A stretch of DNA of 43,733 bases from Propionibacteriaceae bacterium (lineage in GTDB: Bacteria > Actinomycetota > Actinomycetes > Propionibacteriales > Propionibacteriaceae): the NCBI GenBank assembly GCA_009778725.1, contig WRFP01000002.1, forward strand, positions 1-43,733, in the 5' to 3' direction. The translations under genes were made by a program, and so were the position numbers. Position 1 is the first letter of the stretch. Each line of letters starts with the position of its first letter. Below are positions 1-43,733 of this stretch, piece by piece. The notes under the pieces are model-generated. The model made no database searches, had not been told where the DNA came from, and worked only from the letters and a program-made list of their open reading frames with translations.

Positions 1-394
1 AGAAGGGGAATCCGGGCTCGCGAACTCTGATTCAATGGACATTAGTCTCCTCGGCACTAGAACGCTGGTTGGCAGGTGCATTCACCCTCAAGACCAACCT
101 TTCCAGTCTACTAGATCCTCCCCCAAATCGGGTATTCAGTAACCCGTTGCTCGACCCTCCCAACCCCACACCCCCGCAATATCAGCCCCCTTTCCCCCCT
201 GAGACAGCCCCACCCATTCCAGACGTGGATCCCCACAGACCCTGAGGTAGCGTGGCCCGAGTCGAATTCCAGGAATATTGGAACTTCTCCCCATCGCAGA
301 ACACTGGACTATCAATCACTGCGCTGCTGTCGACCTCACACAGGACCTTCCCCTGTGCACACATCACACACTCAAGACGGACCCTGGTAGAATC
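1..394. other. Non-coding left end, nothing recognised
   Basis: No coding region with convincing codon use or a recognisable family is visible on either strand. The stretch contains C-rich runs around 165-215. Its right edge carries the promoter of the first toxin-antitoxin operon. A short open frame on the minus strand (182-412) is low complexity and has no ribosome site. Confidence 0.5.
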
Positions 395-410
395 AGTCTT
401 ACTGTAAGAC
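388..410 (+). promoter_or_regulatory. Probable promoter -10 with palindromic operator of TA operon
   Basis: A TAGAAT hexamer at 388-393 is a good -10 candidate. It is followed directly by the palindrome GTCTTAC-T-GTAAGAC at 396-410 (7-bp perfect arms, 1-nt centre). The palindrome lies about 14 bp before the chosen antitoxin start. Ribbon-helix-helix antitoxins usually autorepress through such palindromes, so this is the likely operator (inference). Confidence 0.55.
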
Positions 411-424
411 ACATGGAGGAACTC

Positions 425-718
425 ATGTCAACGGTTATGGTCAATGCACGAGTCAGCGCAGCTGACAAGAGTGCTGCCGACCGGGTGCTCGCCGCTAATC
501 GGAGCACGTGGTCACAAGTTATCCAGTCGCTCGCCGCGTATATGACGCGCACAGGGAGCTACCCCGAGTGGCTACTCGAATCCTCGGGCGACGAAGAGCA
601 ACAACGCCGTACCGACCTCTTGATGAGCGTCGCCGGCATATCCCACTCCCCCGATTTGGCCTCTGACTCGCGTACAGCCGACATCCTCTACGAAGCGTTG
701 ACGGCTCGACATGCATGA
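425..718 (+). CDS. Ribbon-helix-helix antitoxin, RelB/DinJ-like
   Basis: A 97-residue protein whose first ~45 residues (TVMVNARVSAADK, then a helix ending in WSQVIQSLAAYM) fit a ribbon-helix-helix DNA-binding fold of the RelB/DinJ kind. The acidic, polar C-terminal half would bind and neutralise the toxin. The start at 425 is preferred because GGAGG at 415-419 lies 5 nt upstream. An in-frame ATG at 413 would place that SD inside the gene. The stop overlaps the following PIN-domain gene by 8 nt, the translational coupling typical of type II toxin-antitoxin pairs. Expression is probably autoregulated through the palindrome at 396-410. The family is assigned from pattern only; a different RHH subfamily is possible. 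Confidence 0.7.
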   Translation: MSTVMVNARVSAADKSAADRVLAANRSTWSQVIQSLAAYMTRTGSYPEWLLESSGDEEQQRRTDLLMSVAGISHSPDLASDSRTADILYEALTARHA

Positions 719-1127
719 GGTCCTCCTTGACACCAACGTCGTCCTTGATTTTCTCTCATCCGAACGCCCTAGCCACGATCTGGCTGTTTCCTTGGTCAAT
801 GACCTCCAAGCGACCGGTATCAAACTGTGCCTGGTCGCCACTTCCCTGAAAGACGTCTATTACATACTCGGGCGCTTAGATGGAGAACAAGCGGCCCGTC
901 AGGCCGTCATAGCCCTTGCTGGTTCCATGACCATTCTGCCTGTCGATGCCAGTTGCTGCCGACAAGCCCTCACCAGTACGGAGCCCGACTTTGAAGACGG
1001 CATAATCCGGGCGGCCGCCGAAATGGCCGACGTCGACTACGTCGTCACCCGCGATCGACGTGCGTTCATCGGATCCCGAGTCCCCCGGATCACACCTGCC
1101 GACCTCAAGCGCGAACTGCCACTGTGA
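711..1127 (+). CDS. PIN-domain toxin ribonuclease, VapC-like
   Basis: A 138-residue PIN-domain protein. The N-terminal motif VLLDTNVVLDFL supplies the first acidic residues. A central segment FEDGIIRAAAE and the C-terminal DYVVTRDRRAF give the remaining acidic cluster expected to bind Mg/Mn in PIN nucleases. The length is normal for the family. PIN toxins cleave RNA, often tRNA or rRNA, when released from their antitoxin. ATG 711 sits inside the end of the antitoxin gene, so translation is coupled. The gene converges with the DUF4143 ATPase, with only 30 bp between the stops. The RNA target cannot be predicted from sequence. Confidence 0.85.
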   Translation: MHEVLLDTNVVLDFLSSERPSHDLAVSLVNDLQATGIKLCLVATSLKDVYYILGRLDGEQAARQAVIALAGSMTILPVDASCCRQALTSTEPDFEDGIIRAAAEMADVDYVVTRDRRAFIGSRVPRITPADLKRELPL

Positions 1128-1157
1128 CCAAGCCGAGAGGTTGCATCACCTGACGCG

Positions 1158-2435
1158 TCATGGCCCGAGCAGGGCCAGGGGAACAACGGCGATCCCATCA
1201 GTACGGCGGTAAGCGTACTCTCCTGTTGTGATGACCACACCCGGAAGATACGACTCTCCAAGGTTCTTCTTGAGCCAGAGGATATGGCGTACGTCCTTGT
1301 CGGTCACCGATTGGGAGAGCTTGACTTCAACAGGCAGGATCTTCCCATCCTCTGTTTGAAGGATCATGTCTACTTCATGCTCTCCTCGATGGGTCCGCAT
1401 GTGAAAGACGCTCGCATCGCTCGCCTGTGCGTACACACGGACACACAAGACCGACAGATGCTCAAACAGAGCCCCCAATAAAGTGGCGTCTCCCAAAGTG
1501 GTTTCTCGGCTCCCCTGATCTCCTTGGAGCAATTGGTGTTCACTCACATTCAGCAGCCGACAGGCCAGAGCAGGGTCCGCAAGAAAGTGCTTTGGTGCCT
1601 GCCCCAAGCTCTGCAACCTGGTCCCCGTTGGCCGCCACGGCTCCAGCAAGTCGAGCATCCACAACTGGGACAGAGCATCCCGGTAGGCCATGGTCGTCGT
1701 CTTCGCCGGTTTGTCTGTCTCCCCGGGCGTACTGGCGTCCAGGATGGCGGAATAACTGGCAGTGGAGGCTGTCGCCGCAGCGTACGCGGCCAACCATGCC
1801 CGAAGAACTGCCGGTTTGCGCACGGGATATCCCTGTTCCGGGAATTCGCGCTGGACAAGATCGTCGAGGTAGGAATCTAAGAGCATTCGACGTATCATGT
1901 CGGGTTCAGTACGGATGCCAGGAAACCCCGACGCCACGATCTCATGGGTGTAGTCCGCAAGACGCACATCTGTGTGTCCGCCAACCGAATCCTGTCCTGT
2001 AAGCACTTCCTTCACGCTGACCGTAGGGTGACCCACTCCACGTTCAGCCAGCGTCATGGGCCGCATCCGCATCCGGATTATCCGACCTGCCCCAGAATGG
2101 ACACTCACGCCCTTGGGAACAGTCGCGCTGCCCGTCAACAGAAAACGCCCCGGAGGTGCCCCATCATCAACAGCCCGGCGTACCAAATCCCAGGATTCAG
2201 GCACCCGAGGCCACTCATCTACCAACAACGGCCCCGGCAAACTCCTGAGCAGAGCGGGATCAGCCCCCAACCGTTCCCGATTCGCTGTCAGATCCAGACG
2301 AAGCGTACTCGCAGCACGCCGACGCGCCGTCTCGGTTTTTCCCACGGCTTTGGCCCCATATAATTCAATAGCCGGTAGCAAGGGTTGATAAGTGTCCAAA
2401 ACAGCATCCAGTACGCGCAGTGAGTAGTCATCCAC
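1158..2435 (-). CDS. AAA+ ATPase with DUF4143-type C-terminus
   Basis: A 425-residue predicted ATPase. The Walker A motif GAKAVGKT is near residue 28 and the Walker B motif LLVDEW near residue 70, followed by a sensor-like FLLTGSA. The C-terminal third (HRGEHEVDMIL ... LPVEVKLSQ) matches the DUF4143 end domain, which has the E-x-D...E-x-K layout of a nuclease-like fold. The cellular role of this family is not established; in actinobacteria its members often lie near TA genes. The start is GTG at 2435. A TACAGT hexamer lies just 6 nt upstream with no good Shine-Dalgarno, suggesting a leaderless transcript. The gene is preceded by three phased repeats (2441-2503). Confidence 0.85.
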   Translation of the reverse strand: MDDYSLRVLDAVLDTYQPLLPAIELYGAKAVGKTETARRRAASTLRLDLTANRERLGADPALLRSLPGPLLVDEWPRVPESWDLVRRAVDDGAPPGRFLLTGSATVPKGVSVHSGAGRIIRMRMRPMTLAERGVGHPTVSVKEVLTGQDSVGGHTDVRLADYTHEIVASGFPGIRTEPDMIRRMLLDSYLDDLVQREFPEQGYPVRKPAVLRAWLAAYAAATASTASYSAILDASTPGETDKPAKTTTMAYRDALSQLWMLDLLEPWRPTGTRLQSLGQAPKHFLADPALACRLLNVSEHQLLQGDQGSRETTLGDATLLGALFEHLSVLCVRVYAQASDASVFHMRTHRGEHEVDMILQTEDGKILPVEVKLSQSVTDKDVRHILWLKKNLGESYLPGVVITTGEYAYRRTDGIAVVPLALLGP

Positions 2436-2440
2436 AGTCC

Positions 2441-2503
2441 TACTGTACCATTTTGAGACCCCTTACCATACCATTTTGTGACGATCTACTATACCATTTT
2501 GAG
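2441..2503 (-). promoter_or_regulatory. Three 17-bp direct repeats at exact 23-bp spacing upstream of the ATPase
   Basis: On the plus strand the copies begin at 2441, 2464 and 2487. They read TACTGTACCATTTTGAG, TACCATACCATTTTGTG and TACTATACCATTTTGAG. Read on the ATPase strand, each contains CAAAATGGTA followed by a -10-like hexamer (TACAGT, TATGGT or TATAGT). The copy nearest the gene puts TACAGT 6 nt before the GTG. The exact period, close to two helical turns, suggests repeated binding of one regulator on one face of the DNA. Confidence 0.7.
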
Positions 2504-2586
2504 GAATACTACTCAGAATATTCCATTCATACTGTTGACAACCTTGTCCCTAACCCTGTACGACAAAACGTCAGAAGGAGGTCCTC

Positions 2587-2857
2587 ATGTCGACAACAAG
2601 GGTTACCCGCTCAAGTCACTACAGCCGAAATTCTGCGACAAAACTGGTTGACCTGTGATGACCAGCACCCCCATCCCAGAACTGAGGAAGCGCCAGGCCA
2701 TTCTTCCCGATCGATCAGGTGGCACCAGTTGATAGCAGGTGGAAGACTAGTTCCCCCAACCAGAGATCCGGCGACCCTACCACCACCGCTTCCAGAAGAC
2801 CCTGAACGGCCCACCCTCAGCAAACTACTCGATCAGATGAGAGATGACGAACGCTGA
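2587..2857 (+). pseudogene. Frameshifted Phd/YefM-type antitoxin remnant
   Basis: A strong ribosome site (AGAAGGAGG, 2573-2581) precedes ATG 2587. The reading frame there is only 23 codons (it contains SRNSATKLVDL, like the start of Phd antitoxins) and stops at 2656-2658. The C-terminal part continues in another frame up to 2857: LIAGGRLVPP, then PLPEDPERPTLSKLLDQMRD. That end closely matches the C-terminus of the intact antitoxin at 10950-11228 (PLPADPERPALSEVLQQMRD). At least one frameshift therefore separates the two halves. No toxin gene follows. A TTGACA at 2535-2540 may be a relic -35 element. Confidence 0.65.
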
Positions 2858-2950
2858 TCAACTCTCGCTTGCGCGGGAAGGGCTTCTCAGCTTGGACCCT
2901 GTGCCAGTTCCACCTTGCGACGTGGCCGGGTCGGCAACCTTGATGTCGGC

Positions 2951-3196
2951 TCAAGCAGCAAGGCCAACCTTCTCCTGAACCCATGACTCAATCAAGTTCT
3001 GGACTGGTGTCCCGGTTCGACCAGACTCACGCTCAAGCGCGTCATACACAGGAATGGGCAAATCCACGACAACACTTCGCGCTTTTTGTCCAGGGTGTTC
3101 GACGTGGTCAGTGTCGAAGTAGTGGAGGACATCTTTGTCACCGTCATCGAAGAGTTTGTCAAGCTCCTCGCTATCAGTCCATGCCTTGTCTTGCAT
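2951..3196 (-). CDS. BrnA-like (CopG/RHH) antitoxin
   Basis: An 81-residue acidic protein. Its C-terminal half (VVVDLPIPVYDALERESG, then PVQNLIESWVQEKV) matches the BrnA pattern of a beta strand, the phrase D-P-x-x-x-x-x-L-x-x-E and a final helix containing I-x-x-W. BrnA is the antitoxin and autorepressor of the BrnT ribonuclease toxin. The start overlaps the end of the brnT 3' fragment by 23 nt, the normal brnT-brnA arrangement. Because the toxin gene is broken (see 3174 and 10423), this is now an orphan antitoxin. It may still bind DNA or protect against other BrnT toxins. Confidence 0.7.
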   Translation of the reverse strand: MQDKAWTDSEELDKLFDDGDKDVLHYFDTDHVEHPGQKARSVVVDLPIPVYDALERESGRTGTPVQNLIESWVQEKVGLAA

Positions 3197-3283
3197 ATTG
3201 TGCTGCCTCCTCCTTCCGTGAACGCCTGACGGAGATGATTCTCATACTGTCATCGCGCATTGCAACCTCTGGGGCTGTAAACG
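3174..3283 (-). pseudogene. brnT toxin, 3' fragment
   Basis: The minus-strand frame ending at 3174 reads AMRDDSMRIISVRRSRKEEA and ends with QGMD. IRIISVRRSR-type sequence is the conserved C-terminus of BrnT RNase toxins. Upstream of about 3283 the homology stops. The frame then runs into the GC-rich foreign block. The missing N-terminal part is found on the same strand at 10423-10605, more than 7 kb away. Together the two pieces give about 90 residues, the usual BrnT length. Confidence 0.7.
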
Positions 3284-3304
3284 TACCTACGTGTCGTGAG
3301 AGAC

Positions 3305-3466
3305 ATGGAGGTGGCGGCGATGGCCAGGGTTCTGGTGGCGATGGCGAACAAGTCGTCCGCTGATACGGCACGGCGGGTGGCGCGGGCGTCGAAGCAGCAG
3401 GCGTTGGAAGGCAAGAGGCATGGCGGCAACGAGCCGACGCCGCGCGAGGCGAGTTCGCCCACATAA
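3305..3466 (+). pseudogene. Serine recombinase fragment
   Basis: The frame reads MARVLVAMANKSSADTARRV, then a helix ending in LEGKRHGG. This is the pattern of the long central helix and the following G-rich turn of large serine recombinases (family knowledge: ...AMANKESEDKSRR...GG.RP.GY). The catalytic N-terminus and the zinc-ribbon/coiled C-terminus are absent, and the frame ends at 3464-3466. It lies just inside the left edge of the block that interrupts brnT. It may be a relic of the element that brought the block in. Confidence 0.55.
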
Positions 3467-3721
3467 CCGGCCTGTCGCTGACCGACGCGGTCCGACTGAT
3501 CGAACAGAACAAGGCCGCCCGCGCGAAACAACAGGCGAGAAAAGGAATCCTTCGGCCCGCCCCGGCACTATCGCCGCGCTCGCAGCCCCCGAGGAGCGCC
3601 CAGCAGCGCGGCCCCGACATCGGCCTATGACCCACGCTCCGCAGACCAGCAGTCGCGTTCCGAAGACCAGCCGTCACAAAGCCGCGAGTCCACCACCGAG
3701 TTCGACCCTGTCAAGCGGTAG
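3440..3721 (+). other. Degenerate coding remnants of uncertain origin
   Basis: Two plus-strand frames look like decayed coding sequence. One contains EFAHITGLSLTDAVRLIEQN and stops at 3628-3630. The other contains AYDPRSADQQSRSEDQ and stops at 3719-3721. Neither has a start, and I do not recognise a family with certainty. The high GC and charged, low-complexity tail would suit the end of a plasmid or element-borne protein. Together with the recombinase fragment they mark a scar region. Confidence 0.3.
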
Positions 3722-3892
3722 CCGACGTACACATTGCCTGTCGTGTCCACCGCGAGACTGTTGGGCCAGGTAAGCGGACTGCTCGCCGCCAACTCGTGTA
3801 TGCTTTTCTGAATCGAATGAGAAGGCGCGATTCCGGACAACGGCGGTTCGGGTAGGTTCACCAGTACCGGGCCGCAGGCGTTGCTGGCGTGT
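3715..3892 (-). pseudogene. Fragment of an NHL/beta-propeller secreted protein
   Basis: A minus-strand frame reads LTWPNSLAVDTTGNVYVGYR. This is one blade of an NHL/SBBP-like beta-propeller (pattern P.g.AvD..GNvYV). It is preceded by a proline-rich stretch containing NLPEPPLSGIAPSH. There is no start and the frame runs into the 5' end of the giant gene. It is best read as a truncated remnant left beside the insertion edge. Confidence 0.4.
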
Positions 3893-3928
3893 TTAGTTGC
3901 CTTCTTGGCACCGAAGGCGGCGAATGGC

Positions 3929-6900
3929 ATGACAAAGGTCAACATGGTTACCAGAATGTTCGGCGTACTCGCGATGGTGTTGGGATTGGTCATAGGGGGC
4001 GCGCTGGTGGCCATCATGCCCGCAACGCCAGCTAAGGCCGACCCCGGCCCGCTGGCCACCTACTCGTTCACCAGCCCGGGCTGGGCCACTTTCGGCATCG
4101 CGCTGCCGTCGGGCGAGGCGCGCGATGGCCTGCAGGTGGGTTCTCTGGCGACCCAGACCGATGTCAAGAACCGTTGGCCCGACGGCTCGATCCGCTATGC
4201 CATTCTGACGACGCATGTCACGACGACGGGCAGTTACGCCATCACGGCCGCGACGGCGGCGACGGGCAGTTTCACGCCGGTGGTGCCCCGGGCCACCTTG
4301 ACGCTCAACGTCGAGACAGCCGGCTTCGGCTCACCGGTGGTGGCCTACACCTCCGACGTGCCTGCGACACCGTCCAGCGATCTGTGGCTGAACGGTCCAC
4401 TGGTCAAGGAGTGGCGGGTCCTCACCGCGCCGCAGGCTGATGGCGTCGATCACCCCTTTCTGACGAACATCTGGGATGTCCGCGTATATGACGACGGCAC
4501 CGGCACCGTCGATGCGACGGTGGAGAATGTGCGGGACGTGCCCGAGGCCGACGGCGTGGTCTACGGGGTTGACATCAGCGTCAACGGCGCGCCGGTTTAC
4601 CACCACGACGCCAGCAAGCCCGGCCCGAACCCACTGTCGGGCGACTGGAGCTACACGAGCGCAGACCACGGCCAAGTCCCGGGCAACTGGATTCGCCTGA
4701 CATCTGGACCGAACGCCGGGCAAGTGGCCCTGGTGGAAAACGTGTGGACGGATGGCTTTGAGACTATCCCGCCATTTGACACATCGGCACAAACCGACGC
4801 GACCTGGGAAACGGTGCTGTACCACCAATACGGCAGCCGGTGGCATCGGCTCTTTGGTACGCAGGGTTTCGTCGCGGCAGATGTGGTGACCGATTTCGCG
4901 CCCTTCGTCGCGGCCGGCGCCGTGCCACAGTACCTTGACACTGTTCCGGCGACCACCCATTCGGCTGTCAACACCGATCAGTGGCAGTCCTTCGACCTCA
5001 TGGGCTATGGCGTCATCTTCACCTACGCTTGGGCACCCGGCGCGCGTCCCGACATGTATCTGTACCCGGAATGGGCGGCCCGCTACATGGTGCATGGCAC
5101 AAAGGACCTGCGAGCCGAGGTTTTGGCATATGGCGACATCTCTGGCAACTTCGCCAGTTCTTACACCAAGTCAGATCCCGCACAGATCGTCACCCTGGAT
5201 GAGAAACCCAACTACTGGCTCGACGCTCGCGCAGGATCGGGAGACAAGCCGTCAAACAACATGCAGGGTAGTCGGAACAGAACGAACAACTCCCACAAGT
5301 CATCCCTGGCGTACATTCCCTACCTGGTGACCGGTGACCGTTACTACAACGACCAAATGATGTTCGATGCCAACTGGGCCATCAACAACACGTGGCCCGG
5401 AGCCACCCCGGCGCGCGGCTCCGAGGGCATGTTGTGGGGGGACGCTCCCCGCGGTTTCGCCTGGGGCTTACGAGACGTCATCGACGCCGCCTTCTATCTG
5501 CCAGACACCCATCCTTACAAGGCCTACTTCACAAAAGTGATGGACAACAATCTGGCCGGCATGGACGAATATGTCGGACAGCTCCAAAACCCGCTGCAGT
5601 TCTATCACGTTCCGGTTGGCAACGTCGACGGGAATCCAGCGGTGGACCCATGGCAGTTGACCTATTTGGCCTGGGTGTTTGACCATGCCATTGCGCAGAA
5701 CGACAGCCCAGCAGGAACCGCCGCAGTGCATAACCTGCTGAACTCCGTCATGGGGGCATTCACCAACGCCCCAAGTTTTCTGCCGGAGTATGCCGCCTCG
5801 TATCACCTCCTGATTGGCACGGGCGACGGGTCGGGCCAGCCCCTTGCCTACTACACGAGCTGGGCCGAGCTTTTCGACGCCAACTTCAAGGACTCCTCGG
5901 GCGCCATCACTGTGGACCCACCGCCGTGGGTGGGTTACTACGGCCCCGAGATGCGGGTCGCCTCGATTCTGGGGAAGAAGTACGGCATACCCGGTGCCGA
6001 AGACGCCTACAACTTCACCATGGCGCAGGACGATCTAGCGCGCGGAGGCCACGTCGGTCTCTTCATGGAGAGCCTCAACGAGCGCTCGGCCTTCGCGATT
6101 GCCGACTACACGCTGGAGCCGACGGACAAACCGGCGACTGTGACGCTGTCGGTCGACTCCAATGGCACGAATGTCCACACTGTGGTCTTGAACTGGGTGG
6201 CGCCCATCGCAAACGGGACCACCAGCGACGGGCGGGCGGCTTCCTATGATGTGCGATACTCCACCAGTCCGATCACGGAGGCGACCTTCGATTCTTCCGC
6301 GCAGGTCGACATGACGATCGCGCCGCAATCGGCCGGGAATGCGGAGGTCCTCTACGTCAATGCCCTGGAAACCGGCAAGACGTATTACTTCGCCGAGAAG
6401 TCAATCAACGCCGACGGCGTAGCGTCCGAGATGTCGAACGTGGTCAGTGCCACAGCGGCGGCTCAACCGGGTGTCGTGCAGCAGGTTCTCGTGTCGTCCA
6501 TGGCCGAGTTGCAGGACGCCATCAACGCCGCCCCGCCCCAGGGCGTCGTCATCACGGTCAAGGCGGGCGATTACACCCTTGACAACACGATCATCGTCCA
6601 GTCCAAGAACAGCATCACCATCCAGGGCGCGACCGATAACCCCGCCGACACGGTCATCCGGGGCGATGGCATGAACGGTGGCATCCTGCACAACGTCTAC
6701 GTCAACGGTTCCAGCTATCTGACCGTCAAGAACCTGACGCTGCGCGACTCGTATTATCACGGCATTCAGGTGAACAACGGCTCGCAGTACTTCCACGCCG
6801 ACAACCTGGAACTGTGGGACAACGGCGAGTCGGCCTTCAAGATCACGGCCGGCGAGTGGGGGGTCGAGGGGACGGATCAGTATTCCGACTATGGACTGAT

Positions 6901-9900
6901 CGAGAACTGTCATTTTGGTTTCACCTCCGCCGGGGCACGCGATGTCATCGAGGGCATCGACGGCGTGGCGGCCAAGGGTTGGGTGGTGCGGAACAATGTG
7001 GCCGAGAACGTCCGGCAGACCAACGGTTCGATCGCCTACGCCATGTATTTCAAGGGCAACTCGATCGATTCGGTGTTCGTGAACAACACCGTCATCAACT
7101 CCGATGTCGGCATTTCGTTCGGCGACGGTTCGACCGGCTATCAGTGGTTCCGTTACGGCGACACGTCTTTCGAGCACCGGGGTGGGTTGATCGCCAATAA
7201 TGTCATCAAGTCGACCGCGTTGGACACCGGCTTGGTGTTGCGCAGCGCTACCGGTTTCAAGGTTTACAACAATACGGTGTGGAATGGCGACGCCTACACT
7301 GCCAATAGCATCAGCCTGCGGGTTTCCGACACCCAGCCGCCGGCCGGCTGGGCCACGCCCCAGCCGACGCAAAACGGCGAGATCGTCAACAACATCTTCC
7401 GGTTCGCCATCGAGCCCGATTACGGCACGGCGAATCAGCAATTGAGCGACACCATCGTCAAGGAAAACAACCTGGCTGGCGGGCAATCCCTGTCCACGGC
7501 GCTCGACCCGGCCCTCTTCGTCGACGCGGCCAATGGCGATTTTCACTTGGCCGACGGTGCCACTCAGGCAATTGGTCATGGCACCAATCTCTACGCCGAC
7601 GTGCCCACCGATTTCGACGGCAACTCCCGTCCTGCCACCGGGGCCTTCGACATCGGCGCCTACCAGAAGTCGGCGGCTACTGGGTCCAGCCAAATCCATG
7701 TGCGCAACCAGCAGGAGCTCCTGGATGCGGTTGCCGCAGCTCACAGTGCCGGCGAGCCAACCGAGATCATCTTCGACAACGACATTCCGGTGGACCAGAC
7801 TATCGTCATCCCATCGGGCACGACAGCCACATTCACCAGCTCCTACAACCTGGAGATGACCGCCAATGCCGCTGCGATCGGCGTCGATCACGGCGCCAGC
7901 CTGACCATCGACGGCATCGCCGTCACCGCCGCCGACGGTGCCACCGACACCGGGATTGTCGTCGACGGCGATTTGGTATTGGCCGCTGGTTCGATCACCG
8001 GTCACAGCGCCACCCAAGACGGCTTCGGTGGCGGTGTGACCGTCAACGACACGGGTACGTTCACTGTGACCGGCGGCACGATTTCCAACAACACCGCGAG
8101 CCTCAACGGTGGTGGTGTCATGAACAATGGCACCCTGACCATATCGGCCTGCGATGCCATCTCTGGCAACAGGGCCGCCAATAATGGTGGCGGTGTCTAC
8201 AATGGGGGCGCCGATGCCACTTTCACCATGGACGACTGCACGATCTCGAACAACACGGCTGCCCAGAGCGGCGGCGGGGTGTACAGCACCGACTACGCCA
8301 GCTTCGCCATGACCGGCGGTGAGATCTCCGGCAACACCGCCAACGTTGACGGTGGCGGTGTTTGGAGCTCGCACAGCCTAACCATGTCGGGCGGGGTCAT
8401 CACAGGCAATACCTCGCCCAACGGCGGCGGCATCTTCGTCACCGCAGATACGGGCAACAGCGTCGTCATCGGCGGCACGGCCCAAGTGACCGGCAACACC
8501 TTCGTCTCCGGCCCGGCCAACAACATCACCTTGCCGGCCGGCGTCTACATCAGCGTCGGCGACGGCGCCAACGGCGCCGCCATGCCCACAACGATGCTGG
8601 CCGGCGTCACCAAGGCAACGGACAACGGCGTGATCGTCGCATCGGGGGCCAGCGCGGGCGACACGGCTTTCTTCACCGCCGACGCTCCAGAACTGTCGGT
8701 GCTCTACGACAACGGGCAGATCAGGCTGGGGGTCCCGACCGCGTTGGAGTCGATCACGGTGACCACACGGCCGGCGAAGACCGCCTACACGGTTGGTGAT
8801 TCGCTCGACCTTACCGGTCTGGTTGTGACCGCAACCTATTCGGATGACACGACAGCCGATGTGACCGCTGATGTGACGACGAGTCCGGCCGGTGGCGCTG
8901 ATCTGGCAACCGTCGGTTCGCAAACGGTGACCGTGACCTACGTGGATGGTGCTGTGACGAAGACGGCCGCGTTCGAGGTCACGGTGGCCGCGCCGCCGGT
9001 CGCGCTGACGTCCATCGCGGTGACGACGCCGCCGAGCACGTCCACGTACAGCGAGGGTGAGGCGCTGAGCCTCTCTGGGCTGGTGTTGATGGCCACGTTC
9101 AGCGACGGATCGACAGCCGATGTGACGCAGGACGTGACGACCAGCCCGGCCGATGGTGCGGTGTTAGCGAGTGTCGGCACGCAGACGGTGACGGTGTCGT
9201 ACGAGCGTGACGGGGTGACGAAGACGGCGACGTTTCAGGTCAGCGTGACCGCTGCGCCAGTGGTGGTGGCGTCGATCAGTGTGTCGCCGTCACCGTTGGC
9301 GTTGCTGGTGGGCGGCACGGGCCAGGCCACAGCGATGGTTGGCCCGTCGGATGCGGCCGACAAGTCGGTGACGTGGTCGTCGAGTGACCCGTCGGTGGCC
9401 GGCGTGGACGCGTCCGGGAAAGTGACCGGGGTTGGTACGGGCACCGCGACGATCACCGCGACCGCGAACGACGGTTCCGGGGTGTCGGGTTCCACCAGTG
9501 TGACGGTGACCGCTGCGCCGGTGACAGTGGCGTCAGGCACGTTGTGGATATCGGCCCTGATAGCGACCATAGGCGACCCGGTGCCAATGATCGGAACGGT
9601 CGTTGATGAGAACGGTGTCCCGCTCGTTGGCGAGCTCGTCACGCTTTCTGTCAGCGGTTCGGCGACCATTTCCGCGCCGACGGGCGTCGTGCGCGCGGAT
9701 CGGAAGTCGGTCACGGTTCCTACCGGGGCCAACGGTGTCGCGCAGGCTACAGTGACGGATGCGACCGTGGAAACGGTCACAGTGACTGCTGCCTTACGTG
9801 ACGGCCGTTCGCTGACCGGGTCGCCGACCAGAATCGATTTCCTGCCCAAGCAGGGTCCCACAGTTCTCCCGCCACCAGTCATCGCGACACCAGCAGATGG

Positions 9901-10291
9901 CCAAGTGTTGGCAACGGCCACTCCTCAGTTCAGCGGCACGGGCACGGCAGGCTCAACGGTCACGGTCAGCGATCAAGATGGCGTCGTGTGTGTCGCCATC
10001 GTTGGAACGGATCGTAGCTGGGCCTGTACGCCTTCGACACCGTTGGCGGGCGGTTCCCACACGATTAGGGCCGTAGCCACAGACACCTCCGGCGCAGTGT
10101 CTTCAGCCACGCAACTGACCGTCGTGGTGCAAGTGCCTCCAGTTGATACCCCGAAGCCGGGCGTCCGAGTGGAGACAGGCGGGTCTGTTCGTACCGGTTG
10201 GCCAGCAGGCGCTTGGTTTGCCGTCGCGGCGTTGGTCGGCGGACTGGGTCTGTTGTTGACTTCTTGGCGCAAGGGCAAGGTCACCGGATAG
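3929..10291 (+). CDS. Giant secreted multidomain surface protein (lyase-like, beta-helix, Ig repeats)
   Basis: A 2120-residue exported protein. Residues 1-38 form a signal peptide (MTKVNMVTRMFGVLAMVLGL, ending near PAKAD). Residues ~45-130 resemble the N-terminal RIFT barrel of YetA/PcRGLX-type exo-rhamnogalacturonan lyases (FGIALPSGEA, then NRWPDGSIRYAIL). An aromatic-rich catalytic-like region follows to ~730, then FN3 (~734-845). A right-handed beta-helix spans ~850-1240. A second beta-helix (~1255-1590) has GGGV...SGNTA repeats like POMP adhesins. Two Big_3-like (~1606-1775), one Big_2 (~1781-1865), one Big_1-like (~1869-1975) and one more Ig domain (~1985-2065) follow. The end has VETGG, a hydrophobic helix (~2097-2115) and basic residues, a degenerate sortase-type tail. 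ATG 3929 follows GAAGGCGG; ATG 3944 is an alternative. The gene is clearly GC-richer than its surroundings and sits inside a disrupted brnT, indicating acquisition by transfer. Likely role: surface-bound polysaccharide degradation or adhesion (inference). Confidence 0.85.
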   Translation: MTKVNMVTRMFGVLAMVLGLVIGGALVAIMPATPAKADPGPLATYSFTSPGWATFGIALPSGEARDGLQVGSLATQTDVKNRWPDGSIRYAILTTHVTTTGSYAITAATAATGSFTPVVPRATLTLNVETAGFGSPVVAYTSDVPATPSSDLWLNGPLVKEWRVLTAPQADGVDHPFLTNIWDVRVYDDGTGTVDATVENVRDVPEADGVVYGVDISVNGAPVYHHDASKPGPNPLSGDWSYTSADHGQVPGNWIRLTSGPNAGQVALVENVWTDGFETIPPFDTSAQTDATWETVLYHQYGSRWHRLFGTQGFVAADVVTDFAPFVAAGAVPQYLDTVPATTHSAVNTDQWQSFDLMGYGVIFTYAWAPGARPDMYLYPEWAARYMVHGTKDLRAEVLAYGDISGNFASSYTKSDPAQIVTLDEKPNYWLDARAGSGDKPSNNMQGSRNRTNNSHKSSLAYIPYLVTGDRYYNDQMMFDANWAINNTWPGATPARGSEGMLWGDAPRGFAWGLRDVIDAAFYLPDTHPYKAYFTKVMDNNLAGMDEYVGQLQNPLQFYHVPVGNVDGNPAVDPWQLTYLAWVFDHAIAQNDSPAGTAAVHNLLNSVMGAFTNAPSFLPEYAASYHLLIGTGDGSGQPLAYYTSWAELFDANFKDSSGAITVDPPPWVGYYGPEMRVASILGKKYGIPGAEDAYNFTMAQDDLARGGHVGLFMESLNERSAFAIADYTLEPTDKPATVTLSVDSNGTNVHTVVLNWVAPIANGTTSDGRAASYDVRYSTSPITEATFDSSAQVDMTIAPQSAGNAEVLYVNALETGKTYYFAEKSINADGVASEMSNVVSATAAAQPGVVQQVLVSSMAELQDAINAAPPQGVVITVKAGDYTLDNTIIVQSKNSITIQGATDNPADTVIRGDGMNGGILHNVYVNGSSYLTVKNLTLRDSYYHGIQVNNGSQYFHADNLELWDNGESAFKITAGEWGVEGTDQYSDYGLIENCHFGFTSAGARDVIEGIDGVAAKGWVVRNNVAENVRQTNGSIAYAMYFKGNSIDSVFVNNTVINSDVGISFGDGSTGYQWFRYGDTSFEHRGGLIANNVIKSTALDTGLVLRSATGFKVYNNTVWNGDAYTANSISLRVSDTQPPAGWATPQPTQNGEIVNNIFRFAIEPDYGTANQQLSDTIVKENNLAGGQSLSTALDPALFVDAANGDFHLADGATQAIGHGTNLYADVPTDFDGNSRPATGAFDIGAYQKSAATGSSQIHVRNQQELLDAVAAAHSAGEPTEIIFDNDIPVDQTIVIPSGTTATFTSSYNLEMTANAAAIGVDHGASLTIDGIAVTAADGATDTGIVVDGDLVLAAGSITGHSATQDGFGGGVTVNDTGTFTVTGGTISNNTASLNGGGVMNNGTLTISACDAISGNRAANNGGGVYNGGADATFTMDDCTISNNTAAQSGGGVYSTDYASFAMTGGEISGNTANVDGGGVWSSHSLTMSGGVITGNTSPNGGGIFVTADTGNSVVIGGTAQVTGNTFVSGPANNITLPAGVYISVGDGANGAAMPTTMLAGVTKATDNGVIVASGASAGDTAFFTADAPELSVLYDNGQIRLGVPTALESITVTTRPAKTAYTVGDSLDLTGLVVTATYSDDTTADVTADVTTSPAGGADLATVGSQTVTVTYVDGAVTKTAAFEVTVAAPPVALTSIAVTTPPSTSTYSEGEALSLSGLVLMATFSDGSTADVTQDVTTSPADGAVLASVGTQTVTVSYERDGVTKTATFQVSVTAAPVVVASISVSPSPLALLVGGTGQATAMVGPSDAADKSVTWSSSDPSVAGVDASGKVTGVGTGTATITATANDGSGVSGSTSVTVTAAPVTVASGTLWISALIATIGDPVPMIGTVVDENGVPLVGELVTLSVSGSATISAPTGVVRADRKSVTVPTGANGVAQATVTDATVETVTVTAALRDGRSLTGSPTRIDFLPKQGPTVLPPPVIATPADGQVLATATPQFSGTGTAGSTVTVSDQDGVVCVAIVGTDRSWACTPSTPLAGGSHTIRAVATDTSGAVSSATQLTVVVQVPPVDTPKPGVRVETGGSVRTGWPAGAWFAVAALVGGLGLLLTSWRKGKVTG

Positions 10292-10422
10292 GAAACGACT
10301 TTTCCAGTGTCGGGCACCCGCCTGACATCACCTTTCTGCCAGGAGGGAAGGCGGCCGCAGGGTAGGCGGTCTTGCTGCGAAACGGGTGGCGGAATGCGCC
10401 CGGATGCCATGGAGGCCTACGC

Positions 10423-10605
10423 TCGCGACCGCAGACCGGTCGTCAGTTGTCTCAACTCACCTTCATGTTTGGACTTGATGGTGGCTCGATGTGGATCCTG
10501 CCACAAGACGATGGCCTCACTGAAATTAACGCCATGCTTGAGTTTGTTGGACTCACTTTTTGCAGGATCCCACTCGAATCTAGGAGCGTGCTGAAATACG
10601 CTGTT
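10423..10605 (-). pseudogene. brnT toxin, 5' fragment
   Basis: A minus-strand frame reads FEWDPAKSESNKLKHGVNFS, then AIVLWQDPHRA. This is the conserved N-terminus of BrnT toxins (FEWD..K...N..KHGV.F..A...W.DP). The similarity runs to about LRQLTTGL near 10428 and then breaks; the frame stops at 10417. No convincing start codon survives directly upstream. The rest of BrnT lies at 3174-3283 on the same strand, in the order expected if about 7.1 kb of DNA had been inserted into the gene. Confidence 0.7.
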
Positions 10606-10689
10606 CCGAGCGAGGACGCGCTGGGCGGGTGGAGATTCGCCACCCCGCATCTTGTACACGTACTGGACGTACGTCGCAAGATGTGGGGT

Positions 10690-10887
10690 TCGAATGTCGC
10701 TCGTCCGGTGCGCCGCAGCCGGGACATGGTCATCCGGGCCAACCGACAAGTCCGCCACCGGACAATGGACCTGTTGATCGCCTCGGTCGCCCACAGCCGG
10801 GGTGCAGCGCTCATCACAGCAAACGGTTCCGATTTCATGCCACTATCCGACATCATCCCCATTCTCACCCCTGATGGAAGCCCGTGA
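10690..10887 (+). pseudogene. VapC (PIN toxin) C-terminal fragment
   Basis: About 65 residues contain RHRTMDLLIASVAHSRGAAL, then ITANGSDFMPL. This matches the third and fourth acidic motifs of VapC PIN nucleases (R.mDlLIAa.A...ga.l.T.N..DF). The first half of the PIN fold, including the D-x-N motif, is missing; upstream sequence in frame does not resemble it. No antitoxin precedes it. It is a dead toxin remnant abutting the brnT 5' fragment. Confidence 0.6.
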
Positions 10888-10930
10888 AGCGGGCAGCCTC
10901 GGGTACGGAGCCCTGGTTTTCCAACCCGGA

Positions 10931-10951
10931 ATGATCTACAATGTAGATCAT
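10931..10951 (+). promoter_or_regulatory. Perfect 21-bp palindrome over the -10 and start codon of phd-vapC
   Basis: ATGATCTACA-A-TGTAGATCAT has 10-bp perfect arms. It contains a TACAAT -10 hexamer at 10937-10942, and its last bases overlap the antitoxin ATG at 10950. Seven nt separate the -10 from the ATG, so the transcript is probably leaderless. Binding of the antitoxin here would block RNA polymerase directly. No clear -35 is seen (TGGTTT at 10914-10919 at best). Confidence 0.75.
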
Positions 10952-11228
10952 GCTAACCATTGGGATACGGGAACTGCGGCAGAACCCAACACCGGCGATC
11001 AACGAGGCCAAAGCTGGTCGAGTGGTGGCCGTGACCCAGCGCGGAGAAGTAGTAGCCCATATCACTCCTCCATCGGTCACATCCAGCACCTGGGACCGGC
11101 TCATCGCCGAAGGAAGATTGCGCCTCCCGGCTGGCGATCAGGCGACGTTGACACCGCCACTGCCCGCAGACCCAGAGCGACCGGCTCTCAGCGAAGTGCT
11201 CCAACAGATGAGGGACGCCGAGCGCTGA
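10950..11228 (+). CDS. Phd/YefM-family antitoxin
   Basis: A 92-residue protein with the typical Phd start: LTIGIRELRQNPTPAINEAK, then AGRVVAVTQRGEVVAHI. The N-terminal domain dimerises and binds DNA. The C-terminal tail (PLPADPERPALSEVLQQMRD) wraps the toxin. ATG 10950 lies 7 nt after TACAAT, so translation is probably leaderless. The stop is separated from the vapC start by one base. The C-terminal tail is nearly the same as that of the broken copy at 2587-2857, so the two derive from one family of TA modules. Confidence 0.85.
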   Translation: MLTIGIRELRQNPTPAINEAKAGRVVAVTQRGEVVAHITPPSVTSSTWDRLIAEGRLRLPAGDQATLTPPLPADPERPALSEVLQQMRDAER

Positions 11229-11229
11229 T

Positions 11230-11619
11230 ATGGACGGAACCTATTTCGACACCTCAGCCCTGGCCAAGCTCGTACGAACAGAGGATGGCAGCGCGCAAAC
11301 CGCAGAACTCTGGGAGCACTCCAGGGGATCGGCCGTATCCAGTGAACTCACGATCACTGAACTACGACGCACGGTCCGCAGCGAATCTGAGATGGTGCGG
11401 GCAAAGGCCGACGAGGTTCTGAACCTGCTCTATCTCATCCCCCTTGACCGCATGATCATCGAGGCAGCCGCACGTCTGAACCCCCAGATCCTGCGCACTC
11501 TCGACGCTTTACATCTGGCCAGCGCGCTGGCCCTGGAAGAAAACCTGATCGGTTTGGTGACCTACGACACCCGCATGGCCGACGCCGCTCGCCTGTATGG
11601 AATACCAGTCAAACCTTGA
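11230..11619 (+). CDS. VapC-family PIN ribonuclease toxin
   Basis: A 129-residue PIN toxin. YFDTSALAKLV gives the first acidic motif and SSELTITELRR the second. LRTLDALHLASALALEE carries the third (D-A-L-H-L-A) and LVTYDTRMADAARLYGI the fourth. All expected acidic positions are present and the length is typical. It is translationally coupled to the Phd-type antitoxin 1 nt upstream. The toxin is a metal-dependent RNase that halts growth when the antitoxin is degraded; its RNA target cannot be read from sequence. Confidence 0.9.
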   Translation: MDGTYFDTSALAKLVRTEDGSAQTAELWEHSRGSAVSSELTITELRRTVRSESEMVRAKADEVLNLLYLIPLDRMIIEAAARLNPQILRTLDALHLASALALEENLIGLVTYDTRMADAARLYGIPVKP

Positions 11620-11671
11620 CGGGGTGAAATCCCTACTCACCTCAACCCCGTGAAAACCCGTTTTACGGGTT
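11619..11671 (+). terminator. Two hairpins after the phd-vapC operon
   Basis: ACGGGGT (11619-11625) pairs with ACCCCGT (11645-11651), and AACCCGT (11655-11661) with ACGGGTT (11665-11671, TTT loop). The pair directly follows the vapC stop. There is no U-run, which is common in actinobacterial terminators, so the call is tentative. Confidence 0.35.
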
Positions 11672-11744
11672 CCATCAACACACCTGACAAGTACTGGCCG
11701 AGAGCATCTGCCGTACTTTGAAGCTGAACCGTCAGAGGAAAAGG

Positions 11745-11799
11745 GATGTACTTTACAAACTCAGTAAAAACCTGAACTTTGTAAAATACATTTTACATC
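11745..11799. repeat. AT-rich nested inverted repeat, operator-like
   Basis: TTTACAAA (11752-11759) and TTTGTAAA (11778-11785) are inverted 8-mers. They are flanked outside by GATGTA (11745-11750) and TTTACATC (11792-11799). The stretch is markedly AT-rich compared with both neighbours and lies between two converging genes, where no promoter is needed. It may be the regulatory region of a lost gene. Confidence 0.4.
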
Positions 11800-11854
11800 T
11801 TTGCCAGATCGGGTGGCATGCCTATGCTTACCGAGCACAAGCCAATCCGCAGAT

Positions 11855-12637
11855 TCACCAGGTGCTGTCCTGGCGCATGACGACTTCGCTGCCACCATCG
11901 ATGAAAATGATCTGCCCGCACAAGTGACTATTGGCCGTACTGCCCAACCATCCGAGCAGCGCAGCGATCTCCGAAGGCTGGGCAACATCCTTCAACAACG
12001 CCGAACCGGCGGGAATGGCTTCCTGCTCGTCAACGATCTGCGGATCATCGAACATGGTCGCTATCATCGGAGTCAGTACGGCCCCTGGAGCGACCGCATT
12101 GAGCGTGATCGAGGCCCCAGCCCACTCAGGCGTCGCAGCATGACGGCGTACCCACCGAGCAAAGGCTTGTTTCGTGGAGTTGTAAATGAAGAACGGAATC
12201 TGAGACCCGACGATGGCCTCCGCACGTGCCAGAGCCGCATCCCGCTCGCCAGCCAACATGGCATCCACCAGCTCATCGTCCACCGGCGAAATGGAAGCCA
12301 GCGAGGCAATGCCCTGCGCCCGAGGCGCCTCAGACTTCGCCAACAACGGCCGCAACCCAACCAACGTCCCCACCATGCCAAAGAAGTTCACCTTCACCGT
12401 CAACGGCGAATCCACCAGTACGCCAGCAATGCTGTACACCGAATCAACCACCCCACCACTGGCTGCGTCAACGTCGCGTACCATGGCCTCCAGCCCCTCC
12501 GGACTCGACAAATCAGCAATGACATCGGCATCATGCAAATCAACCCCGATGACCCGCTCCCCCCGCAACCTCAGCAACTCCGCCGTCGCCTTCCCAATAC
12601 CAGACGCCACCCCAGTGACAACAGATACACGTTCCAT
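11855..12637 (-). CDS. Short-chain dehydrogenase/reductase (SDR)
   Basis: A 260-residue classical SDR. The NAD(P)-binding motif is TGVASGIGKA near residue 8. The usual N-N-A-G motif is replaced by SIAGVL. The catalytic serine lies in SLASISPVDD and the catalytic pair in YNSTKQA (Y-x-x-x-K). The length and the end (IIFIDGGSEVV) are normal. The pattern is closest to the 3-alpha-hydroxysteroid-dehydrogenase-like branch, but the substrate cannot be told. ATG 12637 is preferred because GGAGG lies 5 nt upstream; an ATG 12 bases earlier would place that site inside the gene. It is on the same strand as ugd but about 185 bp away, so a role in polymer synthesis is uncertain. Confidence 0.85.
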   Translation of the reverse strand: MERVSVVTGVASGIGKATAELLRLRGERVIGVDLHDADVIADLSSPEGLEAMVRDVDAASGGVVDSVYSIAGVLVDSPLTVKVNFFGMVGTLVGLRPLLAKSEAPRAQGIASLASISPVDDELVDAMLAGERDAALARAEAIVGSQIPFFIYNSTKQAFARWVRRHAATPEWAGASITLNAVAPGAVLTPMIATMFDDPQIVDEQEAIPAGSALLKDVAQPSEIAALLGWLGSTANSHLCGQIIFIDGGSEVVMRQDSTW

Positions 12638-12821
12638 AACATCCTCCAATTGTTTATTGACTTCGGGATATGACTAACAGTGGCAACGCTTCCAAATCAC
12701 TGTCGCCACAAGCCTTCCCCGGGAAAAAGTTGAGTGTACGCCATGATGACAACGGGTACAAGAGCGTGGAAGACGTGAACAGCTTCAACCTCTAAGCCTC
12801 GGTGATGGGCCAAACTGTTCT

Positions 12822-13988
12822 TCAGTCGCGCCCGTAAAGGTCGCGCGTGTATACCTTGTCGGCAACATCTGCGAGTTCGTCAGATCGGCGATTCGTGACG
12901 ATGATGTCACTACGACGCTTGAATTCGGGCAAGTCACCCACCATCTCGTACTCCACAACCCGGCCTTTCGCCACTGAGGGTTCGTACACGATAACTTCCA
13001 CACCGGAGGCCTGCAATCTGTCGATCACTCCAAAGACCGAAGATGACCGAAAATTGTCCGAACCAGCTTTCATGATCAACCGATGAATCCCGACAACCTT
13101 TGGCTGTCGCTTCAAGATGTCGGACGCGATGAAGTCCTGCCGTGTCTCATTGGCCCGGACCACAGCAGTAATCATGTCTTGCGGGATCCCCGCATAATTG
13201 GCCAATAATTGCTTGGTATCTTTGGGCAGGCAGTATCCCCCGTAACCGAACGACGGATTGTTGTAGTGGTCTCCGATACGTGGGTCCAGACCGATTCCAG
13301 CAATGATGGCACGCGCGTCGAGGCCTTGGGAGATGGCATACGTGTCAATCTCATTGAAATAAGCAACACGCAAAGCTAAGTAGGAATTGGCGAACAACTT
13401 CACCGCTTCTGCCTCACGAGACCCAATCAACAACACTGGTACGTCAGGCGAGGCGCATCCCTGGACGAGGATGTCCGCCAAAGCCTGCCCCCTGGGTCCA
13501 CTGTCGCCAACGATGACACGGCTCGGATTCAGAGAATCGTGCAGGGCCCTCCCCTCCCGCAAGAATTCGGGAACAAACAGGATCTGGTCAGTGCCAAAGC
13601 GTTGCCTCATGTTTTCGGTGAATCCCACCGGAACTGTTGACCTGATGGCAATAGATGTATTCGGGTTCTCAGTGAGAGTCGCAGCAATGCATTCCTCTAC
13701 TGACGAGGTGTCAAAGCAGTTCGTATTCGGATCGTAGTCGGTTGGGGTCGCAATCAGTGTCCACTCCGCCCCCCTGACCGCGTCCTCCAACACGGTTGTC
13801 GCCTCTAAAGACAATTGTGTGTCCGCCATGTATTCGTGGATTTCGGATTCGGGCAGGATCGACTCCTGCCGATTGATCCTGTCAACTTTCGTCTCATCGA
13901 TATCCACCACTGTCACATGGTGATGGCGAGCCAGAACCAAGGCATTCGCGAATCCGACATAACCGGCGCCGATTACTGCAATGTTCAT
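12822..13988 (-). CDS. ugd: UDP-glucose/nucleotide-sugar 6-dehydrogenase
   Basis: A 388-residue enzyme of the UDP-glucose/GDP-mannose dehydrogenase family. The N-terminal Rossmann motif is IAVIGAGYVGFANA, followed by an acidic VVDIDETKV. The catalytic cysteine lies in GYGGYCLPKDTKQL (near residue 250). The C-terminal UDP-binding domain (~300-388) is present. It oxidises UDP-glucose to UDP-glucuronate in the cytosol with two NAD+, which suggests a uronic acid in the surface polymer or a branch. The overall pattern resembles the ~390-residue Ugd of Gram-positive and enteric capsule loci. It lies 45 bp downstream of the ABC exporter genes on the same strand and probably forms one operon with them. 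Confidence 0.92.
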   Translation of the reverse strand: MNIAVIGAGYVGFANALVLARHHHVTVVDIDETKVDRINRQESILPESEIHEYMADTQLSLEATTVLEDAVRGAEWTLIATPTDYDPNTNCFDTSSVEECIAATLTENPNTSIAIRSTVPVGFTENMRQRFGTDQILFVPEFLREGRALHDSLNPSRVIVGDSGPRGQALADILVQGCASPDVPVLLIGSREAEAVKLFANSYLALRVAYFNEIDTYAISQGLDARAIIAGIGLDPRIGDHYNNPSFGYGGYCLPKDTKQLLANYAGIPQDMITAVVRANETRQDFIASDILKRQPKVVGIHRLIMKAGSDNFRSSSVFGVIDRLQASGVEVIVYEPSVAKGRVVEYEMVGDLPEFKRRSDIIVTNRRSDELADVADKVYTRDLYGRD

Positions 13989-14033
13989 TTCCCACTTCTT
14001 CCATGGCAGCCAAGATACATCGTACTTGATTCC

Positions 14034-14804
14034 TTAGTCGGTCATGTTCTCATAAAACGCGATGGCATCGTCGATGGGCCCATCGTACATAAGGCTCCCT
14101 TGTTCAATCACTAACCCTCTGTCACAGAATTGCTTGGCAGAACCCAGCGAGTGTGTGACAAATAACAAGGTTAAATTATGTTTGACCAAAATCTCTCTCA
14201 TCCTCGCCAGACTCTTCTTGTGGAAAGCTCGGTCTCCCACTGACAAGACCTCGTCCAAGATGAGAATGTCTGGATCAAGAGAACTTGCGAAGGCAAATCC
14301 AAGCCGTGCTCGCATTCCCGATGAGTACGTCCGAAGAGGCTGATCAATGTAGGGCCCAAGTTCGGCAAACTCGACAATGTCGTCCATTCTCTGGTCTATC
14401 TCGGTCTGTGACAAACCCCACAAACGTCCCCTGAGTCTTAAATTCTGCCGCCCCGTCAACTGCGCATCGAAACCAGCGGAGAGATCCAAGAGAGCACTCA
14501 CTCGTCCATGGATCTCAACGAGGCCTGATTCCGGGGCAGTCACACCCGTGATGATCTTGAGAGCGGTGGATTTCCCGGCCCCATTTCTCCCGATCAGAGC
14601 GACTGACTCTCCACGGCGCACCATAAAACTGAGGTCATTGTTGGCTTTGACAGTTTTGAAAGAGACCTTGGGTAGAAAGGCTGACAACAGACGTTTCTGT
14701 TCAGAGCTATACAATCGATATGTCTTTGTGACATGCGAGAATCTGATCGCTGTGATGCTCCTTGTGGCAGCAGTCTGAATATATGTGGCAGGTCTAGATG
14801 ACAT
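14034..14804 (-). CDS. Polymer-export ABC transporter ATPase (TagH/Wzt-type)
   Basis: A 256-residue ATP-binding protein. It shows Walker A GRNGAGKST, signature YSSGMRARLGF, Walker B ILILDEVLSVGD and switch histidine FVTHSL. SALLDLSAGFDAQLTGRQN is diagnostic of the TagH/Wzt/KpsT exporters of teichoic acids and O-polysaccharides. There is no C-terminal carbohydrate-binding domain as in O9a Wzt, so it probably does not read a terminal modification itself. The start at 14804 is chosen because AAGGAG lies 7 nt upstream. It overlaps the permease stop by 11 nt. It powers flipping or export of the lipid-linked polymer across the membrane. Confidence 0.9.
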   Translation of the reverse strand: MSSRPATYIQTAATRSITAIRFSHVTKTYRLYSSEQKRLLSAFLPKVSFKTVKANNDLSFMVRRGESVALIGRNGAGKSTALKIITGVTAPESGLVEIHGRVSALLDLSAGFDAQLTGRQNLRLRGRLWGLSQTEIDQRMDDIVEFAELGPYIDQPLRTYSSGMRARLGFAFASSLDPDILILDEVLSVGDRAFHKKSLARMREILVKHNLTLLFVTHSLGSAKQFCDRGLVIEQGSLMYDGPIDDAIAFYENMTD

Positions 14805-15606
14805 CTGCGGTCTCCTTGCCCAATCTGCTCTGAATCCGCAAAGCCAGCAATAGCATAACAATGAAGATCGCCAGGAAAGGAGCATACAAGCCTGGGTGGG
14901 CCCAGACCCAGTACCTGTCACAAATAGCAGCCCTAAATGCCTGGATAAAGAAGGTCACCGGATTGAAAGCCAAGACGATTCTGACCCATGGGACGTTGAT
15001 TCTTGATACATCAAAGAAGACACCCGACAGCCACATCAACGGAACAGACATGACTTTGACAAGGTTGTGAAAATCCTTGCTGATCGCAGATAGGGGAGAT
15101 GCCAGTAAGGACCACACGGTGAATGTGACATGCATGACAACGATGAGAATGGGAATTTGCAGAAGATATATCGAAAATGGTGTTCGCGTGAAGACCATCG
15201 CAATCGACAAGATTCCCAGGGTCAAGACAAATATAATCACCTGGGCCACCGAGAAAAAATTTGAGATCACAGGTAGTGGAAATTGCAGCTTTGTCACAAG
15301 ATAGCTATAACGTCTGTAGACGTTGGACCCCGAGCTGATCATGGTTGACACGTAATTCCAGACAAAGAAGCCAGCAGCCAACCAGACGACGTAGGAAACC
15401 CCGTCGGCCAAGTCTTTGTTCACACGTAGGCCGATCTCAAGTGTGAACCAAAATGCGCACACATATACAATCGGCTTGGCCAGTAGCCAAATCCATCCTA
15501 ACCAGGTTCCATGAATGCTCTTCTTGAGGTCAGTGATAGCAAGGTACCAAATCTGACCACGATACGACCAGTTGTCTCCGATGATACTTCGCAATGTCTG
15601 AAACAC
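14794..15606 (-). CDS. Polymer-export ABC-2 permease (TagG/Wzm-type)
   Basis: A 270-residue integral membrane protein with about six hydrophobic segments (for example PIVYVCAFWFTLEIGL, VIIFVLTLGILSIAMVF and a final LAIFIVMLLLALRI). It has the ABC-2 amphipathic start NWSYRGQIWYLAITDLKKS. The phrases GTWLGWIWLLAKP and PLMWLSGVFFDVSRI are typical of TagG/Wzm exporters. It pairs with the ATPase encoded by the next gene, with overlapping ends. The start is GTG 15606 with GGGAG about 10 nt upstream. It is transcribed divergently from the coiled-coil methyltransferase gene. Confidence 0.9.
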   Translation of the reverse strand: MFQTLRSIIGDNWSYRGQIWYLAITDLKKSIHGTWLGWIWLLAKPIVYVCAFWFTLEIGLRVNKDLADGVSYVVWLAAGFFVWNYVSTMISSGSNVYRRYSYLVTKLQFPLPVISNFFSVAQVIIFVLTLGILSIAMVFTRTPFSIYLLQIPILIVVMHVTFTVWSLLASPLSAISKDFHNLVKVMSVPLMWLSGVFFDVSRINVPWVRIVLAFNPVTFFIQAFRAAICDRYWVWAHPGLYAPFLAIFIVMLLLALRIQSRLGKETADVI

Positions 15607-15977
15607 TACTGTGTTACTCCCGTTTGAGCCCTTGGAACTTCCATGGAGACAGATGAGCCTTTCTCGTGCCTCAATGATTCACTTCACGCCAGGCATCCCA
15701 CTTTCCATCACTTGTCGGGATGCACCAGAGTTCATCCTAATACTGCCACACATGCCAACTCATACACTCTGGTTATCTTGAGTGTCCATCGCAGAGAAAC
15801 CTGGGAAGATTGATTCAGCCAGACATACAGACATCAGAATCCAGTAGAATTTGTCACAACTGCCTGGGTGGATAATCAGAACCATCAGCGACAATGCCAC
15901 CCACTCTTCCCTTTCACGGGGCTAGTACATTTTCGTGTCGACCATCATTGAGTCAGCGACAGTTAGGAGTAAGGCGC
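15607..15977. other. Divergent intergenic region between exporter and methyltransferase
   Basis: About 370 bp without a supportable gene. It must hold the promoters of both the exporter operon (minus) and the methyltransferase/glycosyltransferase genes (plus). TAATAC at 15738-15743 is a possible -10, but no well-spaced -35 was found. A frame open from 15894 joins the methyltransferase in frame but lacks a ribosome site. Confidence 0.4.
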
Positions 15978-17666
15978 ATGTGGAAGCGAACAAAAAATTT
16001 CCTTGGTCTTTTCTTGCCAGTTCCCGCCAGGAGCTTTCATCGGCAGGCACGGGCAATGAAAACGAAACACGACCACGATATGCAAGAGATCAAGGACACT
16101 CTCGCAATAATGAGCACTACGTTGGCAGCGCTTCAGGCAACTGTTGAGTCAACACGCCAGGTGGCGGCGGACACACAGGGAATCGTGCGCGAAGGCCAAG
16201 GCGAGATCAGTAACCTTTCAGCTCGTTCGATGACCATCCAGGATAGGACAAATGTCCTCTGCAAGTCAGTCGACGGGGTTGAGACCACGGTAGAAAGCAT
16301 CCAAGTCCAAGTCGGAACCATCAAAACAGTCACCGACGCTATCCATAACAGCGTCGACCACACCCACGAAGCCATCGAAACCCTCCAAGACACCGCAGCC
16401 ACCACCGACACCAAAACCACCACACTGCACGAATCAGTTACCGGACTCGAAACCACCCTCGACTCCATCCAAGGTCAAGTCGGAAACATTAATACAGTCG
16501 CCAACGCCATTCACAACAGCGTCGACGAGACCCATGAAGCCATCGAAACCCTCCAAGACACCGCAGCCACCACCGACACCAAAACCACCACACTGCATGA
16601 ATCTGTCACCGGACTCGAAGCCACCCTCGACGCCATCCAAGGCCAAGTCGGAAACATTAATACAGTCGCCAACGCCATTCACAACAGCGTCGACCACACC
16701 CACGAAGCCATCGAAACCCTCCAAGACACCGCAGCCACCACCGACACCAAAACCACCACACTCACCGAATCCGTCGCCGGACTCGAAACCACCCTCGACG
16801 CCATCCAAGGCCAAGTCGGAACCATCAAAACAGCCACCGACGCTATCCATAACAGCGTCGACCACACCCACGAAGCCATCGAAACCCTCCAAGACACCGC
16901 AGCCACCACCGACACCAAAACCACCACACTCACCGAATCCGTCGCCGGACTCGAAACCACTGTCGGAACCCTTGACCAGCTTGTCCATACAACACGCAAC
17001 AGTGTTGACGAGGTCGTGTGGTCGAGCATTTTCCAAAATACGATACAAAAGTGTGATTGGTTGACAGATAAGAATTTTTCACCTGGGCGTTGGGCCGCAG
17101 GTTACCCCTTCCTATACATTCTTTTTCGCACATTACGGGACGCTGGACCGACGAGAATACTGGAGCTAGGCCTAGGCGAAACCACAAGGCTCATCTCTCA
17201 GTACTGTAGGGCGAACCCAAATGTGGAGCATCTCGTTGTTGAGAGCGATTCCACCTGGGTTGACTTCTTCCGCAAGTCTTTCGATGTGCCGGCCAACACT
17301 GAGATAATCCGTCTTCCACTGGCCTATCGCCCATACAAAACAACAGACTCAATCCGTGTGTATGAAGGATTCCATGATCATCTGGCCCACGGAGAATATG
17401 ACCTCATCTGTATCGACGGGCCAATGGGAGCCGACATGCGGTCGTACGACAGAATTGACTCTTTGTCCTTGCTTCCTGACCATCTTGCAGGATCTTTCAC
17501 CATCATTGTCGATGACTATAATCGGGCAACAGAACAAAACATGGTCTCAGAATTGCTGTCCATTCTCAATGATGCAGGGATACCCTATGTAAAGGGTATT
17601 TACAGGGGCAGTAAACATACCCTCGTGATCTGTAGCGAAGACAACCACTTTCTCACGTCGCTTTGA
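15978..17666 (+). CDS. Coiled-coil repeat protein with C-terminal SAM-methyltransferase-like domain
   Basis: A 562-residue protein. Residues 1-25 are a basic/hydrophobic stretch (MWKRTKNFLGLFLPVPARSF) that could attach to the membrane; no signal peptide cleavage is evident. Residues ~30-350 form a long predicted coiled coil. Within it, residues 97-320 are four tandem 56-residue units, each exactly eight heptads, so hydrophobic a/d positions stay in register. Residues ~375-560 look like a class I methyltransferase: motif I RILELGLGETT, an acidic strand end LVVESD, and DLICIDGP. ATG 15978 follows AGGAG by 8 nt. It lies between the ABC exporter and the glycosyltransferases. By analogy with WbdD of E. 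coli O9a (methyltransferase plus coiled coil), it may cap the growing polymer and measure its length (inference). It could instead be a scaffold with a non-catalytic methyltransferase fold. Confidence 0.8.
   Translation: MWKRTKNFLGLFLPVPARSFHRQARAMKTKHDHDMQEIKDTLAIMSTTLAALQATVESTRQVAADTQGIVREGQGEISNLSARSMTIQDRTNVLCKSVDGVETTVESIQVQVGTIKTVTDAIHNSVDHTHEAIETLQDTAATTDTKTTTLHESVTGLETTLDSIQGQVGNINTVANAIHNSVDETHEAIETLQDTAATTDTKTTTLHESVTGLEATLDAIQGQVGNINTVANAIHNSVDHTHEAIETLQDTAATTDTKTTTLTESVAGLETTLDAIQGQVGTIKTATDAIHNSVDHTHEAIETLQDTAATTDTKTTTLTESVAGLETTVGTLDQLVHTTRNSVDEVVWSSIFQNTIQKCDWLTDKNFSPGRWAAGYPFLYILFRTLRDAGPTRILELGLGETTRLISQYCRANPNVEHLVVESDSTWVDFFRKSFDVPANTEIIRLPLAYRPYKTTDSIRVYEGFHDHLAHGEYDLICIDGPMGADMRSYDRIDSLSLLPDHLAGSFTIIVDDYNRATEQNMVSELLSILNDAGIPYVKGIYRGSKHTLVICSEDNHFLTSL
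16266..16937 (+). repeat. Four 168-bp in-frame tandem repeats
   Basis: The repeat GCGTCGAC...CACGAAGCCATCGAAACC recurs with an exact 168-bp period (anchors at 16351, 16519, 16687 and 16855). Each unit encodes 56 residues beginning SV(T/A/D)G(L/V)E. A fifth partial unit follows (SVAGLETTV). Units 2-4 are nearly identical in DNA and richer in A/C with C-ending codons than the rest of the gene. This suggests recent expansion or gene conversion. Confidence 0.9.
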
Positions 17667-17791
17667 CTCCAAGCCGCTCTTGCTCCCCATGGAAACTCTC
17701 ACATGACAAATTGATTCTGATGGTAACATTCACGTACTGACACCGATGATTTTTGTTTGTCAGGCCTCTACTGCGAAAAGGGAGAATTGTC

Positions 17792-20700
17792 TTGCCTGAA
17801 GGAACTGTTGTAGATCAGAAGAATCGCTGGAGAATACCCGAATCGATATCAAATCCGTCAGGACAGGCTGATTCTGCTTCAAATCAATTGACTTGTACTG
17901 TCTCGATCATTGTTCCTGTGTATAACGATAGTAACTCCGTGGGCCGGGCCCTACAGTCGTGTCTGAACCAGAGTCTGCGTGACATTGAGGTCATCTGTGT
18001 TGATGACGGTTCCACTGACCAGACTCCTGACGTTCTCGCACAGTTCACGCAGAAAGACCCGCGTTTCAGAGTAATCACCCATTCGCGACGAAGAACGGCT
18101 TTCCAGGCCCGTAGAACTGGTGTTCTCGCTGCCCGGGGGGATTACATCATGTTTCTGGACAGTGATGACGTTCTGGACCCAGTGGCTTGTGAGAAGGTCA
18201 ACCGTGTGGCCCAGATCGACAATCCTGATGTGATCCACTTCGGAGTTTCAGTCATTGATACCATCACCAGAACCTTGATCAAACCGGGGCCAAACGTACA
18301 GCCACGAAAAGAAGTCTTATACGGCTCTGCCATTTTCCGGGATTTTTTTGGATCATTCCAACCAAACGTCTCTGTTCCCCTGTGGGACAAGGCATACCAC
18401 CATGTTCTTGCTCTTGAGGCGTTTAGAGAGCAATCAGCAGAACGAGAGGTACCACAGGCCAGCGATATATGCATGTCAGTCATTCTCCTGGCGTCGGCGA
18501 ATTCATATCGCAGCATTCCTGATGCACTGTATACGTGTTTTCTTCGGTCGCGTGAGTTAGAAGGACAGATGATCACCGACGCCGAATACGAGGACACCCT
18601 TAACACCCGGGCATCTTATGAAGTCATCACCGAATTCGTGACAGGGGCCCACAGTCCAACACCTGATGTACATGAATTCTTGTTTCACATGCGTTCATGC
18701 TTCATCCATCACAGCCTGAAATCCTTACTTCAACTTGCGACCCCAGATGCCACGGCCCTTAAGCGCCTTTTCGACCTGTGGCCATTCGAAGAGGTTCTGG
18801 ACGTGCTAGAAAGGAGATTCTCCTCAAGACCAGAAGCCCTTTTCCCCATGCTTCGCGGTTTCAAATACCGCAACGAGAGGCGAACTCGGAAGGTTCAAAC
18901 TATTGGCTTGTTTGTCGACACACTTGGGTACGGAGGTGTTCAACGTGCAATCGCAATGCAGGCCAGTCTTCTTTCCAGAACTGGGTATTCGGTCATCATA
19001 CTTACTAGCGGTAAGAAGTCAGACTTTCCCTACGCCATTCCCAAGACTGTCAAGATCAGGTCGATCTCGCCCCCCAGCGATTCAAAGCTCCAAACCGATA
19101 CAGCGGGTATTCTTCATGAGCTAGCTCAAACCTTGAGAGAGGAAAGAGTAGATGTCATCATCAATCATTCAAACTATCGAGACAACCTTCTCTTTTTCTC
19201 ACTTGGACTAGCAGTTCTTCCAGTCCAAACAGTGATGACCGTCCATAATTTTTGCCTTCGGTCCATGATGGAGTTTAACAAACGTTTTGCTAACTACCAC
19301 CGGATCCTAGCTTTGTACGATGCAGTAACAGCCCTGTCACCAGTTGATGTCCTCTTTTGGCAGACAGCGGGAGTGCCGAATGTTCATTTGGTTGCCAATC
19401 CAATCGAAGCAATACTCGAGGCTCATGAAACCGTGGAAGATACCCCTCCAGATGACGATACCACGTTCACACCAGTCGACGTTCTCTGGATTGGGCGTTT
19501 ACAAGAACGAACCAAGAGTGTCAGTGAAGTCATCCGAGTCTTTGCGGAACTGCGGAAGCTTCGTCCCCAAGCGAGCCTCCGGATCATCGGCCCAGAACAA
19601 GATCGCGGTATCCGGGGGCGACTTCATCGTCTGGCCGATGAACTCCAGGTCAGCGATGCCATAGAGTTTATGCCTGCAACCGATCAGCCCATTGCCGCTT
19701 TACAGGCTGCTTCTGTCATGCTGCAAACATCCCAGGTAGAGGGGTTTGGGTACTCGTTAGTTGAAGCAATGGCGGCACGTCGGCCGGTGGTCATGTATGA
19801 CTTACCCTATCTGACGATTCCTCAAGGAAATCCAGCGATCATCACTGTCCCTTGGGGACGACGTGATCTCTGTGCGAGGGAAATCCTTGAATTGCTCAAT
19901 GATGATGATAAGCGTGCCAGCATTGCCGAAGAGGGATACAACGACCTCCGTCTTCGCTTCAGCGATGCCTCATTGTTGGACTCCTATCAAAAACTCATCG
20001 TATCTCTGGCTCCATCCCAACCAGGACCGACACCGGATACAGCCCCAACCTTCGATGCCGCTTCCACACTAGTAAGTGAGGCGCTCCGCTTATTTAACAT
20101 CGTCTATCGGCGCGAAACCCGTTCTCAAGAACAAAGTGAAAAGGCCCGGGCTTCTCTCAACGCCAAGGTGGAACAACTGGAGACTGAGAAACGTCGCCTG
20201 CAAGACGCTCTACGCCCGGTGCTCGCGCCGAGCCACCGCTCACGTATCAAACGCTTGATGGCCACAGTCACGATACACGAACCAACTTCTGACACCACAG
20301 CAATGGGCTTGGGTATTTGGCCCTTGTGGCAACGACAGATGCTAACATGGCGACCAGTTCAGGTTTCACCATTCACCGACCTCTCACCCGATGACCACTC
20401 GTATCCATACGCTTGTTGGATGCGCGACGAGGGCTTGCTTCTGAGTTCCGAAAACCGATTTGAAGGTTCAACCTTGGTAACCCGCAGGGATGCATTGGTA
20501 GCATTGTGGATTTTGGCTGGACGACCTGAGATAGAGGCGGAAGACCCCGTGCCATTTGAGGATGTGCCCATGAACGATCCTCACGTATCAGCGTTTCTCT
20601 GGGCCACCGAGCGACGAATCGTCAGGATGCTGGCGACCACGTCAAGTCAACTCCTCAGGCCTGACCTACCATTGCGACGCGCTCCACAAGCTGCCTTTCT

Positions 20701-20974
20701 CCACAGAGCGGCAGGGAGTCCTGCGTACGTTGCTCCTGACGACAGCCCCTTCACAGATGTCCCGGCTGATCACGAATTCTATCGATCAATCATGTGGTGT
20801 GTCCTTCAAGGGGTCATGTCGGGCCAGCGTCAAGACAAGACTATTTTGTTCTCTCCTGCTTCGGTGTCAGACCGAAGCAGCTTTGCGGAAAGTCTTTTCA
20901 GTTTCGCGATTGGACCCTTAGCTGTTGAACAACAGGACCAACCAGTGGCTGCCCCGGTTCTAGGCAAGGAGTGA
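17792..20974 (+). CDS. Two-domain glycosyltransferase (GT2 + GT4) with C-terminal SLH-like repeats
   Basis: About 1060 residues. Residues ~36-260 are a GT-A family 2 domain (VSIIVPVYND, VDDGSTDQTP, FLDSDDV). Residues ~370-760 are a GT-B family 4 domain (TLGYGGVQRA, VLWIGRLQERTKS, VEGFGYSLVEAMAARRPV). A short coiled coil (~775-820) precedes three SLH-like repeats (~860-1045). The last reads SPFTDVPADHEFYRSIMWCV. The same module ends the exported proteins at 37168, 39661 and 42042, yet this enzyme has no signal peptide and should be cytosolic. The TTG start at 17792 is preferred since GGGAG lies 7 nt upstream; TTG 17753 has no ribosome site. Two transferase domains in one chain could add two successive sugars. 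The next gene starts 6 bp downstream. Confidence 0.85.
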   Translation: MPEGTVVDQKNRWRIPESISNPSGQADSASNQLTCTVSIIVPVYNDSNSVGRALQSCLNQSLRDIEVICVDDGSTDQTPDVLAQFTQKDPRFRVITHSRRRTAFQARRTGVLAARGDYIMFLDSDDVLDPVACEKVNRVAQIDNPDVIHFGVSVIDTITRTLIKPGPNVQPRKEVLYGSAIFRDFFGSFQPNVSVPLWDKAYHHVLALEAFREQSAEREVPQASDICMSVILLASANSYRSIPDALYTCFLRSRELEGQMITDAEYEDTLNTRASYEVITEFVTGAHSPTPDVHEFLFHMRSCFIHHSLKSLLQLATPDATALKRLFDLWPFEEVLDVLERRFSSRPEALFPMLRGFKYRNERRTRKVQTIGLFVDTLGYGGVQRAIAMQASLLSRTGYSVIILTSGKKSDFPYAIPKTVKIRSISPPSDSKLQTDTAGILHELAQTLREERVDVIINHSNYRDNLLFFSLGLAVLPVQTVMTVHNFCLRSMMEFNKRFANYHRILALYDAVTALSPVDVLFWQTAGVPNVHLVANPIEAILEAHETVEDTPPDDDTTFTPVDVLWIGRLQERTKSVSEVIRVFAELRKLRPQASLRIIGPEQDRGIRGRLHRLADELQVSDAIEFMPATDQPIAALQAASVMLQTSQVEGFGYSLVEAMAARRPVVMYDLPYLTIPQGNPAIITVPWGRRDLCAREILELLNDDDKRASIAEEGYNDLRLRFSDASLLDSYQKLIVSLAPSQPGPTPDTAPTFDAASTLVSEALRLFNIVYRRETRSQEQSEKARASLNAKVEQLETEKRRLQDALRPVLAPSHRSRIKRLMATVTIHEPTSDTTAMGLGIWPLWQRQMLTWRPVQVSPFTDLSPDDHSYPYACWMRDEGLLLSSENRFEGSTLVTRRDALVALWILAGRPEIEAEDPVPFEDVPMNDPHVSAFLWATERRIVRMLATTSSQLLRPDLPLRRAPQAAFLHRAAGSPAYVAPDDSPFTDVPADHEFYRSIMWCVLQGVMSGQRQDKTILFSPASVSDRSSFAESLFSFAIGPLAVEQQDQPVAAPVLGKE

Positions 20975-20980
20975 CACGCC

Positions 20981-22762
20981 ATGCTGTGGGATCCTCGCAC
21001 GGTTGATGACAACCTTGAAGAGGTAGGACGTGATAAATGGCTGAAATTCGGTCAACAGATTCGATCCACACGGATACGTGACATCCTCACAAGGAAAGCT
21101 ACTCTTGGGGTGGTTCGTCGATGGAGACAATTGGTGCAACAGGTCGAGAACGTCACATCGGGGACCATGGAGGCGATGGAGACATGGGCTCAATGGGATG
21201 AAGAAGTCCTCAGCATATTGGCTCAAGTAGTCATTTCCCAACGGATAGTCCCGACTGATCTCGAAGATGGACTTGCCATCTACAGAGCCATTGAAATCAC
21301 CAGTGGGACAACCGTTCTCGGGCAAGATGACCGACTGGCCATTTGTGATGCGCTATCCGAGTTGGGTAGTCACCAGGAACTGCTCCAGACTGTATCAAGG
21401 CTCAACATCGCAGACTTCAATCACCGACAAGCTGGACTCTTGACAGCTAATGCCTTCAATTTCGAGTCTGGTCTCGATGAATTGTTCTGGCTGAAGTCAG
21501 TCAATACTGTCTTAGGTGAGGATGAACTGGCTGATTTGGTACTTGATCCAAATGGACAACCAGTTCTTGATCGGCTGTCCTGCAAGGCAGTCCCTGGTTC
21601 TGTTCAGGGACCCTTGGTGACTGTCATTGTGCCAACCCATAACCCCGGGCTTGAGATTTTCACTGCAGTACGGTCTTTGGTACTTCAAACATGGAGAAAC
21701 CTTGAGATTCTGATCATGGATGATGCATCTGATCCAGAATACGAATCGAGAATTCAAAGCCTAGAGAATCTGGATCCTCGCATTCGCGTGATTCACTCAT
21801 CTCCCAATCGGGGATCCTACTATGTCCGAAATCTTGCGGTTTCAAGGTATGCGCATGGCGAGTTTGTTACCATCCACGATGATGATGATTGGAGCCATGC
21901 GGACAAGATTGCCTTTCAAGTCTCCTATCTGCTCGAATCGGGACTTGCTGCGGACACATGCCACACCATACGTGTCACAAACAGCTGTCGATTTGTGCGC
22001 GTTGCCGAGCCCCTCGTCTATAGCAGGATGTCCTATGCCTCGCTGATGGTCCGGCGTTCAGTGTTTCGAAGTATTGGTTACTGGCAACCGTTGTGGACGA
22101 ACGCAGATCGAGAGTTTTGGCTGCGAATCGAGTCCTGGCAAGGGCGTCGAATCCCTGTGCTCGGTAAGACTCCATGGCTCTTTCAACGTGTCCGAGAAAA
22201 CTCGTTGACCTTCAATGAAATCTCCCGCGGTTATATTCTCAGCAGTCGTCGGTGGCATGAATGGCTGTCTGTTGCACTCCACTCCCGCTCTCAAATCTCC
22301 GGTAGGCGAGTATTCGAAGGTGTGGGCGTGAGCTCTCAACCATCGCGGGCGTCCTATGCATTACAAAAACAATTGCCCGGAACCATCGAACCAAAGATTG
22401 ACGATCTGGTCATAACTCACTGGGGCAAGGAAAACGACATGATTGAGGATGCAATCAAGAAAGTTAATGAATTGCGAACTCTCGGGCATGTTGTTGGCTT
22501 GATGCATGTAGATTCACCACGCTGGGGGATTGCTGCGGGGATTACAGACAGAGTTGCAAGACTAGTTGAGCAGGAAGGAATCCATCTCATTGCCGTCGAA
22601 GATGAATTGTCGGTCAAGACAGCATGGGTCCTTGATCCAGGAGGTTGTTGGTTGGCAGAATCACCTCAACCAAAACTCCATGCGGAACATGTCATCTGTC
22701 CTTGTGGCAATGGTGGAGGCCAATGCTACCTCAGGTATCAGACCGAGACAATACATGATTAA
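20981..22762 (+). CDS. GT2 glycosyltransferase with helical N-terminal region
   Basis: A 593-residue protein. Residues ~1-205 are helix-rich and unrecognised. Residues ~208-430 are a GT2 domain: VTVIVPTHNPGLE, ILIMDDASD and an unusual metal motif IHDDDDW. The last ~130 residues (PKIDDLVITHWGKEN, then GLMHVDSPRWG) resemble the start of an extra Rossmann-like/GT-B half sometimes attached to wall-polymer GT2 enzymes. It breaks off early here, so the C-terminus may be truncated. ATG 20981 has AAGGAG about 10 nt upstream and lies 6 bp after the previous stop, so the genes are co-transcribed. It is probably a cytosolic sugar transferase for the surface polymer; donor and acceptor are unknown. Confidence 0.8.
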   Translation: MLWDPRTVDDNLEEVGRDKWLKFGQQIRSTRIRDILTRKATLGVVRRWRQLVQQVENVTSGTMEAMETWAQWDEEVLSILAQVVISQRIVPTDLEDGLAIYRAIEITSGTTVLGQDDRLAICDALSELGSHQELLQTVSRLNIADFNHRQAGLLTANAFNFESGLDELFWLKSVNTVLGEDELADLVLDPNGQPVLDRLSCKAVPGSVQGPLVTVIVPTHNPGLEIFTAVRSLVLQTWRNLEILIMDDASDPEYESRIQSLENLDPRIRVIHSSPNRGSYYVRNLAVSRYAHGEFVTIHDDDDWSHADKIAFQVSYLLESGLAADTCHTIRVTNSCRFVRVAEPLVYSRMSYASLMVRRSVFRSIGYWQPLWTNADREFWLRIESWQGRRIPVLGKTPWLFQRVRENSLTFNEISRGYILSSRRWHEWLSVALHSRSQISGRRVFEGVGVSSQPSRASYALQKQLPGTIEPKIDDLVITHWGKENDMIEDAIKKVNELRTLGHVVGLMHVDSPRWGIAAGITDRVARLVEQEGIHLIAVEDELSVKTAWVLDPGGCWLAESPQPKLHAEHVICPCGNGGGQCYLRYQTETIHD

Positions 22763-22818
22763 ACGCGACCGTCAGTCGCTCCATTGAGACGGCTTTACAG
22801 AATGGGGATTCTAGGGTG

Positions 22819-24690
22819 ATGATTAAAGAATCGGACAGCACGGTGTCCATTGCTCTCATTTGTGACGCGGGTTATGTGATTCCCACAGCGGTCACAATAT
22901 CATCCATCATTGCCAACCGATCTCAGAATTCCAGTTACGAGATTTTTATTGTCACGTCAGGAATCAGCGAGAGTGATATCAGCGAGTTCCAGAAGTTTGA
23001 AACTACCGGAGTTCGCATTGAAGTAATCACGACGAATCTGGGAGATTTGGAAACTCTCCACACGAAGGATGAGTCAGCCGTGTGCGTTGCCACACCTGCT
23101 GCCCTCCTCAAGTTCCGGCTCCCAGACCTCATACCCAGGGATAAGCTCCTTTACTTGGACGGGGACATCGTGGTGAACTCTGATCTGTCTTCGTTATTTG
23201 ACTATGACATTGACGGCTACTACCTGGCGGCAGTTCCTGATAGCGGAAGTCTCTATTTCAAGCACAAATACCTTGAACTGGTCGACACCTATTTCAATAC
23301 CGGTGTCATGTTGCTTAACCTTGAGCGAATGCGAATCGACAATTGTGCTGACACCTTGATTCGCACCAAAGCCGAGATACACGACTCAATGCTCATGGAT
23401 CAAAATGTGTTCAATCTCGTCTTTAAATCGGGTGTTCTGTACCTGCCAATTCGTTTCAACCTGCTGTATGTCAATTTGCATCGATCAAGAAAAAACTACA
23501 CGATTGACGACATCAATCTGCTCTACCACACAACTTATACTGACTTGGACGAAATCCGGTCCGACGCTGTTATTATTCACTATTCATCTCGAAGCAAGCC
23601 GTGGACATTCGGAAATGTTCCTGCAGGAGATCTTTGGTATAGCTATTTTATCAAGATGAGGAAGGTTGCCTTTCGTACACGCTACTCATTCAAGCATGTG
23701 TCGCGTGACTCTCAGACTGGAGTCTCTGTCATTCTCCCGGTATGCAACGCTGAACACTACCTTGACGAAACCCTCGCCAGCATCCGGAATCAATCATACG
23801 AGGATATCGAGATAATATGCGTTGATGCCGGCTCAACCGATGGATCCGCGGAAATCCTGCACGAGGCGCAGGAGGCTGATCATCGAATCGTTGTGATTCC
23901 TCATTCCAACCAGGATCTGAACGCTGCTCGCAATGTTGGGTTGGCATGTGCATCGGGGACATATGTTTACTTCTGCGACACTGACAATCTGCTTATGGCA
24001 GATGCATTAGAGATTGGCTATTCGACCATGGTTGAAAGTTGGTTACAGCTGTGTTTCTTTTCTGGTGGCAGTCAACCCAACGATGAACCTTCTACCCAAG
24101 GAGATCCTCAACACAAGAAACAGCATGCAAAATGGGCTCAGTATCCGGGTATCCATGATGGCTATGAGCTTTACAGATGGATGGAGGAGCACAACACATT
24201 TCTCCCGGAACCCTCACTCCAGATGATCGGAAGGGACCTGTTGATCAAGTATGATTTGTGGTTCAGAGAGAGAAGGGCCCAAGTTGATGAGGTTTTCTGC
24301 TTCGAAGCTCTGCTCAGAGCCGGAAGAGCCGCCACCATTCCAGATGTTCTGGTCCAGCGGAGGGCTCAGAAGGTATCTCATGAAACGACTAGCGATTCCT
24401 CCTTGGCCTTTCATGATTCATTCACAAGTGTTGTAGCGATGCTTTCATTGATAGGGGCGGTGGAACCGCGTGAGCCACTGCCAAAGGGTTCCAAGGACAG
24501 AATTAGTCGCCTCTTCAACAGTGCTTTCGTCAGTTACCGCGAATTACCACCCGGCAAGAGAAAGATTCCATTTTTCGAAAGTCCTGCCGAGTCAGCCCTG
24601 GCCGATCTGCTGTACCGACAGATTCAAAGTCGGACGGTTGCCTTTGAGGAATTACAGCAGGCTCGGCAGGACCATGTAGAAGTGTCTTGA
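22819..24690 (+). CDS. Bifunctional GT8-GT2 glycosyltransferase
   Basis: A 623-residue protein with two transferase domains. Residues ~8-270 form a family 8 domain (LgtC/glycogenin type). It has ISIALICD-like and YVIPTAVTISSI segments, the metal-binding LLYLDGDIVVNSDL and FNTGVMLLNLERM. Residues ~300-520 are a GT2 domain (VSVILPVCNAEHYLDETLAS, CVDAGSTDGS, YFCDTDNLL). In the second, the usual D-x-D is C-D-T-D. GT8 enzymes are retaining and usually use UDP-galactose or UDP-glucose. GTG 22816 directly upstream is an alternative start. It is cytosolic and in line with the preceding glycosyltransferase genes (about 55 bp gap). Confidence 0.87.
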   Translation: MIKESDSTVSIALICDAGYVIPTAVTISSIIANRSQNSSYEIFIVTSGISESDISEFQKFETTGVRIEVITTNLGDLETLHTKDESAVCVATPAALLKFRLPDLIPRDKLLYLDGDIVVNSDLSSLFDYDIDGYYLAAVPDSGSLYFKHKYLELVDTYFNTGVMLLNLERMRIDNCADTLIRTKAEIHDSMLMDQNVFNLVFKSGVLYLPIRFNLLYVNLHRSRKNYTIDDINLLYHTTYTDLDEIRSDAVIIHYSSRSKPWTFGNVPAGDLWYSYFIKMRKVAFRTRYSFKHVSRDSQTGVSVILPVCNAEHYLDETLASIRNQSYEDIEIICVDAGSTDGSAEILHEAQEADHRIVVIPHSNQDLNAARNVGLACASGTYVYFCDTDNLLMADALEIGYSTMVESWLQLCFFSGGSQPNDEPSTQGDPQHKKQHAKWAQYPGIHDGYELYRWMEEHNTFLPEPSLQMIGRDLLIKYDLWFRERRAQVDEVFCFEALLRAGRAATIPDVLVQRRAQKVSHETTSDSSLAFHDSFTSVVAMLSLIGAVEPREPLPKGSKDRISRLFNSAFVSYRELPPGKRKIPFFESPAESALADLLYRQIQSRTVAFEELQQARQDHVEVS

Positions 24691-24697
24691 CTTGAGC

Positions 24698-24925
24698 ATG
24701 GCGTGTAAGTCGCGCCGGGACGAACTCCTACGACGAACTGGTAGTTGGGGCTGCTCGGAGACCTATCTCTTCCGCGGTGGAATCGAAAACCTCAGTTACT
24801 TTGACTACGCACGAGCGGAATTTGCTCGAATTCCAGCAGTTGATGATCCGCAGTATCATGACGAGATGAGATTGCATATTATTGGTGCCAGAATCAAAGC
24901 CGGGGGCCTCGTACCCTTTGAATAG
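24698..24925 (+). CDS. Small orphan protein, possibly a fragment
   Basis: A 75-residue frame begins 7 bp after the previous stop. I do not recognise it. It contains FDYARAEFARIPAVDDPQYH and ends in IIGARIKAGGLVPFE. Composition and codon use look protein-like. There is no convincing ribosome site, so it may be the surviving C-terminal end of a lost gene or be translated by coupling from the preceding glycosyltransferase. TTG 24692 is an alternative start. Confidence 0.4.
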   Translation: MACKSRRDELLRRTGSWGCSETYLFRGGIENLSYFDYARAEFARIPAVDDPQYHDEMRLHIIGARIKAGGLVPFE

Positions 24926-25030
24926 GCACGACAGCTTCCTTCTACCTCCTATCATGAGAAAGGGTGTCGAACAAAGTGACACAACATCACAGGAAATCGA
25001 TGCATCTGCTTCAGGGAATCGACTAAAACA

Positions 25031-25873
25031 ATGAGTGAAAAGGTTCGTTCAATCAAGGACATGAAACGTCTGTCCAAGAATCGGATCATTGGGGAAATTC
25101 TCTTGGACGATAGTGTCATCGAATTTCAGGGAGAAGGAAACACACTGATTGCCCTTCCTCCAGCGGGACGAGGAGTCGCATCGGAATGGAACACAACACT
25201 ACGATCTGCGTCGATCAAATTCCTGGGCAACCAGTCCATAGTCATGCTCGCACCGTCGAAATGGGCCTATTGCATTGATGTTCGAATATTTTCAGAATGT
25301 TCGTTATGCTGCGGGGACAATTTTTTCAATCCCCGTGGAGGAGCTATGTCATTTACTGTTGGTGAACATTCTAATGTTCTGATGGGCTCCGGAGGGAGAG
25401 TAGCATCGAGAGTTCAGTTAGTAACCTCAGATCAACATCCACTCTATGACATGACAAGTATGACGAGAATCAATCCAAGCCGCAGTGTACTGGTTGGCGA
25501 CAAAGTTTGGTTAGGAAAAGACTCCTTGATCATGAAAGGGACACAACTCGGAACGGGAAGCACCGTGGCAGCCAGAGCTCTTGTGGCTGGAAAGCGAGTT
25601 CCCAGCTACTCATTGTGGGGTGGTGTGCCAGCTCAACAGCTCCGTGAGCATGTGTTCAGTCTCGGATTATACGTAGATTCACTAACACCACAAGAGACCG
25701 AAAGAGTCGCCACCCAAGATTCCAACTATGTTTTCTCCAAATTTCATGAACAACGAACGCTCAACTTTGACGAAGTCGACGGTCAGATCAGAAGTCTTAC
25801 CGATATTGACGAAAAGATATCATTTTTGATGCAATTTTTTGACCGCGGAGCTATTGATCGTTGGTTCATTTGA
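25031..25873 (+). CDS. Left-handed beta-helix acyl/acetyltransferase
   Basis: A 280-residue protein with hexapeptide-type repeats. The segment VLVGDKVWLGKDSLIMKGTQ, then LGTGSTVAARALVAGKRVP, then WGGVPAQQLRE is the classical end of the WcaF/NodL/maltose-acetyltransferase group. A histidine in SDQHPLYD is the probable catalytic residue. The N-terminal ~100 residues are beta-rich and unusual in sequence. The last ~75 residues are an acidic helical extension. Such enzymes transfer acetyl from acetyl-CoA to sugar hydroxyls or amines, here presumably O-acetylating the polymer or its precursor in the cytosol. Confidence 0.85.
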   Translation: MSEKVRSIKDMKRLSKNRIIGEILLDDSVIEFQGEGNTLIALPPAGRGVASEWNTTLRSASIKFLGNQSIVMLAPSKWAYCIDVRIFSECSLCCGDNFFNPRGGAMSFTVGEHSNVLMGSGGRVASRVQLVTSDQHPLYDMTSMTRINPSRSVLVGDKVWLGKDSLIMKGTQLGTGSTVAARALVAGKRVPSYSLWGGVPAQQLREHVFSLGLYVDSLTPQETERVATQDSNYVFSKFHEQRTLNFDEVDGQIRSLTDIDEKISFLMQFFDRGAIDRWFI

Positions 25874-26251
25874 CATATGGCTGTCGACCTCCTTCATGGT
25901 GTGACTTGGGTGGTGGCGTAACCCGTTGACAAAACGAACACATGACTCCCGAGTTCCGCTGACCTGATGGGGTATCTGGAATTGGTCAATGAAGTTAGAA
26001 TGATTAATATTCGGAGTAGACATGGTTTACCTCTGATTGAAGAACATGGGTCGGATGCAGTCATGTCACCCGGATGGGCCGGTTTGGTTCGCCTTGATTA
26101 TTCAGCGTCTCGGAGAACTTCACTTTGAGATTGGAGTTTGTGGTATGTCTCAAGGTGAACCGGTCCAAGGACACAACATTTCTGACTTCTCCCTAGAGGG
26201 GATTCGGCGGAAATCGGTGCTCTTGGGTGAGGCTCACTGAGGACGGACAGA
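25874..26251 (+). promoter_or_regulatory. Intergenic region with a candidate promoter
   Basis: About 380 bp without a supportable gene. A candidate promoter has TTGGTC at 25983-25988, a 16-nt spacer and TAATAT at 26005-26010. It would give a leader of about 235 nt before the GT2 gene. A TTGACA at 25926-25931 has no matching -10. The open frame 26037-26240 begins with TTG, has no ribosome site and no family signal. Confidence 0.35.
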
Positions 26252-27520
26252 ATGCAGGAGCATCTATCGATTAGTGTCATTATTCCAGCACTCAATGTTG
26301 CACCCTGGTTGCCACGTTGCTTGGAATCAGTATTGTCACAACGAGATGTGTCCCTGGAAGTCCTTCTGATAGATGACGGAAGTCTCGATGCCACAGCAGA
26401 GATCGCTACCGGTTTCCAAGCCGTCGATCCTCGTCTCCGAGTGCTCCGCACTCCCAGAGTTGGGGCTGGCGCGGCCCGCAACGTCGGCACATGCAAAGCA
26501 CAAGGCACCTATCTGGCTTTTGTTGATGCGGATGACAGTATCCCCGAGAATACATATGGGTCTTTGCTCCGAGTGGCATTGCAGACACAGGCTGATGTGA
26601 CAATCGGTCGCTACCTGAGGGTTGTCGACACTGTGGTGAGCGAACCTCAACCCTCCCATTTTCCCGCGCCGGGTCAGTTGCTCACGCTCCGTGATTTCCC
26701 TGACCTGCTCAGACAACGACAGTGCTGGAATCGACTGGTTCGTCGTGACTTCTGGCTGGAACACAATCTTCAGTTCAGTACGTCACGCAGGGCGAATGAT
26801 ATTCTCGCGATGACACGCATGTTACTGACGGCTGAACGAGTGGCCACGGTCGACGACATTGTTTATCACTATCACAGCCGCCCGGGAGATACGTCTATCA
26901 CGTCACTTCAAGGCCACGTGGACTTCTTCACAGACTACCTGCGCGAGGAGATCCAATGCGCTGAACTCTGTATGGGAACGCCAGACAGGGGAATCAAGAA
27001 ATCGTACGCCTTGACCGTACTGAGGAGGGACCTGCCGAAGCATCTCCAGTCACTGCTGGCCACCTACGATGCCCTCGACCCCGCAACCAGTGGAGCACTG
27101 CAAAACGACCTGTCCCTGTTTCTCAGCCTCGTTGCTGATGCCCCGATGGCACGTCCGGCAGCAGCATGTGCCTTCGCCGTTGAGACAGCGAGCAATGGAC
27201 AGTGGTCGACGTGTCAGAGGATCATCGCGGACCTGTGGAACCAGGAACCCGCCGAACCATCGGTGTACGCGTCTGGTCTGTGTTCGTGTCAGGATTCTCC
27301 CCACTTGCACCCATGGGTCTACACACACATTTTCACTGAGAAAGTGCTGCGGCGCTTGGCCACTCTGCCATCTGAGAGTCTGGCCACCGAAGTACGCGAT
27401 CATGCTCAGGTTTACCAATTGTGCCTTCAAAACTATTCGTCTTCGCTCGATCTGGATGACGGGGAAAAACGTGTCCTAGCCGAAATAAGGAAGGTGGGCA
27501 CATCCTCCGAGCCAGCATGA
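26252..27520 (+). CDS. GT2 glycosyltransferase
   Basis: A 422-residue inverting GT-A glycosyltransferase. ISVIIPALNVAPWLPRCLES starts the fold, then LIDDGSLDATAEI and the metal motif FVDADDSIPENTYG. RRANDILAMTRM supplies the acidic segment in the acceptor half. The catalytic domain covers residues ~6-230. The rest is helical and typical of wall-polymer GT2 enzymes such as TagF/TarP neighbours. It is cytosolic. A GAGG lies upstream of ATG 26252. It is followed 160 bp later by the pyruvyl transferase. Sugar specificity is unknown. Confidence 0.87.
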   Translation: MQEHLSISVIIPALNVAPWLPRCLESVLSQRDVSLEVLLIDDGSLDATAEIATGFQAVDPRLRVLRTPRVGAGAARNVGTCKAQGTYLAFVDADDSIPENTYGSLLRVALQTQADVTIGRYLRVVDTVVSEPQPSHFPAPGQLLTLRDFPDLLRQRQCWNRLVRRDFWLEHNLQFSTSRRANDILAMTRMLLTAERVATVDDIVYHYHSRPGDTSITSLQGHVDFFTDYLREEIQCAELCMGTPDRGIKKSYALTVLRRDLPKHLQSLLATYDALDPATSGALQNDLSLFLSLVADAPMARPAAACAFAVETASNGQWSTCQRIIADLWNQEPAEPSVYASGLCSCQDSPHLHPWVYTHIFTEKVLRRLATLPSESLATEVRDHAQVYQLCLQNYSSSLDLDDGEKRVLAEIRKVGTSSEPA

Positions 27521-27680
27521 TCCGTTCTGAATTGATGGCCGTGCACGCCATTGAGCGCATGGGCGATAGAGTGTTGCCCAATCGGCATGAGAAACACATA
27601 CCACAAAGGTTCCCCTGTCTCTGTCGAACTGCTGACAGGGAAAATAGTCACATGGAGTGAGTTACCATGGAGGGTAAGAA

Positions 27681-29006
27681 GTGAAAGAGATCTTGGTGAG
27701 AGGAGGCCGCCCTCCTCACGTGCCCATGTCACCTGAAGCTTCTCTGGCCAAGAACGGGTGGGGCGTCTTCGGGGGCAATATTGGCAATACTCTCTTCTTG
27801 AGTTCTGTCTTCCGAACACTCAACACCGCTGAAACTCAGGCCGTGGTGGATTGTTTGTTTCCAGAGAAAGGTGTCGCGGACATCGACCAGATGGCGGCAG
27901 AGATCAATGAACGATTCTCTGCTTGGGTGATACCTCTCGCGAACGCATTCCGTCCTGGATGGGAGCGCGCCCTTGGGAACATGACGCGTCTCGTGCGACG
28001 TCTGAAGATCCCATGCGTGGTTGTGGGAGTCGGAATTCAAAGTCCGCTCGGCACCGCTGTGATCAACAACGATCGCACGTGTGATTCGGCAAAAAAGTTC
28101 GCCACAGCCGTCCTCGACCATTCGGAGACGATCGGAGTGAGGGGTGAATTGTCCCAGCAGTTCCTCGTCAACCTGGGGATTCCCAAAGACTCGGTCGATG
28201 TCATCGGATGCCCGTCACTGTTCAATAATCCCGGAGATCTGCAGGTGGTCCGAAAGGTCGACAGGATCGGTAAGACCGATCCGGTGGCCATCAACATCAC
28301 GCCATCGAAACCGCCATTCGATCCGTCGCTCCTCGGTCCACTCACGGAAACCTACCCCAACATGATCTATGTGGCACAGCAATACGAAGAGCTACGACTC
28401 TTGTTGTGGGGCATTGACTGGACCACCACCTACCCTGACCTTCCCGTCCATTCTCAGCACCCGATGTATCAACAAGACAGGATTCGATTCTTCCTGGATC
28501 CCCCCCGGTGGCGCGCATTCATGAGCAACCAGGTCTTTGCCTTCGGCAGCCGACTCCACGGCAACATCGCCGCCGTTTCCGCCGGAACCCCGGCTTTGCT
28601 CATTGCCCATGATTCCCGAACGTCTGAAGTAGCCCAGTACCACTCCTTGCCATATCTCACCGTCCATGAGAGCCCGTCAGACTCGATCATCGACAGATTC
28701 TATGACAAGGCTGATTTCACCAAGTTCAACCAACGCCATCCTCAGCTTTTCCAGCACTACGTCGATTTCCTGGAGAAGAATGGCTTGTCGCACATCTTCC
28801 AGGAGGGAAACGCAAACCCTCAGTACGACGCCCTGCTCGCCTCTGCACAATACCCTGAGCCAGTCGGTGTCCTCGAAGCACATCTGAATCCAGCCGAACA
28901 GCAACTGCTGCGAAAGCTGGCGTGGCTGAGAAAAGACCAGGCCACCGACAAGCAACGAGCATCACGGGGTTACGACTTCGGATTCGTCCCTAAACAGGTC
29001 GCCTGA
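27681..29006 (+). CDS. Polysaccharide pyruvyl transferase family protein
   Basis: A 441-residue protein of the CsaB-related pyruvyl transferase family. The N-terminal GGNIGNTLFLSSVFRTL, the middle VVVGVGIQSPLG with GVRGELSQQFLVNLGI and VIGCPSLF, and the C-terminal FGSRLHGNIAAVSAGTPALL are the family landmarks. These enzymes transfer pyruvate from phosphoenolpyruvate to a sugar as a ketal. In Bacillus, CsaB pyruvylates the secondary wall polymer so that SLH domains can bind. GTG 27681 is supported by GGAGGG 6 nt upstream. It is paralogous to 34781-36202. Given the SLH-like proteins of this locus, the same anchoring role is likely (inference). Confidence 0.87.
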   Translation: MKEILVRGGRPPHVPMSPEASLAKNGWGVFGGNIGNTLFLSSVFRTLNTAETQAVVDCLFPEKGVADIDQMAAEINERFSAWVIPLANAFRPGWERALGNMTRLVRRLKIPCVVVGVGIQSPLGTAVINNDRTCDSAKKFATAVLDHSETIGVRGELSQQFLVNLGIPKDSVDVIGCPSLFNNPGDLQVVRKVDRIGKTDPVAINITPSKPPFDPSLLGPLTETYPNMIYVAQQYEELRLLLWGIDWTTTYPDLPVHSQHPMYQQDRIRFFLDPPRWRAFMSNQVFAFGSRLHGNIAAVSAGTPALLIAHDSRTSEVAQYHSLPYLTVHESPSDSIIDRFYDKADFTKFNQRHPQLFQHYVDFLEKNGLSHIFQEGNANPQYDALLASAQYPEPVGVLEAHLNPAEQQLLRKLAWLRKDQATDKQRASRGYDFGFVPKQVA

Positions 29007-29013
29007 TGTGCCC

Positions 29014-29040
29014 TGCCGGAGCACCAGGTGTCCGCCGGCA
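29014..29040. terminator. Hairpin between converging genes
   Basis: TGCCGG (29014-29019) pairs with CCGGCA (29035-29040), with a small inner stem. It lies just after the pyruvyl transferase stop, between converging transcription units. There is no U-run on either side, so it is tentative as a bidirectional terminator. Confidence 0.3.
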
Positions 29041-29108
29041 TTCGGGTGTAACCCCGCTGCTGATCTTCCCTGTCGCATAACCGATGATCCGCTTCGGGCT
29101 CAATCGGG

Positions 29109-32100
29109 TTACCCCAACAGATGCCGAACAAGCCGCTCCCCTGCGTGTCCGTCTTCCAGGGGAAGAAAGTCTTTGATGAATGCGTCTCTGTTGGGCTGAT
29201 AGTCCTGGTGGATCCTGTCCAGAGAACCCAGCACGTCCACCAATTCCTCGAGTGTTCGACACCAAGGCCCGGGGGCTGTGCCTTCGTACGGAATAAGCGA
29301 TCCGCGTTCCTGACCCATATATTGGTCCAGATCAGGGACGAAGAAGACCATTGGATTGTTGGTCAGCGCATAGTCGAACCGCAATGACGAGTAGTCCAGA
29401 ACAGCCACATCTGAAGCCAGACACAACTCCTCAACCCGTGGATAGCTGGTCACATCAATGACCCGTGCTCCTCTCTCGCGAACATCGCCACCACGCCCCT
29501 CCATCGGATGACCCCGCATCAAGACCACATAGTCAGGAGTGAGGCGAGCGGCCAGCTCCGCCGGGCTCAACACGTCCGACGTCCGAGCTGTGGTCTCATT
29601 GTCGGACAGCCAGTCCCGGAACGTTGGCGCGTACAACACAGCTATCGCAGAGTCAGAGATCCCCAGCCAAGACCGCACCCGCATACGGATGTCAGTGCGA
29701 TCCGGGTCAAAGTACAGATCGTTTCTCGGGTAACCGATCTCGAGCATCGTATAGGCGCCAGGGAACGTATATTCCAGAAGTGGCGTGGCGTAGGGAGCCG
29801 GAGAAATCAGATAATCCCACTCGTTTTGCCTTTCCAGGTACGAGCGCACACGAAGAGAGGAGAATCCAGCTCCCGGCCAGTACGGTACACCTGCCAGTTT
29901 GAAGGGATAGCCGTGAAAGGTTTCCACGATCACCTGCCCTGGGTTCTTCCGATACCAATCTGGTTGATGGACATTCCATACCGAGAACTTGGAGGTCCCA
30001 AGAGCTTCATACCATTCGTGACTTCCTATCACCACCGGGATTCCCCCATCGGGTATAGCCACCGACAAATCCTGGACAGCCCATAGAACCCGCAGGTCGA
30101 GGCCCATCCTCAGGATCGCTTGGTGGATTCCGTACTGATTGCAGGTAGCCACCTCTCCGAAGTAGCTGCGCAACAAAATGGTATCTTCGCGAAGACCTGA
30201 CGTCCTCATGGTGGGCACCTGAGTACGACCAACACTCAGCGATCGTTTCTCTTGCTCAGACGGCTGAAGGGGAGGGGCGATGACGACTTGCCCACGCCTG
30301 GCCGGGGTCAGCTCAAATCGAGCGTTGCACTGACGTGACTCAAACTGAATCGGGACCCGTGGACCGATTTGCTGGGCGAAAACCAAGCATTCAGCACAAT
30401 CCTCGCGCACACCTGATCCATCGTCGGAATCAAGCGACGCTGCTCCGAGCATGTACTCTCCGCGAGGCAGCACACGTTCACCGGCACCCCACAGATCAGC
30501 TTCCAAGGGCAACACAGCACTCCACTGACTGCCTTCCCACGACACCGGAGCTGCCAGCCGCGTCTTCTTGTTGAAGAGACAAGCTTCGACTCGTCGATGG
30601 GCAGAGATGGCTCCACCCGACAAACACACACTGCTCGCCGTGAATACCACGTCATCCACTCTCAGGCGCAAGTCTTGAAGGAACCAGACTGACATATTGC
30701 CAGCAGTACTCCGGGCGAGGGCAAAACCGGTCTCCCCCACCGCCAGGGGAATCTTGTTGAACGGTTGCGGCCAACAAATGGCGAAGTCACCCGAGCCTGT
30801 ACGAACACGTACCAACAAATCTTTCCGTATATCCACCATGGACTCGCGGGGGGGCAACTTCAGGTAAAAGTCCCAGCGATTCTCACCTTGGATTCCCAAT
30901 TCTGCTACGGCTACCGGATGCTCAGCATCGTGCTCAGGGTAAATCACAACCTGATCAGGGGTGGCCTTCCGTAACGGATGCCCGAGCATGGTGCCAGTCA
31001 GCCCATCGCTCTGCACCTCAATATCGCACACAGAGAACTCTGGCTGCGTGACTTCGACCAGGACATCCTCGAAGTGACGGGGAGGTCTGACCCTGGCTTG
31101 GATTCCTGAGTCCGTGACACCCACACCGGCGTGGAGAGCCGAACTCCAGCGGTTCATTTTCTGGATTCGGGCTGTCTGCCTCAGGGACCCACATGTGACC
31201 GTCACTTCCATGGCCCACGTCACGCTTCGGACTCCATGGTTGAGCATGTCGGGACAGAGGACTACTCGGAATCCGCTCTTCGAATAGTCGTTGGACTGAT
31301 GAGACGACCGAACATTCGCCTCGGGTATTTCACATTGTTCGACTTCGAGATGTTGACGATTTGAACCACTGACAAGGTCGACTTCGATTCTTGCATCGTT
31401 GTCTGCCAGATCAAGACACGTGATATAGGCCCAACCCGTGATCGTGAGAGAACTATGATCTGGCGCCCAGGCCGCACCACGCAGTGACGCTTCGACTCTG
31501 ATGTCCGTGCTGGACACAGCCAGCACCTCGACAGGGTAACAGACGTCTTCATCATCCCAGAAGGGTACTTCGGCAATGAGAGTGTCATCCCTCCACGTCG
31601 TTCGCATGACATCAGCATTCATTCCGTCTTGATAAAGGTAGTCACGGACTGCGTCACGCCGGTCGATCAAGACCAACCATTCCAAGCCGGCAACTCGTGG
31701 TGTCACCAGCTTCCAATCGTCGGTCGGCATGCCAGCCGTGAACTCCCGCAAGCCGTCGCGTAACATGTCCCAATACTCATCCGACACGGCATCGGGATCG
31801 GTCATGGAATGCCGGAAGTCATTGTTGAGAAACTGCAACAACCGTACTCGTGCCAAAGCTTCAGACCCGAACGCTCTCAGGACAGACCTGCTTGCACGAA
31901 AGGCCCGCAACCTGTCGTTGAGGTCTTCTACCGTATGCACTTGCTGCGTGATGGAAGACCTGCTCTCCCTGGCGCGCCATCCATACACTTGATCCGACAA
32001 GACATCGAATTGCTTCGCCTGCGCATATGCTTCGGCAGTCACCTCTTGGTCTTCGTACAACACCCCCTCAGGCATGTTCAGATGTGCGTCTCGCCAGAAA

Positions 32101-32861
32101 GCGGTTCTGAACACCTTGCTCCAAACAACAGCATTACACAAAATGTCTGGTTGCTCGGAAAGTGTGACACCGGTCCTGTTGTACCGATGTGCCTGCATGA
32201 TCCATGAAGCTGGATTCCATCGCCGCAGTGAGTTGAAGCGATAGTAACTGGCGACGACGAAATCGGACCCTGACTTCTGGAGACACTTCACCATTGTTTC
32301 AGCCGCGTGAGGAACAACCACATCATCAGAATCGATGAACCACAGGAACTCGCCTTGAGCCAGTTTGGCACCCCGGTTGCGAGCAGCACTGGGGCCCAAG
32401 GGCTCCTGAGCAACCCACTTCACCCACGGATGTGTCGTGGAGAACGAGCGTACGATGTCCTCGGTTCTGTCATCGCAACCATCGAGGACAACTAACACAT
32501 CGATATTTTTGTATGTCTGAGCGGCGATCGATTCTAGGCACTGCCCGATATAGGCCTCAACGTTGTGTGCAGGCATCACAACAGATATCCGATTGTGAAC
32601 CAATCCACCACCTCGGAAAGGCAGCAGAAGACGCCTCGTCAGCCTGCCGTTCGGCCCACAGTAGACACGCCACACACCCTGGATAACCGCAACAACGACA
32701 GACCCATGCTGACTGCGCGGAGTGGAATTATAGATGGTTGTCGCTTGTTTAACGATTTCTCGAGGAAGAATGCGTTTGCCCAACCGGGCTGCCTTACCTC
32801 GAACCCATCTCCATCCAGGCATGGTTCCCCACCATTTCCTCAATTTCTGCCTAATAGACAT
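29109..32861 (-). CDS. GT2 fused to TagF-like CDP-glycerol glycerophosphotransferase
   Basis: A 1250-residue fusion. Residues 1-50 are basic and tryptophan-rich (MSIRQKLRKWWGTMPGWRWV), a likely membrane-surface anchor. Residues ~90-320 form a GT2 domain (ISVVMPAHNVEAYIGQCLES, VVLDGCDDRTED, FIDSDDVV). Residues ~420-870 are beta-rich and of no known function. Residues ~900-1250 are a TagF-type domain. The two histidines essential in TagF appear in TFHGYPFK (~983) and MRGHPMEGRGG (~1116), followed by LDYSSLRFDY and FFVPDLDQY. TagF enzymes move glycerol-phosphate (or other polyol-phosphates) from CDP-polyol to a lipid-linked acceptor. The fusion could build a repeating sugar-phosphate unit by itself (inference). 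It is paralogous to the gene at 32981. Confidence 0.88.
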   Translation of the reverse strand: MSIRQKLRKWWGTMPGWRWVRGKAARLGKRILPREIVKQATTIYNSTPRSQHGSVVVAVIQGVWRVYCGPNGRLTRRLLLPFRGGGLVHNRISVVMPAHNVEAYIGQCLESIAAQTYKNIDVLVVLDGCDDRTEDIVRSFSTTHPWVKWVAQEPLGPSAARNRGAKLAQGEFLWFIDSDDVVVPHAAETMVKCLQKSGSDFVVASYYRFNSLRRWNPASWIMQAHRYNRTGVTLSEQPDILCNAVVWSKVFRTAFWRDAHLNMPEGVLYEDQEVTAEAYAQAKQFDVLSDQVYGWRARESRSSITQQVHTVEDLNDRLRAFRASRSVLRAFGSEALARVRLLQFLNNDFRHSMTDPDAVSDEYWDMLRDGLREFTAGMPTDDWKLVTPRVAGLEWLVLIDRRDAVRDYLYQDGMNADVMRTTWRDDTLIAEVPFWDDEDVCYPVEVLAVSSTDIRVEASLRGAAWAPDHSSLTITGWAYITCLDLADNDARIEVDLVSGSNRQHLEVEQCEIPEANVRSSHQSNDYSKSGFRVVLCPDMLNHGVRSVTWAMEVTVTCGSLRQTARIQKMNRWSSALHAGVGVTDSGIQARVRPPRHFEDVLVEVTQPEFSVCDIEVQSDGLTGTMLGHPLRKATPDQVVIYPEHDAEHPVAVAELGIQGENRWDFYLKLPPRESMVDIRKDLLVRVRTGSGDFAICWPQPFNKIPLAVGETGFALARSTAGNMSVWFLQDLRLRVDDVVFTASSVCLSGGAISAHRRVEACLFNKKTRLAAPVSWEGSQWSAVLPLEADLWGAGERVLPRGEYMLGAASLDSDDGSGVREDCAECLVFAQQIGPRVPIQFESRQCNARFELTPARRGQVVIAPPLQPSEQEKRSLSVGRTQVPTMRTSGLREDTILLRSYFGEVATCNQYGIHQAILRMGLDLRVLWAVQDLSVAIPDGGIPVVIGSHEWYEALGTSKFSVWNVHQPDWYRKNPGQVIVETFHGYPFKLAGVPYWPGAGFSSLRVRSYLERQNEWDYLISPAPYATPLLEYTFPGAYTMLEIGYPRNDLYFDPDRTDIRMRVRSWLGISDSAIAVLYAPTFRDWLSDNETTARTSDVLSPAELAARLTPDYVVLMRGHPMEGRGGDVRERGARVIDVTSYPRVEELCLASDVAVLDYSSLRFDYALTNNPMVFFVPDLDQYMGQERGSLIPYEGTAPGPWCRTLEELVDVLGSLDRIHQDYQPNRDAFIKDFLPLEDGHAGERLVRHLLG

Positions 32862-32980
32862 CTACCTGCCCATCCCAGGTTGCACGTTACCAGCAGCCTG
32901 GGAAGAGCACCAAAACAACCAGGCTCTACCACGGTGTGACGAAGAAAATATGCCACATTTCCGGCGTCACCAGGCACACC

Positions 32981-34765
32981 CTACTCATGTTCAAGCAAGG
33001 TACGGACGAGTCTGGAGCCGGCGTGTCCATCTTCCAATGGCAGAAAATCGTGGATGAACTGAGTCCATTGCCCGCGGTATTCTTCCCCCAAACCTCGTCC
33101 ATCGCGCAGCGCCGATACCAATTCCTCGATAGTACGGCACTGCGGTCCCGGGGCCGTTCCTTCGTAGGGAATCAATGATCCCCGTTCTTGGTTCATGTAG
33201 CGGTCCAGATCGGGGACGAAGAAGACCATGGGATTGCCGGTCAGTGCGTAATCGAAACGCAACGAAGAGTAGTCGAATACTCCGATATCCGAAGCCAAAC
33301 ACAACTCTTCCACCCGAGGATACGAAGTCACGTCGATCACTTGAGCTCCGCTGTCACGCGATTCGCCTCCCCGGCCTTCCATCGGATGTCCACGCATCAA
33401 CACGGTGTAGGCAGGCCCAAGCATCGACGCCAGTCTGTTGGGACTGAGCAGTTCAGACACCCGGGCCTTGGTTTCATTGTCCGACAACCAGTCTCGATAG
33501 GTCGGAGCGTACAACACAACCATTGTCTCGTCGGGGATCCCCAAGACGCTTCGAGTACGGGAGCGGACCTGGTCGCGAGATGGATCGAAAAAAATGTCGT
33601 TTCTCGGATAGCCGATCTCAAGGATCTCCTGGGCTCCCGGAAAACACCGCTCGAGCAAGGGTGTCGCATACGGAGCCGGGGACACAAGATAGTCCCACTG
33701 AGTGTGTCGTTCCAGGAAAGACTGAATCCTGAGCTGCGAGAAACCTGCTCCCGGCCAGTACGGCATTCCCGCCAATTTGAACGGGTATCCGTGGAATGTC
33801 TGCACCATCACCTGCCCTGGGTTTTTCCGATACCAATCAGGCTGATGCACATTCCACACCGAGTACTTTGCCGTTGCCAGCGTCTCATACCATTCACGGC
33901 TGCCGATCAGAACAGGAACTCCCCCCTCCGGGATGCCCACCGAATGATCCTTGACCCCCCACACGACCCGAAGGTCCACGCCGTCGCGTGCGATCGCGTG
34001 ATGGACTCCCAGCGGATTACAGTTGGCCACCTCCCCGTAATAACTACGCAGCAGGATCGTCCGATCATCCAAACCCCCCTGCCCCAACAGCGGGATGTCC
34101 TGCTGCCAGTCCCTCGGTGACCGTGCATCGCGTTTTTCGGCTGGAAGAGGAGCTTTGACTTCAAGAATCCCCCGATGACGAGCAGACAGTCCGATGCTAG
34201 CGTGACAGGAGTCGGATTCAGTGACCATTGGCAATAGGTGTTCTGCGGACCGCTGGAAGACGACAGTTCGTGTCGCATCCATGACAGTTGTTCGCGCCTC
34301 AGGAACCCCCAGTACAACGCCGCCGAGAGCATACTTGCCGCTGGGCAGTGGCCGCCAACCGTCACCCCACAGATCAACGCCTAGGGGAACGACCACACGC
34401 CACCGATGCTCCTCCGCCCAAACCACTGGAACACAGATCTTGTGAACCTGACCCAGCAAACAGATGCCCACATCACGGTACGACGAGGAGGATCGCCCTG
34501 ACATGATCAAACCCTGTGCCGTGAGATCGACCTGATCAACACTCAGCCTCAGGTCTGGTGGCACCCACACTGGCAGATCTCGGCGTACGGCCTGCTCGCT
34601 GGTCACGACTGGGCAGACCGCCCCAGGGGTGATCATCGTCCAGGCCATTCTCGACGGCCGGATTCGGTCTCGAAAGCCGACGTAAGCTGATCGTGGCAAG
34701 ATGCGCTTCATCGCCTTCACAAGCCACTTGTACATCTTCTTTGATATGGGCGCCACCTCATTCAC
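32981..34765 (-). CDS. TagF-like CDP-glycerol glycerophosphotransferase
   Basis: A 594-residue paralogue of the C-terminal half of its downstream neighbour. Residues 10-40 are a basic amphipathic segment (MYKWLVKAMKRILPRSAYVG). Residues ~65-210 match the last part of the neighbour's beta-rich region. Residues ~240-594 form the glycerophosphotransferase domain, with TFHGYPFK (~323), MRGHPMEGRGG (~458), FDYSSLRFDY and FFVPDLDRY. Long stretches are identical in the two proteins, for example WNVHQPDWYRKNPGQV, so they arose by duplication. The start is GTG 34765 with GAGG about 5 nt upstream and 15 bp after the pyruvyl transferase stop. One copy may prime and the other polymerise, as TagB/TagF do. 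Confidence 0.9.
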   Translation of the reverse strand: MNEVAPISKKMYKWLVKAMKRILPRSAYVGFRDRIRPSRMAWTMITPGAVCPVVTSEQAVRRDLPVWVPPDLRLSVDQVDLTAQGLIMSGRSSSSYRDVGICLLGQVHKICVPVVWAEEHRWRVVVPLGVDLWGDGWRPLPSGKYALGGVVLGVPEARTTVMDATRTVVFQRSAEHLLPMVTESDSCHASIGLSARHRGILEVKAPLPAEKRDARSPRDWQQDIPLLGQGGLDDRTILLRSYYGEVANCNPLGVHHAIARDGVDLRVVWGVKDHSVGIPEGGVPVLIGSREWYETLATAKYSVWNVHQPDWYRKNPGQVMVQTFHGYPFKLAGMPYWPGAGFSQLRIQSFLERHTQWDYLVSPAPYATPLLERCFPGAQEILEIGYPRNDIFFDPSRDQVRSRTRSVLGIPDETMVVLYAPTYRDWLSDNETKARVSELLSPNRLASMLGPAYTVLMRGHPMEGRGGESRDSGAQVIDVTSYPRVEELCLASDIGVFDYSSLRFDYALTGNPMVFFVPDLDRYMNQERGSLIPYEGTAPGPQCRTIEELVSALRDGRGLGEEYRGQWTQFIHDFLPLEDGHAGSRLVRTLLEHE

Positions 34766-34780
34766 CGGTCCCTCGAAGAC

Positions 34781-36202
34781 TCATACGGACCGGTTCAACA
34801 GACCGACCGTACTCGGATCCTGACACGACTTCGTGACGCTCACCGTCTGACTGGTCTCCTGCGCCACGTCATCGATGTCGGCACTGACGAGAAACGGAGG
34901 GTGGTAGACAAACTCGTTTTCACTCAAGTCGCCCATTTCTCCTTGTTGCAGCCAGGCTAGCCGTGAGCTACGGTCCTGATCAAAGGTCGGACTAGCCTCA
35001 ACCAGAGGGTGCACGGGCGGCGGATAGCGAGTAGCGGCAATTTCAGCATCGAAAGCTGGATTGTCCTGGCCCTCTTGATAGATGTGGGTCAGGCCATTCG
35101 TCTCAAGGAAGCGAGTCAACACCTCAAACCTCGGCTTCAAGCCCGCGTTGTACGCACTCCAATCACCGGATTCATACTCAGTCGCGATATCGAAACCCGC
35201 GGTGACTTTCTTGCGAGCAATGGTCGGAATCTCGTGGTAGCGGGACAACTCCAAGATCCGAGACCCGAAAGGCACGGTGAATCCTGGCACTCCTGCCAGC
35301 AGGCCTGCGATGACTCCATGAATGCGAGTCCCGAAAGACACGTGCATGGGGCGCAGCATATCCACCCAGACGGACGAATCCAGCGGGAAACGCATCCTGT
35401 CTTGTTGGAAGAGAACATGTGATGTTGTCGCCGGCATCTCTTCGGCATACACTCGATCCGCCCGATTGACTCCCCATACCATCATCGCCAAGTCCGAGGT
35501 CTCTTGCGGGACGTAGATCAACCGAGGATAGGTGGCCACGTGATAAGCAACCGAACCGGCGAAGAAGGCCTCGGGTGGAGCTATGCACAACGACAAGGGA
35601 CTATCCGTATTGATCTCATCGGTCCGTCTGGTGACGCTGTAGTCTGGACCGTTCAGATACACCGATGGACAACCAATGACCTGGACGTGCTCTTCTGAGA
35701 ATCCCAGGGTCTTCAGGTACGTGGCCGTCATCTCACCTCGTACACCGACAAGTGCTGAGTGCTCAAGTACAGCGCGCATGAAGCGAGCCACCGACTCTGC
35801 CATGGCGGAGTCGAACCCCGGGGAACCATCACGGTGAAGGTTCGCCCCCACTCCCACAACTGTCACTGGGATGGTCAAGCGTTCAATGATGCCCGACAAC
35901 CGGTCCAGCCAGGTTGCGGCCCCCCTTCGAAAAGCGTTGGCCATCGGGAGTACGTATCGGTCGTAATGGTCATTGACGAACTCAGCCCAATTTCGACCAG
36001 ATGAGACCCTTTCCAGGCTGAAGGCATCGGCCGTCAACTCGGCCTGAGGCACGCTCAGCAAGCGCCAAACAGAATCGGAGAACAGAGCGTTACCAATGTT
36101 TGTGCCAAATGAAGAATGAGGGTGATAAGCCAGAGCCGCCTCCGGGCTGAGCACCGTACGGGGGTCCTTTCCGGCTCGGATCAGGATCCGTTCTCCACCC
36201 AT
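34781..36202 (-). CDS. Second polysaccharide pyruvyl transferase family protein
   Basis: A 473-residue paralogue of the enzyme at 27681. Landmarks are FGTNIGNALFSDSVWRLL, TVVGVGANLHRDG, GVRGEMTATYLKTLGF, VIGCPSVYL and FGTRIHGVIAGLLAGVPGF. The N-terminus after ATG 36202 (GGERILIRAGKDP) aligns with that of the first enzyme. AAAGG lies 7 nt upstream, so this start is preferred to a longer frame from 36247. It forms an operon with the TagF-like gene 15 bp downstream. Two divergent pyruvyl transferases in one locus suggest two pyruvylated sugars, or one enzyme recruited to another acceptor. The C-terminal ~40 residues are a poorly conserved tail. Confidence 0.87.
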   Translation of the reverse strand: MGGERILIRAGKDPRTVLSPEAALAYHPHSSFGTNIGNALFSDSVWRLLSVPQAELTADAFSLERVSSGRNWAEFVNDHYDRYVLPMANAFRRGAATWLDRLSGIIERLTIPVTVVGVGANLHRDGSPGFDSAMAESVARFMRAVLEHSALVGVRGEMTATYLKTLGFSEEHVQVIGCPSVYLNGPDYSVTRRTDEINTDSPLSLCIAPPEAFFAGSVAYHVATYPRLIYVPQETSDLAMMVWGVNRADRVYAEEMPATTSHVLFQQDRMRFPLDSSVWVDMLRPMHVSFGTRIHGVIAGLLAGVPGFTVPFGSRILELSRYHEIPTIARKKVTAGFDIATEYESGDWSAYNAGLKPRFEVLTRFLETNGLTHIYQEGQDNPAFDAEIAATRYPPPVHPLVEASPTFDQDRSSRLAWLQQGEMGDLSENEFVYHPPFLVSADIDDVAQETSQTVSVTKSCQDPSTVGLLNRSV

Positions 36203-36331
36203 TGCGCACCTTTCTGCCGCTCGTCCAACGTGGAACACCGAGCACATCCCTCACAGGAGGGAGAACACCCAGAATATCGTTCTGTCTCAACCTGGCCAAC
36301 ACAGGTTCTCGCATGAGTAGGGTGTGGTTTG

Positions 36332-36337
36332 TACACT
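36332..36337 (+). promoter_or_regulatory. Candidate -10 of a leaderless lipoprotein transcript
   Basis: TACACT at 36332-36337 is followed by six bases (TGAGGG) and the lipoprotein ATG at 36344. The spacing fits transcription starting at the A of ATG. GAGGG is too close to the ATG to be a normal ribosome site. No clear -35 was seen. Confidence 0.4.
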
Positions 36338-36343
36338 TGAGGG

Positions 36344-36946
36344 ATGAAGAAGTTGAAAAGGTTTGCTCTCCCATGGGTAGTTGTCTTCGCGGGTCTGTCC
36401 CTTGCTCTGACCGGTTGTGGGTCGAAGCCATCAGACGAGCCCACGATGCCAGCCACCCCGTCCCAAACCGACGCCTCGGACACAGTTGACCCTTCTGCGA
36501 CAGATCAGACAGCGACAGATCAGACCTCATCAGATCAGACTGAAACGGATCAGACCGCAACCCAGCCAGCCGCTCCTGACTCTGATAACACCACCGATCA
36601 AGATCCCGACGGTGACCTTGTCATTCCGGACGTCCAGCCCAACGTTGACAGTGACTTCTGCCATACGTACATGGCCTATCTCGACACAGGTGGGCCCTAC
36701 TCTCTTCAAGAAGCCGGCGACCAGCTACCCCCGTTCACCCAATCGGATCTCGACTCCTACACCCAGTTGGCAGCCACTGCACCCGACGACATCAAGGCCC
36801 AGGTGGCGACGATGCTCACCTATGGCCAAGAGATGAGCAAAGGTGACTTCACCCACGGCATCGACTACGAAAACTTGCTCGATGGACCTGGCGGGCTGAC
36901 TCTGTACGCCATCGCGTACTGTCAGATAGACATGGGTTCCGCGTAG
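36344..36946 (+). CDS. Secreted lipoprotein of unknown function
   Basis: A 200-residue protein with a lipoprotein signal peptide (MKKLKRFALPWVVVFAGLSL) and lipobox LTGC; the cysteine near residue 25 would be lipidated. Residues ~30-95 are a disordered Thr/Asp/Gln-rich linker with repeated T-D-Q (TDQTATDQTSSDQTETDQTA). Residues ~100-200 form a small globular domain with two cysteines (DFCHTYMAYL and IAYCQIDMG) that could form a disulphide. No family is recognised. It is transcribed divergently from the polymer operon and leads the run of exported proteins. The linker may span the wall to present the domain outside. Confidence 0.8.
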   Translation: MKKLKRFALPWVVVFAGLSLALTGCGSKPSDEPTMPATPSQTDASDTVDPSATDQTATDQTSSDQTETDQTATQPAAPDSDNTTDQDPDGDLVIPDVQPNVDSDFCHTYMAYLDTGGPYSLQEAGDQLPPFTQSDLDSYTQLAATAPDDIKAQVATMLTYGQEMSKGDFTHGIDYENLLDGPGGLTLYAIAYCQIDMGSA

Positions 36947-37167
36947 GCCCGATTTATCGATGCATGGCTGCCGTGTTGAGAATCGGTGCATCCAGGCCCG
37001 GTCTCAGGGCCCACTGACCGTCCGACACAGGTGACGGATCATTCTTTCCAAGGCTCCTTCCTTAACGAAAAAATCGCTATCTAAGAACAGCATGCACTGC
37101 TATTGCGGTGACCCTGGAGAGAAGGTAGCTTAGTCCAAGACCCCCTCAGGAAGGATGATCCCCCATC

Positions 37168-39462
37168 ATGACAAAGCCTGGATTTCGACCTCGTCACATC
37201 ACAGTGTTCCTTGCAGTCCTCACAACTCTGCTCGGTCTGACTTTCGCCGGACTGCCAACTGCCCAAGCCGCCAGCCCCAGTTGCACGGTGTCCAACATGT
37301 TCCAGGGTACGACCCCCTCGTACGACAAATTGTGGCTTAGTTGCACCGCCACTCTTGCCGGTACGAAGAGCTATGTGGCCGAAGTATCCGAAAACCAGAC
37401 GATGAGTCCCATCGTCTCGAGTGCTACCACGAACAACACCCTTCCTACCGGCACCGCTATTCTCAACCTCATTGAGGGCCGGGCCTATTACTGGCGCGTC
37501 ACGGCTTTCAGTGCGATCAATGGCACAGGAAGCGTCCTGGGAAGCACATCCGTGGGCGGCCCCACTAAGACACATGTTTTTACACCAGATCCTGTTAAGG
37601 GCCTCCAGTTCAATCCCTCATCCGCCACCAGTGTTACCGCATCCTGGAATTCACCGGTTCCCAGTGCAACCACTATTGCGCTGCGCCTCTACAACAGCCC
37701 GCTCAAGAGCGCGGTGGATAGCCCCGGGAAAGTGGTCACCATCCAAGGTGTGCCGTTCTGCCCGCCCAAAGGCTCAGAGAGTTTGCCAGGCAGCGTCAAC
37801 GTCGCCTCAACGCAAATTCCCGGTATCACAAGCGCTAATCGTCTCTTCTTTGGAAATGCTGTTTCGTATCGTTGCGATGGACCAGGTGTCGTGCTGAACA
37901 GTCCGGCTCCCACCTTCGTTGCTGGTGGTATTCCCTTCCCCACACCGACCACACCAGTCGAGTTCACAGCTAACGTCATGAGTTTCAACACCATGCTCCA
38001 AAAAGCAGCCGACGCCGACCCGAACCAGCCAGGGTCATGGAGTACGCGCCTGCCCATCCTCGCCAGCCAAGCCCAAGGCGCAGACATCATCGGAGCCCAA
38101 GAACTCCAGTTCGTTCCCAAGCAAGTTGGATCGGTCCTGGATGCCATGGACTTAGCGAACGCGATCGGTCTCACTGTTGCCCAGAAGGGAACACTGACAG
38201 CCCCTGTCCCCTGTTACACCGGCCAAGACGGATACGGCACCTCGGAGCCCATTCTCTACAACGCGAACAAATACACTTTGCAGAACTGTGGCGGTGACAT
38301 CATGGATGCCGCCAACGATCAAGATGTCTCGTGGGCTGTGTTCAAGGACATCAAGTCGGGACAGCCTTTCTTGGTCCTGAATGCTCATCTGGTGTACGGA
38401 GACGCGTACGCATCTGTGAGGGCCAAGGCTGCCCAGGCTCTTGTGACGCTGATCGACCAGTATCGTGCGGATCCCAGTATCGGCAAGGATCTTCCGATCA
38501 TCATGACCGGTGATTTCAATTCCTATGAAGCAGAAACTCCAACCGATGGCTCCATTTCTCCCGCCACCATTGTGGAACAAGGAGCTGGGCTGATCGGGGC
38601 TGACTGGACGGCGGCACAGCGCACGAACATCACCTATCCGTCGATGATCGACTGGAGGAATCCGAGTTCGCTGCCACAGTTCGGCCAACGCATCGACCAC
38701 ATCTTGCTGGACCAGAATAGTGTCGCCAACACTTTCGAAACAGTGGTTCCTGCGACAGTCAGTACGAACACGATGGGCAGCGACCATGCTCCAATTAAGG
38801 CAACGATCACTGTGCATTCCTACGCATCGCTACCGTCAGGCCCAGTCGAGCCTCCCAAGCCGGCGTGTGACATATTCCCGGACGTCCCCTCCTCGTACAC
38901 GTTCTATTCATCGATTTGTTGGCTGGTCCAGAATAAGATCACCTCGGGCATGGCCGATGGGACGTACGCTCCGACGCGGGTTGTGAACCGAGGTTCGATG
39001 GCGGCCTTCCTCTACCGGCTCGCAGGGTCCCCGAAATGGACGCCTCCCACAGAATCGCCGTTCGTGGACGTCACCCCGTCCGATCAGTTCTACTCTGCGA
39101 TCACCTGGCTCGCCTCGACTGGCATCACCAAGGGAACGATGATCAACGGCAAGTTGTACTACGAGCCAGGCAACGCCGTCAACCGTGGGTCGATGGCGGC
39201 CTTCATGTATCGACTCTCGGGGTCGCCGAAATGGAGCCCTCCAGCGACGTCACCTTTCGTCGATCTCAATCAAACTAATCAGTTCTATTCGTCGATCACC
39301 TGGATGGCCGCCAACAAGATCACGTATGGGTCTGTGGTCAACGGTCAAACGGTCTACCAGCCTGGAAATCCGGTGAATCGGGGTTCGATGGCTGCCTTCT
39401 TGAAGAGGTTGGCTGACACGAAGTTCCAGTGCACGAACTATCCGAAAGGGGTTGGCTGCTAG
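37168..39462 (+). CDS. Secreted endonuclease/exonuclease/phosphatase-family protein with three SLH-like repeats
   Basis: A 764-residue exported protein. Residues 1-34 are a signal peptide ending PTAQAA. Residues ~35-262 hold two FN3-like domains. Residues ~268-555 are an EEP domain with metal and catalytic motifs: VMSFNTM (~270), GAQELQF (~310), LNAHLVYG, MTGDFNSYE (~447), RIDHILLD (~508) and GSDHAPIKA (~538). Residues ~567-750 are three SLH-like repeats of the pattern F-x-D-V...F-Y-S-x-I-x-W-L...N-R-G-S-M-A-A-F-L-Y-R-L-A-G-S-P. The chain ends C-x8-C-stop. It is presumably a wall-anchored phosphodiesterase or nuclease for DNA or phospho-polymers; substrate unknown. AGGAAGG lies rather far (13 nt) from the ATG. 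Confidence 0.87.
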   Translation: MTKPGFRPRHITVFLAVLTTLLGLTFAGLPTAQAASPSCTVSNMFQGTTPSYDKLWLSCTATLAGTKSYVAEVSENQTMSPIVSSATTNNTLPTGTAILNLIEGRAYYWRVTAFSAINGTGSVLGSTSVGGPTKTHVFTPDPVKGLQFNPSSATSVTASWNSPVPSATTIALRLYNSPLKSAVDSPGKVVTIQGVPFCPPKGSESLPGSVNVASTQIPGITSANRLFFGNAVSYRCDGPGVVLNSPAPTFVAGGIPFPTPTTPVEFTANVMSFNTMLQKAADADPNQPGSWSTRLPILASQAQGADIIGAQELQFVPKQVGSVLDAMDLANAIGLTVAQKGTLTAPVPCYTGQDGYGTSEPILYNANKYTLQNCGGDIMDAANDQDVSWAVFKDIKSGQPFLVLNAHLVYGDAYASVRAKAAQALVTLIDQYRADPSIGKDLPIIMTGDFNSYEAETPTDGSISPATIVEQGAGLIGADWTAAQRTNITYPSMIDWRNPSSLPQFGQRIDHILLDQNSVANTFETVVPATVSTNTMGSDHAPIKATITVHSYASLPSGPVEPPKPACDIFPDVPSSYTFYSSICWLVQNKITSGMADGTYAPTRVVNRGSMAAFLYRLAGSPKWTPPTESPFVDVTPSDQFYSAITWLASTGITKGTMINGKLYYEPGNAVNRGSMAAFMYRLSGSPKWSPPATSPFVDLNQTNQFYSSITWMAANKITYGSVVNGQTVYQPGNPVNRGSMAAFLKRLADTKFQCTNYPKGVGC

Positions 39463-39492
39463 AACTGGCCGTTATGGACGGAGTCCATTTTT

Positions 39493-39524
39493 CTCAGCCG
39501 GACAGCGTTTGGTGTCCGGCTGAG
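39493..39524 (+). terminator. Strong hairpin terminator
   Basis: CTCAGCCGGACA (39493-39504) pairs perfectly with TGTCCGGCTGAG (39513-39524) around an 8-nt loop. The hairpin is 30 bp after the nuclease stop and before the next gene's promoter region. The U-run is weak (AGTTGT), as usual in actinobacteria. It probably ends the transcript from 36.3/37.2 kb. Confidence 0.75.
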
Positions 39525-39660
39525 AGTTGTACGGTGACCGACCGGTCAGCGTAGAGGCAGAGGAACGTTCAGCAGCCATGAATCAGTGGAGCCGCGCAAA
39601 GGGTTCCTGACAAAGTTCATTCTTGGTACGATTTCTTCCAATATGACGAGGGAGTTGGCA

Positions 39661-41694
39661 ATGCATGGAATAGCAGCATCGAAGATCCGGCGGCACACAC
39701 TCCAGGCAGCGGGTGCCATTGGGTTGTCCATGACCGTACTGCTGGGGGGCATGGGTACGAGTCAGGCCGCAGACGGGCCGGGAGTGCAGTCCTCGAATGC
39801 TCTGTCACTTGGCCATGTCTACACTGTCGCACTGTCACCAACGAAGCTCACCGCGATCACTACTACGACGCAGTCAACGGCGGGGCCGTGGCTGATTCAG
39901 TCGGCGGTCTCGAGTGGCCCTGCCCTCGGGAGCATGAAGGTTCCTAGCTGGGAGTCGGCATCGGACGTGGTCATGGCTTCAGCCGGTCACCTGCTGACTA
40001 TCAACAGCCAGGGCTGGTCTTTTCTCAGCGACGGAAAAAAGTCAACTGAGCTTAATGTGAGGGGTTTTGGGCTGTTTTCGGGGTCATGGTATGTGACAAC
40101 GTCCAGTAATCGCAGCATTCCCACGTCATTGGTGTCGACGAGGGGAACGAGTTTGGATCTCACACCTTTCGTGTCCACGACAACGTCGGGTTCTACTCGC
40201 ACACAAACGACTTTGGATGGAATATTGGGCAGTTTGGCCCTGCTGCGCACCCAGACATCCCGGATGGAAGCCACAACAAGTGGTGCTACTCCGGTCCCAG
40301 TGTTGGAGTCAGTAGCTGTGAGCGTCATTGACGCGGCAGCATCGGGGAAGCCCGTTGGACCAAAAGTGACGCTGCCCGTACCATCGGGAGCGGCTGTCGG
40401 TGACGCGGTTCCTTGCCAGATCCTGCCCGGTGAAGTCGACTGCTTCTGGGCCCACCGCACATCCACGACGTTGGCGATGTGGGTGACACGCACCGATTAT
40501 CTGACCGGTAAGACCACCACAGCAACCCTCCCGGTCCCATCGGCATTGGCAGGCACACCAGGCTTGTCAGGTGTCGTCTCGACTTACATGGACGGCGCGG
40601 TCCTGGTGACTTTCTCTGCGGCTTCCCTGCCTAAGAGCGTGTACGCCTACAACGTGGCCAAACCCAGTCAGACTGTCCACTTGGACGGAGAAGTTGGAGC
40701 AACCGATGGTAACAATGTTGCCATGATTACCCGGGGAGCCTCCGATTCACTACGGGTGGTCACCCTCCCGTTCGGTGGCCAATCCGCCCCGCGCCTGATC
40801 GGAGTGACCGGGGACAATGTCCTGATTGCTCCAGGTGCTCCGCTGACCCTCAATGTCGACTTCTCCAAACCGGTTCAAGCCGGAACGATGATCATCACTG
40901 ATTCTGCTGGTGGCGTCGTAGCGTCGATTCCGACACCGGCTTCCGCCAGCGGGTCCCTCAGCAACGTGATGTGGTCTCCTCCCACCAACATACGGATGGG
41001 CACCTATCGGTGGACTCTCAAGGTCACCGACAATACAGGTCAACCCGCAGTCAACGTTGATGGAATGCCAGTTACCGGCGCCTTCTCTGTCAAGAGTTGC
41101 CCCACCTTCACCGATGTGGCCGGTTCCAATACCTTCGCATCATCGATTTGCTGGGCGGCCCTCGTCGGCGTCACTACCGGCACCGGTGATGGATCGACTT
41201 TCTCTCCCTCGAAACCGGTCAGCCGAGGCTCAATGGCAGCCTTCCTCTACCGGGTCGCCGGATCACCATCATGGACCCCGCCTGCCACATCACCGTTTGT
41301 CGACGTTTCCACAACCAACCAGTTCTATTCCGCCATCACCTGGCTGGCCAACCAGAAGATCACAAAGGGTGTGACCATCAACGGGAAACTCTATTACCAG
41401 CCAGACAACGCAACTAACCGCGGCGCCATGGCACTGTTCCTCTTCCGGACGGCCAACATCTTCCCGTCAAACTGCACGACGAGCCCCTACGCTGATGTCA
41501 CATCCTCCAACCAATACCTGCACCAGATCTGCTGGTTAACAGACAATAAGATCGCGACTGGAACAACTATCAACGCAGTCCGACTCTACGAACCCAGCAA
41601 CCCCGTCAACCGAGGAGCCATGACCGCCTTCCTCAACCGTCTATCCAAGACACAACTGCTGTGCTACGGCCATAAAAGTGCAATTCGGTGCTAA
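39661..41694 (+). CDS. Secreted protein with Ig-like domain and three SLH-like repeats
   Basis: A 677-residue exported protein. The signal peptide is residues ~1-37 (ending GTSQAAD). Residues ~40-385 are beta-rich with short repeated strands and may fold as a propeller; I recognise no family. Residues ~390-478 resemble a FlgD-type Ig-like domain (PGAPLTLNVDFSKPVQAGTM, then MGTYRWTLKVTDNTGQ). Residues ~480-665 are three SLH-like repeats, the first CPTFTDVAGSNTF. It ends C-x8-C-stop like the nuclease upstream. ATG 39661 is supported by GAGGGAG 6 nt upstream; an ORF start at 39586 lacks a ribosome site. It is closely paralogous to the next gene. Likely a non-covalently anchored wall protein. Confidence 0.82.
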   Translation: MHGIAASKIRRHTLQAAGAIGLSMTVLLGGMGTSQAADGPGVQSSNALSLGHVYTVALSPTKLTAITTTTQSTAGPWLIQSAVSSGPALGSMKVPSWESASDVVMASAGHLLTINSQGWSFLSDGKKSTELNVRGFGLFSGSWYVTTSSNRSIPTSLVSTRGTSLDLTPFVSTTTSGSTRTQTTLDGILGSLALLRTQTSRMEATTSGATPVPVLESVAVSVIDAAASGKPVGPKVTLPVPSGAAVGDAVPCQILPGEVDCFWAHRTSTTLAMWVTRTDYLTGKTTTATLPVPSALAGTPGLSGVVSTYMDGAVLVTFSAASLPKSVYAYNVAKPSQTVHLDGEVGATDGNNVAMITRGASDSLRVVTLPFGGQSAPRLIGVTGDNVLIAPGAPLTLNVDFSKPVQAGTMIITDSAGGVVASIPTPASASGSLSNVMWSPPTNIRMGTYRWTLKVTDNTGQPAVNVDGMPVTGAFSVKSCPTFTDVAGSNTFASSICWAALVGVTTGTGDGSTFSPSKPVSRGSMAAFLYRVAGSPSWTPPATSPFVDVSTTNQFYSAITWLANQKITKGVTINGKLYYQPDNATNRGAMALFLFRTANIFPSNCTTSPYADVTSSNQYLHQICWLTDNKIATGTTINAVRLYEPSNPVNRGAMTAFLNRLSKTQLLCYGHKSAIRC

Positions 41695-41818
41695 CCCGGT
41701 ATTTCCGTACGACTGATCTGTCTTCTCATTAAACCTATCTGGCCTGCACGACCTCTATTCGTGTAACTTCTGGTCGTCCATCACCACATGGAACACGGTT
41801 CGCGTTCATAGCAAGGTG

Positions 41819-41962
41819 ATGATCCCGATGTGCTCCAACACCCTCCCGAAATGCCGTGCCACCAGCAATGATGATGATAAAGAGGAGGAGGAGGAGGAGG
41901 AGGAGGAGGAGGAGGAGGAGGAGGAGGAGGATGTCTTTGCTGTTGTTGAATCATGTGTGTAA
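41819..41962 (+). CDS. Possible 47-residue ORF with a 16-glutamate run
   Basis: ATG 41819 (or in-frame ATG 41828) opens a frame encoding MIPMCSNTLPKCRATSNDDD, then K, sixteen glutamates from the GAG repeat, and DVFAVVESCV. AAGG lies at 41813-41816, close to the first ATG. The ORF would be a leader peptide for the gene at 42042. It may be only the passive result of a trinucleotide repeat, so confidence is low. Confidence 0.2.
   Translation: MIPMCSNTLPKCRATSNDDDKEEEEEEEEEEEEEEEEDVFAVVESCV
41882..41930. repeat. (GAG)16 trinucleotide microsatellite
   Basis: An uninterrupted run of sixteen GAG units plus one G, preceded by (GAT)3 at 41870-41878. It lies 111 bp upstream of the start of the last SLH-like gene, in an otherwise ordinary intergenic region. 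Runs of this length are rare in bacteria and prone to slippage. Confidence 0.95.
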
Positions 41963-42041
41963 GATCAGCGTCACACAGACCGCCCGGGGAGAGCACAAGG
42001 GGCGCCACTTGTCGATGACATGACAGGAAAGGGAGCAGACC

Positions 42042-43733
42042 ATGACCACACTGGTCCTACCAAAAATCACACGGACAACACTGCGCATCGTGGCAGTCCT
42101 TGGAACAGCGACCGCCCTGATAGTTGGGGGAACAGCAGTCAGCCAAGCAGCCGACAGTCCCGGTGTGGCATCAACCGCATCATCTGTTTTCGGTGATGTT
42201 GGTCAAGCGGTCTTGACCCCCGATCGCCTCTACACCTCCCCCCAAAGGGGAACCAGTGATACGACGAGCACAGTATCGTGGTCTCCATTGTCGTCAGGCC
42301 CCGTATTAGGCAAGGCTCAAACACTCTTCACCACTAATCGAGGAACAGCGGTGATCCTTGCATCCGCTGGTCGAGCCCTCCTCGGGGATGAAACTGGCGC
42401 CTCCCTGTACGACCGTGGAACCAAGACTGGAACCCTGATTACAAATACCCCAGTCGCCCTCTCCGGCTCCTGGTACGTCCTACGAGTTGCTGGTCGCTTA
42501 CTGATGAATTCACTCGACGGGACAAGTACCGATCTGTCACCGTATGAGTCATCTTCCTCAACAGAATCGACTCACGGACCATTCGACCCTAGTGAGGTCT
42601 TTGGAAGTCTCGCTCTTTTCACAACCACAACATCCCACAGTGAATCTGTGACAGTTCTCAATCCTGACGGCACAGTGAACTATGCGTATCTAAACAATGT
42701 CATGGACTCTGTTGCTGTGACAGTGCGTGATGCCTCAACAGGTGGAACAGTGGTAGGAAACACCGTCACAGTCCCTATTCCAACAGGTGCTAACGCCTAC
42801 ATTAATGAACGTTGTGCCCTAACTGGGGGAGAAGTGGATTGTCTGTGGACAGACTATTACCCTCTGAGCATGCCCCCATCTGTTAGTACGACCCCAGGGC
42901 TGTGGTTGACTCGAACTGACTACCTGTCAGGCAAAACCACCACAAGCAGCCTCCCGCTACCCAGTTTCGCGCAGGCTCAAAGTTCGAGCTGCACCTACAA
43001 TTATTTCAGTAGTTGGGCTGATGGTGTTGTGGGCTTTTCCTGCTCGGCCACTATGTCCGATGGTACAAGCTCGTATTCTGTTTACGCATACAATTTGAAC
43101 CAGCCCAGCCAGTATGTACATATGGACGGTGACTTTATACGGATAGCCTCGGCCTTGGGTAACCGTCTGGCTGTAGTGATATACAACGGTCCTTTGCGTG
43201 TGGCGGAGTTGCCGTTCGGGGGCGGTTCGGAACCCTACCTCATCGGAGTCGTCGGCGACCAGAACACCGTCGCACCGGGTGCACCCTTGAACCTGGAATT
43301 GGACTTGTCCAAACCCGTTCAAGCAGGAACACTGACCATCACCGGCCCAAGTGGCACACCCGTCGCCACCCTCAAGACTCCAGCCTCCACCGACGGATCC
43401 CTGCGCGGACTCACCTGGACACCACCAGCCGGAGCACCCAGCGGCACCTACACCTGGACACTCAACGTCACCGACAATACCGGTCAAGCTGCGGTGAACA
43501 ATATTGGTAATGGCGCACCCAGCGGAACCTTCACCGTGAAGAATTGCACTCCATTCACTGATGTGCCTGCTACCTACCAGTTCGCATCCTCCATCTGCTG
43601 GGCATCCGCAAACGGCATCACCAAAGGCACCGGAGACGGCACCACCTACTCCCCTGCCAACCCCGTCAACCGCGGATCCATGGCAGCCTTCCTCTACCGA
43701 CTCGCCGGATCCCCCACCTGGAAACCACCCACC
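42042..43733 (+). CDS. Secreted protein with Ig-like domain and SLH-like repeats (cut by window end)
   Basis: An open frame of 564 codons without a stop before the window ends. ATG 42042 has AAGGGAG 8 nt upstream. Residues 1-37 are a signal peptide (MTTLVLPKITRTTLRIVAVL, ending VSQAAD). Residues ~40-405 are the same beta-rich region as in the gene at 39661 (for example VTVRDASTGGTVVG, DYLSGKTTTSSLPLP). Residues ~410-500 are the FlgD-like Ig domain (PGAPLNLELDLSKPVQAG). The first SLH-like repeat starts at ~502 (CTPFTDVPATYQFASSICWA, then NPVNRGSMAAFLYRLAGSP). At least one more repeat should follow. Together with its neighbour it forms a tandem family of wall-anchored proteins. Its expression may be affected by the upstream (GAG)16 tract. 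Confidence 0.85.
   Translation, partial: MTTLVLPKITRTTLRIVAVLGTATALIVGGTAVSQAADSPGVASTASSVFGDVGQAVLTPDRLYTSPQRGTSDTTSTVSWSPLSSGPVLGKAQTLFTTNRGTAVILASAGRALLGDETGASLYDRGTKTGTLITNTPVALSGSWYVLRVAGRLLMNSLDGTSTDLSPYESSSSTESTHGPFDPSEVFGSLALFTTTTSHSESVTVLNPDGTVNYAYLNNVMDSVAVTVRDASTGGTVVGNTVTVPIPTGANAYINERCALTGGEVDCLWTDYYPLSMPPSVSTTPGLWLTRTDYLSGKTTTSSLPLPSFAQAQSSSCTYNYFSSWADGVVGFSCSATMSDGTSSYSVYAYNLNQPSQYVHMDGDFIRIASALGNRLAVVIYNGPLRVAELPFGGGSEPYLIGVVGDQNTVAPGAPLNLELDLSKPVQAGTLTITGPSGTPVATLKTPASTDGSLRGLTWTPPAGAPSGTYTWTLNVTDNTGQAAVNNIGNGAPSGTFTVKNCTPFTDVPATYQFASSICWASANGITKGTGDGTTYSPANPVNRGSMAAFLYRLAGSPTWKPPT

Follow-up and report, generated by a model that had tools for sequence, protein, structure and literature searches.

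The window analysed here, a 43,733-nucleotide stretch of DNA from a Propionibacteriaceae bacterium, encodes a bifunctional glycosyltransferase that ends in an SLH trimer and carries no export signal. SLH modules are commonly read as a sign of surface location. In this enzyme, as judged from its sequence and setting, it is fairly likely that the module binds a lipid-linked, probably pyruvylated polymer in the cytosol, holding or licensing the enzyme on the chain. A wider proposition, for and against which we find the case evenly balanced, is that SLH modules were recruited at least twice as intracellular readers of a wall-polymer mark (probably pyruvate), once on this bifunctional glycosyltransferase and once on an export ATPase in the place of the Wzt cap-binding domain, so that modules of one kind would first examine the polymer in the cytosol and later anchor proteins to it outside.

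The GT2-GT4-SLH glycosyltransferase

The gene (17792..20974, plus strand) lies in an open frame of 1073 residues (17753-20974), which opens upstream of the likely TTG start at 17792; a GGGAG at 17780-17784, 7 nt 5' of the TTG, supports this start. Residue numbers are counted from 17753, and those of an earlier note on this DNA run 13 lower. The ORF was as that note had placed it, with a GT2 domain (residues 51-172, 17903..18268, plus strand; Pfam 4e-33, DSDD motif at 136), a GT4 domain (residues 393-730, 18929..19942, plus strand; Pfam about 1e-21, E-x7-E motif EGFGYSLVE at 663) and three SLH-like repeats, but no signal peptide. Catalytic motifs are present in both glycosyltransferase domains, and a charged, probably coiled-coil linker, judged by eye from the sequence, occupies 20090..20257 (plus strand).

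Ahead of the SLH module, the sequence contains no signal peptide, membrane segment or hydrophobic stretch. GT2 and GT4 domains require nucleotide sugars, which are cytosolic. By its sequence, the enzyme is cytosolic, a protein with a homologous SLH domain but without an export signal, and not a surface-anchored SLH protein. Action outside the cell, with the enzyme anchored to the wall like other SLH proteins after leaving through an unknown release or export route, would agree with the survey described below, where most SLH proteins besides the ATPases look exported or membrane-anchored; given the missing targeting signals and the need for cytosolic substrates, we regard it as very improbable.

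The fusion comes from one draft assembly, probably metagenome-derived and 70% complete. A chimeric or mis-assembled ORF was considered and is unlikely: no start codon inside the frame is followed by a signal peptide, GC3 runs on from the glycosyltransferase part without a break, and only 6 nt separate the stop from the next gene. GC3 is 0.54 in the SLH module and 0.49-0.57 in the glycosyltransferase part, compared with 0.69-0.75 in the secreted SLH modules and genes of the locus. The match to the glycosyltransferase part, together with the closely following gene, makes a recent copy or a loose remnant unlikely, and a recent copy of a neighbouring SLH gene is ruled out by the differing GC3 and by an alignment identity of only 22-24% between the module and the neighbouring secreted modules.

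A genuine SLH trimer

The three repeats (all plus strand) lie at 20369..20548 (D876, W889 and R911 kept, with Ser at the SLH-Gly29 position), 20552..20737 (D937, W950 and R976 kept, with Met at the SLH-Gly29 position) and 20747..20899 (D1002, W1015, R1041 and the SLH-Gly29 residue G1024 kept). The Pfam SLH model (PF00395) scores 19.0 bits on the protein, under its cut-off of 20.8, so that routine annotation would overlook the module; here the earlier note was ahead of standard annotation. A repeat HMM built from the SLH repeats of the window's own secreted proteins scores 25 bits on repeat 2 and 28 bits on repeat 3 and gives no match to repeat 1. A trimer HMM was built from 23 secreted or membrane SLH trimers that did not include the glycosyltransferase; it spans all three repeats (873-1047, 109 bits, E=6.6e-32 among 9,940 ORFs). 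The isolated module scores 115.6 bits with this HMM, and the best of 2000 self-shuffles scores 8.2. The reading in the earlier note depended on these C-terminal repeats being related in profile comparison to those of the exported proteins, and related they are, at 109-116 bits against at most 8.2 for shuffles. All nine D/W/R positions of the three repeats are kept, at 22-33% identity to other trimers.

The AF2 model of the module is confident (pLDDT 91.6, pTM 0.88) and has the pseudo-threefold arrangement of three repeats. Foldseek gives 15 PDB matches to it at E<=0.001, every one an SLH trimer from Sap or SpaA, and several of these structures contain a pyruvylated ligand. A direct phmmer search of the PDB sequences with the module returned no match even at E=10, so that profile and fold were needed to recognise it. 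Judged by sequence profile and predicted fold, the C-terminal module is a genuine SLH trimer. It resembles the trimers of Sap (Bacillus anthracis) and SpaA (Paenibacillus alvei) in its three repeats, predicted fold (TM 0.6-0.8), D/W/R positions and, by alignment, one complete ligand groove; unlike them, it sits on a cytosolic glycosyltransferase, has by alignment only one of three grooves complete, and falls just below the Pfam threshold.

These properties bear on the possibility that the fusion has no function, being either a neutral accident or what is left of a decaying SLH gene that became joined to a glycosyltransferase gene. Its occurrence in one genome only among the samples searched, with no close relative by which to gauge selection, is what such an accident would leave. 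Some 180 codons have nevertheless stayed open, with a confident fold, the nine diagnostic residues, a codon composition shared with the glycosyltransferase part and the next gene 6 nt away, and we consider an accident quite unlikely.

One ligand groove complete by alignment

SLH-Gly29 is required for binding in SpaA. In the glycosyltransferase module, SLH-Arg43 is present in all three repeats and SLH-Gly29 in one, leaving one groove complete by alignment. In Bacillota, SLH modules bind a pyruvylated sugar that forms the non-reducing end of a wall polymer; each groove draws its Arg from one repeat, its Gly loop from the following one and an aromatic residue from the third, and the terminal pyruvylated sugar is preferred (PMC6081394). 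This pyruvate-dependent ligand, well established in Bacillota, is the element missing from the argument of the earlier note. By alignment, all three grooves are complete in 16 of 18 secreted or membrane SLH trimers. In the glycosyltransferase and in all three SLH-bearing ATPases described below, only groove G3 is complete (Arg of repeat 2, Gly of repeat 3, aromatic of repeat 1), an assignment that is approximate because the aromatic SLH-13 position is shifted in the SLH type of the glycosyltransferase module. The glycosyltransferase has lost the Gly of repeats 1 and 2, while the ATPases have lost half of repeat 2 and the Arg of repeat 1; as they differ in detail, the losses look independent. 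One groove would suit reversible reading of a chain end, and three would favour firm anchoring.

The same losses could be taken to mean that the module has retained the fold and given up glycan binding, serving as a scaffold that, for example, docks the enzyme on a partner in a biosynthetic complex. SLH-Gly29 is gone from two of the three grooves, and the TRAE-type motifs are divergent (TRRD, RRAP, DRSS), as a scaffold would allow. Each repeat nonetheless keeps its D, W and R, one groove is complete, and the SLH-bearing ATPases keep the same groove at a position where their family elsewhere has a glycan-binding domain. A pure scaffold thus appears unlikely.

A polymer gene cluster with two pyruvyltransferases

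The glycosyltransferase gene lies in a polymer cluster. Upstream of it, on the minus strand, are genes for a UDP-glucose/GDP-mannose dehydrogenase (12822..13988), an ABC export ATPase without a C-terminal recognition domain (14034..14921) and an ABC-2 permease (14794..15606). A plus-strand run (15894-29006) begins with a coiled-coil protein whose C-terminus, judged by eye, is methyltransferase-like (15894..17666), and continues with the GT2-GT4-SLH gene, three further glycosyltransferase genes (GT2, 20981..22762, the gene starting 6 nt past the stop; GT8-GT2, 22816..24690; and GT2, 26252..27520), a hexapeptide-repeat transferase recognised by a weak match (25031..25873) and a polysaccharide pyruvyltransferase (PF04230, 27681..29006), on which the CsaB model is sub-threshold. 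Minus-strand genes follow for a GT2 plus CDP-glycerol glycerophosphotransferase protein (29109..32861), a CDP-glycerol glycerophosphotransferase (32981..34765) and a second PF04230 polysaccharide pyruvyltransferase (34781..36247).

At the right end, on the plus strand, are genes for three secreted SLH proteins: one with a weak endo/exonuclease/phosphatase domain and three SLH repeats (37168..39462), one with three C-terminal SLH repeats (39586..41694) and one truncated by the contig end (42042..43733). With Pfam SLH E-values of 3e-17, 1e-9 and 2e-8 and hydrophobic N-termini, they bear out the three exported SLH proteins that the earlier note had described at 37-43.7 kb.

The coiled coil of the 15894-17666 protein consists of near-identical repeats, and its gene lies between those of the ABC exporter and the GT2-GT4-SLH protein, a position that recalls a WbdD-type chain-length ruler. 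WbdD-WbdA chain-length control in Escherichia coli O9a (PMC3482155) likewise sets a coiled-coil, methyltransferase-like protein beside a multi-domain glycosyltransferase and an ABC exporter; no kinase was found here, and the likeness is one of layout only. Elsewhere in the window, 3881-10291 encodes a secreted protein of 2136 residues that has several bacterial Ig-like domains and a hydrophobic segment at its C-terminus. A PIN-domain protein (711-1127) and a DUF4143/AAA_14 ATPase gene (1158-2435) lie at the left end, outside the polymer cluster.

CsaB pyruvylates a lipid-linked precursor (PMC6030368), so that a pyruvate mark would already be present inside the cell. The coupling of SLH proteins to CsaB orthologues is known, for example in P. 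alvei, where csaB-tagA-tagO occurs with slhA and spaA (PMC6801904). As in P. alvei, the pyruvyltransferase genes of the window adjoin SLH genes (PMC6801904). Both exceed the Pfam PF04230 cut-off, and one is in the gene run of the GT2-GT4-SLH protein. Unlike the CsaB system, the window's pyruvyltransferases are divergent, neither passing the CsaB equivalog model (TIGR03609; 27.5 bits against a cut-off of 213), and the cluster adds glycerophosphotransferases and an ABC exporter.

The association extends to other genomes. Among the matches listed, 12 of 24 genomes have PF04230 no more than 10 kb from an SLH gene, with about 1.0 expected; the size of this effect is approximate, because the positions come from among those matches and polysaccharide genes cluster. 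In the family, PF04230 is found in 16 of the 19 SLH-positive genomes versus 87 of 180 others (p=0.003). There are exceptions: the complete genome G149 has SLH proteins and no PF04230, and G283 (one contig, 99% complete) contains no pyruvyltransferase, and no SLH protein besides an SLH-bearing ATPase. G283 shows that pyruvate is not a universal partner of cytosolic SLH modules, and it rules out the strict rule, also considered, that a cytosolic SLH module always occurs with a pyruvyltransferase and secreted SLH proteins.

The fusion in other genomes

The earlier note had proposed looking for the GT2-GT4-SLH architecture in other genomes, always beside secreted proteins with similar repeats. No second fusion was found in 199 family, 397 order, 395 class and 397 phylum genomes, which are overlapping samples; these searches scored only the best candidates in each genome, so that this is not proof of absence. 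There was likewise none among about 220 SLH ORFs from the family, order, class and phylum stretches, of which two sets were screened with a non-exhaustive GT2 profile built from five domains of the window and a third was checked for length and signal only. Relatives of the whole protein in GTDB contigs gave GT2 and GT4 matches only, none extending to the SLH module, and plasmid records gave no match to the protein. A literature search found no paper on intracellular SLH modules.

Those SLH ORFs lacking a clear signal that were scanned in Pfam turned out to be amidases, nucleotidases, CotH, Ig-type and other surface proteins of this sort, and two ABC fusions. Other architectures were also seen. 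Two proteins of the same genus (L142:4-1749 and L143:11215-12852) have an N-terminal LRV_2 domain, a long Pro-rich stretch and one membrane segment, followed by divergent SLH repeats. The secreted proteins at 37168-39462 of the window and L136:5337-7772 both combine an endonuclease/exonuclease/phosphatase-type domain with an SLH trimer, which is C-terminal in the former and N-terminal in the latter. An ORF of 1132 residues (L165:4199-7594) combines a CotH-kinase domain with SLH repeats.

SLH trimers on Wzt-like export ATPases

The order-level survey yielded two signal-less SLH ORFs that are ABC ATPases with a C-terminal SLH trimer, and a third species was found later. These Wzt-like polysaccharide-export ATPases occur in three species (G283, G306 and G784) of another family of the order, and are encoded at L227:3066-4481 (plus strand), L235:5943-7319 (minus strand) and L276:6133-7476 (plus strand). 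In the neighbourhoods of L227 and L235, the ATPase gene adjoins genes for an ABC-2 permease and a UDP-galactopyranose mutase. Pfam SLH detects the SLH part of the ATPase at 2e-9, AF2 models it with pLDDT 88, and its best PDB matches are the SLH of Sap. The ATPase relatives in the genus comprise 11 that stop directly after the ATPase and one (L251 1024-2265, minus strand) that has a classical Wzt_C domain (PF14524) in the place of the SLH trimer. With these SLH-bearing ATPases, cytosolic polymer machinery has acquired SLH trimers a second time, independently.

Between the G306 and G784 ATPases, the omega of the SLH part is 0.095, indicating purifying selection. For the G283 ATPase against the other two it is about 0.6, which would fit relaxed constraint, although the faster-changing branch cannot be told from three sequences. 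A secreted SLH gene directly adjoins the ATPase gene in G306 and G784 and is missing in G283. The proximity to secreted SLH proteins expected by the earlier note, when examined for these ATPases, thus held in two of the three species and failed in G283.

In the cytosol, Wzt_C reads a cap at the non-reducing end of the growing chain (PMC9445017). By analogy, the SLH trimers may play a similar part, as C-terminal glycan-recognition domains on cytosolic polymer machinery that would read a chain-end mark. The likeness is an analogy of role: Wzt_C is a jelly roll whose fold is unrelated to the SLH trimer, the glycosyltransferase module is not a Wzt_C family member, and among the ATPase relatives Wzt_C occurs only on L251. 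Unlike in the Wzt O-antigen exporter, the module of the window is on a glycosyltransferase, and the window's own ATPase (14034-14921) has no extension.

A proposed role in the cytosol

The mechanism we favour is that the SLH trimer of the glycosyltransferase has been put to a new use in the cytosol, where it would serve as a carbohydrate-binding domain. Its intact groove (R976, G1024 and the repeat 1 aromatic) would bind the terminal, probably pyruvylated sugar of the lipid-linked polymer of the cluster. The bound module may hold the GT2-GT4 enzyme on the tip of the acceptor chain or, alternatively, restrict it to chains already marked. The secreted SLH proteins of the locus would be the three-groove versions and would hold that polymer, or one like it, after it has reached the wall. 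What we observe is the fold, the residues kept, the absence of a secretion signal, pyruvyltransferase genes in the cluster and the independent SLH-bearing ATPases; the predicted binding in the groove, its ligand and the effect on catalysis are the steps that we infer from them.

We know of no experimentally established ligand for an actinobacterial SLH module. The module might instead bind an intracellular glycan other than the ligand of the secreted proteins, such as another polymer or a non-pyruvylated intermediate. Its low identity to the neighbouring secreted modules would be in keeping with this, as would the SLH-bearing ATPase of G283, a genome with neither secreted SLH proteins nor PF04230. 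Pointing the other way, the cluster itself has pyruvyltransferase genes, one of which shares the gene run of the glycosyltransferase, and the SLH-pyruvyltransferase linkage is general in the genomes surveyed; we rate a different glycan as rather unlikely. A ligand common to the module and the secreted SLH proteins, as the earlier note had suggested, is plausible from the sequences, and with one glycosyltransferase fusion and the mixed evidence from the ATPases, G283 in particular, no more than that. Intracellular recognition of the polymer, the central idea of that note, gains from the SLH trimers found at the Wzt_C position of export ATPases, the intact groove and the pyruvyltransferase genes of the cluster, and has against it that the glycosyltransferase fusion was seen in one assembly only.

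If the favoured reading is true, cytosolic SLH modules on proteins that make or export polymers would break the rule that SLH signifies surface location. Polymer marking, export and protein anchoring would be joined in one recognition code, and such modules would open a direct way to the ligand that actinobacterial SLH proteins bind.
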